Positions 1-64,000 of a DNA stretch of 64,000 bases are shown here, in pieces (position 1 is the stretch's first letter; each line of letters begins with the position of its first letter). Origin of the DNA: Fuscovulum blasticum DSM 2131 (GTDB taxonomy: Bacteria > Pseudomonadota > Alphaproteobacteria > Rhodobacterales > Rhodobacteraceae); assembly GCF_003034965.1 (NCBI RefSeq), contig NZ_PZKE01000001.1:62001-126000 (forward strand). Reading direction: 5' to 3'. The position numbers and the translations under genes are program-made. Under the pieces are notes generated by a model. It searched no databases, was not told where the DNA came from, and saw nothing but the letters and a program-made list of their open reading frames with translations.

Positions 1-58
1 GAAGCCCGCCACGCCACACCTCGGCCATGGGAACCGCGCCCTGATCCACCCTTGTCAT
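1..58 (-). CDS. Start of an asparaginase-like gene (partial, runs off the left edge)
   Basis: Only the first 19 codons are inside the window. Reading from ATG at 58, they give a short polar leader followed by MAEVWRGG. A leader ending in E-V/I-W-R-G-G is typical of the bacterial asparaginase II family (PF06089 type), whose members begin close to this motif. A good Shine-Dalgarno sequence, GGAGAGG, sits about 6 bases upstream of the ATG, which supports a real start. The gene is divergent from the IalB gene at 233. Family assignment rests on very few residues and is tentative. Confidence 0.5.
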   Translation of the reverse strand, partial: MTRVDQGAVPMAEVWRGGL

Positions 59-232
59 GCCGCCTCTCCGTCACAGATGTGCGATTTTCTGCCCATGGGG
101 CTTTCGCCCAATGGCCTTTTTCAGTAAAGCTGGAGTATCGGGTTCAGGACGCCTCTGCCAGCACGAACAAGGCCAAAGGCCGGGCAGCGCAGGGGCAAAG
201 AGGCAAAAGACAGCTTGGAGGCTGCGTCAGAC

Positions 233-757
233 ATGACTTCCGCCCTTCGCCGCGTGCTCTGCGCAGCCGCGTTCACCTTGGCCGCCACTGGCGTGGTTGC
301 CGCTCAGGAATCAACAAATCGGGTGGCGACGCTGACCGATTGGAACGTTTTTGTCGAGGAAAGCCCCAAGGAATGCTGGGGCGTGTCCAAGCCGAAGGAA
401 ACGGTCAACAGCCGCGATGGCAAGCCGGTCTCGGTGCGCCGCGGCGACATCCTGCTGTTCGTGACCTTCCGCCCCGGCAAACCCGGCGAGATCAGCTTTA
501 CCGGCGGCTACCCCTTCGCCAGCGGCTCGACCGTGAAGGTCACCATCGACGGTGGCAACAGCTTTGACCTGTTCAGCGATGGTGAATGGGCCTGGCCGGG
601 CAGCGCGGCGGATGATGCGGCGCTGCTCAAGGCGCTCAAGGCGGGCGGTAGCGCGGTGGTCAGCGCCCGGTCGGGCAAGGGCACCCAGACCAAGGACACC
701 TTCAGCCTGCGCGGCTTTACCGCCGCCATGGCCGATGCCGAGAAGCGCTGCAAGTAA
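233..757 (+). CDS. IalB-family (invasion-associated locus B) exported protein
   Basis: The 174-residue protein begins with a signal peptide (basic MTSALRR, hydrophobic stretch, likely cleavage after VVAA near residue 23). The mature part is a small beta-rich domain with one cysteine in ECWGVSKP near the start and another in the last three residues, the pattern of the IalB family, where these probably form a disulfide. IalB proteins are periplasmic or envelope-associated; the name comes from Bartonella, but most alphaproteobacteria carry copies with no known role in invasion. ATG 233 was preferred over an in-frame TTG at 215 because it gives a normal signal peptide; GGAGG lies 12 bases upstream. 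The gene is monocistronic, with a terminator at 787-817. Confidence 0.85.
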
Positions 758-786
758 GCCGCAGCCTGCGACCGGCCTGTAGATTT

Positions 787-817
787 GCGCCCCGGCTTCC
801 GGGGCGCTTTCGTTTTT
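787..817 (+). terminator. Rho-independent terminator after the IalB gene
   Basis: A perfect 9-bp stem (GCGCCCCGG / CCGGGGCGC) with a 3-base loop at 787-807 is followed by TTTCGTTTTT. It starts 30 bases after the IalB stop codon and lies before rlmN. Confidence 0.85.
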
Positions 818-888
818 CGGGGGAATCATCTATATCCCCGCCATCCGCCAGATCGCCTGTGACAAGGCCCGAACCGAAAGATCTGCCC

Positions 889-2067
889 ATGACCGCCCCG
901 ATCACGCAAGACGTGCTGACCCTGCCGCGCAAGCTGCCCGACACCGGGCGGACCAACATCGTCGGCCTGACGCGCCCGCAACTGCGCGAGGCGCTGATCG
1001 CCGCTGGCACGCCGGAAAAGCAGGCGAAGATGCGCGTGGGCCAGATCTGGCAATGGGTCTATTACTGGGGTGTCCGCGATTTCACCGCGATGACCAACCT
1101 GGCCAAGGACTATCGCGCCCTTCTGGCCGAGCGGTTCGAGATCGCGCTGCCGCAGATCGTGACGCGCCAGATCAGCGCCGACGGCACCCGCAAATACCTG
1201 CTGCGCATCGCCGGCGGGCATGAGGTGGAAACCGTCTATATCCCCGAGGAAGGCCGCGGCACCCTGTGCATCAGCAGCCAGGTCGGCTGCACGCTGACCT
1301 GTTCCTTCTGCCACACCGGCACGCAGAAACTGGTGCGCAACCTGACCGCGGGCGAAATCGTCGGCCAGGTCATGGTGGCGCGCGATGATCTGGGCGAATG
1401 GCCGGAACCGGGCGAAGGCAGCACGGGTGAACGCCTGATCTCGAACATCGTGCTGATGGGCATGGGTGAGCCGCTGTACAATTTCGACGCGGTGCGTGAT
1501 GCCATGGGCGTGGTCCGCGATGACGAGGGGATTGCCCTTGGCCGCCGCCGCATCACCCTGTCGACCAGCGGCGTGGTGCCGGAAATTGCCCGTTGCGCCG
1601 AGGAAATCGGCTGCCAGCTTGCGATCAGCTTCCATGCCACCACTGACGAGGTGCGCGACCAACTGGTGCCAATCAACAAGCGCTGGAACATCAAGACCCT
1701 GCTGGACACCCTGCGCGACTATCCGCGCCTGTCGAACAGCGAACGGATCACCTTTGAATATGTCATGCTGAAAGGCGTGAACGACAGCGACGCCGACGCG
1801 CGCCGTCTGGTCAAGCTGATTGCCGGCATCCCGGCCAAGATCAACCTGATCCCGTTCAACGAATGGCCCGGCAGCCCCTACCAACGGTCGGACTGGGGGC
1901 GGATTGAGGCCTTCGCCGACATCATCTACAAGGCGGGCTATGCCAGCCCCATCCGCACGCCGCGCGGCGAAGACATCATGGCCGCCTGCGGCCAGTTGAA
2001 ATCAGCCACCGAACGGGCGCGGAAACCGGCGCGCGAAGTGGCGGCCGAGGCGGGGCTTCCGGCCTGA
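889..2067 (+). CDS. rlmN: Dual-specificity 23S rRNA A2503 / tRNA A37 C2-methyltransferase RlmN
   Basis: This radical-SAM enzyme makes 2-methyladenosine at A2503 of 23S rRNA and at A37 of some tRNAs. The 392-residue protein carries the radical-SAM motif CTLTCSFC (CxxxCxxC) at about residue 138, preceded by CISSQVGC as in RlmN/Cfr proteins. Further family features are [14 protein letters not shown], the SFHATTDE segment and ending signals around the C-terminal AACGQL, which holds the cysteine that is methylated during catalysis. ATG 889 has a GAAAG-type ribosome site; a GTG at 859 would add 10 residues without support. It follows the IalB terminator and is probably transcribed alone. Confidence 0.95.
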
Positions 2068-2173
2068 CGCCACCGCGCTTGGCAAGCGGTGCATCGGGTA
2101 TTTGGGCCAAGATGAAGTTCATGCTTTGTTTTCTTTTCTGGCGTGGGACCGCCGGGGCTGCTAGCCTGCGCGC

Positions 2174-3376
2174 ATGACTCTGCCGCTGATCCCGAACACC
2201 ACCGCCCGCCGCCTGTTCCTGGACCGCCATGCCCTGGCCGAAGCCCCCGTGGGCGCGGCAAAGGGGGCGGCGCTGGCCGGGCTGATCGACCGTATCGGCT
2301 TCGTGCAGGTGGACAGCATCAACACCGTCGAACGGGCGCATCACATGATCCTGTGGTCACGCCGGCAAAGCTATCAGCCGGCCGCGCTGAAGCGGCTGGT
2401 CGAGCGCGACCGCGCGCTGTGGGAACACTGGACCCATGATGCCAGCGTGCTGCCGATTTCGGTCTATGGGCATTGGAAGCACCGCTTCAACCGCGACCGG
2501 CAGCGGCTGGTTGACCGCTGGACCGGCTGGCAGCGCGACGGGTTCCACCACAAGTTCGACGAGGTGCTGAAGCGGGTGGCTGACGGTGGCCCGGTCAGCA
2601 GCGGCGACGTGGGCGAAGGGGAAGAGCGCGGCAAGGGCGGCTGGTGGGACTGGCACCCGTCAAAGGCGGCGCTGGAATACCTGTGGCGAGTGGGCGATCT
2701 GGCCGTTTGCCACCGCGACGGGTTCAAGAAGGTGTATGACCTGACCGAACGCGTCATCCCCGAAGCGGCGCGACGGGCCGACCCCGCGCCCGGGGAAACA
2801 CTGGACTGGGCCTGTTCCAGCGCGCTGGACCGGCTGGGTTTTGCCACCAGCGGCGAATTGGCGGCCTATTGGGCGCTGGTTGGCCCCGACGAGGCCAAGG
2901 CCTGGACACGCGAGGCCCTGGCCCGCGGCACGGTGATCGAGGCCGAGGTCGAAGGCTGGACCGGCACCCGCCGCAAGGTGGTGACACGGCCCGAAACGCT
3001 GAACATCGTGCCGCCGGCCCCACCCACCCGGCTGCGGGTTCTGTCGCCCTTCGACCCGGCGCTGCGCGACCGCAAGCGGGCCGAGTTCCTGTTCGGCTTC
3101 TTCTACCGGATCGAGGTGTTCGTGCCCGAACCGGAACGGCAATACGGCTATTACGTCTTTCCGCTGCTGGAGGGCGACCGGCTGGTCGGCCGGCTGGATG
3201 CCAAGGCGTTCCGCGACACGGCCACGCTGAAGGTGCGTGGCTTCTGGCCCGAACCTGGCGTCCGGCTGGGCACCGGCCGCCGCGCGCGGCTTGAGGCAGA
3301 GCTGGACCGACTGGCGCGCTTTGCCGGCTGTGATCGGGTCGAATATCTGCCGGGCTGGGAAAGGGCGGCGGCCTAA
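2174..3376 (+). CDS. YcaQ-family winged-helix DNA glycosylase
   Basis: The 400-residue protein belongs to the HTH_42 / YcaQ (AlkX) family of DNA glycosylases, which unhook interstrand crosslinks and remove alkylated bases. Near residue 43 it has VQVDSIN, the QxD form of the catalytic motif found in YcaQ, rather than the QxQ form of AlkZ proteins. It continues with ERAHHMILWSR and LWEHWTHDASVLP, which are strongly typical. The C-terminal winged-helix part contains RLRVLSPFDPALRDR and a DAKAFRD segment. The start ATG is 106 bases after rlmN. The stop codon overlaps the stop of the convergent GFA gene by 4 bases, so there is no space for a separate terminator. Confidence 0.88.
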   Translation: MTLPLIPNTTARRLFLDRHALAEAPVGAAKGAALAGLIDRIGFVQVDSINTVERAHHMILWSRRQSYQPAALKRLVERDRALWEHWTHDASVLPISVYGHWKHRFNRDRQRLVDRWTGWQRDGFHHKFDEVLKRVADGGPVSSGDVGEGEERGKGGWWDWHPSKAALEYLWRVGDLAVCHRDGFKKVYDLTERVIPEAARRADPAPGETLDWACSSALDRLGFATSGELAAYWALVGPDEAKAWTREALARGTVIEAEVEGWTGTRRKVVTRPETLNIVPPAPPTRLRVLSPFDPALRDRKRAEFLFGFFYRIEVFVPEPERQYGYYVFPLLEGDRLVGRLDAKAFRDTATLKVRGFWPEPGVRLGTGRRARLEAELDRLARFAGCDRVEYLPGWERAAA

Positions 3377-4143
3377 TCGCCCGCGCCGGGCCATTGTGGC
3401 AGCCCGTCGGTCAGCGCGTAGTAATCGCCCTTGTCAGCCACGAAGATATGGCCGGCCAACCGCCCGCCGGTCGGCGCCTCGATACAGCCCGCCTCAACCG
3501 AGAAGCTGCCATCGGCCGCGCGGAAAAACAGCGATGTGCCGCAACCGGGGCAAAAGCCGCGCCGCCCGCCACCCGGGGTGACATATTCAGCCAGATGCCG
3601 GGCCTGCCAATGCAGATCAGGTTCGCTGGCGTCAAAACTGGCCGCGTAATGCCCCGAGGTCTTGCGGCACTGGCGGCAGTGGCAGGCGGTGACTTCGCCC
3701 ATCGGGCCGGGCAGGGAAAAGCGGTTTGCGCCGCACAGGCAGGCGCCCTGCAGGACAGCAGGGGTGGTGGTCAGACGGGGCGGCGGGCCACCGGCGGGGG
3801 TGTAATAGTCGCCCGCGCCGGCATGAAAGATGCTGTCCGCGGTGGCCAGCCCGGTTTCCCCGTCCAGCGCGCCGGCGGCAAAGGACAGGCGATCCTCGCC
3901 TTCCGGCTGCCAGAACAGGAACGATCCGCAATGCCGGCAGAAGCCGCGTTGCGCGGCGGGGCTGGCGCGATACCAGACCAGACCGTCATCACGCGTCAGG
4001 CGAAAGCGATCGTGCGGAACCGAGGTTGCGGCCCAGAAATGCCCCGATTGCTTGCGGCATTGCCGGCAATGGCAATCAACCACATCGCGCAAGGGCGGGT
4101 CCACCTCAAAGGCGACGGCGCCGCAAAGGCAGGCCCCCTGCAT
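3373..4143 (-). CDS. Tandem-domain GFA-family zinc protein
   Basis: The 256-residue protein consists of two complete GFA (glutathione-dependent formaldehyde-activating enzyme-like, CENP-V) domains in a row. Each half begins QGACLCGA, continues with a CHCRQCRK motif and ends with a third C-x2-C pair (CRHCGS in the first, CPGCGT in the second). Each half therefore has its own set of zinc cysteines; most family members have a single domain of 120-160 residues. The role of GFA proteins in formaldehyde binding is disputed, so no reaction is assigned. ATG 4143 overlaps the msrC stop (TGATG), showing translational coupling; a GTG at 4146 is an alternative. Third gene of the ggt-msrC-GFA operon. Confidence 0.85.
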   Translation of the reverse strand: MQGACLCGAVAFEVDPPLRDVVDCHCRQCRKQSGHFWAATSVPHDRFRLTRDDGLVWYRASPAAQRGFCRHCGSFLFWQPEGEDRLSFAAGALDGETGLATADSIFHAGAGDYYTPAGGPPPRLTTTPAVLQGACLCGANRFSLPGPMGEVTACHCRQCRKTSGHYAASFDASEPDLHWQARHLAEYVTPGGGRRGFCPGCGTSLFFRAADGSFSVEAGCIEAPTGGRLAGHIFVADKGDYYALTDGLPQWPGAGD

Positions 4144-4595
4144 CACGCCGCATCCCGGAACACCGTGGCCAGCAGCGGCACCAGCCAGTCTTCATCGGCC
4201 TTGGTAAAGGCGGCGGGGGTGTTGCTGTCCAGATCCAGCACCCCCAGAAGCCGCCCCGCGCCGTTCCAGACCGGCAGCACCAGTTCGGACCGGGTGGTCG
4301 AGGAACAGGCGATGTGATCGGGGAAGGCGTCGACATCCGGCACGTTCTGCACCTGTCCGCTGCGGGCACAGGCGCCGCAGACCCCGCGCGAGAACGGGAT
4401 GACCAGACAGCCATGCCCACCCTGATAGGGCCCGATCTTCATCAGTTCGGGCGCAACGACCCGGTAGAACCCCGTCCAGTCGCTGAACGGATGGCGGGCG
4501 TGAATCTCGCAGGCCAGCGTGGCCATCAGCGCCACCGCATCGGTTTCCCCGTGGGTGAGCGCGAGAATTTCCTTCGTGGCAGTTTCGTAATCCAT
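4143..4595 (-). CDS. msrC: Free methionine-(R)-sulfoxide reductase (GAF-domain fRMsr)
   Basis: The 150-residue single-GAF-domain protein should reduce free L-methionine-(R)-sulfoxide with electrons from thioredoxin. All three cysteines used by the E. coli enzyme (Cys84, Cys94, Cys118) have counterparts here, in GGHGCLVIP, RGVCGACA and HIACSS, and the family pattern GPYQG...IP...GVCG is intact. The ATG follows the stop codon of the gamma-glutamyltransferase gene directly, with no spacer, and its own stop overlaps the start of the GFA gene, so the three genes form one tightly coupled operon. This placing links it to sulfur or thiol metabolism. Confidence 0.92.
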   Translation of the reverse strand: MDYETATKEILALTHGETDAVALMATLACEIHARHPFSDWTGFYRVVAPELMKIGPYQGGHGCLVIPFSRGVCGACARSGQVQNVPDVDAFPDHIACSSTTRSELVLPVWNGAGRLLGVLDLDSNTPAAFTKADEDWLVPLLATVFRDAA

Positions 4596-6167
4596 TCAAT
4601 ACCCCAAAGCGCAGCCGTCCTTGCGCGCATCAGACCCGCCGGTCAGCAGCCCGTCCTCTCCGATCAGGATTGCCTGTGCGCCGCCCAAGGGCGTGCCCGG
4701 AATCGTCACCGCATGGCCCATCCGCGCCAGCGCGGCACGGGTTTCGGCGGAATAGCCGCGCTCCACCTCAAAGCCTTTCGGTCCGGCAAAGCTGCGCGGC
4801 GCGTCGATGGCGGCCTGAAGCTCCATCCCGTAATCGACAAGGTTCGACACCAGCCGCGCATGGCCGGCCGGCTGATACTGCCCGCCCATCACGCCAAACG
4901 GCATGACGACACGGCCCCCGCGCCGCAGCATGGCCGGAATGATGGTGTGCATCGGCCGCTTGCCGCCGCCGGCCTCATTCGGGTGGCCGGGTGTCAGGCT
5001 GAACCCCGCGCCGCGGTTCTGGAAATTGATGCCGAACCGGGCCGAGGCAAGGCCCGAGCCGAAGCCCCAGAAGATGGAATAGATCAGCGACACCGCCATG
5101 CGGTCACGGTCAACCACGGTCAGATAGACGGTATCCTTGTGGATCGCCTCGGTCACCGGGGCAGGGTCGGGCATGGCGCGGTCAGGGTCGATCAGCGCGG
5201 CCAGGCGTGCGGCGGTTTCCGGCGCAAGCATATGGTCCAGCCGCGGCGCCGGATCGGCGATGAAGCGGTTGCGCGCGTCATAGGCCAGTTTGGCCGCCTC
5301 GGCCTCAAGATGGGCGCGCAGGTGGCCCATCGGGGGCAGCGATTTCAGGTCGAACCGCGACAGGATGTTCAGAAGCAGGATTGCCGTAGCGCCCTGCCCG
5401 TTCGGCGGGTGCTCCAACAATTCGACATCGCCATAGCTGCCGCCGATGGGGGCGCCCCAGGTGGCCTGGGTGGCGGCAAGTTCATCAGCGGTATGGCTGC
5501 CGCCAAGGGCGCGCAGCGAGGTGATCATGTCCTCGGCCACCTCGCCGGTATAGAAACCGTCGCGGCCCTGGCGGGCGATGCGGCGCAGCACTTCGGCCTG
5601 TCCGGGGGCGCGGAACACCTGGCCGGGCTGCAGCGCGGCGCCGTTCAGCGTGTAGAAGCGGATCGCGTCGCCTTGCAGCACCGGGGCATCCTCGGCCCAG
5701 TCATAGGCGGTGCGGGCCGCCACGGGGATGCCCTCATCCGCATAGCGGATGGCGGGGGCCAGCACCTGATCCAGCGGCAGGCGACCATGCGCCTGATGCA
5801 GTTGGCAAAACGCATCCACCGCGCCGGGCAGGGTGACGGCCTCAATACCATGGATGGGCATCTTCGCATGGCCGGCCCGCCGCAGCGTCTCGGCCGACAG
5901 GCCGGCCGGCGCGCGCCCCGAACCGTTCAGCGCCTGCACCTCTTCAGTTCCGGCGGGCTTGACCAGAACAAAGCAATCGCCCCCCAGCCCGCACATCTGC
6001 GGCTCGGCCACGTTCAGCACCATGGCGGCGGCAATGGCCGCATCCGCCGCGCTGCCGCCGGCTTTCAGGGTTTCAAGGGCGGTCAGGCTGGCCAGCGGGT
6101 GCGACGTGGCGGCCATGGCATTGGTCGCCAAAACGGCCGAACGGCCGGGAAGATGAAAATCGCGCAT
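4596..6167 (-). CDS. Gamma-glutamyltransferase family protein (probably cytoplasmic)
   Basis: The 523-residue Ntn-hydrolase precursor belongs to the gamma-glutamyltranspeptidase family, which cleaves glutathione and other gamma-glutamyl compounds. Typical features include GGSAADAAIAA, CGLGGDCF, the HPPNGQG segment, and the processing site KDTVYLTVVD, in which Thr346 should become the N-terminal nucleophile after self-cleavage. The C-terminal part has PFGVMGGQYQPAGH. There is no signal peptide, unlike the periplasmic E. coli enzyme, so the protein may act on cytoplasmic gamma-glutamyl substrates or be an acylase-type relative. It heads an operon with msrC and the tandem GFA gene. The ribosome site lies within a hairpin at 6170-6192. 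Confidence 0.88.
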   Translation of the reverse strand: MRDFHLPGRSAVLATNAMAATSHPLASLTALETLKAGGSAADAAIAAAMVLNVAEPQMCGLGGDCFVLVKPAGTEEVQALNGSGRAPAGLSAETLRRAGHAKMPIHGIEAVTLPGAVDAFCQLHQAHGRLPLDQVLAPAIRYADEGIPVAARTAYDWAEDAPVLQGDAIRFYTLNGAALQPGQVFRAPGQAEVLRRIARQGRDGFYTGEVAEDMITSLRALGGSHTADELAATQATWGAPIGGSYGDVELLEHPPNGQGATAILLLNILSRFDLKSLPPMGHLRAHLEAEAAKLAYDARNRFIADPAPRLDHMLAPETAARLAALIDPDRAMPDPAPVTEAIHKDTVYLTVVDRDRMAVSLIYSIFWGFGSGLASARFGINFQNRGAGFSLTPGHPNEAGGGKRPMHTIIPAMLRRGGRVVMPFGVMGGQYQPAGHARLVSNLVDYGMELQAAIDAPRSFAGPKGFEVERGYSAETRAALARMGHAVTIPGTPLGGAQAILIGEDGLLTGGSDARKDGCALGY

Positions 6168-6169
6168 GA

Positions 6170-6192
6170 AGGCTCCTGTTTGGAAGGAGCCT
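6170..6192 (-). promoter_or_regulatory. Hairpin hiding the ribosome binding site of the gamma-glutamyltransferase gene
   Basis: On the minus strand AGGCTCC (6192-6186) and GGAGCCT (6176-6170) form a perfect 7-bp stem with a 9-base loop. The second arm contains the AGGAG ribosome site, 2-3 bases before the ATG at 6167. Folding would block initiation, so the start may depend on unfolding or on an RNA or protein partner. Regulatory use is inferred. Confidence 0.45.
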
Positions 6193-6395
6193 ATGCGGGC
6201 GGCTGCAGTCTGCCAAGCTGAAGTCTGGGGAAGGCTGCGAACCCCGGCGCCGAAGTTGGGTGGGGGCTGTTACTCCGACGCCGGGGTGAAGCTAACAAGC
6301 AGCTACGGGTCGCGTGTGCCAAACGGCGCGGGCGCTTTTTGGCGCGGATTCCGGCGGGATTGTGGCATTTCCCTTGCGCTGTTGACGATCCCGGC
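6193..6395. other. Intergenic region with a long inverted repeat, possible structured RNA
   Basis: No open frame is convincing here. ACCCCGGCG at 6241-6249 and CGCCGGGGT at 6279-6287 form a perfect 9-bp inverted repeat around a 29-base centre rich in G on the plus strand. Neither side has a T-run, so it is not an ordinary terminator. It lies downstream of the anti-sigma kinase gene and upstream of the ggt operon on the minus strand. It could be an mRNA 3' structure, a 5' leader element or a small RNA; no known family was recognised. Confidence 0.35.
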
Positions 6396-6815
6396 TCAGC
6401 CGGCAGACTGTTCCGTGCGAAGGTGAAAGCACAGCCGGTTCAGTGAACCGCAGCGGTCATAACGCAGGTCAGAAGCAAGCGCGCGAATCAGGTGCCAGCC
6501 GAAACCGCCTTCGGCAAGTTCGCCCGGCGCCGGCAGGCGGTCTGGCGGCAGGCGATGGCCCGGCATCGGCCGTCCCTCATCTTCAACCCGCAGACACAGC
6601 CGGCCGGGTTCGCGCGCCACCCAAAGCCGGATCGGGCCGGGCCGGCCGGCATAGGCGTGTTCGGCGATGTTGTTCAGCACCTCGGCCAGCACGATTTCGG
6701 CATTGCTGCGGTCAACCATCGCCAGCCGGTCAAACGGCGGGCCTCGCAGCGCGCGACGCAACCCCTCGCGCACCGATTTCGCGCCGCTGGTCAGTTCAAT
6801 CGCCGTCTCGGCCAT
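6396..6815 (-). CDS. Anti-sigma factor serine kinase (RsbW/SpoIIAB-like ATPase)
   Basis: The roughly 139-residue GHKL ATP-binding protein resembles the anti-sigma switch kinases. Visible boxes are the N box AEVLNNIAEHAY, the G1 box VEDEGRPMP and the G2 box EGGFGWHLIRAL. Such kinases phosphorylate a partner STAS protein on serine and release or hold a sigma factor or another output. The partner is the STAS gene immediately upstream. ATG 6815 lies 19 bases after the STAS stop codon. A TTG at 6863 would overlap that gene by 29 bases and add 16 residues, and cannot be excluded. No sigma factor gene is nearby, so the target is unknown. Confidence 0.85.
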   Translation of the reverse strand: MAETAIELTSGAKSVREGLRRALRGPPFDRLAMVDRSNAEIVLAEVLNNIAEHAYAGRPGPIRLWVAREPGRLCLRVEDEGRPMPGHRLPPDRLPAPGELAEGGFGWHLIRALASDLRYDRCGSLNRLCFHLRTEQSAG

Positions 6816-6834
6816 CGTGAACTGCGCCCATCCG

Positions 6835-7170
6835 TCAGCCGGCCTGCCGAAGGCCAGCCTCAAGTCCGCGATGAATGGTGAAGATCGTATCCATCCGGGT
6901 CAGCCGGAACACCTTTTCCACTGTGGGCGTCAGCCCCGCCAGTTCCAGCGGACGATCCGGCGCCAGCAGTTTCATGACCGCGACCACAGCCCCCAGCCCC
7001 GACGAATCGAGGAAATGCACCCTGGCAAGATCCAGGATCACCCGCGCCGACGGCACCGCCGTCAGGTCGCGCATCCGTTCCTTGAACTGGATGGCGGCGG
7101 CGGCATCAATCCTGTCGTCCAGTGCGCGAATAACCAGGGTCGTGCCCTGCATGGTGGATTCAAGCTGCAT
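6835..7170 (-). CDS. STAS-domain anti-anti-sigma factor
   Basis: The 111-residue single STAS domain protein has the phospho-switch segment HFLDSSGLGAVV near residue 55. The serine in DSSGLG is the site that a partner kinase normally phosphorylates in RsbV/SpoIIAA proteins. Unphosphorylated protein would bind the kinase and free its target. The gene lies directly upstream of the RsbW-like kinase on the same strand, the usual two-gene arrangement. The start codon ATG 7170 is followed by a second Met at codon 7 (MQGTTLVIR), which matches the domain start more closely and is a possible alternative. Confidence 0.88.
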   Translation of the reverse strand: MQLESTMQGTTLVIRALDDRIDAAAAIQFKERMRDLTAVPSARVILDLARVHFLDSSGLGAVVAVMKLLAPDRPLELAGLTPTVEKVFRLTRMDTIFTIHRGLEAGLRQAG

Positions 7171-7241
7171 GTCCTTGCCCCTTGTTGCAACGGGGCAAGG
7201 CTAGGACCGAAGCGTTAGCAAGCCGTAAGCGCGGGCCTGCT

Positions 7242-7568
7242 TCAGTTCAGGTTGAAGGTCAGCGGATAGCGGCCATCCTCGAAATCGCCGAACAGGTCAG
7301 GCACATCGGGATGGTCGATCGGTTCGCCGGTCTCGTCGGGCACAAGGTTCTGTTCCGACACATAGGCGACGTAATAGCTTTGCTCGTTCTCGGCCAGCAG
7401 GTGATAGAAGGGCTGGTCCTTGGACGGGCGGCTGTCTTCGGGGATGTTCTCATACCATTCATCGGTGTTCGAGAACATCGCGTCCACATCGAAAACGACA
7501 CCACGAAACGGATGCTTCCGATGACGGAGCACCTGCCCGATGTGATATTTTGCATGTGTGGTCTGCAT
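7242..7568 (-). CDS. hspQ: Heat shock protein HspQ (hemimethylated-DNA-binding YccV domain)
   Basis: The 108-residue protein begins MQTTHAKYHIGQVLRHRKHPFRG, split here only by description, and contains DQPFYHLLAENEQ and AYVSEQNLVPD, which are the YccV/HspQ core. In enterobacteria HspQ destabilises mutant DnaA and acts as a Lon specificity factor. ATG 7568 is chosen because it matches the usual N-terminus and is preceded by GGAGGG about 10 bases upstream; in-frame ATG 7586 and GTG 7622 are further upstream and would add unmatched residues. The gene is monocistronic and divergent from the lipoprotein gene at 7809. No clear heat-shock promoter was identified. Confidence 0.9.
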   Translation of the reverse strand: MQTTHAKYHIGQVLRHRKHPFRGVVFDVDAMFSNTDEWYENIPEDSRPSKDQPFYHLLAENEQSYYVAYVSEQNLVPDETGEPIDHPDVPDLFGDFEDGRYPLTFNLN

Positions 7569-7808
7569 CCCGATGGGGCCCTCCATGCCCGATAAATAGG
7601 CTTGGGCGGCCGTAATGTCCACCGGATCACCTGTTCAGCACCCGGTTGTGCCGGAAACAGTCTGTGACCGCGCAAGCATCGTTCGCCCCATGAAACGGCG
7701 CCTTGCTCGCGCATATCTGATCGCAAACGCAAGGTATGAAAGGTTTTCTCCGGCGCGTCTTTGCGTTAGACTTGGACAAAAGAAAGAACAAAACCGCACG
7801 AGGGGCAA

Positions 7809-8393
7809 ATGAGCAGGTTTCTCCGTGCGGCGCTTCTGCTGCTGTTGCTGGCCTCTTGTGGAGGCGGTAGAGAGTATGCGGCGCCGCGCCAGTTGGATGA
7901 CGCATGTGCGATCATCCGCGAACGTCCGCAGTATCTTCGGGCCATGAAGGCCACCGAACGCCGCTGGGGCGTGCCGGTTGCCGTGCAGATGGCGGTGATC
8001 CATCAGGAATCGAAGTTCATCGGCAACGCCCGCACGCCGCACCGCTTTGCCCTTGGGGTGATTCCGATGGGGCGGCAAAGCACGGCCTATGGCTACAGCC
8101 AGGCACTGAACGGCACCTGGGAAGAATACCAGAAGACCGCGGGCGGCCGCGGCGCCAAGCGCGACCGGATCGACGACGCGACCGATTTCATGGGTTGGTA
8201 TTTCTCCGAGACCACCCGCAAGCTGGGCATCCCGCTGGACAACGCCGAAGCCCAGTATCTGGCCTATCACGAAGGCCGCAGCGGCTATGCCAGCCAAAGC
8301 CATCTGGGCAAGCCGTGGCTTGTTCAGGTTGCCGCCAAGGTTGGATCACGCGCGACCATGTACAGCCAGCAACTGGCGGGCTGCAGCCGCTGA
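7809..8393 (+). CDS. SLT-like (lysozyme-fold) lipoprotein
   Basis: The 194-residue protein has a lipoprotein signal peptide with lipobox LASC (Cys17), so it should be anchored in a membrane facing the periplasm. The mature part contains VQMAVIHQESKF near residue 60, where Glu67 matches the catalytic glutamate of soluble-lytic-transglycosylase-type domains, followed by AYGYSQALNGTW and a late AYHEGRSGY segment, all typical of the SLT fold. It probably cleaves or binds peptidoglycan. AGGGG lies 3 bases upstream of the ATG. The gene is convergent with lolA, separated by a hairpin at 8399-8421. Confidence 0.8.
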   Translation: MSRFLRAALLLLLLASCGGGREYAAPRQLDDACAIIRERPQYLRAMKATERRWGVPVAVQMAVIHQESKFIGNARTPHRFALGVIPMGRQSTAYGYSQALNGTWEEYQKTAGGRGAKRDRIDDATDFMGWYFSETTRKLGIPLDNAEAQYLAYHEGRSGYASQSHLGKPWLVQVAAKVGSRATMYSQQLAGCSR

Positions 8394-8398
8394 GCCTG

Positions 8399-8421
8399 AC
8401 GCCGCGGCCTAGCCGCGGCGT
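8399..8421. terminator. Hairpin between convergent genes, overlapping the lolA stop
   Basis: ACGCCGCGGC (8399-8408) and GCCGCGGCGT (8412-8421) form a perfect 10-bp stem. The three-base loop, 8409-8411, is exactly the lolA stop codon on the minus strand. There is no T-run on either side. A bidirectional 3' end structure is likely but not proven. Confidence 0.5.
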
Positions 8422-9008
8422 TCAACCTCGCGCGGGATCGAGAACAGGGCGCTGCCAAGATCGCCGCCCTTCTTCATCGTGCCCAGGATCACCGTGGTCT
8501 CTTTGCCAAGATCGTCGGTGATCACCCATTGGCGCAGTTCCACCGGATCGGCGGTGAACACCAGTTCGATGGTGCCGTATTCGGGGTGCTCGGGGTCTTG
8601 TGCCTTGACCCGGGTCGAGGTGCCGTCGGCCCGGTGGCCGACCACCATCTTGGCCCGCGCCAGATCAATGTTGCTGTCCAGAATCAGGTTCAGCGGCGTC
8701 CGCTTCAGCGGGTATTGTTCGGGCGCCTGGTTCGATTTGCCGTCGAAGATGGCCACGCTGCCGGAACTGGCCAGCACCAGCGACTTGTCCGGCGGCGCAT
8801 ATTCAAACCGCACCCGGCCCGGGCGCTTGATATAGATCTTGCCGGTCGAAACCGACCCGTCCGCGTTCACTTGTGTGAAGTCAGCCTCAACCGTGGTCAG
8901 GCTGTTCAGGTATTTTGACAACGTGCCCAAGGGCAGCTTGTCGGCCAAGGCGGGCTGGCCAAGGGCCAGCAGGGCAAGCGGGGCGAGGATCGCGGTACGG
9001 CGGTTCAT
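8409..9008 (-). CDS. lolA: Outer-membrane lipoprotein carrier protein LolA
   Basis: The 199-residue periplasmic chaperone carries lipoproteins from LolCDE to the outer membrane. It has a signal peptide (MNRRTAILAP, cleavage after ALA near residue 22), then LSKYLNSLTTVEADFTQ, the typical LolA opening, IYIKRPGRVRFEY and the FTADPVELRQW segment. ATG 9008 is chosen because it begins the signal peptide, although AGGAGG is only 2 bases upstream, an unusually short spacing. No better start exists nearby. In many proteobacteria lolA lies next to ftsK; here the two are about 35 kb apart. Confidence 0.9.
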   Translation of the reverse strand: MNRRTAILAPLALLALGQPALADKLPLGTLSKYLNSLTTVEADFTQVNADGSVSTGKIYIKRPGRVRFEYAPPDKSLVLASSGSVAIFDGKSNQAPEQYPLKRTPLNLILDSNIDLARAKMVVGHRADGTSTRVKAQDPEHPEYGTIELVFTADPVELRQWVITDDLGKETTVILGTMKKGGDLGSALFSIPREVERRG

Positions 9009-9178
9009 ACCTCCTATATAAGGTATCGGCGGGGCCGGCGGAATATCCCTGCCCCGGACACTCGCGGGAATGTGCCGCAGCCGTGAAGGGCCGCCATGCC
9101 GCAGCGACAAAACACCGGCGCCGGGAATAGGGTGGGCAAGAATCTTCATTTCAGCAGCCATCCCGAAAGATCAACCAC

Positions 9179-9850
9179 ATGACCGATGACGAACGCGCTC
9201 TTCGCAGCCGCATGATCGACACCTGCCGCAAGATGAACGCAACCGGGTTGAATCAGGGCACGTCCGGCAACCTTTCGGTCCGCCATGGCGCGGGGCTGCT
9301 GATCACGCCATCGTCGATGCCCTATGACAACATGAAACCCGAAGACATTGTGGAAATGGCCTGGGACGGCACCTATCTTGGCCGCCGGCCCAGTTCGGAA
9401 TGGCGCTTTCACCGCGACATCCTGAAGGCGCGGCCCGATGTCGATGTGGTGCTGCATTGCCATTCGGTACATGCGACCGCCGTCGCCTGCCATCGCCGCA
9501 ATATTCCGGCCTTTCATTACATGGTGGCGGTCATGGGGGGGAACACCCTGCGCTGTGCCCGCTATGCCACCTTTGGCTCTCAGGCCCTGTCGGATGCCGC
9601 GATTGCGGCCCTGCATGACCGGAAGGCCTGCCTTCTGGGCCAGCATGGCCAGATCGCACTTGGCAAGACGCTGGACGCCGCGCTGTCGATGGCCGTCGAG
9701 GTGGAGGCGTTGGCGCAGATGTACATCGCCGCCTGCGCCTTGGGCGAACCGCCTGTCCTGTCGGACGAGGAAATGGAACGGGTGATCGCGCAGATGCAGC
9801 GGATGAGCTATGGCCTTGCGCCCGAAGGTGACAGCACCAAGCCGGCGTGA
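9179..9850 (+). CDS. Class II aldolase/adducin family protein (fuculose-phosphate-aldolase-like)
   Basis: The 223-residue protein has all signature elements of the zinc-dependent class II aldolase/epimerase family: GTSGNLSVR and TPSSMPYD for phosphate binding, catalytic Glu74 in SSEWRFH, zinc ligands His93 and His95 in HCHS, and His156 in GQHGQIA. The family splits L-fuculose-1-phosphate and related sugar phosphates, or decarboxylates or epimerises similar substrates, so the exact substrate is open. The gene stands alone, divergent from lolA, and its stop codon directly abuts the stop of the convergent rlmH. Confidence 0.87.
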   Translation: MTDDERALRSRMIDTCRKMNATGLNQGTSGNLSVRHGAGLLITPSSMPYDNMKPEDIVEMAWDGTYLGRRPSSEWRFHRDILKARPDVDVVLHCHSVHATAVACHRRNIPAFHYMVAVMGGNTLRCARYATFGSQALSDAAIAALHDRKACLLGQHGQIALGKTLDAALSMAVEVEALAQMYIAACALGEPPVLSDEEMERVIAQMQRMSYGLAPEGDSTKPA

Positions 9851-10321
9851 TCAGACCCGGTGATAGGGTGACCCGGCCAGAATCGTTGCCGCGCGATACA
9901 GTTGTTCGGCCAGCATCACTCGCACCAGCATATGCGGCCAGACCATCCGCCCGAAGCTGATCGCCAGATCCGCCCGCGACCGCAGGGCAGGGTCGATGCC
10001 ATCCGCACCCCCAATGACAAAGGCCGCGTCCTGCCGCCCGGCATCACGCCAGCCCGCCAGGACTTCGGCAAACTCGGGCGAGGTCATCTGCCGGCCGCGT
10101 TCATCCAGCACGCAAATAGCGGCCCCGGCCGGCACGGCGCGGGCCAGCAACTGGCCCTCGGCCACCATGCCGCCGCCGCGCTTGTCCTCAACCTCATGCT
10201 CTTCGGGCGGCCCCAGCCCCAGGGGGCGGCCGGTCTTGCCCAGACGGTCAAGGTAATCATCCACCAGCGCGCGCTCGGGGCCGGCGCGCAGCCGCCCCAC
10301 CGCACACAGGTGCAGCCGCAT
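9851..10321 (-). CDS. rlmH: 23S rRNA pseudouridine-1915 N3-methyltransferase RlmH
   Basis: The 156-residue SPOUT methyltransferase matches the usual length of 155. It begins MRLHLCAVGRL and ends in the conserved FVIGGADGIDP, ISFGRMVWPHMLVRVMLAEQLYRA and SPYHR segments that form the knot and the SAM and ribosome sites. It modifies pseudouridine 1915 in helix 69 of assembled ribosomes. ATG 10321 shares one base with the rsfS stop (TGATG), so translation is coupled and both products act on the large ribosomal subunit. Confidence 0.95.
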   Translation of the reverse strand: MRLHLCAVGRLRAGPERALVDDYLDRLGKTGRPLGLGPPEEHEVEDKRGGGMVAEGQLLARAVPAGAAICVLDERGRQMTSPEFAEVLAGWRDAGRQDAAFVIGGADGIDPALRSRADLAISFGRMVWPHMLVRVMLAEQLYRAATILAGSPYHRV

Positions 10322-10770
10322 CAAAGCGTGCGCGCCCCGACCACCTGCCCGGCGGGCAGCCACATCTTTTCAAGCTGGTAGAAGTCACGCACTTCGGGGC
10401 GGAAGACATGGACGATCACGTCGCCGGTGTCGATCAACACCCAATCGCCGGTCTCTTTCCCTTCCATCTTCGCGCTGACCCCGAACGTCTGCTTGAGCCG
10501 GTCAGCCAGCTTTTCGCTGATCGCAGCCACTTGCCGCGACGACCGGCCCGAGCAGATCACCATGTAATCAGCCACGTCCGACCGGCCGCGCAGATCAATC
10601 TGTACAATGTCCTCGGCCTTGTCGTTATCGACCGAGGCAAGGACAGCCTCAAGCATCTGTTCGGGGGTAAAGGTTTCGGGCAACCGCTTGCGGTCGGCCC
10701 GCGGTCCGACCGGCAACCCGGTCGAGGGATCAGAGTGAGACAGGTGTTCGTCCTCCGGAAATGCGCGCAT
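10321..10770 (-). CDS. rsfS: Ribosomal silencing factor RsfS
   Basis: The protein of about 149 residues holds the DUF143/RsfS core: EDIVQIDLRGRSDVADYMVICSG is visible in pieces, followed by GDWVLIDTGDVIVHVF and REFYQLEKMW-like DFYQLEKMW. RsfS binds L14 of the 50S subunit and blocks joining to 30S under poor nutrition. The N-terminal 40 residues before TPEQMLEAV are not conserved and the start is uncertain: ATG 10770 is chosen, with GTG 10803 upstream. It is coupled to rlmH by a TGATG overlap, a common pair in bacteria. Confidence 0.92.
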   Translation of the reverse strand: MRAFPEDEHLSHSDPSTGLPVGPRADRKRLPETFTPEQMLEAVLASVDNDKAEDIVQIDLRGRSDVADYMVICSGRSSRQVAAISEKLADRLKQTFGVSAKMEGKETGDWVLIDTGDVIVHVFRPEVRDFYQLEKMWLPAGQVVGARTL

Positions 10771-10897
10771 ACCCCGCGCCGGGCCTTGGCTCCAAAGTAG
10801 CACCGCCTCCCTGCAATCTCAACTGCAAGCCGCTTGTTTGGCAAAGGCTGGCCGGATGGCCCGCCCGCAGGCACCGATGCCCGGGGAAAGCGGCGCC

Positions 10898-11515
10898 TTA
10901 GCGGGGCACGCCGTAGCATGCCATGAACATCCTGACCGCCCCCCGCAGGGAGGCTTCGACGCTTTCGGCGGTAATGCTGTCTTCCATGCCGAACAGCAGA
11001 CGGTCGCTGATATGGGCCTTGCTCAGATAGGTGAACTGTTCGGCGGCCAGATCGGCGTTGTCGATGGAAAGGCGCCCGGCATCGGCCAGACGGCGCAGGT
11101 GATGCGCCAGCCGGTCCTGGGCCAGCCCCGGCCCGTTCTGCCAGAAGTCGCGGGCCAGATCGGGGAAACGCCCGCCCTCGGACGCGACCAGGCGAAAGGA
11201 GGCGCGGCCAAGGTCCGAAAGGAAAAAGCCGACGATGCGCCGCCCGGCGAACAACAGCAGATCTTCGACCGGGGCAGACATGTCGATTTCGGCTTCGGCC
11301 GCCTCGGTCTGGCGCCGACATTCGGTCGCGCAGATTTCGCGAAACAGGACGTTCTTGTCGGGGAAGTAGGAATAGAGCGTGGCCTTGGACACGCCCGCCT
11401 CGCGCGCGATGTCATCGACCGAGGCGCCGTCGTATCCGTCCCGGACAAAGACGCGCCGGGCGCCTTCAAGCACCTGGTCAAACTTGCGCCCCTTGCGGAT
11501 TTCCGTCTCGGCCAT
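10898..11515 (-). CDS. TetR-family transcriptional regulator
   Basis: The 205-residue repressor has an N-terminal helix-turn-helix at residues about 10-60: RRVFVRDGYDGASVDDIAREAGVSKATLYSYFPDK, shown here only in part as SKATLYSYFPDK. The C-terminal ligand domain is not assignable. ATG 11515 follows AGGGG by 6-7 bases. That ribosome site is in a 7-bp stem closed by a GAAA loop (11518-11535). A small exported protein is encoded 57 bases upstream on the same strand. A 17-bp palindrome at 11784-11800, in the region divergent to mbfA, is the most likely operator. Confidence 0.9.
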   Translation of the reverse strand: MAETEIRKGRKFDQVLEGARRVFVRDGYDGASVDDIAREAGVSKATLYSYFPDKNVLFREICATECRRQTEAAEAEIDMSAPVEDLLLFAGRRIVGFFLSDLGRASFRLVASEGGRFPDLARDFWQNGPGLAQDRLAHHLRRLADAGRLSIDNADLAAEQFTYLSKAHISDRLLFGMEDSITAESVEASLRGAVRMFMACYGVPR

Positions 11516-11517
11516 GT

Positions 11518-11535
11518 GATCCCCTTTCGGGGACC
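11518..11535 (-). promoter_or_regulatory. GAAA-loop hairpin over the TetR ribosome binding site
   Basis: On the minus strand GGTCCCC (11535-11529) and GGGGATC (11524-11518) pair over 7 positions (one G-T) around GAAA. The stem includes the AGGGG ribosome site and ends 2 bases before the ATG at 11515. This would reduce translation of the repressor unless ribosomes from the upstream small gene open it. The regulatory effect is inferred. Confidence 0.4.
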
Positions 11536-11571
11536 ATAGACCGCCTGTCAGGGCCGCGACAAGGCAGCCGG

Positions 11572-11748
11572 TCACTTCTGGGCGGGGCAGGCGGTCGCGT
11601 CCTGTGCCGTGGTCACGCAGGATTTTGTCGAAGCGGTGATGCTGTCATCAGGCCAGGTCAGACGCGGCATGATCGTGTCCATGCCCTGCGCCGCAACCGG
11701 GGCGGCGGCCATCATCAGCAGGGCAAGAAAGGCGGCGAAGCGGGTCAT
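11572..11748 (-). CDS. Small exported protein of 58 residues, unknown function
   Basis: The reading frame begins with ATG at 11748, 8 bases after GGAG, and ends with TGA at 11572. The first 21 residues (MTRFAAFLALLMMAAAPVAA) are a clean signal peptide with cleavage expected after VAAQG or VAA. The mature part is about 37 residues, polar, with two cysteines that could pair in the periplasm. It lies between the palindromic operator and the TetR gene on the same strand, so it is probably the first gene of that transcript and may be autoregulated with it. No family was recognised. Confidence 0.65.
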   Translation of the reverse strand: MTRFAAFLALLMMAAAPVAAQGMDTIMPRLTWPDDSITASTKSCVTTAQDATACPAQK

Positions 11749-11783
11749 CGGGAAACTCCATCGGGTGTTGATGAACCTATATG

Positions 11784-11800
11784 AACTAAACGGTTTAGTT
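11784..11800. promoter_or_regulatory. TetR-type palindromic operator
   Basis: AACTAAAC-G-GTTTAGTT is a perfect 8+1+8 palindrome, in the size and AT-rich style of TetR-family operators. It lies 36 bases upstream of the small exported gene, which precedes the TetR gene. A weaker 16-bp palindrome, TGAACCGATCAGTTCA (two mismatched positions), is at 11816-11831. Binding by the neighbouring TetR protein is inferred. Confidence 0.65.
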
Positions 11801-11867
11801 TTGTCAATTCGATTATGAACCGATCAGTTCAGTTTGTTTCGCTTGCCGAAAGATCGGCGGCGGCATA

Positions 11868-11884
11868 TTTAGAATCATTCCAGA
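11868..11884. promoter_or_regulatory. Irr-box-like (iron control element) site in front of mbfA
   Basis: TTTAGAATCATTCCAGA fits the alphaproteobacterial Irr/ICE motif (TTTAGAA...TTCTAAA type) with two departures in the right half. It lies 13 bases before the mbfA start and overlaps the expected promoter/leader region. In Agrobacterium and Bradyrhizobium, Irr is known to repress mbfA in low iron, which makes the site credible. Confidence 0.6.
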
Positions 11885-11897
11885 TTGGAGCTGTGTC

Positions 11898-12875
11898 ATG
11901 CTGTCTGCCCTGTCCTCTCGCCGCCGGTTCTCGGACCTGACCGAGCAAGAGGTGCTAGCGCTGGCGATTTCCTCGGAAGAGGACGACGCCCGCATCTACC
12001 GCGGCTATGCCGAACACCTGCGCGCCGCCTATCCGGCCTCGGCCGCCGTGTTTGACGATATGGCGGCGGAAGAAGACGGCCACCGACAGCAGCTGATTGA
12101 TCTGCACCAGTCGCGCTTCGGCGCCGTGATCCCGCTGATCCGGCGGGAACATGTTGCCGGCTTCTATGCCCGCAAGCCGGTCTGGCTGGCGACCAACCTG
12201 TCGCTGGAAACGATCCGGGGCGAAGCCCGGGCGATGGAACGGCAGGCATCCGAATTCTATACCCGCGCGGCGCAGCGCACCGCCGATGCCGGCACCCGCA
12301 AGCTCTTGGGCGATCTGGCCGCCGCCGAGGCGGGGCATGAGACGATTGCCGGCACATTGGAGGCGCAGCATCTGGGGGGCGATGAGAAGAACACCGAAGA
12401 TGCCGATGCCCGGCGGCAGTTCATCCTGACCTGGGTGCAGCCAGGGCTGGCCGGGCTGATGGACGGATCGGTTTCAACGCTGGCGCCGATCTTCGCCACG
12501 GCCTTCGCCACGCAGAACACCTGGACAACCTTCCTGGTCGGCGCGGCGGCCAGCGTCGGTGCCGGCATCTCGATGGGGTTCACCGAAGCGGCGCATGACG
12601 ACGGCGTGCTGTCGGGGCGCGGCAGTCCGCTGAAACGCGGCCTTGCTTCGGGGGTGATGACGGCGATCGGGGGCCTGGGCCATGCCCTGCCCTATCTCAT
12701 TCCCGAATTCTGGACGGCGACGACCATCGCCATGATCGTGGTCTTCGTCGAACTTTGGGCGATTGCCTGGATTCAGAACCGCTTCATGGAGACACCCTTC
12801 CTGCGGGCCGCGCTGCAGGTGGTTCTGGGCGGCGCACTGGTCTTTGCCGCCGGTGTGCTGATCGGCGGCGGGTGA
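11898..12875 (+). CDS. mbfA: Membrane-bound ferritin MbfA (ferritin-like plus VIT1 iron exporter)
   Basis: The 325-residue protein has the two-part build of MbfA: an N-terminal ferritin-like diiron domain (residues about 10-155, with iron-ligand-type motifs EEDDARIY, AEEDGHRQQ and AAAEAGHE) and a C-terminal VIT1/CCC1-type membrane domain (about 170-325, with LAGLMDGSVSTLAP and GISMGFTEAAHDD). Its length equals that of the Agrobacterium protein, which exports iron and protects against iron and peroxide stress. GGAG sits 7 bases before the ATG, and an Irr-box-like site lies just upstream. It is divergent from the TetR unit. Confidence 0.92.
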   Translation: MLSALSSRRRFSDLTEQEVLALAISSEEDDARIYRGYAEHLRAAYPASAAVFDDMAAEEDGHRQQLIDLHQSRFGAVIPLIRREHVAGFYARKPVWLATNLSLETIRGEARAMERQASEFYTRAAQRTADAGTRKLLGDLAAAEAGHETIAGTLEAQHLGGDEKNTEDADARRQFILTWVQPGLAGLMDGSVSTLAPIFATAFATQNTWTTFLVGAAASVGAGISMGFTEAAHDDGVLSGRGSPLKRGLASGVMTAIGGLGHALPYLIPEFWTATTIAMIVVFVELWAIAWIQNRFMETPFLRAALQVVLGGALVFAAGVLIGGG

Positions 12876-12915
12876 ACCGGGGGCTGCACAAAGCCTGACC
12901 ATCCGGCCCGGGAAG

Positions 12916-12948
12916 GGCGGCGCGAAAGGCGCGCTGCCTTGCCCTTTT
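12916..12948 (+). terminator. Probable terminator after mbfA
   Basis: GGCGGCGCG (12916-12924) and CGCGCTGCC (12930-12938) form a 9-bp stem with one G-T pair and a 5-base loop, followed by TTGCCCTTTT. The U-tract is interrupted, so strength is uncertain. Confidence 0.5.
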
Positions 12949-12973
12949 GGCCGTGCCGTGACAGTTGGGCACC

Positions 12974-13903
12974 ATGCTGGCCATCCTTCTCAAGACCCTG
13001 CCGTTCTTTGCCGTGATCGGCCTTGGCTATGCCGCCGCGCGGCGGGGGTTCTTCAATGCCGAAGCCACGGCCTATCTGACGCGCTTCGTCTTCTACTTCG
13101 CGCTGTCGGCCATGCTGTTCGGCTTTGCCGCCAATCTGTCGCTGACCGAGATCTTCAGCCTGCCCTTCGTGCTGGCCTATCTGGGGGCGACGGGGCTTTT
13201 GTGGCTGATCCTGTTCGCCGTGACCCTGATCCGCGGCGTGCGGGCCGAAGAAGCCGTGTTCGAGGCGCATACCGGGGTGACCGGCAACACCGGGTTCCTT
13301 GGGATTCCCATGCTGGCGGCCCTTCTTGGGCCGGCGGCCGCGGCGCCGGTGCTTCTGGTGCTGACGGTGGACATGGTGGTGTTTTCCTCCATCCTGACCA
13401 TGGCAATCACCGGCCTGCGCTCGGGGCGGGTATCGCTGGCAACGGTCCGCATTCTGGCGGTGGGGCTGCTGAAGAACCCGATGATCGTCTCGATCGCGCT
13501 TGGCCTGATCTGGGGCGCCACGGGCCGCCAGCTCTGGCCGCCGGTGCAGGAATTCATGACGCTGCTCGGCGCTGCCGCCACGCCTTGCGCGCTGTTCGCC
13601 ATCGGCGCCTCGCTGGTGGGCCGCGGGGGTGAGCGGCTTGGCGTGGCGGCCTGGCTGTCCTTTGCCAAGCTGGTGCTTCACCCCGCCTTCGTTGCCGTTG
13701 CCGCGCTGTGGATCTTTGCGGTCGATCCCTTCGCCGCAGGCGTGATGATTGCCGCCGCCGCCTTGCCGGTGGCAGGCAACGTCTTCATCCTGGCACAGCA
13801 TTACAACGTGGCGCCGCAGCGCGTTTCAACCGCGATCCTTGTCTCGACCGTGCTGTCGATCCTGACGGTCAGCGCCGTCATTTCCCTTGTGGAGGTATCA
13901 TGA
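12974..13903 (+). CDS. AEC-family (auxin efflux carrier) transporter
   Basis: The 309-residue membrane protein has about ten hydrophobic segments arranged as two halves, with the family's NTGFLGIPML segment near residue 105 and NPMIVSIALGL in the centre. AEC permeases export or import small organic acids and related compounds; the substrate cannot be read from sequence. ATG 12974 was chosen over a TTG three codons upstream. The stop codon overlaps the ATG of fghA (ATGA), so the two are translated together, suggesting a link to formaldehyde or one-carbon products such as formate, though this is only inference. Confidence 0.87.
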   Translation: MLAILLKTLPFFAVIGLGYAAARRGFFNAEATAYLTRFVFYFALSAMLFGFAANLSLTEIFSLPFVLAYLGATGLLWLILFAVTLIRGVRAEEAVFEAHTGVTGNTGFLGIPMLAALLGPAAAAPVLLVLTVDMVVFSSILTMAITGLRSGRVSLATVRILAVGLLKNPMIVSIALGLIWGATGRQLWPPVQEFMTLLGAAATPCALFAIGASLVGRGGERLGVAAWLSFAKLVLHPAFVAVAALWIFAVDPFAAGVMIAAAALPVAGNVFILAQHYNVAPQRVSTAILVSTVLSILTVSAVISLVEVS

Positions 13904-14730
13904 AAACCATTTCCGAAAATCGCTGCTTCGGCGGCGTTCAAGGGGTCTATACCCACCCGTCCGCGGCCACGGGCACCGACATGACCTTCGGCCTGTTCCT
14001 GCCCGCCGAAGCCGAAAATGGCGCCGTGCCGGTGCTGTGGTATCTGTCGGGCCTGACCTGCACCCATGAAAACGCCATGGTCAAATCCGGCGCGCAACGC
14101 TGGGCGGCCGAACAGGGCATTGCCCTTGTCTTCCCGGATACCAGCCCGCGCGGCGAAGGCGTGGCGAATGACAGCGCCTTTGATCTGGGGCAAGGCGCGG
14201 GGTTCTACGTCAACGCCACGCAAGACCCCTGGGCGCTGAACTTCCAGATGTGGGATTATGTGACCGAGGAACTGCCCCGCCTGCTGTTCAACGCCTTTCC
14301 GCTGGAAGAGGGCGCACAGGCCATCACCGGCCATTCCATGGGCGGCCACGGCGCCCTGACCATCGCGATGAGCTTTCCGGGCCGCTTCGCCAGCGTCTCG
14401 GCCTTTGCGCCGATCTGCGAACCCACCCGCAGCGACTGGGGCCGCAAGCAGTTCACCGCCTATCTCGGCAGCGATGAAACGCTGTGGGCAGGGCATGATT
14501 CCACCCATCTGATGCGGCGCTTCGGCTTTGACGGGCCGATGCTGATTGATCAGGGCACCTCGGACCAGTTCCTTGATCTGCTGCGCCCCGAGGCGCTGGC
14601 CGCCGCAATGACCGAACGCCGGCAGGGCGGCATCGTCCGTATGCAGAAGGGCTACGACCACAGCTATTTCTTTGTCTCGACCTTCATGGAAGACCATGTC
14701 GATTTCCACGCGCAGGCGCTGCGTGGCTGA
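13900..14730 (+). CDS. fghA: S-formylglutathione hydrolase
   Basis: The 276-residue alpha/beta hydrolase splits S-formylglutathione into formate and glutathione, the second step of glutathione-dependent formaldehyde oxidation. The nucleophile is Ser146 in GHSMGGHG; the acid is in DQGTSDQF and the histidine in GYDHSYF. The ENRCFGGVQGVY start, LWYLSGLTCTHEN oxyanion segment and FPDTSPRG are typical of esterase D / FghA. ATG 13900 has GGAGG 5 bases upstream and overlaps the AEC stop. The partner formaldehyde dehydrogenase gene is not in this window. Two perfect palindromes follow the stop codon. Confidence 0.95.
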   Translation: MKTISENRCFGGVQGVYTHPSAATGTDMTFGLFLPAEAENGAVPVLWYLSGLTCTHENAMVKSGAQRWAAEQGIALVFPDTSPRGEGVANDSAFDLGQGAGFYVNATQDPWALNFQMWDYVTEELPRLLFNAFPLEEGAQAITGHSMGGHGALTIAMSFPGRFASVSAFAPICEPTRSDWGRKQFTAYLGSDETLWAGHDSTHLMRRFGFDGPMLIDQGTSDQFLDLLRPEALAAAMTERRQGGIVRMQKGYDHSYFFVSTFMEDHVDFHAQALRG

Positions 14731-14737
14731 GCGCGGC

Positions 14738-14782
14738 CAAATTCCTTCGAAGGAATTTGCAATGTTCTTCGAAGAACATTGC
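14738..14782. repeat. Two back-to-back perfect palindromes
   Basis: A 22-bp palindrome (14738-14759, arms CAAATTCCTTC / GAAGGAATTTG) and a 24-bp palindrome (14759-14782, arms GCAATGTTCTTC / GAAGAACATTGC) share one base and the same TTCGAA centre. They start 8 bases after fghA and end 29 bases before the next gene. They could be 3' processing or termination hairpins, or members of a dispersed palindromic repeat family. Confidence 0.75.
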
Positions 14783-14811
14783 TCCCGCCATGCGTGGCCG
14801 GGGGCGGGACC

Positions 14812-15291
14812 ATGACGCTTTACATCGACGCCGACGCCTGCCCCGTGAAGGCCGAGGCCGAGCGGGTGGCCACCAGGCTGGGGGTGCGGATGGTGCTGGT
14901 CTCGAACGGGGGTATCCGGCCTTCGGCCAACCCGCTGGTGGAAAGCGTCTATGTGGCTGCCGGGCTGGATGAAGCCGACCGCTGGATCGCCGACCATGCC
15001 GCGCACGGTGACGTGGTGGTGACCTCCGACATTCCGCTGGCGGCACGGGTCATTGCCTCGGGCGCGTCGGTGGTCAAGCCGGATGGCGACGAGCTGACCA
15101 CAGCGAACATCGGCAGCGTGCTGGCCACGCGCGATCTGATGGCCGACCTGCGCAGCGCCGATCCGTTCCGGCAGGGCGGCGGGCGGTCCTTCTCGGCGCG
15201 CGACAGGTCGCGCTTCCTGGATGTGCTGGACCGCGTGTTGCGGCGCGCGCGTGTCGCGGGTGGAACAGATTCCGGCCGCACGCCGGGGTGA
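14812..15291 (+). CDS. YaiI/YqxD family protein (UPF0178, PIN-like fold)
   Basis: The 159-residue protein begins [13 protein letters not shown] and contains [13 protein letters not shown] and the DNIG-like [19 protein letters not shown] segment, which define the YaiI/YqxD (DUF188) family. The acidic residues near the start and in SDIPLA resemble a PIN-like nuclease site, but the biochemical role is not established. ATG 14812 is at the conserved start. It is followed 9 bases later by a DMT transporter and may be the first gene of that run. Confidence 0.9.
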
Positions 15292-15300
15292 TCTGGCGTC

Positions 15301-16245
15301 ATGCAACGCACAGCCCCCCCTGCCCCGGCGGCCCTGACCGGAATTCTTCTGGTGGTCGGCGGAACGGTGATCTTCTCGATCAACGACATGTCGATCAAGT
15401 TCCTGTCCGGTGACTATGCGCTGCATCAGGTGATCCTGATCCGGGCGCTGGTCGGGATGGCCTTCCTGATGGGGCTGATTGCCGTTACCGGCACGGGCTT
15501 CGGCCAGTTGCGCACCCGGCGCTGGAAGGCGCATCTGCTGCGCGTCTCGATCATCCTGGCCTCGAACCTGACCTATTTCACCGGGCTGGCCTCCCTGCCG
15601 ATCGCCGACGCGGCCGCCGTGGCCTATGTCAGCCCGCTGGCAATCACCGCCCTGTCGGTGGTCTTCCTGAATGAAAAGGTCGGGCCCCGCCGTTGGGCGG
15701 CCGTGGTGGTGGGGCTGGTCGGCGTGGTGGTCATGCTGCGCCCCGGCAGCGGGGTGATCCAGCCGGCGGCGCTGCTGGTCTTCGTGTCCGCCCTGCTTTA
15801 CGCCAGCGGCAACCTGATCACCCGCCGGGTGGGCGGCACCGAAAGCGCGATGGCGCTGTCGTTCTATACCCAGCTTGGGTTCATCATCGCGTCGGCAACC
15901 ATGGGCCTATGGTTCGGTGACGGGCATCTGGCCGGCGAAGGCACGCTCTGGTCGTTCCTGTTCCGGCCCTGGATCTGGCCTCCGGCCGCGGACTGGCCCT
16001 ATTTCATTGCCACCGGGCTGTCGGTCGCCATCGGTGGGCTGATGGTGACCCAGGCCTATCGCACCAGCGAGGTCGGGCTTGTGGCGCCCTTCGAATACAT
16101 GGGTATGCCCATGGCCATTTTCTGGGGCGTGGTGATGTTCGGCACCTGGCCCGATGCCACAAGCTGGCTGGGGATTGCCCTTATCTGCGGGGCCGGGCTT
16201 TATGTGATGTGGCGCGAAACGGCGCGGCGGCAGGGGGCGGAATGA
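15301..16245 (+). CDS. DMT-superfamily transporter (two EamA domains)
   Basis: The 314-residue protein has ten predicted membrane segments in two EamA repeats. Typical sites are the end of the first repeat (LNEKVGPRRWAAVVVGLVGVVVM, given here only as LNEKVGPRRW) and the AYRTSEVGLVAPFEY segment in the second. EamA transporters move amino acids, nucleotides or other metabolites; the substrate is unknown. The stop overlaps the start of the HAD gene (ATGA), and that gene is in turn coupled to an ornithine-cyclodeaminase-like gene, so the three probably form one operon. Confidence 0.9.
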   Translation: MQRTAPPAPAALTGILLVVGGTVIFSINDMSIKFLSGDYALHQVILIRALVGMAFLMGLIAVTGTGFGQLRTRRWKAHLLRVSIILASNLTYFTGLASLPIADAAAVAYVSPLAITALSVVFLNEKVGPRRWAAVVVGLVGVVVMLRPGSGVIQPAALLVFVSALLYASGNLITRRVGGTESAMALSFYTQLGFIIASATMGLWFGDGHLAGEGTLWSFLFRPWIWPPAADWPYFIATGLSVAIGGLMVTQAYRTSEVGLVAPFEYMGMPMAIFWGVVMFGTWPDATSWLGIALICGAGLYVMWRETARRQGAE

Positions 16246-16859
16246 CGGCGGTTGTGTTCGATATCGGGAATGTCCTGCTGGGCTGGGATCCCGAAGCGAT
16301 GTATGACGCCCGCATCGGCCACGACGCGCGCCGCCGCTTCTTTGCCGAAGTGCCGATCCATGCGGCCAATGTCGCGATGGACGCCGGCGCCCCCTTCGTG
16401 GCCACACTGGACGCGCTGGCCGAAAACCACCCGCAATGGCGGCGCGAAATCGGCTGGTGGCGCGATGACTGGATTGAAACGCTGCAGCCCGTCATTCCGC
16501 AGTCGGTTTCGCTGCTACGCGCCTTGCGGAAACGGGGCGTGCCGGTCTTTGCCCTGACCAACTTCGGTGCGGAAACCTTCGAACTGGCCCGCGCCGCCTA
16601 TCCGTTTCTGGATGAATTCGACCGGGCCTGGGTTTCGGGCCGGATGGGGGTGATGAAGCCCGACCCGGCGATCTATGCCGCGGTCGAGGCCGACAGCGGC
16701 CTGCCGCCCGGGCAGCTTCTGTTCACCGACGACCGGGCCGAAAACATTGCCGCCGCCGCCGCCCGGGGCTGGCGCACCCACCTGTTCGACGGCCCCGAAG
16801 GCTGGGCCGCGCGGCTGGTGGCCGAAGGATTGCTGACCGCGCAGGAGGCCGCGCCATGA
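16242..16859 (+). CDS. HAD-family hydrolase (haloacid-dehalogenase-like)
   Basis: The 205-residue protein has HAD motif I VVFDIGNVLLGWD at residue 4, motif II in FALTNFG, the conserved lysine in GVMKPDPAIY, and motif IV LFTDDRAEN. Gly in place of the second Asp (DIGN) places it in the YihX / epoxide-hydrolase N-terminal-like group of phosphatases, which act on sugar phosphates such as glucose-1-phosphate. ATG 16242 overlaps the preceding stop codon, and its own stop overlaps the next gene. Confidence 0.9.
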   Translation: MTAVVFDIGNVLLGWDPEAMYDARIGHDARRRFFAEVPIHAANVAMDAGAPFVATLDALAENHPQWRREIGWWRDDWIETLQPVIPQSVSLLRALRKRGVPVFALTNFGAETFELARAAYPFLDEFDRAWVSGRMGVMKPDPAIYAAVEADSGLPPGQLLFTDDRAENIAAAAARGWRTHLFDGPEGWAARLVAEGLLTAQEAAP

Positions 16860-17770
16860 CCATCGAGATTGTCCCGTTCGATTGCGAAAGCCTGCTGTCC
16901 TGGCAGGGCCTGCTGCGGGCGTTCGAGGCGGGCCACCGTCTGGCACAACCCGACATCAAGGATCTGTTCGTGTATCGCGGCGCCGATACGCTGCTGGACC
17001 GTGCCACCTGGATCAATGGCATCGGCGCGCTGGTGAAGGTGGCGACGGTCGTCCCCGGCAATGCCGCGCTTGGCAAACCCACGATCAATGGCGCGGTCAC
17101 GCTGTATGACGATACAACCGGCGCGTTGACGGCGCTGGTCGATTTCCACCTTGTCACCAAATGGAAAACCGCCGGCGACAGCCTGCTTTCCGCATCCAAA
17201 CTGGCGCGGAAGGACAGCCGCAAGATCCTGCTGGTCGGCGCGGGCACCGTGGCGCGATCCATGGTGCAGGCCTATTCCAGCCTGTTCCCCGAAGCCGAAT
17301 TCCGCGTCTGGTCACGCAAGGCCGCCACCGCCGCCGAGATGGCCGAACCGCTTGGCCTGACCGTTTCGACCAGTCTTGAGCAGGACGTGCCCTGGGCAGA
17401 CATCATCTGCACCTGCACCATGTCAACCGAACCGCTGCTGCGCGGTGACTGGCTGCGCCCCGGCCAGCATCTTGACCTGATCGGCGCCTACCGCCCCGAC
17501 ATGCGCGAGGTGGACGATACCGCCATGGCGCGGGCGCGGCTGTTCGTGGATGCCCGGGCCACCACCGTTCACCATATCGGGGAAATCATGGCGCCGCTGA
17601 AATCCGGCGCGATCCGCGAAGACAGCATCCTTGCCGATTTCTACGACCTGCCCTCGGGGCGTTTTGCCCGCCAGTCGGAGGATGAGATCACCATCGCCAA
17701 GAACGGCGGCGGCGCGCATCTGGACCTGATGACCGCCGATTACATCCTGCGCAGTTGGCAGGCCCGCTGA
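16856..17770 (+). CDS. Ornithine cyclodeaminase / mu-crystallin family protein
   Basis: The 304-residue protein has the NAD(P)-binding turn LLVGAGTVARSMVQAY near residue 122, the KVATVVPGNAALGKPT segment and a substrate-binding lysine region FHLVTKWKTAGDS. The family includes ornithine cyclodeaminase, alanine dehydrogenase and ketimine reductases, so the reaction is not fixed. HLDLIGAYRPDMREVD and GAIREDSILADFYDL are typical. ATG 16856 overlaps the HAD stop codon by 4 bases. The gene is convergent with the ABC permease gene, 6 bases away. Confidence 0.88.
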   Translation: MTIEIVPFDCESLLSWQGLLRAFEAGHRLAQPDIKDLFVYRGADTLLDRATWINGIGALVKVATVVPGNAALGKPTINGAVTLYDDTTGALTALVDFHLVTKWKTAGDSLLSASKLARKDSRKILLVGAGTVARSMVQAYSSLFPEAEFRVWSRKAATAAEMAEPLGLTVSTSLEQDVPWADIICTCTMSTEPLLRGDWLRPGQHLDLIGAYRPDMREVDDTAMARARLFVDARATTVHHIGEIMAPLKSGAIREDSILADFYDLPSGRFARQSEDEITIAKNGGGAHLDLMTADYILRSWQAR

Positions 17771-17776
17771 GCCGGG

Positions 17777-18895
17777 TCAGTCCAGCGTCTTGCGGAAGCG
17801 GAACACCGCCACGCTGGCCAGCAGCACCACGATGATGGCCAGCGCGCCGAACTGCCCGGCCACATCCACCGGGGTGGCGCCCTTCAGCATGACGCCCCGC
17901 ACCAGCCGCAGCAGATGGGTGACCGGCAGGATTTCCCCCAGCGTCTGTGCCCATCCGGGCATACCCCTGAACGGGAACATGAAGCCCGACAGCAGGATCG
18001 ACGGCAGGAAGACAAAGATCGAAAGCTGCATCGCCTGCATCTGCGTCCGCGCGACCGAGGAAATCAGATAGCCCAGCAACACCAGCGCCAGCACGAAGAG
18101 CAACACCCCCGACAGCAGTAACCCGACCGACCCGACGAAGGGCACGTCGAACAGCACCGCTGCCGCACCCAGAATCACCAGCATCTGCACCGCGCCAACG
18201 CCGATGAACGGGGTGATCTTGCCCACCATGATCTCGGCCGCATGGACGGGCATCGACAGCAGGTTTTCCATCGTCCCGCGCTCAATCTCGCGGGTCAGGG
18301 CCATGGATGTCATCATCACCATGGTCATCTGCAGGATGATGCCCAGCAGGCCCGGCACCACGTTGTATTGCGTCAGCCCCTCGGGGTTATAGCGGCGGTG
18401 CACCACGATTTCGGGGCCCGATGCGGGTGTAACCGTCACCCCCAGTTCCCGCGTCAGCGCCTGCGCCGACACCGTGCCCAATGTGGAAATCGCGCCCGAG
18501 GCGGCGGCGGGATCGGTGGCGTCCGCCTCGATCAGGATCTGCGGGCGATCCCCGCGCAGCAGCCGCGCCCCGAAATCCGAAGGCACCGTCACCACGAAGG
18601 CCACCTTGCCGGTGGCGATCAGCCGTTCGGCCTGCGCGGCGGTGGCGTCGGGATGGGTAAAATCGTAATAGCCGGTGTTTTCCAGCGCCGCCGTCATGGC
18701 CCGGGTGAACCTGTCCTGCGTCGGCGCCACCAGCGCGGCGGGCAAGTGCTTCGGATCGGTGTTGATGGCATAGCCGAACAGCAGAAGCTGCATCACCGGC
18801 ACCACCAGCATCATGGCGAAGGTCACGCGGTCGCGGCGCATCTGGATGAATTCCTTGCGCAGAATGGCAAGGATGCGGGCCAGCGAGGCGATCAT
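17777..18895 (-). CDS. ABC-2 type permease (YbhS/YbhR-like)
   Basis: The 372-residue permease has one N-terminal membrane helix, a large periplasmic loop of about 140 residues, and five helices in the C-terminal half (from TQYNVVPGLLGI onward), the ABC2_membrane_3 layout. Diagnostic segments are EFIQMRRDRVTFAMM, REIERGTMENLLSMPV and LSGFMFPFRGMP. Its start overlaps the stop of the ATPase gene by 4 bases. With the ATPase, HlyD protein and TetR regulator it forms an efflux operon like E. coli cecR-ybhGFSR. Only one permease gene is present here, so it probably works as a homodimer. Confidence 0.92.
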   Translation of the reverse strand: MIASLARILAILRKEFIQMRRDRVTFAMMLVVPVMQLLLFGYAINTDPKHLPAALVAPTQDRFTRAMTAALENTGYYDFTHPDATAAQAERLIATGKVAFVVTVPSDFGARLLRGDRPQILIEADATDPAAASGAISTLGTVSAQALTRELGVTVTPASGPEIVVHRRYNPEGLTQYNVVPGLLGIILQMTMVMMTSMALTREIERGTMENLLSMPVHAAEIMVGKITPFIGVGAVQMLVILGAAAVLFDVPFVGSVGLLLSGVLLFVLALVLLGYLISSVARTQMQAMQLSIFVFLPSILLSGFMFPFRGMPGWAQTLGEILPVTHLLRLVRGVMLKGATPVDVAGQFGALAIIVVLLASVAVFRFRKTLD

Positions 18896-19800
18896 TTCAT
18901 GTTGTCCGCGCTTTGGCCCATCAGGCGGATGAACACGTCTTCCAGACTGGTCTCGGCCTTGCGCGGCACCGCGCCTTCGGCCCGGATCGCCGCCTCCAGC
19001 GCCGCCGCATCGGTGCCTGTCACATGCAGCGCCGTGCCGAAGGGTTCCACCTGTTCCACCCCCGGCGCCTGCCGCAACCGGGCGGCCAGCGCACCGGGCT
19101 GGTCGGTGTCAACGGTCATCGTCACCAGCCCCGATCCGGCAATCACCTGCGGCACCGTTCCGGTGGTGACCATGCGGCCATAGGCGATATAGCTGATCCG
19201 GTGGCAACGCTCGGCCTCATCCATGTAATGGGTCGAGACCAGCACCGTGATCCCGGTCGCCGCGCGGGCGTGGATCTCATCCCAGAACTGGCGCCGCGCC
19301 TTCGGGTCCACCCCCGCCGTGGGTTCGTCCAGCAACAGCAGCCTTGGCCGGTGCATGATGCAGGCCGCCAGCGCCAGCCGCTGCTTCCATCCACCCGACA
19401 GGCTGCCCGCAAGCTGGGCGCGGCGCGAGGTCAGGCCCAGGTCTTCCAGCGTGTCGCGCACCGCCTGCTTCGGCAACTGATAAAGACCCGCCACGAACTG
19501 CAGGTTCTGCTCGATCGACAGGTCTTCGTAGAAACTGAACCGCTGCGTCATATAGCCGACCTGCCGACGGATTTCGCGCTGGTCGCGCCGCACGTCCAGC
19601 CCCAGCACCGTGCCGCTGCCGGCATCGGGCGTCAGCAGCCCGCAAATCATGCGGATGCAGGTCGTCTTGCCCGAACCGTTGGGGCCAAGAAATCCCGAAA
19701 TCTCGCCCTCGGCCACACGCAGGCTGACAGTGTCCACCACCTTGCGCTTGCCGAAGGTCTTGGTCAGGCCCTGCACGTCAATGACAAGGGGGGCGGTCAT
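18892..19800 (-). CDS. ABC transporter ATPase (YbhF-like, single domain)
   Basis: The 302-residue ATPase has Walker A GPNGSGKTT near residue 39, a Q loop MTQRFSFYEDLS, signature LSGGWKQR near 140 and Walker B LLLLDEPTAGVD, followed by the switch histidine in VSTHYMDEAERC. The last 70 residues form a small C-terminal domain seen in drug-export ATPases. E. coli YbhF has two fused ATPase domains; this protein has one. It overlaps both neighbours by 4 bases (ATGA), so HlyD, ATPase and permease are translationally linked. Confidence 0.93.
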   Translation of the reverse strand: MTAPLVIDVQGLTKTFGKRKVVDTVSLRVAEGEISGFLGPNGSGKTTCIRMICGLLTPDAGSGTVLGLDVRRDQREIRRQVGYMTQRFSFYEDLSIEQNLQFVAGLYQLPKQAVRDTLEDLGLTSRRAQLAGSLSGGWKQRLALAACIMHRPRLLLLDEPTAGVDPKARRQFWDEIHARAATGITVLVSTHYMDEAERCHRISYIAYGRMVTTGTVPQVIAGSGLVTMTVDTDQPGALAARLRQAPGVEQVEPFGTALHVTGTDAAALEAAIRAEGAVPRKAETSLEDVFIRLMGQSADNMK

Positions 19801-20738
19801 GGCGCGATCTGCACCTCGACGATCTGGCCGGGCTTCAGCGGTGCGCCCGGATCGGGCCGCGCCTCGACCTGATAGACCAGTTTCTGCCGGGCATCGTTGG
19901 AATAGATCACCGGCGGGGTGAACTCGGCCTGATCCGCGACATAGGTCACGGTCGCGGTGGTGGCGACGCAGCCGTCACAGGTGACATCCAGCCGGGTGCC
20001 AACCGCGACCCGCGCCAGATCGGGCTCGGGCACATAAAGCCGCAGCTTGATCGCCCCGTCGGGCAGATAGCTCAGCACCGGCGCCGAAGGTCCGGCCACC
20101 TCGCCGGGGCGGCGCAGGATGTCGGTCACCACGCCAGGCGCGACGGCGGTCAGGCTGCGCTGCGCCAGTTGCCAATCGGCCAGCGCCTTGGTGGTGCGGG
20201 CCACCTCGACCGCCGCCGCCGCCGCGTCAATCAGATGCGGTCGGGCGGGCAGGCGGGCCACCTCAAGCTGCGCCTCGGCCTCGGCGACGGCAGCGGCTGC
20301 CATGTCGGCAGCAGCGCGTGCGACATCCAGTTGCGCTTGTGAGGAAACCTTCTGCCGCAGCAGTTGTTCCTGCCGCTCGGCCTCTTTCGCGCTGCGGTCG
20401 GCATTGGCCCGGGCCGAGGCCAGTGCCGCCTCGACCGCCGCAATCTCGGGCGCGCGGCTGCCTTCCAGCAGGTTCGCCAGATCGCTTTCCGCCTTGTCCA
20501 GCGCCGCTTTGGCCGAGGCCACGGCGATGCGCGCGTCCTGATCTTCAACCCGGGCCAGCACCTGCGTGGCCTCGATCCGGTCGCCGCGCGCCACGGTCAG
20601 GCTTTCCACGCGCACCACCACCAGCGGGGCCGCCTGCACATAATCGCCCTCGACATAGCCGGTGGCCAGGGGCGACGGGGCCGCGCAGGTGGTGAAGAAG
20701 GCCGACAGAAACCCCAGCGAACACAGGAAATCAGCCAT
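19797..20738 (-). CDS. HlyD-family periplasmic adaptor (YbhG-like), possible lipoprotein
   Basis: The 313-residue adaptor has a short N-terminal hydrophobic segment ending in AFFTTCAAP, which resembles a weak lipobox. Then come a split lipoyl domain, a coiled-coil hairpin of about 110 residues rich in Ala/Glu/Arg (residues about 75-185) and a beta-barrel part ending GAPLKPGQIVEVQI. It should join the inner-membrane ABC complex to an outer-membrane channel. ATG 20738 overlaps the end of the TetR gene by 8 bases. The open frame continues upstream over the TetR gene but without homology, so the later start was chosen. Confidence 0.88.
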   Translation of the reverse strand: MADFLCSLGFLSAFFTTCAAPSPLATGYVEGDYVQAAPLVVVRVESLTVARGDRIEATQVLARVEDQDARIAVASAKAALDKAESDLANLLEGSRAPEIAAVEAALASARANADRSAKEAERQEQLLRQKVSSQAQLDVARAAADMAAAAVAEAEAQLEVARLPARPHLIDAAAAAVEVARTTKALADWQLAQRSLTAVAPGVVTDILRRPGEVAGPSAPVLSYLPDGAIKLRLYVPEPDLARVAVGTRLDVTCDGCVATTATVTYVADQAEFTPPVIYSNDARQKLVYQVEARPDPGAPLKPGQIVEVQIAP

Positions 20739-21363
20739 CCGTGGCCTCCAGCATCGCATCAAGATTGGCCAGCAGCCGCCGCGCGATGGCGGCGGTTGCC
20801 GGGTGCGAATAGCCCGCCCATCCCATCCGCCGCTGCACAATCGGGGCGGCCAGCCGGAAATAGGCCGCCTGTCCGACCATCGAGAACACCGCCAGCCGCA
20901 CATCGACCGAGTCGGCCGGTTGCCCGGTTGCCGCCGCCCACAGCGCGCACAGCGCTCGGTGCCGGGGTTCAACCAGCGTCGTATAGATGCGGTCCAGCAC
21001 CGGGCTGTCAGGCTGCGCCAGTTCGCGCAGCAGGAAGGCCACGGTATCCTGGGCCTCCGACCGGGCGATCAGGAAGGAAACGATGCGCGTCAGCAACCGC
21101 CGCAGCACGGCCCGCGCGGTGGTGCGCGTCAGGTCTGCCGGGTTGCCCGGCAGCGGGCGGATGACCCGCCCGATCCGCTCGGCCACCGTATCGGCGCAGG
21201 CCAGCCGCAGCCCTTCCTTGCCGCCGAAGTGATAGGCGATCGACGAAATGTTGGTGCCGGCAGCAGCGGCCAGGGTCCGGGTCGAGGTGCCCTCATACCC
21301 CTCGCGCCCGAAATGGTGCAGCGCGGCGGCGATCAGGGCGGTGCGGGTTGGGTGCCGGGTCAT
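20731..21363 (-). CDS. TetR-family regulator with CerR/CecR-like C-terminal domain
   Basis: The 210-residue repressor starts TRHPTRTALIAAALHHFGREGYEGTSTRTLAA (shown in part), with helix-turn-helix at GTNISSIAYHFGGKEGL. The C-terminal region (AFLLRELAQPDSP, TGQPADSVDVRLAVFSMVGQ) matches the DUF1956 type found in E. coli CecR/YbiH. It heads the efflux operon and should repress it in the absence of its ligand. A palindrome 8-35 bases upstream is the likely operator. There is no evident Shine-Dalgarno sequence before ATG 21363, so initiation may be leaderless. Confidence 0.9.
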   Translation of the reverse strand: MTRHPTRTALIAAALHHFGREGYEGTSTRTLAAAAGTNISSIAYHFGGKEGLRLACADTVAERIGRVIRPLPGNPADLTRTTARAVLRRLLTRIVSFLIARSEAQDTVAFLLRELAQPDSPVLDRIYTTLVEPRHRALCALWAAATGQPADSVDVRLAVFSMVGQAAYFRLAAPIVQRRMGWAGYSHPATAAIARRLLANLDAMLEATDG

Positions 21364-21370
21364 GGCGACT

Positions 21371-21398
21371 CATGATTCAATCAAACGATTGATACATG
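21371..21398. promoter_or_regulatory. Operator-like palindrome before the efflux operon
   Basis: TCAATC-AAAC-GATTGA (21377-21392) is a perfect 6-bp inverted repeat with a 4-base centre, framed by CATG at 21371 and at 21395. It begins 7 bases upstream of the TetR start and is the best candidate for autorepression. Confidence 0.6.
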
Positions 21399-21444
21399 AA
21401 AACCCGTATCTGTCCAGCGGCCTGATGCCGCGTTTCGGGCTGCG

Positions 21445-22401
21445 TCAGCCTTCCTTCGGCCCGAAGCGGCGCAGCCAGAGCGAAATGCGGGGAATGGTGC
21501 CGGTATCCAGCCGCGAACGGTTTTCCAGCACCGGCCGGTTCTGGCTGACCGAAGGCGTTCCCTCACGCAGAACGATATAGATGCCCGACAGGATGATCAC
21601 CGCGCTGCCAACGGCGGTCCATCCGTCGATGGTTTCGTCAAAGAACAGCCAGCCGTAAAGCGCCGCCCAGATGATCTGGGAATACTGCATCGGCGCCACC
21701 ACCACGGCCGGCGCCGCCCGATAGGCCGCAATCACCAGCGCCGCACCGCACATGCCAAAGACCGAGATCACCCCGGTCAGCGCCAGATGCTCGAACGGCA
21801 TCGGGCGATAGACGAAGGGCATGGTCAGCGCCATGACCCCCACCGACATCAGCATTGGATACATCATCAGCACGATGGACCGTTCATTCTTGCCGATCTT
21901 GCGCACGATGACCGAGGCCAGCGCCCCCGAAAGGGCGGCCCCCAACCCCGAAAGGTGCCCCCAGGAAAACGGCACCGATCCGGGCCGCAGCACGATCAGC
22001 ACGCCGATCAGCCCGACAATCACCGCAAGCGCGCGGCGCACGCCGACCTTTTCGCCCAGAAACGGGATCGACAGCAGCGTGATCAGCAGCGGGGTGGCGA
22101 ACAGCATCGCGTAGCATTGCGCCATCGGCAGCACGGAAAAGGCATAGAACCCCATGCCCCCGGTCACCACCGCCAGCACCGACCGCAACAGCGACAGCCA
22201 CGGATGGCGCGGCACAAGGTTCACATCGCGCTTGTCCGACATCAGCAGGACGGTGACGAAGGGAAAGCTCAGCAGCCCCGAAAAGAAGATGATCTGGAAC
22301 GAGGAGTAATGATGCCCCAGCGTCTTCACCACCACGTCATGCGTGGCATAGATGCCGAAGGCCGCAAGCGACAACAACGCGCCGCGCAAGGTGGGTGACA
22401 T
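21445..22401 (-). CDS. DMT-superfamily transporter (two EamA domains)
   Basis: The 318-residue protein has ten membrane segments in two EamA repeats, with FLGEKVGVRRALAVIVG ending the first and AYRAAPAVVVAPMQYSQI in the second, and a polar tail of about 35 residues after the last helix. It is not a close copy of the DMT protein at 15.3 kb. It stands between the efflux operon and leuB on the same strand, separated from leuB by 115 bases, and could be cotranscribed with leuB or independent. The substrate is unknown. Confidence 0.9.
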   Translation of the reverse strand: MSPTLRGALLSLAAFGIYATHDVVVKTLGHHYSSFQIIFFSGLLSFPFVTVLLMSDKRDVNLVPRHPWLSLLRSVLAVVTGGMGFYAFSVLPMAQCYAMLFATPLLITLLSIPFLGEKVGVRRALAVIVGLIGVLIVLRPGSVPFSWGHLSGLGAALSGALASVIVRKIGKNERSIVLMMYPMLMSVGVMALTMPFVYRPMPFEHLALTGVISVFGMCGAALVIAAYRAAPAVVVAPMQYSQIIWAALYGWLFFDETIDGWTAVGSAVIILSGIYIVLREGTPSVSQNRPVLENRSRLDTGTIPRISLWLRRFGPKEG

Positions 22402-22516
22402 GGTGCTGATCCGGTGGGCAGGTCGGGGCGCGTTCTGTTAGCGCCACCAAGTCATGCCCGGTTTCGCCTTGCCTCGCAAGGTTGGGAAAGGGCGCCCTGC
22501 GGCACCCCGCCGGTTT

Positions 22517-23623
22517 TCAGAGGCTGGCGTCCAGCGCCGCAAGAACGGCATCGCCCATCTGCGTGGTCGAGACCGGGGTGCCCCCTTCCGGGCCCATCAG
22601 ATCGGCGGTGCGAACGCCGTCTGCCAGCACCTTCTCGACTGCCTTCTCGACGCGGGTCGCTTCCTGACCCAGGTCGAAGCTGTAGCGCAGCGCCATGGCA
22701 AAGCTGAGGATACAGGCAATCGGGTTGGCCTTGCCCTGCCCGGCAATGTCGGGCGCGCTGCCATGGACGGGTTCATACAGCGCCTTCGGGCGGCCGTTCG
22801 CCATGGGCGCCCCCAGGCTGGCAGAGGGCAGCATACCCAGGCTGCCGGTCAGCATCGCGGCGCAATCCGACAGCACGTCACCGAACAGGTTGTCGGTCAC
22901 GATCACGTCGAACTGCTTGGGCCAGCGGACAAGCTGCATCGCGCCGTTGTCGGCATACATATGCGACAGCTCGACATCGGGATATTCGCGGTCGTGGATT
23001 TCCTGCACCACGTCGCGCCACAGGATGCCCGATTCCATCACATTGGCCTTCTCCATCGAGCAGACCTTGTTGCTGCGCTTGCGGGCCAGTTCAAAGGCCG
23101 AACGGGCGACACGGGCGATCTCGCTTTCGGTGTACCGCTGGGTGTTGATCCCCACGCGCTCATTGCCTTCCTTGAAGATGCCGCGGGGTTCGCCGAAGTA
23201 AACGCCGCTGGTCAGTTCGCGGACGATGACGATGTCAAGACCGGCCACCACATCGCGCTTGAGGCTGGAGAAATCGGCCAGCGCGTCAAAGCATTGGGCC
23301 GGGCGAAGGTTGGAATAAAGGTCCATCTCCTTGCGCAGGCGCAGCAGGCCGCGTTCCGGCTTCACCGAGAAGTCGAGCTTGTCGTATTTCGGGCCGCCAA
23401 CCGCGCCCAGCAGAACCGCATCCGCCGCCTGCGCCTTGGCCATGGTGGCATCGGTCAGCGGGGTGCCGTGGGCATCATAGGCGCAGCCGCCAACCAGATC
23501 TTCCGACACGTCGAAGCGGATGCCCCGCTTGTCACCCATCCAGCCGATGATCTTCTTCACCTCGGCCATGACTTCAGGGCCGATGCCGTCGCCGGCAAGG
23601 ATCAGGATCGAGGGATTGGCCAT
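22517..23623 (-). CDS. leuB: 3-isopropylmalate dehydrogenase
   Basis: The 368-residue NAD-dependent enzyme converts 3-isopropylmalate to 2-oxoisocaproate in leucine synthesis. Clear elements are [34 protein letters not shown] with substrate-binding arginines, [14 protein letters not shown], the catalytic lysine region [20 protein letters not shown] and the NAD loop [21 protein letters not shown] 23623 was chosen instead of 23641 because [11 protein letters not shown] is the standard start. It follows, on the same strand, leuC, leuD and three other genes. Confidence 0.97.
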
Positions 23624-23807
23624 GGTTCGGGCGCTCCGCAACAGAATGAAAAGGGGTTGCGGCGGGGCTAGCTGAAGGGGCGCGCGGGGTCAAGCGGGGC
23701 GGTGGGAGGGCCAAAAGGGGGTGCCTCACTGCGAGACATGCAAAATACACGCATTTTCAAGGTATTGCTTTCGATCCGCAGATCCTGCCCAACATGGCGC
23801 GGGCAGG

Positions 23808-24974
23808 TCAGGGCACCGCAATCTCGACCCAGACCGGGAAATGACGGGATGCCGCCAGAAGGTCCGGCATCAGCGGGTCGTCCTCTGGCGGCCAGAGCAC
23901 ACCCGCGGCTGTGACCGTCACCCCGGCCGAGGGCAGCACCAGATCAACGCGCAGACCGCCGGTCTGCGGGAACACGGCGGTATCCAGAACCGGGTCGCCC
24001 GAATGGCCCGGATCGGCATGGCCTGATCGGCCCTTTGGCTGCGGATCTTGCAGGGCCGGATGGGCCAGCAGGGCGCGGATCGCCTGCGGACGACCATCGC
24101 CATCAGCAGGGTCAAGGTTGCTGTCGCCCAGCAGGACGAAGGGCGCGGCGGGCGGAGGAAACGGCAGATCGCCGTTCAGCAGGTGCAGCCAGAAGGCGGC
24201 CTCATCGTGGTTTCGCCGCCCGTTGCGATCTTCCGGCCCGTCAAAGACCGGCGGGGTGGCGTGAAAGGCCAGAAGTCGCAGCCGCCCGCCAGACGCCAGC
24301 CGCAGCGGCACATCCCAATGCCCGGTCGAGGACAGGCGTTGCAGACGGCGGGTCTCCTCTCCCATGCCATCGGGCAACAGGGCGCCGGGCAGGTCGGCCC
24401 AGAGGAAGGCCGAAAAATCGCGAACGGATTCGGCTTCAATTGGCAGGCGCGACAGGATGGCCATACCGCCCTGGCCCGAGAATTGCCCCCAGCCCTGCGC
24501 ATCGCCCGGCCCGCCGGCGCGGCCATCGCCATCAAGGTCGATACCGGTCTGCCATCCGGTGTTGGGCCGCAGGGCAAAGCGGTGCGGGTAGGGTGCGCCA
24601 AGCGTGGCCAGCCGGTCTGCCATCAGCGACAGCGCCGCAAGGTTGCGGTCATAATCGACCGAGGTCAGCAGAATGACATCGGCATCCAGCGCGGCCAGCA
24701 CACGCAGCACCGCCTCGGCCTGCGGATCGCGCCCCTTGAGCAGCTCCTCGGCCAGAAGGCCGGGACCGGCCCGGTCAAGTTCAACATTCCATGTGGCGAT
24801 GCGCAGGGTTTCAGCCGCGCAGGACAGCGCCGACAGAAGCAGCGCGGCGGCGGCAATCAGGCTGCGGCCAGCGGTGCCGAGGCCAGCTTGGCGTCGCGCT
24901 TGCTGCGGATCATGCGCGCGACCCGCGCCATGGCAATGCCGCGCATCAGAAGGCTTGCGGGAAGAAAGGCCCAT
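23808..24974 (-). CDS. Endonuclease/exonuclease/phosphatase family exported protein
   Basis: The protein has EEP-fold elements: RIATWNVE (metal-binding Asn/Glu), AFHATPPVFDGPED, LLGDSNLDPADGDG and a C-terminal LRVDLVLPS...SRHFPVWVEIAV with the final His. It is preceded by a hydrophobic segment IAAAALLLSALSCAAE, so it is probably secreted. The only ATG is at 24974, which overlaps the upstream gene by 118 bases and puts 39 polar residues before the signal sequence. A CTG at 24860, overlapping the upstream TGA as CTGA, would give a normal signal peptide and a 350-residue protein. The true start is therefore unsettled. Confidence 0.8.
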   Translation of the reverse strand: MGLSSRKPSDARHCHGAGRAHDPQQARRQAGLGTAGRSLIAAAALLLSALSCAAETLRIATWNVELDRAGPGLLAEELLKGRDPQAEAVLRVLAALDADVILLTSVDYDRNLAALSLMADRLATLGAPYPHRFALRPNTGWQTGIDLDGDGRAGGPGDAQGWGQFSGQGGMAILSRLPIEAESVRDFSAFLWADLPGALLPDGMGEETRRLQRLSSTGHWDVPLRLASGGRLRLLAFHATPPVFDGPEDRNGRRNHDEAAFWLHLLNGDLPFPPPAAPFVLLGDSNLDPADGDGRPQAIRALLAHPALQDPQPKGRSGHADPGHSGDPVLDTAVFPQTGGLRVDLVLPSAGVTVTAAGVLWPPEDDPLMPDLLAASRHFPVWVEIAVP

Positions 24975-25708
24975 GCTGCCATTGTCCAGACCAGCGTTTG
25001 CGGAGAGGTGAACGTCAGCGGTTCGAACCCCGACGAGGCAACACGAACCAGCGCCGGAATCAGGAACGGCAGCAGGAAGCCCAGGGTCAGGTTGATGCGG
25101 GCGTCCCTTTCAAGCCGGTCAACAATATCGCCGCCGGCGGTTGGCTCGAATGTCGGAAGGTTGATCCAGACGTTGAAGGCCTGATGCGTATAGGGCCAGC
25201 CCTTCAGCTTGAGAATGATCACGAAAAAGGCCAGCGACAGCAGCGACAGCACATAGGCGGTGCCGGCGGCAGTGCGCACCATGAGAACCTGCATGGGCGA
25301 GGCGCTGTCGGCCATCATCAGTGTGGCCAGACGCACCGGCGAATAGGGAATGTCCATCGCGTGGCCGACAAGGATTCCGATGGCTTCGAACAGCCGGGTG
25401 AAGGGCGAGGACGATTCGCTGGCGGCCAGGATAGCGGACAGCGAAAACACGATCACCAGCAGCATCGCATACCGCACGCGGTTGAACGGCGGGGCGTCAC
25501 GAAACTCGACAAGGCTGGGATAGGTGGCGTTGTATTCCGCAAAGGTCAGCGCCGCGCCGAACAATGCGACCAGCGCCACCATCTGCTTGGTGTCGGCACC
25601 AACGCCCGGCAGGATGACCGAGGGCGTGGCGACAAGAACCATCACCAGAAAGGCGCGGGCAAGGGCGCCTGTCATCCGGGAAACTGCCGTTCGCTGTAAT
25701 CCGGCCAT
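24857..25708 (-). CDS. Multi-spanning inner-membrane protein, unknown function
   Basis: The 283-residue protein has about six hydrophobic segments, including ARAFLVMVLVATPSVILPGVG, YAMLLVIVFSLSAILAAS and a C-terminal pair near LTLGFLLPFLIPALV. It ends in a basic tail (IRSKRDAKLASAPLAAA). No family signature was recognised. ATG 25708 gives a compact start; the frame is open back to 25882, but that extra part is arginine-rich and not convincing. Its stop overlaps the likely CTG start of the exported nuclease-like gene, suggesting the two are made together. It sits between leuD and leuB on the same strand. Confidence 0.7.
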   Translation of the reverse strand: MAGLQRTAVSRMTGALARAFLVMVLVATPSVILPGVGADTKQMVALVALFGAALTFAEYNATYPSLVEFRDAPPFNRVRYAMLLVIVFSLSAILAASESSSPFTRLFEAIGILVGHAMDIPYSPVRLATLMMADSASPMQVLMVRTAAGTAYVLSLLSLAFFVIILKLKGWPYTHQAFNVWINLPTFEPTAGGDIVDRLERDARINLTLGFLLPFLIPALVRVASSGFEPLTFTSPQTLVWTMAAWAFLPASLLMRGIAMARVARMIRSKRDAKLASAPLAAA

Positions 25709-26050
25709 TGCCAAAGGAAACCGCGCTTTCAGTTCGCTGTGCGCCCGCGCAACCGCGGGCCGCAAGCCGCAATTATGTCCGATTTGTGGCGCGTTCCGGG
25801 GGACGCCGCAACTGTTCCGCGAGAAACGGACAAGGTTTTCGGAATTTCGGAAAGACGGGTGTAGCAGGATTGCATCAAACACGCAGCAAGAGAGCTGGCG
25901 CGCGCAATATGTTGTGTGTGAAGGATTTTCAGGCGCAAGACGAGAACCCGTCGCATCTGCGGAACATCCCGGGTTCCCGGCGGGATGGCAGGCGAATTGC
26001 CCACCAGACGGGAATCGGGCGCCTTGGCCAAAGGCCGGTTTCCCGGGCTA

Positions 26051-26083
26051 CCGCCAGCCCCGCCATTCGCACGGGGCTGGCGG
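26051..26083 (-). terminator. Strong hairpin after leuD
   Basis: CCGCCAGCCCCG (26051-26062) and CGGGGCTGGCGG (26072-26083) form a perfect 12-bp stem with a 9-base loop, starting 8 bases after the leuD stop codon. No U-tract follows, so it may be a terminator or an mRNA-stabilising end. It suggests that leuC-hdeD-leuD is a separate transcript from leuB. Confidence 0.6.
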
Positions 26084-26091
26084 CAGATTCG

Positions 26092-26697
26092 TCAGATCCA
26101 GGGGCGGGCGGTGGCGGCGCGGGCCTCGAACGTGTCGATCGCGGCGGCCTTTTCCATGGTCAGGCCAATGTCATCCAGCCCGTTCAGCAGGCAGTGCTTC
26201 TTGAAGGCATCCACCTCGAAGGCAAAGGACTGGCCATCGGACGAAGTAACGGTCTGCGCCTCCAGATCGACGGTGATCCGGGCGTTCTCACCCTTCTCGG
26301 CGTCTTTCATCAGCGTCTCGACAGCGGCGGGCGGCAGAACCACCGGCAGGATGCCGTTCTTGAAGCAGTTGTTGTAGAAAATGTCGGCAAAGCTGGTCGA
26401 GATCACGCAGCGGATGCCGAAATCAAGCAGCGCCCAGGGTGCATGTTCGCGCGACGAACCGCAGCCGAAGTTGTCGCCCGCGACGATGATCTGCGACTTG
26501 CGGTATTGCGGCTTGTTCAGCACGAAATCCGGGATTTCCTTGCCGTCCTGCGTATAGCGCATCTCGTCGAACAGGTTCACCCCAAGGCCCGACCGCTTGA
26601 TGGTCTTCAGGAACTGCTTGGGGATGATCATGTCGGTGTCGATATTGACCAGCGGCATGGGCGCCGCGATGCCGGTCAGCGTGGTGAACTTTTCCAT
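26092..26697 (-). CDS. leuD: 3-isopropylmalate dehydratase small subunit
   Basis: The 201-residue subunit completes the LeuCD isomerase, which interconverts 2- and 3-isopropylmalate. It shows [15 protein letters not shown], the substrate-binding loop [33 protein letters not shown] and ends in the usual [13 protein letters not shown]. The ATG at 26697 follows GGAGG-type sequence (GGAGGGAACACCC) by about 7 bases. It lies 13 bases downstream of hdeD and is the third gene after leuC; a strong hairpin follows. Confidence 0.97.
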
Positions 26698-26710
26698 GGG
26701 TGTTCCCTCC

Positions 26711-27226
26711 TCAGGAACGATTGCGGGCCGCGATGCCCAGCACGATCAGCGCGGCACCCTCGGCAATGAGTTCGAAGCCCAGAAGCAGGCCCAGCAGGCT
26801 GCTGGCCGCTTCGGGAAACCAGATCAGGATCAGCGCGCCCAGCAGGGCCGAGGCCGCCCCTGACAGAAGCAGCAGCCAGAAGAACTGGCTGCCGCGCAGG
26901 GTGAAGGCACCGATGATCCGGGCGGCGCCCGTCAGCAGGAACAGGACCGCCAGCAGCAGGGTCAGCGACAGCACGCCCTGCAGCGGATTCGCCAGCAGGA
27001 AGACGCCGGCAAGCAGCCCCAAAGCCCCGACCACCCCGTTCCACAGGCGGTGCGGCAGGGTCGGATCACTGAAGGCGATCCAAAGCTGCAACACGCCGCC
27101 GATCAGGAACACGGCCCCCACCAGCGTGGCAACGGTCAGCGAGGCCGCAAAGGGGTTGGCCAGGGCGGCCAGACCACCAAGCGCAAAGAACGCGCCCAGA
27201 AGCAGGAGGAGGGTCGAGGGTTTCAT
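26711..27226 (-). CDS. HdeD/DUF308-family membrane protein
   Basis: The 171-residue protein has six hydrophobic segments with short loops, in two to three DUF308 repeats. Typical features are [42 protein letters not shown] (both shortened in mind) and a final [12 protein letters not shown]. In E. coli HdeD is tied to acid resistance at high density, but the biochemical role is unknown. It lies between leuC and leuD with gaps of 17 and 13 bases, so it is almost certainly cotranscribed with the isomerase subunits, an unusual placing. Confidence 0.85.
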
Positions 27227-27243
27227 GGTCTGCGTTCCTTTGT

Positions 27244-28662
27244 TCAGGCGTTTTCGCCCATCAACTCGCGCACATCCGTCAGATGCCCGGTGATTGCCGC
27301 CGCCGCCGCCATGGCGGGCGACAGCAGGTGCGTGCGCCCGCCGCGGCCCTGACGGCCCTCGAAGTTGCGGTTGCTGGTCGCGGCGCAGCGTTCGCCGGGC
27401 GCCAACTGGTCAGGGTTCATGGCAAGGCACATCGAGCAACCCGCCAGACGCCATTCAAAGCCGGCGTCGATGAAAATCTGGGCCAGACCTTCCTCTTCCG
27501 CCTGCGCCCGGACAAGGCCCGAACCGGGAACGACCATGGCGCGTTTCACCGCGATCTTCTTGCCCTTCAGGATGGCGGCGGCGGCACGCAGGTCTTCGAT
27601 CCGGCCATTGGTGCAAGAGCCGATGAAGACGGTGTCGATCTTGATGTCGGTCAGTTTCTGACCGGCCGTCAGACCCATGTAATCAAGGCTGCGCTGCACG
27701 GCTTCAACCTTGCCACCGCTGAAGTCCGACGGCGAAGGCACGGTGCCGGTGATCGGCAGCACGTCTTCGGGGCTGGTGCCCCAGGTGACGACCGGGGCGA
27801 TGTCTTCGCCCCTGATGGTGACAACCTTGTCGAAATGCGCGCCTTCATCGGTGTAAAGCGTCTTCCAATAGGCCAGCGCGGCCTCCCACTTGGCACCTTT
27901 CGGTGCGTGGGGGCGGCCCATCACATAGGCGAAGGTCTTTTCGTCCGGCGCGATCAGGCCGGCGCGGGCGCCGCCTTCGATGGCCATGTTGCAGACGGTC
28001 ATCCGGCCTTCCATCGACAGTTCGCGGATCGCCTGCCCGCAATACTCGATGACATAGCCGGTGCCCCCGGCGGTGCCGGTTTCACCGATGACTGACAGGG
28101 TGATGTCCTTGGCGGTAACGCCGGGGCGCAGGCTGCCGGTGATTTCCACCTTCATGTTCTTCGATTTCTTCTGGATCAGCGTCTGCGTGGCCAGAACGTG
28201 TTCAACCTCGGACGTGCCGATGCCATGCGCCAGGCTGCCAAAGGCGCCATGGGTGGCCGTATGGCTGTCACCGCAGACCACGGTCATGCCCGGCAGCGTC
28301 CAGCCCTGTTCGGGGCCAACGATATGGACGATGCCCTGACGAACGTCCGACACCGGATAGTAGTTGATCCCGAAATCCTTGGCGTTCTTGTCCAGCGCCT
28401 CAACCTGGATGCGGCTGTCCTCGGTCATGGTCGCGGCATTGGCGCGGTCCAGCGTGGTGGGGACATTGTGGTCCGGCACGGCGATGGTCTTTTCCGGCGC
28501 GCGGACCTTGCGCCCGGTCATCCGCAGCCCTTCAAAGGCCTGCGGGCTGGTGACTTCATGCACCAGATGGCGGTCGATATAGAGAATGCAGGTGCCGTCT
28601 TCGGACGTGTGGACGACGTGGTCGTCCCAGATCTTGTCGTAAAGCGTGCGGGGAGCGGACAT
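27244..28662 (-). CDS. leuC: 3-isopropylmalate dehydratase large subunit
   Basis: The 472-residue [4Fe-4S] subunit of isopropylmalate isomerase. Iron-sulfur ligands are in [14 protein letters not shown] and [10 protein letters not shown]; other family marks are [33 protein letters not shown] and [14 protein letters not shown] at the end. It starts [12 protein letters not shown] at ATG 28662. It is the first gene of a leuC-hdeD-leuD unit. The 356 bases upstream contain no clear leucine leader peptide or T-box-like structure. Confidence 0.97.
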
Positions 28663-29018
28663 GGCCGGAATCCTTGGCTTGAAAGGCTTGGGAATGCTGT
28701 GCGCGGAAGCAGGCCGCCCGCGCGGGCGGCGGCACCGTCAGGAAAGCCGGGCCGAGATCGACCGGGTTTCACGGGCAAAGCGCCAAGGCAGGCGCGCGCG
28801 GTCAGCCATGTCGAAAAAGCGCATCATGAGCCGGGGAGATACGCCTTATTCTCTTGGCGATCAAGCTGGGAGTCATCCCCCTGCCCCGGTGTCGGGCTTG
28901 TGGTTTCCCGGTCCGTTCGGGCGGACAATCACGATCACGGCACCGTGACGCAACGCAACCCACTATGAGGCGGCACACGGATGCAGGTTCCTGTATCCAA
29001 GATGCGGGGCTATAGAAT
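28663..29018. other. Intergenic region between leuC and the methyltransferase-TPR gene
   Basis: The two flanking genes are divergent, so promoters for both should be here. No known operator was recognised. A short frame on the plus strand, ATG 28808 to TGA 28948 (46 codons, or 40 from ATG 28826), starts MSKKRIMSRGD; it has no Shine-Dalgarno sequence and is not listed as a gene. Leucine codons are not enriched in it, so it is not an attenuator peptide. Confidence 0.4.
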
Positions 29019-30908
29019 ATGGCTCAGGTGTTCAATTTCGTCGAAAGGTTCAGCCAGGTGTCCGACACTTCCGTTGCTGGCAAGTCTGCCTCTGAAATGA
29101 CGGCCCAAGCCCGTGGGATAGACCCCCTGACAACTGCGGCCATCATCAACGGCACAGACAAATATGGCTATCATGACTACACGCCCAACTACTTTCGGGT
29201 GCTGAAGCATCTTCGCGACCGGCCGCTGCGCCTGCTGGAAATCGGGGTTGGCGGCTACAGCGATGAAGATCGCGGGGGCGAATCCCTGGCCGTCTGGCGG
29301 GACTTCTTTCCTATGGCGCAGGTGACGGGACTGGACATCCAGAAGAAGACTCTGCCCCTTGGGCCGCGCGTCCATATCGTGCAGGGCAGCCAGGTCGACG
29401 CCGAGTTTCTGGCCAGCGTCGAGGCGGCGCGGGGGCCTTTCGATGTAATCCTTGATGACGGCAGCCATCGAAACGAACATGTGGTCGAGACGTTCCGTCT
29501 GCTGTTCCCCGGCCTGGTTCCTGGCGGCATCTATCTGATCGAAGACGTGCAAACCTCCTTCTTCCCGCGCTTCGGCGGATCGCTGGAACTGACCCAGCCG
29601 AACAGCGTCGGGCTTTTTGCCCAGGCGATGACCCAGCTCAGCGGCGACCGCGACGGGATTTTCGATGACGTCGCTTCGATCGAGCGGTTTCACAACATGA
29701 TCGTCATTCACAAGTCCCCGGCTTCGGGCGCCAGGCGCAACCTGGACGCCAGCCCCCACTTGCTGCGGGCCGGCGAAGGGATCGGTGATCGCCCCGTCAA
29801 GGTGGCGCTGGTCGGCGGGGCCAAACTGCCCGCGGCCTTCGCCGGGCGCGATGTTGAAATCATCCAGCCGGACTGGTCTGCCGAATGGGGGCAAGGCCCG
29901 CTGGCGGGGCTTGATCTGATCGTCGCCGAACTGGACACCCCGAAGCGAAGCAAGAAAAGCAGCCGTTCGGCGGGTGGCGCCAAGGTCGGTGAGGATACCC
30001 TTCGTTCCCTGATCGGGGCCTTGCGCACGGATGGCGGTGTGCTGGTGGTCACGGCAACAGACCCTGCCCGCGATCTGGCGGCTGACAGCCCGGTCATGCA
30101 ATTTGCCCAACAGCGGTTTATCGAGGTCGATCATCGCGAGATGCGGGTGCATTTCCCCGATGTTGCCATTGATGAGCTTGCGACCCAGATTCATACCATC
30201 GAGCGGACGCCGGACGCGCTGTTGTTCGTCAAGGCGCCGAATGATTGGCCATCGAACTTTGGGTATGATGCCCGGAACCCGCAGGCGGCCGAGGCTTTGG
30301 CCAACATCCGGGCCGTTTTGGCTCATAGCGATGTCGAAGGCGGTCTGGTTCAGCTTCTCCAGATTGAAAACCGTTTCGGAACGCCGGAAGACACCCGCGC
30401 ACTGGAAGAAAAGCTGGGTTCGATGGGGGCCACCGCCCGGCGTTACTTCGAACATGCGGTTGCACAGGCGCAGCGTCGGCACGACCAGGCCCGTGTTGGC
30501 GCCTTGCTGACAAGGGCATTGGAAAACTACCCGGCCGATCCCGGCTTTTCCGCAGGCATGGCGCGGCATCTGATCGCCGAACGTCGGCAAGAGGACGCCA
30601 TGCGCGTTCTGAAGGAAGGTCTTGCCAAGACGCCCTCCCATCGCGTGCTGAACCAGTTGATGTCCAAGGTTCTTGTCGCCCAAGGTGATATTGAGGCAGC
30701 CCTGCCCTTCGCGCGCGAAGCCGCCGCAAGAACGCCACGGGATCAGCGCCCGCCACTTCAGGCGCGCTACGCAAAAATGCTGACCCAGGTTGGCAAATGG
30801 GCCGAGGCAGAGCGCTATGCAGCGCGCGCGGTGGATGTAACACCCAACAACGATGAGTTGCTGGCGGCCCTTGAATATGTCCGCACTAGAAAGCCGGATC
30901 TTCAATAG
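29019..30908 (+). CDS. SAM methyltransferase with C-terminal TPR-like repeats
   Basis: The 629-residue protein combines a class I methyltransferase domain (residues about 35-235) with a middle region and a helical repeat tail. The SAM site shows LLEIGVGGYSDEDRGGES, TGLDIQKK and DVILDDGSHRNEHV, similar to sugar or macrocin O-methyltransferases. Residues about 255-420 look like a second Rossmann-like domain (VKVALVGGAKLPAAF, LDLIVAEL). The last 170 residues contain TPR-like pairs such as LTRALENYPADPGFSAGMA and YAARAVDVTPNNDELLAAL. It is followed 163 bases later by another methyltransferase-bearing glycan enzyme, so a role in surface polysaccharide or glycoprotein modification is likely but inferred. 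Confidence 0.8.
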   Translation: MAQVFNFVERFSQVSDTSVAGKSASEMTAQARGIDPLTTAAIINGTDKYGYHDYTPNYFRVLKHLRDRPLRLLEIGVGGYSDEDRGGESLAVWRDFFPMAQVTGLDIQKKTLPLGPRVHIVQGSQVDAEFLASVEAARGPFDVILDDGSHRNEHVVETFRLLFPGLVPGGIYLIEDVQTSFFPRFGGSLELTQPNSVGLFAQAMTQLSGDRDGIFDDVASIERFHNMIVIHKSPASGARRNLDASPHLLRAGEGIGDRPVKVALVGGAKLPAAFAGRDVEIIQPDWSAEWGQGPLAGLDLIVAELDTPKRSKKSSRSAGGAKVGEDTLRSLIGALRTDGGVLVVTATDPARDLAADSPVMQFAQQRFIEVDHREMRVHFPDVAIDELATQIHTIERTPDALLFVKAPNDWPSNFGYDARNPQAAEALANIRAVLAHSDVEGGLVQLLQIENRFGTPEDTRALEEKLGSMGATARRYFEHAVAQAQRRHDQARVGALLTRALENYPADPGFSAGMARHLIAERRQEDAMRVLKEGLAKTPSHRVLNQLMSKVLVAQGDIEAALPFAREAAARTPRDQRPPLQARYAKMLTQVGKWAEAERYAARAVDVTPNNDELLAALEYVRTRKPDLQ

Positions 30909-31071
30909 GGTTCTGCGCGGAGGGGTCTTTTCGCAAAGCGTATGATCTGGCGGCAGATCGCGGTCATCAAGGCGCAAGCGACCGCCGTGAGCCCCTCGTG
31001 ACAATTTCAGGCGCCTGACGCAGACTGATACCAAGTGGCCTTGGCCGGGACGATTTTAAGTGGTGACGAAC

Positions 31072-33801
31072 ATGAAGTTTACGGGTGAACGCTATGTCCC
31101 TGGTATCGGCGGCAGCATCGCTCTTGAGCATGAGCACCGCTACAGGTTCTGCCTGGACTTCGTCAGCGGCCGCAGGGTTCTTGACATCGCCTGCGGTGAA
31201 GGGTTCGGCTCGGCAATGATCGCCGAACATGCCGAAAAGGTCTGGGGGGTAGATATAGACCGCCAAGCCGTCAGCCACGCAGTCGCGCGATATTCGCATG
31301 ACAATCTGCAATATCTGGTCGGATCTTGTTCGAACATCCCCTTGCCCGACGCTTCGGTCGATGTGGTGGTCAGCTTCGAGACGATCGAGCATCACGACAA
31401 CCACGATGGCATGATGAACGAAATCCTCCGGGTGATGCGCCCGGGCGGGGTGCTGATCATCTCAAGCCCCGACAAGCGCGTCTACAGCGACGAGCGCGGC
31501 TTCCGGAATGAGTTTCACGTCAAGGAACTTTATGCCGACGAGTTCGATGCCTTGCTGCGGGGGCGGTTCGCCCATGTGGCGATGTTTGGCCAGCGTATCG
31601 TTTACGGCTCGGCCCTGCTCCCGGAAGGCAGCCCGGGCGCGTTGCAGTCATGGGGGATCGACCAGACCAAGCCGGTCTCCGGCCTCCATGCGCCGATGTT
31701 CAAGGTTGCCGTGGCGTCGGACGATCCGTCTTGGGCCGCACTGGCGCGGGGCGGTCTGCTGGAAGATACCGTCTATCGCAGCGAGGCCATTATCGAACGC
31801 ACAGAGAATGGCCGCCGCGAAGCGACCGAGCAGACCCGGCGCGCCGAGGACGCCGTGCAGGAACTGCTGCGCGTAGAGGCGGACCGGGCAGAACAGGCGC
31901 GACGTGCCGAGCAGTCCTCGCAAGAGGTGTTGCGCCTGCAGGCAGATCTGGCCGCTCAGAACCAGCGGACGAATGATCTGCAGGAAACCGTCAACACGCT
32001 GTGGCGCGAATGGTATGGCAGCACGATCCTGCGCAGGATGGTGTTCCACCGCAGCGGCAAGCCGCGTGGCTGGGCGCGCAAGTTGCTGCTGAAAGACAAA
32101 TCGGGCACGCCGCGGCCCGCGCTGCGCCGTGTGCTGTTCAAGAAGAACGGGACCATCCGCCCCCCGTTCGCACGCTGGTATGCGCCCTTCATGGCCCATT
32201 CGGGCAAAGGCAGCACCGGGCTGGACTATGTTCAGTTCCTGGGCAGCCGTATCGCCAGCGGCGATCTTGCAGCAACCCGGACAGTGCATGTCGTTACCAC
32301 CCCGCACACCGAGTTCATCGGCGAAGGTCTTGCTGCGGCCTTGCGCAACACGCGGCTGACCGTGACCCGCTCAACCGAAATGCCTGCCGCTTTTGACCAC
32401 GACCTTTATATCGTGGTGGCGCCGCAGATGTTCGCCACCCTGCCACCTCCGGACAAGCTGATCGCGGTGCAGGTCGAACAGGTTCGCGCCTCGCGTTGGG
32501 TGGACGAAAGCTATCTGGCCCGCCTTCAGAACAGTCTGGCCATTCTGGATTACTCACGCGACAACATCGACGCCCTGATCAAGCGCGGTATCCCGTCAAA
32601 GCAGATTTACTACATGCCAATCCGCCCGCTGCGCCGCGAAGGACAGCCAAGGACGGAGCGAGACATTGATGTCTTGTTTTATGGGGCGATCGGGTCTGAT
32701 CGCCGGGGCCAGTACATCAACGCGCTGGCCAAGCGGGTCAACCTGCGGGTCGAATCCGACACATTCGGTCCGGCTTTGCGCAGCCTGCTGGACCGCACCA
32801 AGATTGTCGTGAACGTTCATTTCTACGAAAATGCGCTTCTGGAAACCACCCGCATCGGTGAGGCGCTAAGCCATGGCGCACATGTCGTTTCAGAAGATGC
32901 GATCGACCAGACGGATCACACCTCCTATGGCGAAACCGTCGACTTCGTTCCCCGAAATGAGGTTGAAACCTTTGTGCAGCGGGTCGAGGCGGCGCTTGCG
33001 TCATGGCAAGGCCCGGTTGACCTACCGCAGGATGACGGGTTTGACGGAATGTCCTTCCATGTCCTGCGGGCGCTTCACGGAATTGGTGTTCTGTCGCTTG
33101 CAGAGTTGCAGGCCGCCTGCCGTGACATGGTGCTGCCGTCTGACCGGATGATCCTTGCCCTTCCCGAACAGGTGCAACGCTATGACGCCGCCCGTCGTGG
33201 CCGCCTGCCCGGTGCGGTGCCCTTCCACGGGTTGCGGCAATTGCTTGGGTGGCAAGGCTGTGCAGCCAGCTACAAGTTCCTTGCAACGCAAGCCCTGGCA
33301 CAAGACCTGCGTCATCTGACCATTTACGAAGATGACGCGATCTTTGATCCCGGTGCCGATCAGCGACTGACCGCGATTGAGACCCATCTTGATACCCGGA
33401 ACGACTGGGACATCTTTTCAGGGCTGCTGACAGACCTTCATTCCGATGCGCAAGTGACCGGCGTCAGCACCGCTGCGGGCGAAGAATTCATCGAACTGGA
33501 CAGCGTGATCGGCATGGTCTTTGGCATCTACAGCCGTCACGGCTTGCAGATGCTTGCCAATTTCGAATTCGAAGGCCATGACACCGCCGTTCACACCATC
33601 GACCGCTGGCTTGAACGCCGCAGCCCGCGCACCTTGACGGTGATGCCGCCCCTGGCCGGCCATGACGAGAGTTTGACATCAACGCTGTGGCCGGTGAACA
33701 ACTCTCAGGTCGCCTCGATGATCCACGACAGCGTCAAGCGGCTGGAAGAAAAGCGCGCGGCCTTCTGGGCACGCCAGAAGGCGGCCGAGACCTCCGACTG
33801 A
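31072..33801 (+). CDS. Methyltransferase / coiled coil / glycosyltransferase / GT25-like fusion protein
   Basis: The 909-residue protein has four parts. Residues 1-230 are a class I SAM methyltransferase (MKFTGERYVP start, LDIACGEGFGS, FETIEHH, RPGGVLIIS). Residues about 238-312 are a coiled coil rich in Glu, Arg and Ala. Residues about 400-650 look like a CgeB/GT4-type glycosyltransferase (DIDVLFYGAIGSDRR, NVHFYENALLETTRIGEALSHG). Residues about 690-880 resemble a GT25 LPS glycosyltransferase, with GWQGCAASYKFL and a YEDDAIF acidic motif. All four in one chain suggest processive building and capping of a surface glycan. ATG 31072 is the usual family start; GTG 31060 is an alternative. Confidence 0.8.
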   Translation: MKFTGERYVPGIGGSIALEHEHRYRFCLDFVSGRRVLDIACGEGFGSAMIAEHAEKVWGVDIDRQAVSHAVARYSHDNLQYLVGSCSNIPLPDASVDVVVSFETIEHHDNHDGMMNEILRVMRPGGVLIISSPDKRVYSDERGFRNEFHVKELYADEFDALLRGRFAHVAMFGQRIVYGSALLPEGSPGALQSWGIDQTKPVSGLHAPMFKVAVASDDPSWAALARGGLLEDTVYRSEAIIERTENGRREATEQTRRAEDAVQELLRVEADRAEQARRAEQSSQEVLRLQADLAAQNQRTNDLQETVNTLWREWYGSTILRRMVFHRSGKPRGWARKLLLKDKSGTPRPALRRVLFKKNGTIRPPFARWYAPFMAHSGKGSTGLDYVQFLGSRIASGDLAATRTVHVVTTPHTEFIGEGLAAALRNTRLTVTRSTEMPAAFDHDLYIVVAPQMFATLPPPDKLIAVQVEQVRASRWVDESYLARLQNSLAILDYSRDNIDALIKRGIPSKQIYYMPIRPLRREGQPRTERDIDVLFYGAIGSDRRGQYINALAKRVNLRVESDTFGPALRSLLDRTKIVVNVHFYENALLETTRIGEALSHGAHVVSEDAIDQTDHTSYGETVDFVPRNEVETFVQRVEAALASWQGPVDLPQDDGFDGMSFHVLRALHGIGVLSLAELQAACRDMVLPSDRMILALPEQVQRYDAARRGRLPGAVPFHGLRQLLGWQGCAASYKFLATQALAQDLRHLTIYEDDAIFDPGADQRLTAIETHLDTRNDWDIFSGLLTDLHSDAQVTGVSTAAGEEFIELDSVIGMVFGIYSRHGLQMLANFEFEGHDTAVHTIDRWLERRSPRTLTVMPPLAGHDESLTSTLWPVNNSQVASMIHDSVKRLEEKRAAFWARQKAAETSD

Positions 33802-34378
33802 CAAATCAGCCGGTGTTCGGCGCGGCCTGGCAGACCGCCGTGCAGATGCTGATCCGGCAGGTTGCCACGGCCCAGGCCCGGCAAGGTTGAACAGTGCCTT
33901 GCACAGAAGCCTGGCGCCATGTCCTGCCCGCGCCCTGTACGATCTGACGTTTTCGGTCGAACCGTCTTGTGCGGGACAAGAAGAGCAAGCCCCCCGGGTG
34001 CGGGGCGTGCCGATGCTCACCAACTACCATAACCCATTACAGACCAACGATTCACACTACGGGCCGCGCCAACGATTGGTTCGGCATGGGAACAGGGTCA
34101 CCAACGACAGGCCATCCGTCGACCGAAATTTCATGGAAACATCCATGCAGCGCCTTTGGTGTCACCAAATGCCGCTGAGAAGCGGGCCATGCCGATGGCG
34201 AGTCACGAAATGCTGCTTCTTGCCCGGGTATTCCGACGCCCAAATGTGCCGATTCACCCTGCAAAATCAGCAAAGGCCCGGTGTCGGGGCGGCCCTGCAA
34301 GCAAATGGCCCCAGATGCCCCGGCGTTGTGGGCACCCGATGCCGCGAAACCGCGCCAGATCGGGCGATGACATTCGGA
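33802..34378. other. 577-base stretch without a convincing gene
   Basis: Frames here are either short or run antisense into folC, and none has a ribosome site or recognisable protein. A 9-base direct repeat, CCAACGATT, occurs at 34044 and 34069, the second inside CCAACGATTGG, a small palindrome. The region separates the large glycan enzyme from the convergent folC gene and is less GC-rich near 34020-34150 than its surroundings. It may be a relic left by an insertion. Confidence 0.4.
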
Positions 34379-35656
34379 TCAGCCGTTTTCCTTGAGCACC
34401 TGCCCGGCCAGATACAGCGAGCCGCAGATCAGGACGCGGGCGTCGGGCTGCTCTGCCGCAATGGCCGCCAGCGCCGCCGCAACCGAGGGGGCGGCTTCGG
34501 CGGCCATGCCCGCGTCGCGGGCGGCGTCGCGGGTGGTATCGGCCGGCAGCGTGTTCGCCTCGCCCGGAATCGACACGGCGTAAAGCCGGGTGACATGCGG
34601 CGACAGCGGGCGCATGTAGCCCCGCACGTCCTTGGTGTTCAGCATCCCGCAGATCAGCCAGGTCGGGCGTGCAGGCATCCGGGCCAGGGTGGCGGCGACG
34701 GCCACTCCTCCGGCGGGGTTGTGCCCGCCGTCCAGCCACAGTTCCACCTGCGGCGCCAGATCGACCAGCGGCCCCCGGCGCAGGCGCTGCATCCGGGCGG
34801 GCCAGACGGCGCGGCTGACGGCGGCTTCGCAGGCGGTCTCATCCCGGCCAAGCAACCGCAGCGCGGCCACCGCCGCGCCGGCGTTCTGAATCTGGTGCGG
34901 CCCGGGCAGATTGGGCAGCGGCAGGTCAAGCAGGCCGTTCTCATCCTGATAGATCAGGCGACCGCGTTCTTCCCACGCCTGCCAGTGCTGGCCATACGCG
35001 AACAGCGGCACACCCAGACGGGCGGCCCTGGCCTCGATCACGGCCAGCCCCTCGGGCGTCTGCGGGCCCACCACACAGGGCACGCCGCGTTTCAGGATGC
35101 CAGCCTTTTCGCCGGCAATCTCGGGCAGGGTTTCACCCAGATACTGCTGATGGTCGATCGACACCGGCGTGATGATGGTCAGCGCCGGTTTGTCGACCAC
35201 ATTCGTCGCATCCAGCCGCCCGCCAAGCCCCACCTCAAGCAGGGTCCATTCCGCCGGCGTCCGGGCAAAGGCCAGGAACGCCGCACAGGTGGTGATCTCG
35301 AAGAAGGTGATGCCTTCGCCGCCATTGGCGGCAGCACATTCATCCAGCAGCGCCGTCAGCGAGGGTTCGCTGATCAGTTCGCCCGCCAGCCGGATGCGTT
35401 CGTGGAACCGCGCCAGATGTGGCGAGGTATAGGCGTGAACACGGTCGCCGCCGGCCTCAAGCCCGGCGCGGATCATCGCCTGCGTGCTGCCCTTGCCATT
35501 GGTGCCCGCGATGTGAATCACCGGGGGCAAGCGACGTTCGGGGTGATCCAGCGCCGCCAGCAGGCGATGCACCCGGTCCAGCGTCAGGTCGATGACCTTG
35601 GGATGCAGGGTCATCAACCGTTCAAGAATGGCGTCCGAGCCCTGCGGCAGTGTCAC
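34379..35656 (-). CDS. folC: Folylpolyglutamate synthase / dihydrofolate synthase
   Basis: The 425-residue Mur-ligase-type enzyme adds glutamate to dihydropteroate and to folates. It shows the P-loop [44 protein letters not shown]-like [11 protein letters not shown] and the C-terminal DGGHNPAG motif. The start is GTG 35656, which overlaps the accD stop as GTGA, so the pair is translationally linked; accD-folC is a common arrangement. The downstream 577 bases hold no clear gene. Confidence 0.95.
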
Positions 35657-36585
35657 CCTTCGCTCTCCGCCGGGGTGGGAAGGACTTCGGGTTCGGGCGG
35701 CGGGGGCGGTGGGGCCAGATCGCCCTTGATCGGCGGCGGCAGCGACATCAGCATTCGGATCATCGTCGCCAGCTCTTCCCGCAGGTTCTTGCGGTGAACC
35801 ACCCGGTCCAGCATTCCGTGATCCAGCAGGTATTCGGCGCGCTGGAACCCTTCGGGCAGCTTTTCGCGGATAGTCTGTTCGATCACCCGCGCCCCGGCAA
35901 AGCCGATCTGCGCATTCGGTTCGGCAATCTGGATGTCGCCCAGCATGGCATAGCTGGCCGTGACCCCGCCCGTCGTCGGATGGGTCAGCACCATGATATA
36001 GGGCAGACCCGCCTCTTTCAGCAGTTGCACCGCCACCGTGGTGCGGGGCATCTGCATCAGCGACAACATGCCTTCCTGCATCCGCGCGCCACCGCTGGCC
36101 GAAAACAGCACCAGTGGCTTCTTCGTCTTCACGGCATGTTCGGCGGCGGCAATGATGGCATTGCCGACATACATGCCCATCGACCCGGCCATGAAGCTGA
36201 AATCCTGCACGGCGGCCACCACCGGGGTGCGGGCGATCTCGCCCTCGGCCACCAGCATGGCATCCTTGGCGCCGCTGGCCTTTTGCGCGGCCTTCATCCG
36301 GTCCGAGTATTTCTTCTGGTCCCGGAACCCCAGCGGATCGACCACCGGGTCCGGCACCTTGATTTCCGAGAAGATGCCGCCGTCGAACAGCGACATCATG
36401 CGTTCGCGCGCGCCCATCGTCATGTGGTGGTCACAGGCCGAACAGACGTTGAGATTGGCCGCCAGTTCCCGATGGAACAGCATGGTTCCACATTCGGGGC
36501 ACTTGGTCCAAAGGTTCTCGGGCACTTCGCGCCGCGAGAAGAGCGAATTGATCTTCGGGCGGACGTAGTTCGTGATCCAGTTCAT
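35653..36585 (-). CDS. accD: Acetyl-CoA carboxylase carboxyltransferase subunit beta
   Basis: The 310-residue subunit transfers the carboxyl group from biotin to acetyl-CoA, the first step of fatty acid synthesis. It has the four-cysteine zinc ribbon CPECG...CSACD near residues 28-50, then [23 protein letters not shown] and [11 protein letters not shown], and [18 protein letters not shown], all crotonase-fold elements of AccD. The C-terminus ends in a proline-rich tail ([13 protein letters not shown]). It starts [11 protein letters not shown] at 36585 and is coupled to folC. Confidence 0.97.
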
Positions 36586-36671
36586 GCCGGTCCTTCCGGG
36601 GTCGGTCGCGCAGGTGCCAAGGAAATAAGCCGAGGGGGCGGCGATTGCAATCCGCAGCCCGGCGGGTGGTG

Positions 36672-37268
36672 TCAGACCCGCCGACGGGCGCGCAGCGCCG
36701 CGCCCAGGGTGCCGTCATCCAGATAATCCAGCTCGCCGCCCACCGGCACACCCTGCGCCAGCGAGGAAAGCTGCACCCCGGTCGGGGCCAGCGCATCGGC
36801 AATGTAATGCGCGGTCGTCTGGCCATCGACGGTGGCATTCAGCGCCAGAATCACTTCACGCAGGCCCTCATCCGTCACGCGGCGGGCCAGCCGGGGAATT
36901 CCCAGTTCCTCGGGGCCTACGGCATCCAGCGCCGACAGAAGGCCGCCCAGAACGTGATAGCGCCCGCGGAACACGCCTGCCCGCTCCAGCGCCCAGAGGT
37001 CGGCCACGTCCTCCACCACGCAAACCTCGCCATTGGCGCGGGCCGGGTCGGCGCAGATCGGGCACAGGTCCGCGGTGCCGATATTGCCGCAGATGTGGCA
37101 ATCTTTCGCGGTCAGCGCCACCTGCGCCATGGCCTGCGCCAGGGGGGCCATCAACTGCCCCCGTTTCTTCAGCAGCATCAGCACCGCCCGCCGGGCAGAC
37201 CGGGGGCCAAGACCCGGCAGCCGGGCCATCAGTTCGATCAGACCCTCGATCCCGGCGTCGTCTGCCAT
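36672..37268 (-). CDS. recR: Recombination mediator protein RecR
   Basis: The 198-residue protein has the helix-hairpin-helix start [18 protein letters not shown], the zinc finger [16 protein letters not shown] near residue 57, and a Toprim domain with [12 protein letters not shown] and [19 protein letters not shown]. RecR works with RecF and RecO to load RecA at single-strand gaps. It begins 7 bases after ybaB on the same strand, and dnaX lies just beyond, reproducing the widespread dnaX-ybaB-recR linkage with a GNAT gene added. Confidence 0.97.
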
Positions 37269-37275
37269 GCCGGTC

Positions 37276-37620
37276 TCAGAACGGCAGTTTCATGTCGGTC
37301 GGCAGACCCAGGCTTTCGGTCATCTTGCGCATTTCCTCGGCGTTCTTCGCCGCGCCACGGGCCTGACCATCCTTGATCGCCGCAACGATCAGGTCTTCGA
37401 CCACTTCCTTTTCCGAGGCGAGCAGGATCGACGGGTCGATGTCCAGCCCGGTCACTTCGCCCTTGGCGGTGACACGTGCCTTGACCAGACCGCCACCCGC
37501 TTCGCCCAGCACCACGGTGCGGGCCATGGCATCCTGCAACTCGGCCATGCGGGTCTGCATTTCCTGGGCCTTTTTCATCATGCCCGCCATATCGCCCAAT
37601 GCGCCAAGACCCTTGAACAT
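37276..37620 (-). CDS. YbaB/EbfC-family nucleoid-associated protein
   Basis: The 114-residue DNA-binding protein begins [22 protein letters not shown] and contains [16 protein letters not shown] and the [12 protein letters not shown] helix, typical of YbaB/EbfC dimers that coat DNA. GGAGGAA stands 6 bases before ATG 37620, fixing the start; the longer open frame upstream is ignored. It lies between the GNAT gene and recR. Confidence 0.95.
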
Positions 37621-37684
37621 GTGCTTCCTCCAGCCTGGGGTTTCTCCTGAGATACGGTTCCGCGCCCGCGCGCGCAAGCGCGGC

Positions 37685-38158
37685 TCAGGGCGTTGCGCGG
37701 TAAAGCATCCGGCGAAGGGCAAAGCCTTGCGCTTCAAAGAAGGCATGTGCCGCATGGTTGCCCTCCCAGGTGTCAAGCAGGATTTCATCGGCCCCAAGCC
37801 CACGCGCCAAAGCCCGCGCTTCAGTTAGCAGCGCCGCGCCGATGCCCCGCCGCCGGGCCTGCGGCGCAACGGCGACATGCTCGATCATCAGCCGCCGAAC
37901 CGGCGGGGAAAACACCGAAAGACCGCGCTCTTGCAGCGAACACAGCGCATAGCCGGCAGCCGGATCACCGGCCAGCAGGCAGGTCACGCCCGGTTCTGCC
38001 AGCCGGCCTGCGAAATGCGCCGTCAGCGCCGCCGGATCGGGTTGCGGAAAGAACGCTTCAGGGTAGTGCGCGGCGTGCCAGCCCTGCACATGGGCGTTCA
38101 GCACGGCCACTGCCGCCGCATCGTCCGGGCCGGCGCGGCGGATTGCCACGGCGGTCAT
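37685..38158 (-). CDS. GNAT-family N-acetyltransferase
   Basis: The 157-residue protein has GNAT motif A as VAVAPQARRRGIGAALLTEARALA near residue 95 (acetyl-CoA pyrophosphate loop R-R-G-I-G-A) and motif B as LDTWEGNHAAHAFFEAQGF. The acceptor is unknown. ATG 38158 overlaps the dnaX stop codon by 4 bases, so it is translated with dnaX. It is inserted between dnaX and ybaB, which are usually adjacent. Confidence 0.9.
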   Translation of the reverse strand: MTAVAIRRAGPDDAAAVAVLNAHVQGWHAAHYPEAFFPQPDPAALTAHFAGRLAEPGVTCLLAGDPAAGYALCSLQERGLSVFSPPVRRLMIEHVAVAPQARRRGIGAALLTEARALARGLGADEILLDTWEGNHAAHAFFEAQGFALRRMLYRATP

Positions 38159-39921
38159 TCCTCGAACGGGTCCCAGTCGTCGTCCACGTCGGGCTCGGCT
38201 TCGGGAAGCGCCTCTTCGGCGGCGCGGGCGGCCAGCGCCTCGGGCGTGCGGATCTCGGTGATCTTTGCCTCGGGGAATGCGGCCAGAACCGCCTGCACCA
38301 GCGGATTTTCCATCGCCTCGGCGCGGGCCGCGATCCGGTCTCGGTCACGCTGTTCGGCCAGCGTCGGCGCCCCGCCCGACGCCACCACCGACACGCCCCA
38401 GCGGCTGCCGGTCCAGGCTTGCAACCGCTGGCTCAGCCGCGCGGCAAGGTCGGGGCGGGCGCCCGGGGCCGGTTCAAACTCGATCCGGCCGGGGGAATAA
38501 CGCACCAGCCGCACGCCATCCTCAACCTCGACCAGCAGGGTCATGTCGCGCTTTTCGCGGATCAGGTCGACCACGGCCTCGAACGTGGCGCAAACCACCC
38601 CCTGCCCGACCGCCAGCGCCGGCGCGGCTGCGGTCATGGTCGGCCCGCGGGCCGGCGCCATGGGCGCCCGCATCATCGGCGCATGGACGGTGCCGCCACC
38701 CCCTCCTCCGCCGCCCGCGGGCGCCCCGCCCGAAGGCGGGCGCGGGCCGTCGGTCAGTCTCTTCACCAGCGTCTCGGGATCGGGTAGGTCGGCCACATGC
38801 GTCAGCCGGATCACCGCCATTTCGGCGGCCATCATGGCATTCGGGGCCAGTCCCACCTCTTCGATCGCCTTCAGCAGCATCTGCCACATCCGGCTCAGGG
38901 CCCGCATCGGCAGGCGCGATGCCATGTCCAGCCCGCGCGACCGTTCGTCGGGCGGCACCGTCGGATCATCTGCCGCTTCCGGGGTGATCTTGATCACGCT
39001 GATCCAGTGGGTGATCTCGGCCAGATCGCGCAGCACGACCATCGGGTCGGCCCCGGCGGCATATTGCCCCGACAGTTCCGACAGCGCCGCGGCCGCATCG
39101 CCCTTCATCACCAGATCGAACAGGTCCAGCGTGCGGCCCCGGTCGGCCAGACCCAGCATGGCGCGCACCTGTTCGGCCGTGGTTTCGCCCGCGCCATGGC
39201 TGATCGCCTGGTCCAGCAGGCTGGTCGCATCACGGGCAGACCCTTCGGCAGCGCGGGTGATCAGCGCCAGCGCCTCGTCGCTGATCTGTGCGCCTTCGGC
39301 CCCGGCAATCCGGCGCAGCAGCGCGATCATCACCTCGGGCTCGATCCGGCGCAGGTCGAACCGCTGGCAGCGCGACAGCACCGTCACCGGCACCTTGCGG
39401 ATTTCGGTGGTGGCGAAGATGAACTTCACATGTGCGGGGGGTTCCTCAAGCGTCTTCAGCAGCGCGTTGAAGGCGCTGGTCGACAGCATGTGAACTTCGT
39501 CGATGATATAGATCTTGTAGCGGGCGCTGGCGGCCCGGTAGTGCACACTGTCAATGATCTCGCGGATGTCGCCCACGCCGGTGCGGCTGGCGGCGTCCAT
39601 CTCCATCACATCGACGTGCCGGCCTTCGGCAATTGCGCGGCAGGGTTCGCACTGGCCGCAGGGTTCGGTGGTGGGGCCACCCTTGCCATCAGGGCCAATG
39701 CAGTTCAGCCCCTTGGCAATGATCCGCGCCGTTGTGGTTTTGCCCGTGCCCCGGATGCCCGTCATGATGAAGGCCTGCGCGATCCGGTCGGCCGCGAAGG
39801 CATTCTTCAGGGTGCGCACCATCGCCTCCTGGCCAACCAGATCGGCAAAGGTCTCGGGCCGGTATTTGCGGGCCAGAACCTGATAGGCTTGCCCTTGGGC
39901 GGTGTCTGCGGCTTCGGTCAT
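38155..39921 (-). CDS. dnaX: DNA polymerase III subunits gamma and tau
   Basis: The 588-residue clamp-loader ATPase starts with YQVLARKYRPETFADLVGQE, then Walker A GIRGTGKTTTARI, a zinc site with cysteines in LNCIGPDG and EPCGQCEPCRA, Walker B region IYIIDEVHMLS, and the SRC-type motif VLSRCQRFDLRR. The C-terminal tau-specific part follows a glycine-rich linker (GGAPAGGGGGGGGT) near residue 405. No clear A-rich slippage site for a short gamma form was noticed. The stop overlaps the GNAT start. Confidence 0.96.
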   Translation of the reverse strand: MTEAADTAQGQAYQVLARKYRPETFADLVGQEAMVRTLKNAFAADRIAQAFIMTGIRGTGKTTTARIIAKGLNCIGPDGKGGPTTEPCGQCEPCRAIAEGRHVDVMEMDAASRTGVGDIREIIDSVHYRAASARYKIYIIDEVHMLSTSAFNALLKTLEEPPAHVKFIFATTEIRKVPVTVLSRCQRFDLRRIEPEVMIALLRRIAGAEGAQISDEALALITRAAEGSARDATSLLDQAISHGAGETTAEQVRAMLGLADRGRTLDLFDLVMKGDAAAALSELSGQYAAGADPMVVLRDLAEITHWISVIKITPEAADDPTVPPDERSRGLDMASRLPMRALSRMWQMLLKAIEEVGLAPNAMMAAEMAVIRLTHVADLPDPETLVKRLTDGPRPPSGGAPAGGGGGGGGTVHAPMMRAPMAPARGPTMTAAAPALAVGQGVVCATFEAVVDLIREKRDMTLLVEVEDGVRLVRYSPGRIEFEPAPGARPDLAARLSQRLQAWTGSRWGVSVVASGGAPTLAEQRDRDRIAARAEAMENPLVQAVLAAFPEAKITEIRTPEALAARAAEEALPEAEPDVDDDWDPFEE

Positions 39922-40003
39922 GGGGCCTCTCGTGACTCGGGCGCCAGACTAGGGCGCGGGGGGGCGAAGGTCCACCGCCAAGGCAGACCTTCGCCCGGTC
40001 TTG

Positions 40004-41026
40004 TCAGTCCCACCCCCGACGCTTGGCCGCCGACCGCGCCCGACCTTGGTCATACAGCCGGTCGGTGCGCCGCTGCCGGTCATGCGCCTGATGCAGGGAT
40101 TCGCTGTTGTGGCGATCCTCGCGCTTCAGCTTTTCCCAGCGGGCCAGCCGGCCCGGGTCCAGCCTGCCCTCGGCAAGGGCCGCCTGCACCGCGCAGCCCG
40201 GCTCGGCCTCGTGTCGGCAATCGGCAAAGCGGCAGCGGGCGGCCAGATCGGCCACGTCCTCGAACAGCGTGTCAATGCCTTCGGCCGCACCCGCCAGCCC
40301 CAGTTCGCGCATACCGGGCGTGTCGATCAGCCAGCCGCCAAAGCGGGTGGGCCGCAGCGCGCGGGCGGTGGTGGTGTGCCGCCCTTTCGCATCATCTTCA
40401 CGGATGCCTTGCGTCGCCGCCGCATCGCCGGTCAGGGCGTTCTGCAGCGTGGTCTTGCCCACACCGCTGGACCCCACCAGCGCCAGCGTCTGCCCGTCAC
40501 GGCACCAGGGTGCCAGACGGGCCACATCCTCGGGATCGGTGGCATCCACCGCCAGCGCGGTCAGCAGCGGCGACAGGCGTTCCGCCTGCCGACGCCAGCT
40601 TTCGGCATCAGGCACCAGATCGGCCTTGGTCAGCACCACCAGCGGCAGCGCCCCCGCAGCCAGCGCCACGGCCAGATACCGCTCAAGCCGTGCGGCGTTG
40701 AAATCGGCATTGCAACTGGTGACGATGGCCAGCGTATCGACATTGGCCGCAATCAACTGGTCGCGCGCAGGCTGGCCTGCGGCGCGGCGGTGTACCGCGG
40801 TGGCGCGGTCCAGGCAGCGGGTGACGCGGGCGCCGTCATGTACGACCCAATCGCCCACGGCCAACAGGCCCGTGTCGGCGCAGCGCAGGGTCAGCGGACC
40901 TTGGGGCGAGAATGCCTCGATCCGGTCACGGTGGATGGCGCTGATGCGCGCCGGAGTTTCATCCCCCGTCAGTTGACGGGCAAAACGGGCCGACCATCCA
41001 AGGCCGGCAAGAGAATGGAAAGACAA
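40004..41026 (-). CDS. rsgA: Ribosome small-subunit-dependent GTPase RsgA
   Basis: The 340-residue circularly permuted GTPase helps mature the 30S subunit. It has the OB-fold start, G4 VLTKADLV, G1 VGSSGVGKTTLQNAL, G3 DTPGMREL and a C-terminal zinc site with CRFADCRHEAEPGCAV. No ATG is available. TTG 41026 follows GAGG by about 8 bases and begins MSFHSLAGLGW, so it is preferred; a TTG at 41044 lacks a ribosome site. It lies just downstream of the SRP RNA gene on the same strand. Confidence 0.93.
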   Translation of the reverse strand: MSFHSLAGLGWSARFARQLTGDETPARISAIHRDRIEAFSPQGPLTLRCADTGLLAVGDWVVHDGARVTRCLDRATAVHRRAAGQPARDQLIAANVDTLAIVTSCNADFNAARLERYLAVALAAGALPLVVLTKADLVPDAESWRRQAERLSPLLTALAVDATDPEDVARLAPWCRDGQTLALVGSSGVGKTTLQNALTGDAAATQGIREDDAKGRHTTTARALRPTRFGGWLIDTPGMRELGLAGAAEGIDTLFEDVADLAARCRFADCRHEAEPGCAVQAALAEGRLDPGRLARWEKLKREDRHNSESLHQAHDRQRRTDRLYDQGRARSAAKRRGWD

Positions 41027-41158
41027 GGTTCTGTCCTCTGGCAATCACGCAGTTAGCGTGGGCCGCCAGCGGCAGGCACACGCGATCAGGCGCGGGGCGC
41101 AGCCCCGAGGGTGACGGCAATCGGCATACACATCCCCTTTTCAGCCAGAGTGAACCAA

Positions 41159-41258
41159 GGTGAGAGGCTGGACAGCGACCCAAGCGGGTCTCGTTACGGC
41201 TGCTTCCTTCCGGACCTGACCGGGTTGGCGAGGCGCTCGCCCGCGCCAACCTCTCGCC
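41159..41258 (-). ncRNA. ffs: Signal recognition particle RNA, small bacterial type (4.5S)
   Basis: The minus strand contains GGTCAGGTCCGGAAGGAAGCAGCC, given here in two parts as GGTCAGGTCC and GGAAGGAAGCAGCC, the universally conserved apical domain that binds Ffh. The ends pair: CCTCTCGCC region (41250-41258) with GGTGAGAGG (41159-41167), giving a transcript of about 100 bases. A promoter with 17-base spacing lies at 41263-41291. The RNA pairs with Ffh to target nascent membrane proteins. Confidence 0.93.
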
Positions 41259-41262
41259 CGCT

Positions 41263-41291
41263 GATATAGGCGGACCAAGCGGGATTCGCAA
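41263..41291 (-). promoter_or_regulatory. Promoter of the SRP RNA gene
   Basis: On the minus strand TTGCGA (41291-41286) and TATATC (41268-41263) are separated by exactly 17 bases and match the housekeeping sigma -35 and -10 boxes. Transcription would begin about 5 bases on, at 41258, where the RNA's terminal stem starts. Confidence 0.75.
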
Positions 41292-41556
41292 GAACGGTCG
41301 GGGGCTGTTGGCCGGATCGGGGCGCACCCGCCGGGCCTTTGGAACATGGGCCGGACAAGACACTGATCGCAGGGCGTGATTTCAACAGGTTACACGGTGA
41401 ATTCGGAACATGTCGACACTTGTGCCAGACGGTTTTCCAGATTCCTGCGACCTGAATTCCGCGCGGTCACGGCAATATGCGGGCGGTCAATATCTCTTGC
41501 ACCGTCTTTGATCCATCGCATATTAGGCGGAGCCTCACATTCGGGGCTGTTTCCGT

Positions 41557-42423
41557 ATGTTGGCGAGTATCATGGTTTTACCGAATGTCCTGGGTATTGG
41601 CGCGCAAAAGGCCGGGACATCGTGGCTGCACGAAAACCTGAAGTCCAATCCGGGCGCCTGGCTGCCGCCGTTCAAGGAACTGCATTTCTTCGATCACAAG
41701 TTCATCCCGGATCACCGCCGCTGGACGGGTGGCCATGTGAAGCGGGGCCTGCGCATTGCCCGGGAAAACGCCGCACTGGCCGAAGACACCGACATGCTGG
41801 CGTATCTGGAAACGATTTCCGAACCGCCGCTCCTGACGCGCAGATGGTATCGGCAGGTCTTCAAGCCCTGCCCCAAATCCCGGGTCGGCATTGACATCAC
41901 CCCAGAGTATTCCTCGCTTCCGCCGGAAGGTGTGGAGTTCGTCCGCGACGTGCTTGGTCCTGATCTGAAGATGATCTACATCATCCGCGATCCGGTGGAC
42001 CGCGCGCTGTCACAGATGCGAATGTATATGGGCCGCCGCAAGAGAGTGCCCGAAGCCCCCGAGGATTGGGCCGAATTCCTTGACCACCCCGATCTTCGGG
42101 ATCGGGGCAATTACCTCAGCCATATTCCGCGATGGGAAAGCGTGTTCCCGCAGGAGAACTTTCTTTTCCTGCCCTATGGCATGATCGCGACAGACCCTAT
42201 CGGGTTCCTGCGGCGTGTCGAATCCTTCTGCGGGCTGCCCGCAGCCGACTATCCGCGATCCGAGGAAAAGATCTATCGCGGACCGACGGTTGAGGTGCCG
42301 CAGCACATTCGTGACACGTTGGCAGACATGCTGGCCGATCAGGTTGCCTTCCTGAAGACACGGTTCAGCGCAGACTTCGTTCACGCCACGTCCGCGCCGG
42401 CCAGTAGGGGCGGGCAAGGATAA
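41557..42423 (+). CDS. Sulfotransferase domain protein
   Basis: The 288-residue protein has the PAPS-binding loop near the N-terminus (LGIGAQKAGTSWLHENL, residues about 12-28) and the 3'-phosphate-binding motif YIIRDPVDRALSQMRMY near 145-160. These are the two key sites of heparan/aryl-type sulfotransferases. It should move sulfate from PAPS to a carbohydrate or other hydroxyl. ATG 41557 and ATG 41572 are both possible starts. A second sulfotransferase-like gene begins 74 bases after its stop, suggesting a two-gene transcript. Confidence 0.87.
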   Translation: MLASIMVLPNVLGIGAQKAGTSWLHENLKSNPGAWLPPFKELHFFDHKFIPDHRRWTGGHVKRGLRIARENAALAEDTDMLAYLETISEPPLLTRRWYRQVFKPCPKSRVGIDITPEYSSLPPEGVEFVRDVLGPDLKMIYIIRDPVDRALSQMRMYMGRRKRVPEAPEDWAEFLDHPDLRDRGNYLSHIPRWESVFPQENFLFLPYGMIATDPIGFLRRVESFCGLPAADYPRSEEKIYRGPTVEVPQHIRDTLADMLADQVAFLKTRFSADFVHATSAPASRGGQG

Positions 42424-42496
42424 TGCCGGTTACTCGATCCATTCAGCAAGACAAGGGGCACCGCTTGTGCACCCTTTGTCCCAAGCGAAGGTTGCC

Positions 42497-43885
42497 ATGA
42501 CAAATTTCCTGTATCGACAGCCCGATCTTATCTTCATTCATATCCACAAGACCGGGGGCACCTCGATCCGCGCGGCGCTCAGGAACCGGCAGGACTGGGC
42601 CGGCGGGTATATCCCGCATGACTGGCCGAAGGTTCGAAGCCTTGCGGTGACACGCAATCCGGTGTCGCGGTTCCTGTCGACCATCAACATGTTCCGCTTC
42701 GGGCGTACCGATATTGAAGGCTATTACGCTACGGGGCAACTGCCCGACCTTACTGCCGAACAGGCGCTGGATGTGCTTGAGGATCCTGCGATCCCGTTTG
42801 ACCGTCGCGTCAGCAACGAACTTGCCAACCTCAAGCACCATCTCCTTCCGCAGACCCACCCGTTCAACTGTATTCAGCACGCCGACACGCTGTTGCGGTT
42901 TGAAAATCTGGACGAGGAGTTCAGGAAGTTCTGCGATGAGCTTGGGATGTCGATCCAGCTTCCACATGTCGGGGCCAGCCGCGGCGAGGACAGGAAGCTG
43001 CGGCAAAGCGACCTGACACCGCGGGATCTGGAACGGATCGCCCACAATTACCAGCGCGATTTCGAACAACTGGGCTATGCCTTCCCGACCGACACCGTGC
43101 CCGAAGCGACGGAACCCGTCTCCGAAGACCCTTGGCCAACCCTGCGGTTTCACCTGAAGGGAAAGACCGTGGCCGCGCGCGACCGGCTGCCCGATCCGAA
43201 TGCAGACCTGTCCCGATTCCTGGCCGAGACGGTGACCGCCGGACCCGGCAAGACCTGGGCCGGACGTGCCCGTGATCTGACCGAACATTTCAACCAGCTT
43301 GAGCCCGAGTTTCATGGCCGCCCACGGCTGGCCCATCTGCTGGCCTGCGTGATCGTCGTTCTGCGGCGCGACATGGACGATGCTGCCGCCCGGAAGATCT
43401 TTCACCGGATCGTGACCGAACACGGAGCGGCCCTTGCGGGCGAGCTGAACATTCGCTGGCTGACCTCGGTCTGCGATACGTTCATGGACGTGTCAGACGA
43501 TGCCGAAGTGCGGGCCACGGCAATGGCCGGGTCGCTGCTGGCCAATACCGTCAAACTTGCAGAGTCCGAACGGCGACTGTTCCAGCCGAACCTTCCAGGC
43601 AAACCCGAGATCCAGTTCGGACGGGGGGGGCCGCTTTTCGATGGCATGATCACCTTCTGGGTCAGCAATGGTGACATGATCGACAATCTTCTGGCCCGAT
43701 GTGCACGAACGCTGGATACCGGCGGGATTGCCGCGCCTTTCGTGGCCGAGATCGTTGCCAAATTGCTGGAGTTCAACACCGTCTGGCGCCGGATGATCGA
43801 ACGTCAAGACAAGCCCGCCCCGACAGCCGCGTCCGAAGATATGATCCGGGAGATTGCCAAACTGCTTGGGCAGCGTGCCCCGTGA
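42497..43885 (+). CDS. Sulfotransferase family 2-like protein with long C-terminal extension
   Basis: The 462-residue protein has a PAPS-loop-like segment FIHIHKTGGTSIRAAL near residue 13 and a second site LAVTRNPVSRFLSTINMF near 45-65, the pattern of carbohydrate sulfotransferases of the Sulfotransfer_2 group. The sulfotransferase part ends near residue 205 (FEQLGYAFP). The remaining 250 residues are mostly helical and were not recognised. ATG 42497 is chosen; a GTG at 42467 lies upstream. Partner of the sulfotransferase gene before it. Confidence 0.8.
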   Translation: MTNFLYRQPDLIFIHIHKTGGTSIRAALRNRQDWAGGYIPHDWPKVRSLAVTRNPVSRFLSTINMFRFGRTDIEGYYATGQLPDLTAEQALDVLEDPAIPFDRRVSNELANLKHHLLPQTHPFNCIQHADTLLRFENLDEEFRKFCDELGMSIQLPHVGASRGEDRKLRQSDLTPRDLERIAHNYQRDFEQLGYAFPTDTVPEATEPVSEDPWPTLRFHLKGKTVAARDRLPDPNADLSRFLAETVTAGPGKTWAGRARDLTEHFNQLEPEFHGRPRLAHLLACVIVVLRRDMDDAAARKIFHRIVTEHGAALAGELNIRWLTSVCDTFMDVSDDAEVRATAMAGSLLANTVKLAESERRLFQPNLPGKPEIQFGRGGPLFDGMITFWVSNGDMIDNLLARCARTLDTGGIAAPFVAEIVAKLLEFNTVWRRMIERQDKPAPTAASEDMIREIAKLLGQRAP

Positions 43886-44021
43886 TGCGGATGCCCGTGT
43901 AGAGCGTCAGATTTTTGATGCGTGGACCTTGGACTTGTTGGAAGGTTGCCATGCAGGATTTCGGCCCGGCTGCCACCCCGGCGGGCCCCGTGTCCAGCGT
44001 GTGAGGGTGCGTGAGGTGTTT

Positions 44022-44375
44022 GTGAACAGTCCGTCGGATGTGACAGTCGAAGTGCGCGATCGCACGGTAACGTTGAATTTTGGTGCCGGTGTTGGGCTGC
44101 CGGAAACGCTGGAAGGCCGCATACGGGATTTGACCCCCCTGCTGCTGTCCCTGCTTGAAGCCGATGATCGGTGGTCGCGGCTGTCCGACGATGCCAAGGC
44201 CAGCCGGCTGCAGGCCGGCGCCGCGCAAGGGTTGCGATTCGACATGGCGCTTGCAGCCGCCTTGCGTCAGGCTGAGCTGCTGGTCGCAATTGTTGACGGA
44301 ACCGAGTCCATCGCCAACCACGGTTTCCCCGAATTCGCCGACGACGCGCCGCAGGCATCGGACGGCGATCTTTGA
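44022..44375 (+). CDS. Hypothetical protein, start uncertain
   Basis: The frame encodes about 117 residues: NSPSDVTVEVRDRTVTLNFG, then helical segments RIRDLTPLLLSLLEADDRWSRL and MALAAALRQAELLVAIV, and an acidic end. It looks like real coding sequence, with GC-rich third positions and a sensible residue mix, but no family was recognised. The frame is open back to 43854, overlapping the sulfotransferase gene, so the start is open. GTG 44022 follows GAGG by 5 bases; GTG 44001, 44007 and 44016 are other options. It may belong to the sulfotransferase transcript. Confidence 0.45.
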   Translation: MNSPSDVTVEVRDRTVTLNFGAGVGLPETLEGRIRDLTPLLLSLLEADDRWSRLSDDAKASRLQAGAAQGLRFDMALAAALRQAELLVAIVDGTESIANHGFPEFADDAPQASDGDL

Positions 44376-44382
44376 CAGGCGC

Positions 44383-44399
44383 CGGGCGAAGTTCGCCCG
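44383..44399. terminator. Palindromic hairpin between convergent genes before the ftsK end
   Basis: CGGGCGAA-G-TTCGCCCG is a perfect 8+1+8 inverted repeat between the hypothetical gene and the ftsK stop codon. It could end transcription from both sides, but no T-run follows. Confidence 0.4.
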
Positions 44400-44414
44400 A
44401 ACGCAGTTCCCGCC

Positions 44415-47400
44415 TTAGGATTCCGGTATCAGGATCTCGCGCTTGCCAACGTGGTTGGCCGAGGTCACGACGCCCTCTTCCTCCATCTGCTCCACCAGAC
44501 GCGCGGCCTTGTTGTAGCCGATGCCCAGCTTGCGCTGGATGTAGGACGTGGAACACTTGCGGTCCTTGGCCACGATGGCCACCGCCTGATCATAAAGCGC
44601 ATCATCGCCACCGTCGCCGGACGACAGGCCCAACACCATGTCGATGTCATCCGCCTTGTCATCCTCGGGGCCCTCGACCACGCCCGACATATAGGTCGGC
44701 GGGCCGAAGCTCTTGAGGTGGTTGACGATTTCCTCAACCTCTTCGTCCGAGACGAAGGGGCCGTGAATACGGGTGATCCGCGCGCCATTGCCCATGTAAA
44801 GCATGTCGCCCTGCCCCAGAAGCTGTTCGGCCCCCTGTTCACCCAGGATGGTGCGGCTGTCGATCTTGCTGGTCACCTGGAAGGAAATCCGCGTCGGGAA
44901 GTTGGCCTTGATCGTGCCGGTGATCACGTCCACCGAAGGCCGCTGCGTCGCCATGATCAGGTGAATGCCGCTGGCCCGCGCCATCTGCGCCAGCCGCTGG
45001 ATGCAGGCTTCGATTTCCTTGCCGGCGACCATCATCAGGTCGGCCATTTCGTCCACGATCACCACGATATAGGGGATCGCCACCGGGGCGAATTCCTCGG
45101 TCTCGAACACCGGATCGCCGGTTTCGTCGTCGAACCCGGTCTGGATGGTGCGCTTGAACATCTCGCCCTTGGCCAGCGCCTCGCGCACGCGGCCGTTGTA
45201 GCCCTCGATGTTCCGCACGCCCATCTTGGACATCTTGCGGTAACGCTCCTCCATCTCGCCCACCACCCATTTCAGGGCGACGACCGCCTTCTTCGGGTCG
45301 GTCACAACGGGCGACAGAAGGTGCGGGATGCCGTCATAGACCGACAGTTCCAGCATCTTCGGGTCGATCATGATCAGCCGGCATTCCTCGGGCGTCAGCT
45401 TGTAAAGCAGCGACAGGATCATCGTGTTGATCGCCACCGACTTGCCCGAACCCGTGGTCCCGGCGATCAGAAGGTGGGGCATCTTGGCCAGGTTGGCGAT
45501 GATCGGGTCGCCGCCGATGTCCTTGCCCAGGGCCAGCGGCAACCGCATGTTGGAATCGCCAAACTCGCGGGCCGAGAGAAGCTCTTTCAGGAAGACCTTC
45601 TCGCGATGTGCATTCGGCAGTTCGATCCCGATCACGCTGCGCCCCGGCACGGTGGACACGCGCGCCGACAGCGCAGACATGCTGCGCGCAATGTCATCGG
45701 CCAGACCAATCACGCGGCTGGCCTTCAGGCCCGGCGCCGGTTCAAGTTCATACATGGTGACAACGGGGCCGGGGCGGACGCTGACGATCTCACCCTTGAC
45801 GCCATAGTCATCCAGCACGCTTTCCAACATGCGGGCGTTTTCTTCCAGCGCCTCGTCGGACAACTGGTTGCGGGCAACAGACAGGGCCGAGGCCAGCAGC
45901 GACAGCGGCGGCAGTTCATAGGCCACCTGCGGGGGTTCCTCGAACCGCAGCCGGGGCTGCGCCTCGGCCAAAGCACGGGACGAGGGTTGCACCGGCTTGG
46001 CCGGGGCCTGAACGACGGCACGGCGGTCGGCAACAAAGCCGGGCGCGCGGGTCGAGGTGAAAGAGACCGGGGCCGGTTCGGGATCAAACCCGATGTCATC
46101 CTCGGGGTGCCAATCCTCATCAATCTCGGGCGTCGGGTCATAGGCCACCGGGGCGGGTGCCGCCATCGGGGCGGCCATCGGAGCGGCTTGCATGGGCGCC
46201 ATCGCTGCCAGCGTCTCCGCCGGAAGATGATCGGCATAGGGTTCGATCTTCGGCGCAGAGACACGCACGTCAGGACGCACATCGGGGCGCAACTCGACGC
46301 GGGGTTCAAACCGGGGCTCGCTCCGCAGTTCAGTCCGCACTTCGGGCCGCGGCTCGGGCGGCAGGGTGTGGGGGCGGGTATCCGCCACCAGCGGCACCGG
46401 GCCGCGCGGGCGCATGACCGGCGGCTCTGCCCGGCGGGCGGCAACGGCGGCCTGCACCGGCGTCATGCCGGCCATGGCCGCGGTCGACCCCGGCACCAGC
46501 CGCGCCCGCGACCGGATCACGTCCGAGATGCGGGCCTTGATACGGTCTTCCGCCGGCAGGCCGGCTTCATAGGCCTGTTCGGGCGGGGTGTGTTCAATCA
46601 GCTCCGGCTCGGGGTCAACCACACGGCGCATACGGGCCAGGAACCCCAGCTTTTCCTTGGGCAGTTCGGGCGGGGCTTCAAAGCGGCGCGGCTCTGCCCG
46701 CAGGGTTGACGGCGCGTTCCATGCCGGGGCAGCCGACAGCGGCTCGGGGGCATAGGCGTTGTCTTCTGCCAGAACCGGCGGCGGCGCACGCCGAACAACG
46801 GCCGGGCGGGCCAGCCCCGCCGACAGCGGTTCGGCAGGGGCATAAGAGGCAGGCTCGGAGCGGGCATAGGCGGCGGCTTCCGCCCGGGCATAGGCGGCAT
46901 CGGCAGCACGGGCGCGGCGCCGTTCGGCAAGGTCACGCGCGCTGTCCAGGGCCCCGGCGGCACCGCGATTGGCCAGCACCACGGCCATGGAATAGGCATT
47001 GATCGACCCCAGCATCAGCCCGCGGACAATGCCCTGCAATTCGGCCCGGTCAAAGCCGGTGACGTAAAGCATCATCGCGATCAGCGCGAAGAAGGACAGA
47101 ACCGACAGCACCTTGAGCGAAAAGCCGGCCGAGCCGGGAATGATGCCAACCAGCGAACCGGCAACCGTATCCCCGAACAGCCCGCCCAGGCCGAAGGCAT
47201 GGGCCCAGGTGGACGGCGCGGCCAGCGTGGCCGCATAGGTCGATGCCAGCGCGACGGCGATCACCGCAAAGACGATCCGCGCCAGCGCCCGCTCCCCGCC
47301 CCGGTGCAGGATGAAGCGCAGGCCCCAGGCCAGCAGGATCAGCGGAATGGCCCAGGCCCCGCGCCCGATCAGGATGACCATGGTCGAAGCGATGGCCGCC

Positions 47401-47609
47401 CCGAAGCGCCCCAGCATGTTGCGGGCGGGTTCCTCGGTAGCCACCATCCAACCCGGATCTTCGGGCGAATAGGTGCCAAGGATGGCCACGAACAGCACCG
47501 CAACCAGGATCAGCGCGACGCCAATCAGCTCGCGCCCGCGGCGTTCAAGCATCGCCTGGGTGTTCTGGTCCAGAAGCGGATCGCGCTGCCTTACCTGATA
47601 GGATGCCAT
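44415..47609 (-). CDS. ftsK: DNA translocase FtsK
   Basis: The 1064-residue septal DNA pump has four membrane helices in the first 190 residues, a 350-residue Ala/Pro/Arg-rich linker with loose repeats of PEVR/EPRF-type units, and a motor domain from about 560. Walker A is [15 protein letters not shown] near residue 715 and Walker B is [12 protein letters not shown]. The last 65 residues form the gamma winged helix ([22 protein letters not shown]) that reads KOPS polarity sequences. It is followed upstream by the aminotransferase gene, 13 bases away, on the same strand. No lolA follows it, although that linkage is common elsewhere. Confidence 0.95.
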
Positions 47610-47622
47610 GCTGCCCTGCCCT

Positions 47623-48801
47623 TCAATCGTACAAGCAGTCGCGAAGCTGGATCAGCCCGCGCTGCGTTTCTTCCCTTGGGGCCACAAGCGCGACCCGGAT
47701 ATACTCGCTACCGGGGTTCTTTCCCCCGACATCGCGCGAAAGATAGGCGCCGGGCAGAACCCGGACCCCTGTCTCGCGCCACAATTTCAGTGCGGCCTGT
47801 TCGCCATCTTCCACCGGAAGCCACAGGAAGAAGCCGCCCTCGGGCAGCGTGATGCCCTGATGGCCGGCGAAAACCTTGGCGGCATCGCGGAACTTGTCCT
47901 GATACAGCGCGCGGCTGGCGGAGACATGCGCCTCATCCTGCCAGCAGGCCTCGGCCACCTTTTGCAGCGGCAGGGGCAGCGGCGCACCGGCAAAGGCGCG
48001 CAACTGGCGAAGACGAACCATGCTTTCGGCGCCCGCCGCCACAAAGCCCGACCGCAGCCCCGGCAGGTTTGACCGCTTCGACAGCGAATGGAACACCGCC
48101 ACGCGCTCGGGGTCCGCGCCCTGCGCCTGCGCCACGGCCAGCAGGCCGGGCGGCGGCGCATCGCGCCAGATCTCGGAATAACACTCGTCGGCGAAAACGC
48201 GGAAATCGTGCTTCTCGGCCAGCGCCAGCAGGTCGGCCAGATAATCGGCACTTGCCACCGAACCCTGCGGGTTGGCCGGCGAACAGATATAGGCGATGGC
48301 CACACGGTCCAGCACAGACGCGGGCAGGCTGCCGTAATCGGGCAGGAATCCCGTTGCGGCGGTCGCGGGCACATAGACCGGCTCGGCCCCCACGGCCAGC
48401 GCGGCCACGGCATAGACCTGATAGAACGGGTTCGGCATCAGCACCACGGGGCGCCCACCGGCCTTTTGTTCCGGGCACAGCGCCAGCGCGGCATTGAACA
48501 GCCCTTCGCGGGTGCCGTTCAGCACCATCAGCCGGTTTTCCGCAACCTGCACGCCATAACGGCGGGCGATCCAGCCGGAAATGGCGGCCAGCAGATCGGG
48601 CGTGCCGTCATTGGGCGGATAGACGCCAAAGCCGGCCAGGTTGTCTGACAGGATACGGCCAACAAAATCGGGCATCGGGTGGCGCGGCTCACCGATGGTC
48701 ATGGCAATGGGTTCGCCGCCCGGCTGATGGGCATCGAGAAGTTTCCGCAACCGCGGAAACGCATAGTCAGGCAGGTTCGAAAACCGCTCTGGAAACGCCA
48801 T
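47623..48801 (-). CDS. Class I/II PLP aminotransferase (DapC-like)
   Basis: The 392-residue fold-type I enzyme has [11 protein letters not shown], the SPANPQGSV loop, [10 protein letters not shown] and the PLP-lysine motif [19 protein letters not shown]-like [14 protein letters not shown] near residue 240. It most resembles succinyldiaminopimelate transaminases (DapC) of the lysine and peptidoglycan pathway, but related aminotransferases share these motifs. It is transcribed towards ftsK with a 13-base gap, and the amidase gene lies 140 bases upstream. Confidence 0.85.
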
Positions 48802-48941
48802 TGCTGCCTCAAGTCGGGGTCGTTTCGCCCCGTTTGAGGATCAGGATAACGGCGGAACTTGCGGCGGTCCAGATTTTCCGAACCATCCCTAGGGGTTGGT
48901 TGCGAAAATTGTGGCTTTTTTGTCGGAAGATCGGGGGCTTG

Positions 48942-50273
48942 TCAGGTCAGCGCGCGTTCCGCCGCCGTTCCCAGCCGCAACAGGCGGTCTTCCGCCATGG
49001 GCGCGGCCATCAGCGAAATGCCGCAGGACGGCTCGGACGTGGGCAGCGTCAGGACACACAGGCCCATCAGGTTGCCGATCCGGGTGTTGCGCAGGGCCAA
49101 CAGGTTCTCGGTGACGTAATAATCCTGATCCGTCATCAGCCGGTCCGCATTCGGCGGCAGGATGGGCGAAGTGGGCAGGATCACCGCGTCGAAGCCGGCA
49201 GTGCGGTCGTGCCAGATCTGGCGCAGGTCCATCAGCCGGCGCCAGGCCGCCACATAATCGGGGGCCGAAACAGCCGCACCGGCGCGGAAGCGTTCCAGAA
49301 TCCGCGGGAACATCTTTTCCGGCGCCTTTTCAATGGTATCGCGCCAGATCCCATAGGCCTCGCCGGTGAACAGGGCGACGGTCAGCCCCATGGCCTCGGC
49401 CACTTCGGGGGCCCTGATGCGGGTGATGGTGGCACCCGCGCGGGTCAACCGGGTGCAGGCGTCGTCAAATCCGTTGGCGGGGCGTTCGCGCAGGTTGTCC
49501 AGCGCGACGGTCTCCAGCACCGCCAGCCGGGCCCCGGCGAGATCGGCCCCGGTCAGATCGGGCGGGCGGCGCCCCTCCATCGCTGCCAGCAGCAGGGCGC
49601 AGTCTTCCACGGTATAGGCCAGCGGGCCCACGGTATCGAAGCGTTCGCACAACGGCACGACGCCGCTGATCGACAACCGGCCCGAAGTGGTTTTCAGCCC
49701 GACCAGATCGTTCCAGGCGGCGGGAATACGAACCGAACCGCCGGTGTCCGACCCGATGGCTGCCGGGGCCAGCCCGAAGGCGACAGATGTCGCCGCGCCC
49801 GAGGATGACCCGCCCGCCACGGCACGGTCATCGTTCAGGCAGGGCGGGGTGGCCGTGACGGGGTTCAGGCCAAGGCCCGAAAAGGCCAGTTCCGACATAT
49901 GGGTCTTGCCCAGGCAGACCAGGCCGGCATGGGTGGCCGTTTCCAGCACCACGGCATCGCGGTCGGGGGTGCGGCCGCGCAACAGGGCGCTGCCAGCCTC
50001 GGTCGCATCGCCGGCGGTGTCGAACAGGTCTTTCCAGCTAATCGGCACCCCATCAAGGATGCCGCGGCGCAGGCCGGCCTTGGCGCGGGATGCGGCCCCC
50101 ATCGCCTCGCCCCGGGCGCGAACTTCGGTGGCACGGGCATAGATGCGGGGGGCAAGTGGGTGATTGGCGATCTTCTCCAGGAAGGCCTCGGTCAGTTCAA
50201 CCGGGTTGATCCGCCCCTCGCCGATAGCGCGGCCCAGATCGGCCGCCGACATGTGGAACCAGGTTCCCTTCAT
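48942..50273 (-). CDS. Amidase signature family enzyme
   Basis: The 443-residue protein carries the Ser-cisSer-Lys triad of the amidase signature family: Lys81 in PISWKDLFD, the AVAGGSSSGAA stretch (residues 152-161), and Ser180 in GSDTGGSVRIPA. It hydrolyses an amide whose identity cannot be read; GatA is unlikely, as no gatB or gatC is adjacent. ATG 50273 is chosen; an internal Met at codon 8 (MSAADLG) is a possible later start. It is divergent from the UbiH-like gene, with 83 bases between. Confidence 0.88.
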   Translation of the reverse strand: MKGTWFHMSAADLGRAIGEGRINPVELTEAFLEKIANHPLAPRIYARATEVRARGEAMGAASRAKAGLRRGILDGVPISWKDLFDTAGDATEAGSALLRGRTPDRDAVVLETATHAGLVCLGKTHMSELAFSGLGLNPVTATPPCLNDDRAVAGGSSSGAATSVAFGLAPAAIGSDTGGSVRIPAAWNDLVGLKTTSGRLSISGVVPLCERFDTVGPLAYTVEDCALLLAAMEGRRPPDLTGADLAGARLAVLETVALDNLRERPANGFDDACTRLTRAGATITRIRAPEVAEAMGLTVALFTGEAYGIWRDTIEKAPEKMFPRILERFRAGAAVSAPDYVAAWRRLMDLRQIWHDRTAGFDAVILPTSPILPPNADRLMTDQDYYVTENLLALRNTRIGNLMGLCVLTLPTSEPSCGISLMAAPMAEDRLLRLGTAAERALT

Positions 50274-50356
50274 CCGTCACCCCTGCGCGATGTTGCGGCG
50301 ACCCTAGCGGCTGTGGGCCGCATGGACAATCCCGCGACTTGTGCTAGGTCACGCAC

Positions 50357-51586
50357 ATGGAAATGCAGGCTGATGTTCTGATCGTGGGCGGCGGGCTGAA
50401 CGGCCCCGCGCTGGCCTTGGCGCTGGCGCAGGCAGGGCTGTCGGTGGCGGTGATTGACGCCCGCCCGGCCCCCCAACGGGCCGAAGCCGGGTTTGACGGG
50501 CGGGCCTATGCGCTGGCCATCGCGTCGAAGCGGCTGTTGCAGGCCATCGGCGTCTGGCGGTCGGTCGAGGCGCAGGTGCAACCGATCCTCAGGATCAAGA
50601 CCAGCGACGGACGCCCCGGCCAAGGCCCGGCACCGTTCTTCCTGACCTTCGATGCCGATGAGATCGAAGAAGGCCCGATGGGCTATATGCTTGAGGACCG
50701 CTTCCTTTACGCCGCCTTCCTGCAGGCCATGCGCGCGACCGACGGGATCACCCTGTTGTCGGGCGAAAAGGTCGAGGCGCAAGAGGTGACGGCGGCCGGG
50801 GTTTCGGTGCGTCTCGCCTCGGGCAAAACGCTGACCGGGCGGCTGCTGGTCGGCTGCGACGGGCGCGGGTCGGGCGTGGCGGAACGGGCGGGCATCCGCC
50901 GGCTGGGCTGGGGCTATGGCCAGACCGCGCTGGTGACGGCCGTGCACCATGAAAAGCCGCATGAAGGCACCGCCTATCAGTATTTCATGCCCTCGGGGCC
51001 GCTGGCCATTCTGCCGCTGCCCGGCGGCCATCATTCCTCAATCGTCTGGTCCGAGACCGAGGCCGTGGCGACCGAGATTCAGGCGCTGGACGACGCCGGG
51101 TATCTTGAGGCGCTGAAGCCCCGCTTCGGCGGCTTCCTTGGCGATCTGTCGCTGGCGGGGGAACGGTTCACCTATCCGCTGTCGCTGTCGCTGGCCGAAA
51201 GGTTTGTGGAAGAGCGTGTCGCGCTGGTGGGCGATGCGGCGCATGGCGTGCATCCGATTGCCGGGCAAGGGCTGAACCTGGGCCTGCGCGACGTGGGCGC
51301 ACTGGCCGAGGTGGTGGTCAACGCCGCCCGGCGGGGCGAAGACATCGGCAGCGCGGTGCCGCTGGGGGAATACCAGCGGTGGCGGCGGTTCGATGCCACG
51401 GCGCTGGCGCTGGGGATGGACGCGGTGAACCGGATCTTCTCGAACGACAACCCGGTGATGCGGCTTGGGCGTGATCTGGGGATGGGCGTGGTGAACGCCC
51501 TGCCCGGCCTGCGGCGGCGCTTCATCCGGCAGGCGGCCGGGCTTGAGGGCGAGTTGCCCCGCCTGTTGACCGGGCGAAAGCTCTAG
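50357..51586 (+). CDS. UbiH/COQ6-family FAD-dependent hydroxylase
   Basis: The 409-residue flavoprotein has the dinucleotide fold VLIVGGGLNGPALALALA at residue 7, a DGRGSG central motif and the second FAD motif VALVGDAAHGVHPIAGQGLNLGLRD near residue 288. These mark the ubiquinone-biosynthesis hydroxylases (UbiH, UbiF, UbiI, UbiL, UbiM), of which alphaproteobacteria use varied sets, so the ring position cannot be assigned. ATG 50357 gives the normal start. The gene seems monocistronic. Confidence 0.88.
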   Translation: MEMQADVLIVGGGLNGPALALALAQAGLSVAVIDARPAPQRAEAGFDGRAYALAIASKRLLQAIGVWRSVEAQVQPILRIKTSDGRPGQGPAPFFLTFDADEIEEGPMGYMLEDRFLYAAFLQAMRATDGITLLSGEKVEAQEVTAAGVSVRLASGKTLTGRLLVGCDGRGSGVAERAGIRRLGWGYGQTALVTAVHHEKPHEGTAYQYFMPSGPLAILPLPGGHHSSIVWSETEAVATEIQALDDAGYLEALKPRFGGFLGDLSLAGERFTYPLSLSLAERFVEERVALVGDAAHGVHPIAGQGLNLGLRDVGALAEVVVNAARRGEDIGSAVPLGEYQRWRRFDATALALGMDAVNRIFSNDNPVMRLGRDLGMGVVNALPGLRRRFIRQAAGLEGELPRLLTGRKL

Positions 51587-51653
51587 GGCCGGGCCACCGG
51601 GCAAGTCGGTGCTTTCTGAAATCGGCGGGTTGCGACTGCGTTCCCTGAACCCG

Positions 51654-51881
51654 TCAAGGATGCTCGCGCCGGATCAGGCGTTTGATCGTCCAGACGGCCG
51701 TGCCGCCGAACAGCGCCAGCGCGACACCCACCACCTCAACCAGCGCCGGGCCGTCAGGCAGGCCGCGCAGGAAAATCGCGGCGGCAAGAAAGGCCAGCCC
51801 CAGAACCGAGACGACCAGCCGGAACCACAGTTCCCCTCGTGTCGGACCGTATTTGAACACCTCTGCCTCCGCCCTTTGCAT
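51654..51881 (-). CDS. Small membrane protein, unknown function
   Basis: The 75-residue protein begins MQRAEAEVFKYGPTRGELWFR, then has two hydrophobic segments (VVSVLGLAFLAAAIFL and VEVVGVALALFGGTAV) and a basic end KRLIRREHP. Two short helices with an outside loop of about ten residues are predicted. ATG 51881 was chosen because the upstream frame is arginine- and cysteine-rich and overlaps the MFS gene. It lies 58 bases downstream of the MFS transporter on the same strand. Confidence 0.7.
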   Translation of the reverse strand: MQRAEAEVFKYGPTRGELWFRLVVSVLGLAFLAAAIFLRGLPDGPALVEVVGVALALFGGTAVWTIKRLIRREHP

Positions 51882-51939
51882 GGGCAAGAGATAGCGCAGA
51901 ACCAGGCGACGCAAAGCCCCGACCGCCTGCCGGCAGCGC

Positions 51940-53040
51940 CTAACGCGCCATTGACCGCAGCGACAGCAACGCAAGCAGGCTGGTCAGGGCGGTCAGGCCC
52001 AGCATGATCCAGAAGAACCCCAGCGGGCCAAGGGCCGCCATGGCGGGGGCGATGGCCAGGGGCGAGAAGATGCCGCCCACCAGCCCGGCGGCAATGATGG
52101 TGGGCGGAACGCGCGGGTCATCGCCCATCTTGCGGCTGGCGGTCACATAGAAGCCGGGGAAAAACAGCCCGGCCGGCGCGCCCGCCGCCACGAAGAACAC
52201 CGCCGGGCTGACCAGCACCGCGCCAAGTGCGCAGATCAGCGCCATCAGCATGGCCGCGGTGTAAAGCCCGAATGACGGGATGCGATGCGCCGTGAAGGTC
52301 AGCACCAGACGGGCAATCAGGAACACCACGAAGAAGGCCGAAAGATGCCGGGCCGCCGATGCTTCGGAAAGACCGGCCGCGATCAGGGCGGTGGGGCCAA
52401 GCCCGCCAAGGCAGGCCTCAAGCCCGATGGCGACGGCACCGAAGGCCAGGATCGGCAGATGCGGCCGGAATGGCCGCGTGCCAATGGTGGCGGTGGCCGC
52501 GGCCGTGCCCGTGCGGCCCGCACCGGCCCAGGTGGCGGCGCAGAAGGCGGCGGTGATGCCGAAGCCAAGCTGCGGATCACTGCCAAGCGCCACGAAGACC
52601 AGCGGCGCCGCGATGGCGCCAATACCGAAAGTGGCGTTCAGGAAGCTGAGCATCGACGGGCCGCGGGCGCCAAAGGCCACCAGAACCCGCGGGTTCAGCA
52701 CCGAGGTCGCCATGCCGTAGCCGGCCCCGAACACTAGGGCCGAAGCCAGCACCATCCACCAGCCCGCCATGGTGGCGATGCCGGCCGAACCCAGCGTCAT
52801 CAGCGCCAGCGCGTGGCGGGGGGTGACACCGCGCCCCACCGCAAACATGATGGCGACGCCAAGGAAACAGCCCACCCAATGCGCCGACAGGACCAGCCCC
52901 GCCTCGGCCAGCGTCACGCCGAAGGCGCGGGTAAAGGCGGGCAATGCCGGGCCATAGATCGACTGGCCGATCCCCATGGCGACAAAGGTCGCGACACCGG
53001 CAAAAAGAAGGCCCGCGTTGGCCTTGATGAGGTCGCGCAC
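51940..53040 (-). CDS. Major facilitator superfamily transporter
   Basis: The 366-residue protein has about eleven to twelve hydrophobic segments, with PALPAFTRAFGVTLAEAGLVLS and the loop VGRGVTPRHALAL matching MFS motif positions in the first half. A middle loop (TATIGTRPFRP) divides the two halves. It is slightly shorter than the usual 380-420 residues. The substrate is unknown; the family assignment rests on topology and the N-terminal motifs. A small membrane protein gene follows it. Confidence 0.82.
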   Translation of the reverse strand: MRDLIKANAGLLFAGVATFVAMGIGQSIYGPALPAFTRAFGVTLAEAGLVLSAHWVGCFLGVAIMFAVGRGVTPRHALALMTLGSAGIATMAGWWMVLASALVFGAGYGMATSVLNPRVLVAFGARGPSMLSFLNATFGIGAIAAPLVFVALGSDPQLGFGITAAFCAATWAGAGRTGTAAATATIGTRPFRPHLPILAFGAVAIGLEACLGGLGPTALIAAGLSEASAARHLSAFFVVFLIARLVLTFTAHRIPSFGLYTAAMLMALICALGAVLVSPAVFFVAAGAPAGLFFPGFYVTASRKMGDDPRVPPTIIAAGLVGGIFSPLAIAPAMAALGPLGFFWIMLGLTALTSLLALLSLRSMAR

Positions 53041-53210
53041 GCAGGCCGCTCCTGTAGGATCAGACGCATCCTGTCGCCCGTCGTCGCGGCACTGTCAACG
53101 GGCGGCGACGGTGCGTTCAGGACGTGACGTCATGCTGCCCCTTGGCCCGAACCCCGCTAGGGTGCAGAAGAGAACCGTTCCTTCCTGTTTCCTTGAGCCG
53201 GGGCCCTGTC

Positions 53211-54380
53211 ATGACCGATGTCTTCATCCTTTCCGCCGCCCGCACCGCCATTGGCACCTTCGGGGGATCGCTGGCAGCGTTGCCGCCGATCGACATTGCC
53301 ACCCATGCCGCCAAGGCGGCCATTGCGCGCGCCGGCGTCGAAGGCGGGCAGATCGGCACCGTGGTCTTCGGCCATGTGATCAACACCGAACCGCGCGACA
53401 TGTATCTGAGCCGTGTGGCGGCAATGAACGCGAGCGTGCCCGAAACGACCCCGGCGATGAACGTCAACCGGCTGTGCGGATCGGGGGCGCAGGCGATTGT
53501 CTCTGCCACGCAGGCGTTGATGCTGGGCGATGCCGATTTCGCGCTGGCCGGCGGGGCCGAATGCATGAGCCGGTCGCCCTATGCGCTGCAGGCTGCGCGG
53601 TGGGGGCAGAAGATGGGCGACACCAGGGCCGTCGACATGATGACCGGCGCGCTGACCTGCCCCTTCGGCGCCGGGCACATGGGGGTAACGGCGGAAAACG
53701 TGGCGGCGCAGGACGGCATTTCCCGCGCCGATCAGGATGCCTTCGCGCTGGAAAGCCAGACCCGCGCCGCGCGGGCCATCGCCGAAGGCCGGTTCGTTGA
53801 CCAGATCGCGCCGGTCGAGATTGCCAGCCGCAAGGGGCCGGTGACCTTTGCCGTGGATGAACACCCCAAGGCCACCTCGCTTGAGGCGCTGGCCGGGCTG
53901 AAGCCGGCGTTCCAGAAGGATGGCTCGGTCACGGCGGGCAATGCCAGCGGGCTGAACGACGGGGCGGCGGCGGTGGTGCTGGCGCGGGCTTCGGCCCTGG
54001 GCGGGCTGGTGCCGCGGGCGCGGATCATGGGCTATGCGGTGGCGGGGGTTGACCCCAAGGTCATGGGCCTTGGCCCGATTCCGGCGGTTCGGGCGCTCTG
54101 CGCCAAACTGGGCGTCAGTCCGCAAAGTTTTGACGTGGTGGAATCGAACGAAGCCTTCGCCGCGCAGGCGCTGGCCGTCAGCCGCGCGCTGGACCTGGAC
54201 CCGGCCAAGGTGAACCCCAACGGCGGCGCCATCGCGCTGGGGCATCCCGTGGGCGGAACCGGGGCGATCCTGGTAACGAAGGCGCTGTATGAGCTGGAGC
54301 GGACCGGCGGCAAGACCGCGCTGATCACCATGTGCATCGGCGGCGGTCAGGGCATCGCCCTCGCGATCGAGCGGGTCTGA
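53211..54380 (+). CDS. Acetyl-CoA C-acetyltransferase (thiolase)
   Basis: The 389-residue enzyme condenses two acetyl-CoA to acetoacetyl-CoA or runs the reverse. It has the acylated cysteine Cys89 in NVNRLCGSGAQAI, the NEAFAAQAL segment, His in GGAIALGHPVGGTGA and the second cysteine in MCIGGGQGIA. These match PhaA/AtoB-type thiolases; the neighbourhood has no phaB or other beta-oxidation gene, so the pathway is open. ATG 53211 begins MTDVFILSAART, the family start. A long hairpin follows the stop codon. Confidence 0.95.
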   Translation: MTDVFILSAARTAIGTFGGSLAALPPIDIATHAAKAAIARAGVEGGQIGTVVFGHVINTEPRDMYLSRVAAMNASVPETTPAMNVNRLCGSGAQAIVSATQALMLGDADFALAGGAECMSRSPYALQAARWGQKMGDTRAVDMMTGALTCPFGAGHMGVTAENVAAQDGISRADQDAFALESQTRAARAIAEGRFVDQIAPVEIASRKGPVTFAVDEHPKATSLEALAGLKPAFQKDGSVTAGNASGLNDGAAAVVLARASALGGLVPRARIMGYAVAGVDPKVMGLGPIPAVRALCAKLGVSPQSFDVVESNEAFAAQALAVSRALDLDPAKVNPNGGAIALGHPVGGTGAILVTKALYELERTGGKTALITMCIGGGQGIALAIERV

Positions 54381-54391
54381 CCCAACCCGCC

Positions 54392-54415
54392 CCGCCGGCC
54401 CCGACGGGCCGGCGG
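54392..54415 (+). terminator. Hairpin after the thiolase gene
   Basis: CCGCCGGCCC (54392-54401) and GGGCCGGCGG (54406-54415) form a perfect 10-bp stem with a CGAC loop, 11 bases after the stop codon. No T-run follows, so it is a candidate terminator or mRNA-end structure. Confidence 0.55.
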
Positions 54416-54542
54416 AAGGCTGGGGATACGGGACTATGGCCAGGTGGGGTGAACGGTGAGTGGCGGCTATGCGGGACATTCTGGACGTTGACTGATGCTA
54501 CAGTCGGGCCGAAGCTGGAAAATCACTAGGAGCCAACACAGC

Positions 54543-54977
54543 ATGGCGAGACGCATCGAGCTTCACGGCATCGTTCATGATGTCCTCGCTGCCTTTATCA
54601 GCCGCAACAACGATCTGAACGGATACTGGGCCCTTGGTCAGTTGAGAACTTGGATGGAGGACGAAGGTGCGGGCACGCTTGAAATACCGCTGGTGGGCGA
54701 AGGCCTCGCCGCAATAAATTCTAAGACTTTTCCGATATCTCAACGCTTCGCTGCAATGCTTCAAGTCCTCATGAAGAGCCAAAACCTGCCTTCCGAGTGG
54801 GTTCAGGACGCTCGCTTCACTGTTGAGTTGGCTGCTTTTGAACGACTCAATTGCTCGCTTCGCGTGGTTTCTGACCTTGGGCGCTCCTTTGAATTTAGTC
54901 GCATTTTGTTGGTGCGTAGGCACGATCCTCGCCGCGAACTCAGGAGACGCAGCGCAACTGCTGCTGCGAGGCCCTGA
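54543..54977 (+). CDS. Hypothetical protein in lower-GC DNA
   Basis: The 144-residue protein (MARRIELHGIVHDVLAAF, then NDLNGYWALGQLRTWMED) was not assigned to a family. AGGAG lies 9 bases before ATG 54543, and the first 110 residues have the look of a globular protein. The last 20 residues are arginine- and alanine-rich (RRHDPRRELRRRSATAAARP), which suggests a frameshift or loss of the original end. Base composition and codon choice (AAT, TTT, ATA, CGA-type codons) differ from all neighbours, so recent transfer is likely. It stands alone between the thiolase and pbpC genes. Confidence 0.6.
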   Translation: MARRIELHGIVHDVLAAFISRNNDLNGYWALGQLRTWMEDEGAGTLEIPLVGEGLAAINSKTFPISQRFAAMLQVLMKSQNLPSEWVQDARFTVELAAFERLNCSLRVVSDLGRSFEFSRILLVRRHDPRRELRRRSATAAARP

Positions 54978-55165
54978 CCGCCCGCAGTGGGCTCAAAGCC
55001 ATCTTAAGCCCTTGCGCTATGGCAGGCCAGCAAGCGTCCGCACGGAAGGTGGTTGGGCGCCTGCCCGGGGCCGCTTCGCAGCCGTTGACCTGGCTGGTGC
55101 CTCTGTCTTAGGGCTTGGGGAAGTTGATCCCCTGCTCCCACTTCCCACGGGGCGCCAACCGCCCC

Positions 55166-57208
55166 CTACCAGACCCGCACCTGTGCGCGGGCAGAGCGGC
55201 CGGCGGCGTCGATCACCGAGAGGGTGACGAAGCCCTTGCCGGGCAGGGCCAGCATCGCCTCGCGGTCACGGGCGCCGGTGGTGACGGGGGTGCCGTCCAC
55301 CATCCAGGTAAAGGGCGCGGTGCCCCCGGAAACGCGCACCTTCAGGCCGGCATCAAGCAGCTCCACCTCGGCCCCGTCAGGCGGGAAGGCAACGGCGGGC
55401 GCATCCGGGGCGGCGGCAAACACGGCGTTGCGCGGGCGGAAGCGTTGCAGCGGCGGCGGAAGCTGGGCGTTCGAGACCAGCAGCGTGGCCGCCGGCGGGG
55501 GGGGTTGCGGGTCCAGCGTGCGTTTCAGCCGGTTGAAGGCCTGGAACAGCACCGGCGCCGCCAGATCGGCGCCGAAAACGCCGGGAACCGGGGTGCCATC
55601 GGCCCGGCCCATCCAGACGCCAATGACATGGCGGCCGTCAAAGCCAATGGCCCAGGCATCGCGGTGGCCATAGCTGGTGCCGGTCTTGTAGGCGAGCCGG
55701 TTTGACGGTGCGCCGGGCGGCGGCGCAAGGCCCGCCAGGATGTCACCCACCTGCCAGGCGGCCACGGCGGAAATCACGCGCTGGCCTTCGGGGCGGTCGC
55801 CCTCCATCCGCCAGCCCAGGGGCAAGGCCACGCCGCCACGGGCAATGGCGGCGTAAAGCTGAACCATGTCGGTCAGGGTGACGCCCACCCCGCCAAGCGC
55901 CACGGCAAGCCCCGGCTGGTTGCCCGGCACGCGATAGTGCATCCCGGCCTTGCCCATGGCCGACAACAGCTTGGCCGGCCCCAGCGCATCGGTCAGCGCC
56001 ACCACGGGCAGGTTCAGCGATTTCTGCAACGCCTCTCGCGCGCGGATTTCGCCACGGAACAGCTTGTCGAAATTCTGCGGCGCATAGCCGCCAAAGGTCA
56101 TCGGGCGGTCGTCCAGCAGGGTTTCGGGATGGGCAAGACCTTCATCAAAGGCAAGCCCATAGACCAGCGGCTTCAACGTCGATCCGGGGCTGCGCAGCGC
56201 GGTCGTCATGTCAACGAAGCCCTGCCGCGCATCGGCGGCAAAGGCGGCAGAGCCGACCGAGGCAAGGATTTCACCAGATGCGTGGTCGGCCACCACGATG
56301 GCGACCTGCAACTGTTCGCCACGCCCTTCCACAGCCTCGGCCGCCAGCGCCTCGATCTTCTTCTGCAAGGACAGATCCAGCGTCAGGCGCTGTTCGCGGG
56401 CGGCCGGGTCTTCGGCGCGGGCGCGGTCGGCCAGATGCGGGGCATGGGCCGGAAAGGGCTGGCGCAGGCCGGGAACCCGCTCCGTCAGGGCGGCGGTGGC
56501 CTCTTCCTCGTCGATCAGATGGAAGGCCACGGCGCGGGCCAGCACCCGGTCGCGGGCGGCTTCGGCACGGTCGGCGGCGCGGTCGGGGCGGCGGCTTTCC
56601 GGGGATTGCGGAATGGCCACCAGAAGCGCCGCCTCGGCCGGGGTCAGCCGGGCCGGTTCCTTGCCGAAATAGGAAATCGAGGCGGCACGCACCCCTTCCA
56701 GATTGCCGCCGAACGGGGCAAGCAGCAGATAGAGCGACAGGATTTCATTCTTGGACAGCCGGCGTTCCAGCGCCAGCGCCACCCGCATCTGCCGCAGCTT
56801 GCCCGAGACTTGGCCGGTGGTGCCTTCTTCCAGCAGGCGCGCGACCTGCATCGTCAGCGTGGACCCGCCCGAGACGACACGCCCGTTCCAGGCCGCCTGC
56901 GCCAGGGCGCGGGCCATCGCACGCAGATCCACGCCGTCATGGTCGCGGAACCGGCGGTCTTCAAAGTTCAGCAGCATGTCGATGTAGCCGGCATCGACTT
57001 CATCCAGACCTACGGCCAGCCGCCAGCGCCCATCCGCCACGGTATAGGCCCGCAGCAGATGACCGTTGCGGTCCAGCACCTCGGCGCTGGTCTCAATCGT
57101 CAGCGGCGGCAGCACGGTGGCATCAACCCAGGCATCGAACCTGTCATGCCCAAGGGCGGCAAGCCAAAGGCCTGCCGCCACCGCGAGAAAGCCGCGCGCC
57201 AGCATCAT
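55166..57208 (-). CDS. pbpC: Penicillin-binding protein 1C
   Basis: The 680-residue class A PBP has an N-terminal anchor helix, a glycosyltransferase 51 domain (FEDRRFRDHDGVD with the catalytic Glu near residue 82, GGSTLTMQ, RKxxE-like KLRQMRVALALE), a transpeptidase domain with SPGSTLKP, KSLN and KTGTSYG, and the C-terminal BiPBP_C domain (VAFPPDGAEVELLD). These are typical of PBP1C. Its ATG at 57208 overlaps the stop of the alpha-2-macroglobulin gene by 4 bases, the known pbpC-A2M pairing. Confidence 0.95.
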   Translation of the reverse strand: MMLARGFLAVAAGLWLAALGHDRFDAWVDATVLPPLTIETSAEVLDRNGHLLRAYTVADGRWRLAVGLDEVDAGYIDMLLNFEDRRFRDHDGVDLRAMARALAQAAWNGRVVSGGSTLTMQVARLLEEGTTGQVSGKLRQMRVALALERRLSKNEILSLYLLLAPFGGNLEGVRAASISYFGKEPARLTPAEAALLVAIPQSPESRRPDRAADRAEAARDRVLARAVAFHLIDEEEATAALTERVPGLRQPFPAHAPHLADRARAEDPAAREQRLTLDLSLQKKIEALAAEAVEGRGEQLQVAIVVADHASGEILASVGSAAFAADARQGFVDMTTALRSPGSTLKPLVYGLAFDEGLAHPETLLDDRPMTFGGYAPQNFDKLFRGEIRAREALQKSLNLPVVALTDALGPAKLLSAMGKAGMHYRVPGNQPGLAVALGGVGVTLTDMVQLYAAIARGGVALPLGWRMEGDRPEGQRVISAVAAWQVGDILAGLAPPPGAPSNRLAYKTGTSYGHRDAWAIGFDGRHVIGVWMGRADGTPVPGVFGADLAAPVLFQAFNRLKRTLDPQPPPPAATLLVSNAQLPPPLQRFRPRNAVFAAAPDAPAVAFPPDGAEVELLDAGLKVRVSGGTAPFTWMVDGTPVTTGARDREAMLALPGKGFVTLSVIDAAGRSARAQVRVW

Positions 57209-60200
57209 TTGCCGGCGATGGTCACCGTTCCCACATCGCTGCGGGCGCGGAAGTCGGGGCGATACATATCCTCGACCGAGGCCGCCGGGTGGTGGAAGGT
57301 TCCGGGGCTGACGGCGCGGACGATATAGGACAGCTTGAACGGCTGGTCGGACGACCAGTCCACCTGCGCAAGGAAACGGTCCTGCCGGAATTCGGCATGG
57401 GTCACCTGATCCAGCGTATCCAGCCAGCCAAGCGCCGAGGTCGAACCACTGGCCATGATGTTGGGGTTGTCGATCTCGAACCCGGCCGGCAGCGGATCGG
57501 CCACCATCAGGCGCCCTTCGGAATATTCGAAGGGCTTGACCGTCACCACCACGACCAGCCGGTCGCCAACCTTGACACCTTCCAGCGAAACCGGCTCGCC
57601 CTCCATCGTGTAATAGTCACGGTTGATGGCATAACCTTTGCCACCGGCGGGCTCCGGTTCGGAAGGCACGCCATAGGTGGTGATGGTCAGGTAGGTATCC
57701 GCGCCTTCATTGCTGACGGTGACGGGGGCCTGACCATCGGTCAGCACCTTGACCAGCGGGCCGGTCGGGGCCTGCCCGTCGATCTTGATGCCATCCGTGC
57801 CGGGCCGGTCGATCAGCGCGTTCGTCGCCATCAGCGCCCAGGTCGCCTCTTGCGTCGAAAGGTTGCCGTTGGCGGTGGCCAGCCGGGCCACCAGCGCCTC
57901 GCGGTCCATTGCCTCGGACCCGGCCTCGACAGCCAGGGTCAGCAGGGCGGCGGCGTCGCGGTAGCCGGTGCCATAGTCGGCCCGCCAGACCTGCCTGGCG
58001 TCGCCGTCAAACAGCGCGGGCACCCGCGCGGCAGCCTTGCGGAACATGGCGTCGGCGCGGGTCTGGTCGCCATAGGACGCCAGCGCCGCACCGATCTGCG
58101 CCTGTGCCAGTGCGCTGGCGAAATCATCGCCCTTCACATCGGCATAGTAGCGCAGATCGCCAATCGCAGCAGCCCCTTCGCGGGCCAGCACCATGATCGC
58201 ATAGGCCAGCGCCTCGCCCCCGCCATTGGTGGAGCCGTCGAAATCGGGTGCCGAGTTCACCTGATTGCGCAGGTTGGCCAGGGCGTTCTTGAAGGCCAGA
58301 TCCGGCACCGCATAACCCTGTGCCCGCGCCCGGCTGAGGAAATCGGTCACATAGGCATCAAGCCAGAGGTCGCCCGACCCCGGTGCCCAAAGCCCGAATG
58401 ACCCTTCGGCCCCCTGATTCGACAGGATTTCGGCCACCGCCTGGTCAATCCGGGTCTGGATGTTGTCAGCCCCTTTCAGATCCATCACGCGGGCGATTTC
58501 GTCGAAATACAGCAGCGGCATCGCCTTGGATGTCATCTGCTCGGTGCAGCCATAGGGATAGCGGTCAAGCCCGGCCAGCAGCCCCGGCGCGTTCAGCCGG
58601 GCGATGGGACCGATCGCCATGACCGATTTGCCCGAACCCGGAACAAGGCCGGTGAACACGGCCTGATCGAAGGTCATCGACTGGCCCTTCTTCAGGTCAA
58701 GCCGGCTGATCTTGGCAATCTCCGGGTCATTCACCTGAACCGGCAGCGTCAGGGTCTTTTTCAGCACCTTGCCGTCGGGCGTGGTCAGCGTCACGTCGAT
58801 GGTATGGATACCTGCGCTGACAGCGGTCAGCGGCACCTCAACCACCTGCTTGCCCTTTTCGGCAAGGGTCACCTCGGCCGGGGCGGCGCCCAGCGTCACG
58901 CCATTGCCCGCCACGGCCAGCGCCATCTTTCCGGCAGGGCCCGTGGCGTGGACAATTTCCAGAAGGACGCGGCTTTCATCGCCGGGCGACATGAAGCGCG
59001 GGATCGAGGCGGTAACAACCACCGGATCGCGCACCAGCACATCGGCGCTGGCCTGCCCCACGCCGGTCTTCGACCAGGCCACGGCCATCACCTTCACCGT
59101 GCCGTTGAACGAAGGCAGGTCAAAGCTGGCGCGGGCATAACCATCAGCCCCCACCTGCACCGGGCCGGTGAAATAGGCCACCAGTTCCTCTGTCGGAGGC
59201 GGGGCTTGCAGGCGGGCCTGCGCGCCGGCATCACCGCCGGACCGGACCTGCCCTTCCGCGCCGTTCAGCCCGTCGATCAGACGGCCATAGACATCACGGA
59301 TGCCCACGCCCAGCTTGCGCTGGCCGAAGAAATGGCCCTGCGGATCGGGGGCCTTGAAGCCGGTCAGGTTCAGGATGCCCTGATCGACGGCGGCAATGGT
59401 GACATAGGCGGTTTCGCCTTCGGTGATACCGTCCACCTTGACCGCCACTTCCATCGGGCCGCGCGGTGCGGCCTCGGGCGCGGTTTCGATGCTGGCGGTC
59501 AACGCGCGGCTGCCCGGGTCAATGCTGGCATAAGACAGGCCAAGCGCGCGGGCCGGATTGCGGCCGGCAGCCACATCCATCGGCCGCAGGACCGAGGCGG
59601 TGACATAGACGCCGGCGCCCCAGTCCGCGGTGACGGGCAGCTCGATCAGGTTTTCACCTTCGCTGACCTCGACCGCCTTCATGGTGACCAGACGGTTCGA
59701 CAGCACCGTCACCAGCGCGGTGCCGGCGGCGCGGGGCACGATGCGCAGCGTCGCGGTGTCACCGGCCTTGTAGGCGGGCTTGTCCAGCGACAGTTCCAAC
59801 GTGTCGGGCGTGGCCGAGGTGTCGGCGGGCGCATACCAGCCGGCCCAGAAGGTGGTGGATGTTTCCGCGATGGTGCCGTCGGTCCGTTCGACCTTGATCT
59901 CGTATTCGCCCCAGGTCACCGGGGCGGCCACCTGAACGGGCGCATCGCCCAGGGTGGCCTCGCCTTCGGCAACAGGGGTGCGATAGGTCACCGGCTCCCA
60001 GTTCCAGTTGCCGTAGGATTGATACCACTGATAGTCGGTCTCGATCCGGGTGATGGTCCATTTCACCGGCATCGGCGCGGGCTTCAGATCAGTGCCGACA
60101 CCGATCAGTTCAAAGGTCGCGTTGGTGCCTTCACCGGCCACGCCATCGAACAGCGGCTTGACGCCGATCATGGCCGAAATCGGGGTGACCGACTTGGTCA

Positions 60201-62658
60201 CCTGCCGTTCCACCGGCCGGCCCGAACCTTCGGCAACGCGGACGGTCACCACCGCCTCAAGCGGAAGGCCGGGGTCGGCCATCTGCGGCAGGGCCACATC
60301 AAGATAACCCTTGCCGTCTTCCAGCGTGGTGCCGTTTTCAAGCGACTGCATCGTCGCGTTGAAGGGTTCGTCATAGCGGCCGAAGACATAGCCGGGGAAG
60401 GCTTCCAGCCCCTTGGCGGCGCGAAGCAGAACTTCGCCTTCAATGGCAAGGTCGGCCCCCGGTGCGCCGAAAAGATACCGGGCATCGACAACCAGTTCGC
60501 CGGGCGTATCGCCAAAGGCAAGCGGCGTGTCCCCCAGCGACAGGGTAAAGTCGATACGCTCGGGAAGGAAGTCTTCCACCAGGAAGGTGCGGCTGGTCAG
60601 CGGCGCGGCGTCAAGATCCGCCCGCACCTCAAGCCGCCAGACGCCACGCGGGGCGCTGCCGGCAATGGGCATCTCGAACACATGGCCGCCGGCCCCGGAA
60701 TCCTGCACCAGTTGGCGCGAATATTCCACGCCGTCGGGGCGCATCAGAATGGCGGTCAGCGGCAGCCCTTCCACGGCGGCGGCCTGCGGGTCGCGGGCCA
60801 GCGCGGTGGCATAGACGGTTTCGCCGGCGCGATAGGCCCCGCGGTCGGTGGTCAGGAACACATCGACCGGCGGCGCAGGTTCGCGCCCTTCGACGCCCCG
60901 GTCGGACAGATCGAATTCCGGGTCGGTCAGCGACAGGAAGGCAATGTCGGACTCGCCATCCTTCACCACGATCAGCGCGGGCGCCGCGCCGCCGGTGCCA
61001 CGGGTCAACCCGGCATCGAAGCGGGCATAGCCCTGGTCATCGGTGGTGGCGGTGCCCAGAACGGCATTGGCGCGGTTCAGCAGTTGAACAGACACGCCCG
61101 GCTTGGCGGCGGCGGTGCCCAGGCTGCGAACAAAGACATGCAGGCCATCAACGCCGGACAGCGTGGTCAGCCCAAGGTCGGAAACAACGAACCACTGCCA
61201 GCCCGGCGCAACGGTGTACGGGTCAACCCCCGGCACGGCAGCCTTGAGCGCATAGATCCCGGCGGGGCGGTCCTTCAGCGCCTCGGCCAGCGGCAGGCGG
61301 GTAGTGACATCCTTGTTCACCTCTTGCGCGACGGTGGCGGTGCCGGTCCAGATCGATTCCCCCACCGTTTCGGCAAAGTAACCCTCGGTGTATTCCTGCA
61401 TCGGCCAGCCGAAATAGCTGTCCTGAATGGCGCGCAGCATGTTGCGGTCTGTCACCTGATACAGCGTCAGGTCCAGCTTGGTGGTGTTCACCGTCTGCAC
61501 CGGCAGGGCGGCATTGTCGGATTTCGGCAGAACATAGCCGCGCCCGGGGAAGCTGACGCCGGGGTTGCGGTCGCGGACATACATCGTCAGGTCCACGTCC
61601 TTGGCCAGAACCTGGCCGTCCTTGGCAGGCAGACCTTCGCGGAAGGTCACGGTATAGCGGCTGCCGTGGCTGACCCCAGTCACGCAAAGCTGGCGATAGC
61701 CGCCGGCCTCAACCGCCATTCCCGCCTCGGGCAGCTTGACGTAATTGGCATAGTCCACGCCCGACGGCACCAGTTCTTCGGTAAAGGTGGCGCAGATGCG
61801 CGGGCGGGCAAGATCGGCCTCAACCGTGTTGTCGCTGATGCGGAAGCCGTATTTCCCGATCGCATCATCCAGAAGCGCGGCCGTGTCATCCCGGCTTTGC
61901 AGCGATTGCGCCAGACGCAGCGCCTGCACGGTGTCGCGGCCACGGCCAAGCGATTCAAGCACAGCGCCCATCTGCACCAGAATGGAATGGCGCAGGGCGG
62001 GGTTTTCGGCCCGCAGATAGGCGTTGATCGACGCCTGATAGGCGCGGTTGCGATACCAGTTCTGATCGTTGTTGCTTTGGTTCGACGCCTGATAGGCGCG
62101 GCGGGCATATTCCAGCCAGATCTCTGCCGAATCATCACGGCTGAGGGCAGCCCCCGTATAGGCGGTCGCCATCACCCAATCGCCCGAGCTTTCGGCGTTC
62201 GCCGCCGCTTCCATGTGTTCGTCCGCGCTCCACGGGCCGGTGGTGTGGGTACGCCCAAGCGTAAGCGCCATGTCATACGCTGACTGCACGTCCCAATCCG
62301 GCATCCACGGCTTCAACTCATCGCGGCGGTCCGCGGCACGGGTGGCCACGGCGGGATCACCCGCCACCATGATGGCCGAAAAGGCACCCTGGAAGAACTG
62401 CGGTTCCCCCGCGCCAGCCTTCAGGAAACAACTGCCGTTGCGGGTGTTGAACGTATAGGCCTCGCAGCGCGTGTTGGTCAGACAGGCACGTTCGCAAGCC
62501 TCGTGCGAGGTGTCGAAGATCGAGGAAATGTCGCCACCCGGAAGGTCGGCATCCTGCGTGACGATCGCCCGCCGTTCGGGGATCAGATCCTCACCCATCG
62601 CCAGAGACGGGACACCAAGCAAAAGTGCCACCACGGCAGCTCTGGCGAAAACGCGCAT
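57205..62658 (-). CDS. Bacterial alpha-2-macroglobulin family protein with N-terminal PAN/apple-like region
   Basis: The 1817-residue protein has a signal peptide (MRVFARAAVV, cleavage after AMG near 23). Residues about 35-110 contain DISSIFDTSHEACERACLTN, CEAYTFN and GSCFLKAG, a cysteine pattern like PAN/apple domains. Then come macroglobulin-like beta domains, an A2M domain, and the thioester site YGCTEQM near residue 1370, which would trap attacking proteases covalently. The signal peptide is not a clear lipoprotein type, unlike E. coli YfhM. GGAGG sits 7 bases before ATG 62658. Coupled to pbpC; the pair is thought to defend and repair breached envelopes. Confidence 0.93.
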   Translation of the reverse strand: MRVFARAAVVALLLGVPSLAMGEDLIPERRAIVTQDADLPGGDISSIFDTSHEACERACLTNTRCEAYTFNTRNGSCFLKAGAGEPQFFQGAFSAIMVAGDPAVATRAADRRDELKPWMPDWDVQSAYDMALTLGRTHTTGPWSADEHMEAAANAESSGDWVMATAYTGAALSRDDSAEIWLEYARRAYQASNQSNNDQNWYRNRAYQASINAYLRAENPALRHSILVQMGAVLESLGRGRDTVQALRLAQSLQSRDDTAALLDDAIGKYGFRISDNTVEADLARPRICATFTEELVPSGVDYANYVKLPEAGMAVEAGGYRQLCVTGVSHGSRYTVTFREGLPAKDGQVLAKDVDLTMYVRDRNPGVSFPGRGYVLPKSDNAALPVQTVNTTKLDLTLYQVTDRNMLRAIQDSYFGWPMQEYTEGYFAETVGESIWTGTATVAQEVNKDVTTRLPLAEALKDRPAGIYALKAAVPGVDPYTVAPGWQWFVVSDLGLTTLSGVDGLHVFVRSLGTAAAKPGVSVQLLNRANAVLGTATTDDQGYARFDAGLTRGTGGAAPALIVVKDGESDIAFLSLTDPEFDLSDRGVEGREPAPPVDVFLTTDRGAYRAGETVYATALARDPQAAAVEGLPLTAILMRPDGVEYSRQLVQDSGAGGHVFEMPIAGSAPRGVWRLEVRADLDAAPLTSRTFLVEDFLPERIDFTLSLGDTPLAFGDTPGELVVDARYLFGAPGADLAIEGEVLLRAAKGLEAFPGYVFGRYDEPFNATMQSLENGTTLEDGKGYLDVALPQMADPGLPLEAVVTVRVAEGSGRPVERQVTKSVTPISAMIGVKPLFDGVAGEGTNATFELIGVGTDLKPAPMPVKWTITRIETDYQWYQSYGNWNWEPVTYRTPVAEGEATLGDAPVQVAAPVTWGEYEIKVERTDGTIAETSTTFWAGWYAPADTSATPDTLELSLDKPAYKAGDTATLRIVPRAAGTALVTVLSNRLVTMKAVEVSEGENLIELPVTADWGAGVYVTASVLRPMDVAAGRNPARALGLSYASIDPGSRALTASIETAPEAAPRGPMEVAVKVDGITEGETAYVTIAAVDQGILNLTGFKAPDPQGHFFGQRKLGVGIRDVYGRLIDGLNGAEGQVRSGGDAGAQARLQAPPPTEELVAYFTGPVQVGADGYARASFDLPSFNGTVKVMAVAWSKTGVGQASADVLVRDPVVVTASIPRFMSPGDESRVLLEIVHATGPAGKMALAVAGNGVTLGAAPAEVTLAEKGKQVVEVPLTAVSAGIHTIDVTLTTPDGKVLKKTLTLPVQVNDPEIAKISRLDLKKGQSMTFDQAVFTGLVPGSGKSVMAIGPIARLNAPGLLAGLDRYPYGCTEQMTSKAMPLLYFDEIARVMDLKGADNIQTRIDQAVAEILSNQGAEGSFGLWAPGSGDLWLDAYVTDFLSRARAQGYAVPDLAFKNALANLRNQVNSAPDFDGSTNGGGEALAYAIMVLAREGAAAIGDLRYYADVKGDDFASALAQAQIGAALASYGDQTRADAMFRKAAARVPALFDGDARQVWRADYGTGYRDAAALLTLAVEAGSEAMDREALVARLATANGNLSTQEATWALMATNALIDRPGTDGIKIDGQAPTGPLVKVLTDGQAPVTVSNEGADTYLTITTYGVPSEPEPAGGKGYAINRDYYTMEGEPVSLEGVKVGDRLVVVVTVKPFEYSEGRLMVADPLPAGFEIDNPNIMASGSTSALGWLDTLDQVTHAEFRQDRFLAQVDWSSDQPFKLSYIVRAVSPGTFHHPAASVEDMYRPDFRARSDVGTVTIAGK

Positions 62659-62836
62659 GAAAAACCCTCCTGTCACATGACGGTGAGAGTGCCATGCCCC
62701 CCGGCAAGCGGCAAGCAGAGGTTCCCTCATTTTGTCGTTAAGTCTTGGTTCATTCTGCTGGGCGAAGGTAGTCGCGAAAACCGGACGTTGGCCCCGCCAG
62801 CGCCGGAGCGGCAGGCAGGATGTCGGCTGGGGCGCG

Positions 62837-64000
62837 ATGGATCTGAGCGAGAGACTGGCAAAGGAACGCCGGGCCCGGCTGGCGGCCGAACGCCTGCTGG
62901 AACAGCGCACGCGCGAACTGTTTGCCGCCAACGAAAAGCTGGCGCTTCATGCGCGCGTGCTGTCGGACCAGATCGTCGAACAGCGGGTTGTGGTGCAGAC
63001 CGCCGTGACCGAGGCCGAGACGCTGAAAGGCCAGAATACCCGCGTCCTGCGCGATCTGGAACGCGCCCATACCGCCGCTGTCATGGCGGAACGGCGGTTG
63101 TGGGATTCGATCGACACCATCCGCGACGGGTTTGCCGTCTATGACGCGCAGCTTCGGCTGATCACCGCGAACAGCGCATTTGCAGCCGGTTTTGGCGGTT
63201 CTCAGATCGAGCCCGGGGTCACCTATGGCGCGCTGTTGCATCTGCTGGCCGATCAGGGGCTGATCGACACCGGCGAGATGCCGGCAGACGATTGGGTGGC
63301 CGGCATGATCGCCCGGCTGGATGAAGACCCGATCCCGCCCGAAACGCTGCATTTCCGCAGCGGCGCCTGGGTGCGGCTGGTCAACCGCCGCGCCCGCGAT
63401 GGCGGGGTGGTCAGCCTTGGCCTGGATATCACCGAACAGATGCGCATCTGGGCCGCCGTCGAGGCGCTGCCCGATGGCTTTGTCCTTTTCGACAGGGAGG
63501 AACGTCTCTTGACCTGCAACCAACGGTATCGCGACATGTTTCCCGACAGTGTTCCGGTGATGGTCCGCGGCACCAGCTTCGAGGATCTGCTGCGCCACGG
63601 GCTGCGCAACGGCCATGTGCCCGCCGCCGTGGGCCGCGAGGAGGACTGGCTGGCCGACCGCCTGCGCCAGATGCGCGAGGCGAACGGCAGCAGCGAATGC
63701 AGGCTGGCCGATGGCCGATGGATTCTGGAAAGCGACCATGTGACACCCGACGGCGGGCGGGTGGGCCTGCGCACCGACATCACCCAGTTGCGCGAACAGC
63801 AGACCGCGCTGGAAGCCGCCCGCCGGCAGGCCGAAGCGGCAAACCGCGCCAAATCGGCGTTTCTGGCCAACATGAGCCATGAGATCCGCACCCCCATGAA
63901 CGGCGTGGTCGGCATGGCTGAACTGCTATGTGACACCAGTCTCAGCGATGAGCAGCGGCTGTTCGCGGAAACCATCCGCTCGTCGGGCGAAGCGCTGCTG
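62837..64000 (+). CDS. PAS-containing sensor histidine kinase (partial, runs off the right edge)
   Basis: The first 388 codons are present and the frame is open to the window end. There is no membrane segment, so it is a soluble sensor. Residues 1-90 form a coiled coil; two PAS-like modules follow ([22 protein letters not shown] at about 91-200 and [19 protein letters not shown] at about 207-316, shortened here); then a HisKA dimerisation domain with phospho-acceptor His348 in [15 protein letters not shown]. This H-box form is common in hybrid kinases, so receiver domains may lie beyond the edge. It is divergent from the A2M gene. No clear ribosome site is seen before ATG 62837. Confidence 0.88.

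Follow-up and report, generated by a model that had tools for sequence, protein, structure and literature searches.

A predicted methyltransferase–coil–glycosyltransferase fusion protein of Fuscovulum blasticum, a candidate enzyme of surface-glycan assembly

Described capping systems and the fusion protein

WbdD of Escherichia coli O8/O9 joins a methyltransferase to a coil and acts as both capper and ruler, the polymerase WbdA being a separate protein that is recruited. On the evidence of excerpts from the published reports, the Klebsiella proteins O7 ORF6 and O12 WbbB carry terminator, coil and polymerising glycosyltransferases (GTs) on one chain, the coil being named as the characteristic marker of that assembly strategy (PMC11231755), WsaE combines a cap-forming methyltransferase with two GTs and is encoded behind wzm/wzt (PMC2943079), and recognition of the cap by the Wzt domain has been demonstrated structurally for Aquifex (PMC9445017). 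Characterised proteins with polymerase, ruler and terminator on one chain are few.

The window, by which the whole analysed stretch of 64,000 nucleotides of F. blasticum DSM 2131 is meant, contains an open frame on the + strand from an ATG at 31072 to a stop at 33801 (31072..33801), encoding a fusion protein of 909 aa (P0001), with an in-frame GTG at 31060 ahead of the ATG. Like ORF6 of Klebsiella pneumoniae O7, the protein has an N-terminal methyltransferase, a coil and two C-terminal GT parts; by description, ORF6 differs in having GT2 modules and, ahead of its coil, a kinase domain and a CBM-like fold, whereas the window protein has no space for a kinase or CBM-like domain and its modules are of likely GT-B (CgeB/GT4-like) and GT25-like type, and the ORF6 locus includes wzm/wzt and rml genes, whereas the window gene has no wzm/wzt nearby (excerpts of PMC11231755). 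WbbB of Klebsiella/Raoultella O12 follows the same plan, its single polypeptide uniting a terminator, a coil that serves as ruler and two polymerising GTs (PMC11231755, in part), but, compared by description, its terminator is a Kdo-transferring GT and its modules are GT99, GT102 and GT103. WsaE of Geobacillus stearothermophilus likewise has an N-terminal methyltransferase and two GT domains, in a locus with wzm/wzt upstream and rml downstream that resembles the Comamonas locus discussed below, but its modules are described as rhamnosyltransferases, unlike those of the window protein (PMC2943079, in part). The methyltransferase and coil are shared with WbdD, which, by description, has no GT modules, and which in the O9/O3 type carries a kinase after the methyltransferase, a domain that the window protein lacks; WbdD was not among the best 60 of 87 PDB matches of the window protein. 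The lack of precedent implied by the first-pass annotation of this DNA was not upheld, since WbbB, WsaE and O7 ORF6 already combine capping and polymerising modules (excerpts of PMC11231755 and PMC2943079); the logic of building, measuring and capping on one chain is therefore not new in kind. No methyltransferase–coil–GT25 protein was found among the matches listed in the open-licence PMC literature (titles and abstract starts).

Domains of the fusion protein

The N-terminal domain (aa 1-225; 31072..31746) is assigned by its sequence, unambiguously, to the SAM methyltransferases. The Pfam search of the window protein returned PF08241 at aa 37-130 (E 1.8e-22), the motifs VLDIACGEG (aa 36-44) and SFETIEH (aa 101-107) were present, and plasmid relatives are 38-48% identical (alignment of 8). 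Among the best 25 of 62 NCBIfam matches, all were methyltransferase models far under their cut-offs, and nothing notable was returned for the C-terminal half. Methyltransferase homology extends to aa 223 and the coil begins at aa 229; no Pfam kinase match follows the methyltransferase, and the gap at aa 225-229 is too small for a kinase domain, so that a plain methyl cap rather than methyl phosphate would be expected.

The coil (aa 229-315; 31756..32016) is predicted as a single long helix. A heptad-contrast script found one uninterrupted stretch over these residues, with a peak of 5.19 against a 95th percentile of 5.15 for 60 shuffles, barely above chance in a crude test. AlphaFold2, given the window protein and one relative (mean pLDDT 39.5), modelled one helix at aa 236-315, with pLDDT 59-75 across its first 60 residues, and confirmed neither GT fold (pLDDT mostly <50); the 75-residue coiled coil of the first-pass annotation thus reappears as one modelled helix of about 80 residues with a heptad signal just beyond the shuffles, while the structure prediction it had called for gave that helix and left both GT folds unconfirmed. 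The following linker (aa 316-378; 32017..32205) is basic and contains (K/R)-(S/N)-G-x-x-R three times. It is common to the protein of G274, a genome of the same family (alignment; match starting at aa 320), was not matched elsewhere in a search of 100 genomes (the own and 99 more, G274 not among them), and is possibly a membrane-contact element.

The module at aa 378-654 (32203..33033) is likely, by sequence, of GT-B type, in agreement with the CgeB/GT4-like domain first proposed. The window protein falls short of the PF13524 cut-off (16.1 vs 25 bits; E 0.011 with the domain searched by itself), all three members of alignment A3 match this model weakly (best E 2.9e-4), and the aligned Comamonas domain passes PF13692 (E 1.3e-7; 32.5 vs 27 bits). 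A GT-B profile gave no GT match in the PDB. The motif of GT4 and CgeB-like GT-B enzymes is EX7E; E214 and E220, common to the five aligned GT-B sequences, form E-x5-E.

For the C-terminal module (aa 655-909; 33034..33798), GT25 homology is established at the level of sequence. For PF01755 the window protein again stays under the cut-off (19.0 vs 24 bits; E 0.0013 with the domain searched by itself). The model was matched at E up to 1 by three of the five members of alignment A2, the other two remaining unmatched even at E 1, and scored 15.7 bits in Comamonas (sub-cut-off) and 26.5 bits in Pseudochrobactrum, the sole relative above cut-off; five of the six full-length GT25-like relatives scanned matched no Pfam family at E 0.01. 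A profile of nine GT25-like domains aligned by hhalign with four GT25 proteins at 98.5% probability (E 1.5e-15; 167 columns), a comparison that is not blind, since the four proteins match PF01755 but were chosen by the family's own profile. Searched against the PDB, the nine-member profile gave nine matches at E up to 5, of which the first seven (E 0.004-0.015, all weak) were chains named GT25, procollagen galactosyltransferase 1 or R655, the latter two of which we take to be GT25-type, and the eighth and ninth were unrelated; at that same limit, a three-member two-domain profile returned just these seven chains (E 0.02-0.06). The YEDDA motif pointed out at first lies at aa 752-756, and its EDD (33328-33336) is invariant in the nine aligned sequences (window and eight relatives) and in the four GT25 proteins; the acidic EDD of GT25 enzymes binds metal. 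Domain searches on the two GT parts therefore left the Pfam cut-offs unreached in the window protein itself, but supported the GT25 part and, through relatives, made the GT-B part likely.

Relatives, natural part-swaps and rarity

The window methyltransferase matched 243 plasmid records, and eight of the best ten listed relatives (38-48% identity) were inspected, seven of them annotated and one without annotation. In six of the seven annotated relatives, GT modules follow the methyltransferase and a coil-like stretch, in fusions of 1014-1623 aa whose partner modules are GT2, GT4 or WbsX, so that recurrence of this type of methyltransferase in methyltransferase–coil–GT fusions is supported by the sequences. 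The seventh comes from Shinella: its methyltransferase, 387 aa long, carries a heptad stretch, and the genes ahead of it encode an ABC permease, a Wzt_C-containing ATPase (E 4e-32) and a further methyltransferase. By a loose script, all seven show a helical stretch, heptad or proline-free, beyond the methyltransferase. In a Pseudodesulfovibrio relative this stretch contains tandem 18-residue repeats, with nine motif matches spaced at exactly 18 residues.

The whole GT pair, which is kept in relatives of the window gene, was found in G274 (40% identity), a Hyphomicrobiales MAG (35%), a Comamonas plasmid and three Pseudochrobactrum plasmid records. The 952-aa protein of the Comamonas odontotermitis plasmid comprises a Methyltransf_24 domain (PF13578, E 4.8e-26), a coil-like run (143 proline-free residues, in which aa 242-336 form a heptad stretch) and the GT-B/GT25 pair, its C-terminal 529 residues being 34% identical to the window protein across 532 columns. 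Its methyltransferase has no significant similarity to that of the window (best E 7.2), and the two fusions thus carry different methyltransferase families. In the MAG, the gene for a 664-aa GT–GT25 protein lies end to end with that for a 640-aa protein. The N-terminus of the latter shares 54% identity with the Comamonas methyltransferase and is followed by 220 residues that lack proline and are rich in helix formers, although the heptad script found no segment in them. No Pfam-detectable methyltransferase was present in the pair proteins of G274 and Pseudochrobactrum or in the GT25-only relatives. The four-part order methyltransferase–coil–GT–GT was seen, among the examined relatives, only in the window and in Comamonas; the search for the same domain order proposed at first succeeded on that plasmid, while the family yielded the GT pair only, and homologs in separate genes do exist in the MAG, but as adjacent genes. 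The family presents natural part-swaps: the GT pair occurs with either of two unrelated methyltransferases, without any detected methyltransferase, and with the methyltransferase–coil encoded by a separate gene. Such variants make it possible to ask if glycan length depends on the coil's length and the cap and not on the particular enzymes, and if a cap-reading transporter is needed for capping at all.

The full GT pair is rare, occurring in 2 of 393 genomes of the family, 1 of 385 in the class sample and 1 of 329 in the phylum sample, the own genome included each time, with single-module matches in 5 more genomes of the class sample and 15 more of the phylum sample; the GT25-like module occurs in 3 of 13 genomes of the genus, own included. 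Closer reading of single-module genomes took in G861, G928 and G1058. G861, one of the 15 extra phylum-sample genomes, matched in the GT25 part, and its protein begins coil-like and goes on into part of a GT-B module and GT25; its reading frame overlaps the tail of an 864-aa ORF read as two putative GT4-like halves. In two distantly related GT-B proteins, from G928 (1189 aa) and G1058 (974 aa), a GT-B module is followed by a methyltransferase and then by GT2, an arrangement at odds with a far-end terminator. The small number of full-length relatives and the occurrence of the complete pair in two family genomes would suit an assembly artefact or a decaying, functionless fusion, but a single open frame of 909 codons, the motifs kept in each module and the identical domain order in an independent complete plasmid record (Comamonas) make that explanation very improbable.

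Genomic company, exporters and the proposed role

The fusion gene is flanked by leuC and folC and adjoined by a gene on the same strand, 163 bp upstream (29019..30908, +), whose 629-aa product is Methyltransf_24-like (PF13578, E 3.4e-6) with TPR (TPR_19, E 1.8e-9) and is a possible partner of the fusion protein. Promoter and terminator scans gave nothing above chance level. Within the genus, the 12 further genomes yielded eight regions flanking leuC, one just 6.8 kb long; tblastn (E 1e-8) located neither the fusion gene nor folC in them, so that no empty insertion site can be demonstrated. A viral or phage origin of the fusion protein was rejected, as three scans of viral contigs (profiles A4, A2 and A3) and a phage tblastn search found no relatives; its PHROGs matches were to generic methyltransferases and weak chance-level families only. 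The adjoining methyltransferase–TPR gene, the position between leuC and folC and the lack in the window of a polysaccharide exporter like those of the relatives are what would be expected of a protein- or flagellin-glycosylation or secondary-metabolite enzyme that is partnered with this gene and unrelated to polysaccharide export, but the loci of the relatives contain rfb genes or ABC exporters, and such a role is judged improbable.

Exporter company was counted at ten GT25-like loci (window, L016, L018, L019, L020, L037, L038, L039, L040 and L109; L017 and L041, with the GT-B part only, and L110 and L111 were excluded). ABC exporter genes lie directly beside the GT25-like gene at five of them, and no ABC exporter was seen within the DNA examined at the other five, window included; two of the five adjacent cases are consecutive on the same strand (Comamonas, Pseudochrobactrum) and three are divergent or convergent. 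In Comamonas, the fusion, with its methyltransferase, coil and GT pair, stands directly behind wzm and wzt, its start overlapping a wzt with the Wzt C-terminal domain (Wzt_C, E 2e-38) that a permease gene precedes on the same strand, and rfbBDAC begins 1.7 kb downstream. In Pseudochrobactrum, a permease and a short ATPase adjoin the GT25-like gene on the same strand; the permease matched none of the reference permeases, the exporter class resting on the ATPase and rfb genes. In G006 and G009, KpsM, KpsE and KpsT lie beside the GT25-like gene in divergent orientation, and in Paracoccus yeei the same genes are convergent.

Near the window gene, neither wzm/wzt nor any other glycan exporter was found. 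PF14524 (Wzt_C) had 0 matches in the own genome (G000) and was absent from the Hyphomicrobiales MAG genome, G274, G006, G009 and G060, one of seven genomes (G459) being matched; 14 control genomes gave matches in 3, over cut-off in 2. The window protein shares with the WbdD/WbbB/O7 ORF6 class a catalytic domain placed across a coil from GT modules (Pfam, script and AlphaFold2 helix), but the wzm/wzt genes in the locus and the Wzt C-terminal domain in the genome that mark this class are both absent, so that it is not filed as a member of the WbdD pathway. The cap-reading step of that pathway is missing in the own genome, and with no exporter near the gene a WbdD-style export of a capped chain is not established; the self-contained machine first proposed was not supported, and of the WbdD-like ruler and capping role what held is that relatives join methyltransferase, coil and GT pair in surface-glycan loci.

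A role in surface-glycan assembly is highly probable when the end-capping and decorating readings are taken together. That the protein is a cytoplasmic surface-glycan enzyme with end capping by the methyltransferase and a coil ruler is close to evenly balanced, falling just short of probable. In such a scheme, the GT-B and GT25-like modules, perhaps acting as a two-linkage polymerase, would extend a lipid-linked sugar chain at the membrane, the helical coil of about 80 residues would keep the methyltransferase at a distance from them, and a chain long enough to reach the methyltransferase would be methylated at its non-reducing end and cease to grow; what we infer is catalysis, the identity of the sugars, the ruler action and the placing of the methyl as a terminal cap, not a decoration. 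Counted for capping were the Comamonas and MAG arrangements, exporter adjacency at five of ten loci, the methyltransferase fusions in six of seven plasmid relatives and the experimentally studied precedents (excerpts of PMC11231755). Counted against it were Wzt_C in one of seven genomes, five of ten loci free of exporters, divergent or convergent exporters in three of five, the domain order of G928 and G1058, relatives lacking a Pfam methyltransferase, a GT-B profile matching no GT in the PDB, a short coil barely beating shuffles and the missing heptad segment in the MAG methyltransferase–coil protein.

Several of these points bear on a fused decorating enzyme, whose GTs would attach a specific sugar or two, as adaptor, side chain or branch, whose methyltransferase would modify that sugar or internal residues, and whose coil would merely join the parts or make a dimer, with no length control. 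This reading, itself somewhat doubtful, draws on the KpsMTE-like locus on contig C14 together with the absence of a Wzt_C match in the own genome, on GT25-like proteins that adjoin KpsM with no methyltransferase detected (G006, G009 and P. yeei), on the methyltransferase placed after GT-B in G928 and G1058, and on literature excerpts in which KpsMT systems recognise the glycolipid end with no chain terminator described for them (PMC12220298) and an ABC-exported capsule with no terminating residue is on record (PMC11231755). Against it, methyltransferases that are unrelated recur in the methyltransferase–coil–GT order, in one case with the gene overlapping a wzt that encodes Wzt_C.

The end-capping reading can also be combined with the exporters recognised in the own genome. 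PF01943 (Wzx-type) had 0 matches there at E 0.001, the controls matching in 13 of 14, and PF01061 had four, one in the window, part of an ABC-2 exporter whose ATPase gene adjoins it, two on contig C10 and one on C14, which is KpsM-like and has KpsE- and KpsT-like genes alongside. With the C10 pair left out, the C14 KpsMTE-like locus is the only polysaccharide exporter recognised by PF14524, PF01943 and PF01061, and KpsMTE is the leading candidate exporter, if any polymer is exported here. A builder, ruler and capper working with a KpsMTE exporter that has no cap-binding domain, in which methyl capping alone would set length, uncoupled from transporter recognition, is unlikely, although the C14 locus and the GT25-like module beside KpsM/KpsE/KpsT-like genes in G006, G009 and P. 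yeei are in its favour; if true, it would combine the capsule pathway with the O-antigen pathway of WbdD type, a capping enzyme operating with a capsule-type exporter being the novel case. The C14 exporter genes are similar to those of G006, G009 and P. yeei, and their neighbours are ORFs read as GT2-like, sulfotransferase-like and rhamnan-synthesis-like.

Module order in relatives of the fusion protein

A Pseudodesulfovibrio methyltransferase-coil-GT fusion (L073:5798-9427), a relative of the window methyltransferase, has a coil region formed by tandem 18-residue repeats, with the methyltransferase on one side and GT2/GT4 modules on the other. This repeat coil could be a ruler, with its length variable through the number of repeats. 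In the distant GT-B relatives of genomes G928 (L110:4773-8342) and G1058 (L111:3438-6362), the GT-B module comes first, the methyltransferase second and GT2 last. A Mesorhizobium protein (L041:4800-6236) has its GT-B module at the start, with what looks like a methyltransferase region downstream of it, and is adjoined by a 933-aa protein annotated as GT25.

The leuC-folC interval

The fusion-protein gene lies in the leuC-folC interval (28663-34378) together with an upstream gene (29019-30908) encoding a Methyltransf_24/CmcI-like domain joined to TPRs, whose product may act together with the fusion protein. No folC was found near leuC in the eight same-genus regions examined. The G+C content of the interval is 0.59-0.65 versus 0.64-0.72 in 34000-39999; the dip is one-sided, because the near left flank is also low (0.61-0.65).

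Other genes of the window

Downstream of the fusion-protein gene lies a lone sulfotransferase gene (41557-42423; PF00685, E 5.4e-19), and a second sulfotransferase-like ORF, assigned by reading the sequence, was observed inside the KpsMTE locus elsewhere in the genome (L055:2405-3421). The minus strand at 55166-62931 carries a bacterial alpha-2-macroglobulin (1908 aa, PAN domain included) and an adjoining penicillin-binding protein that combines a transglycosylase and a transpeptidase domain with BiPBP_C.
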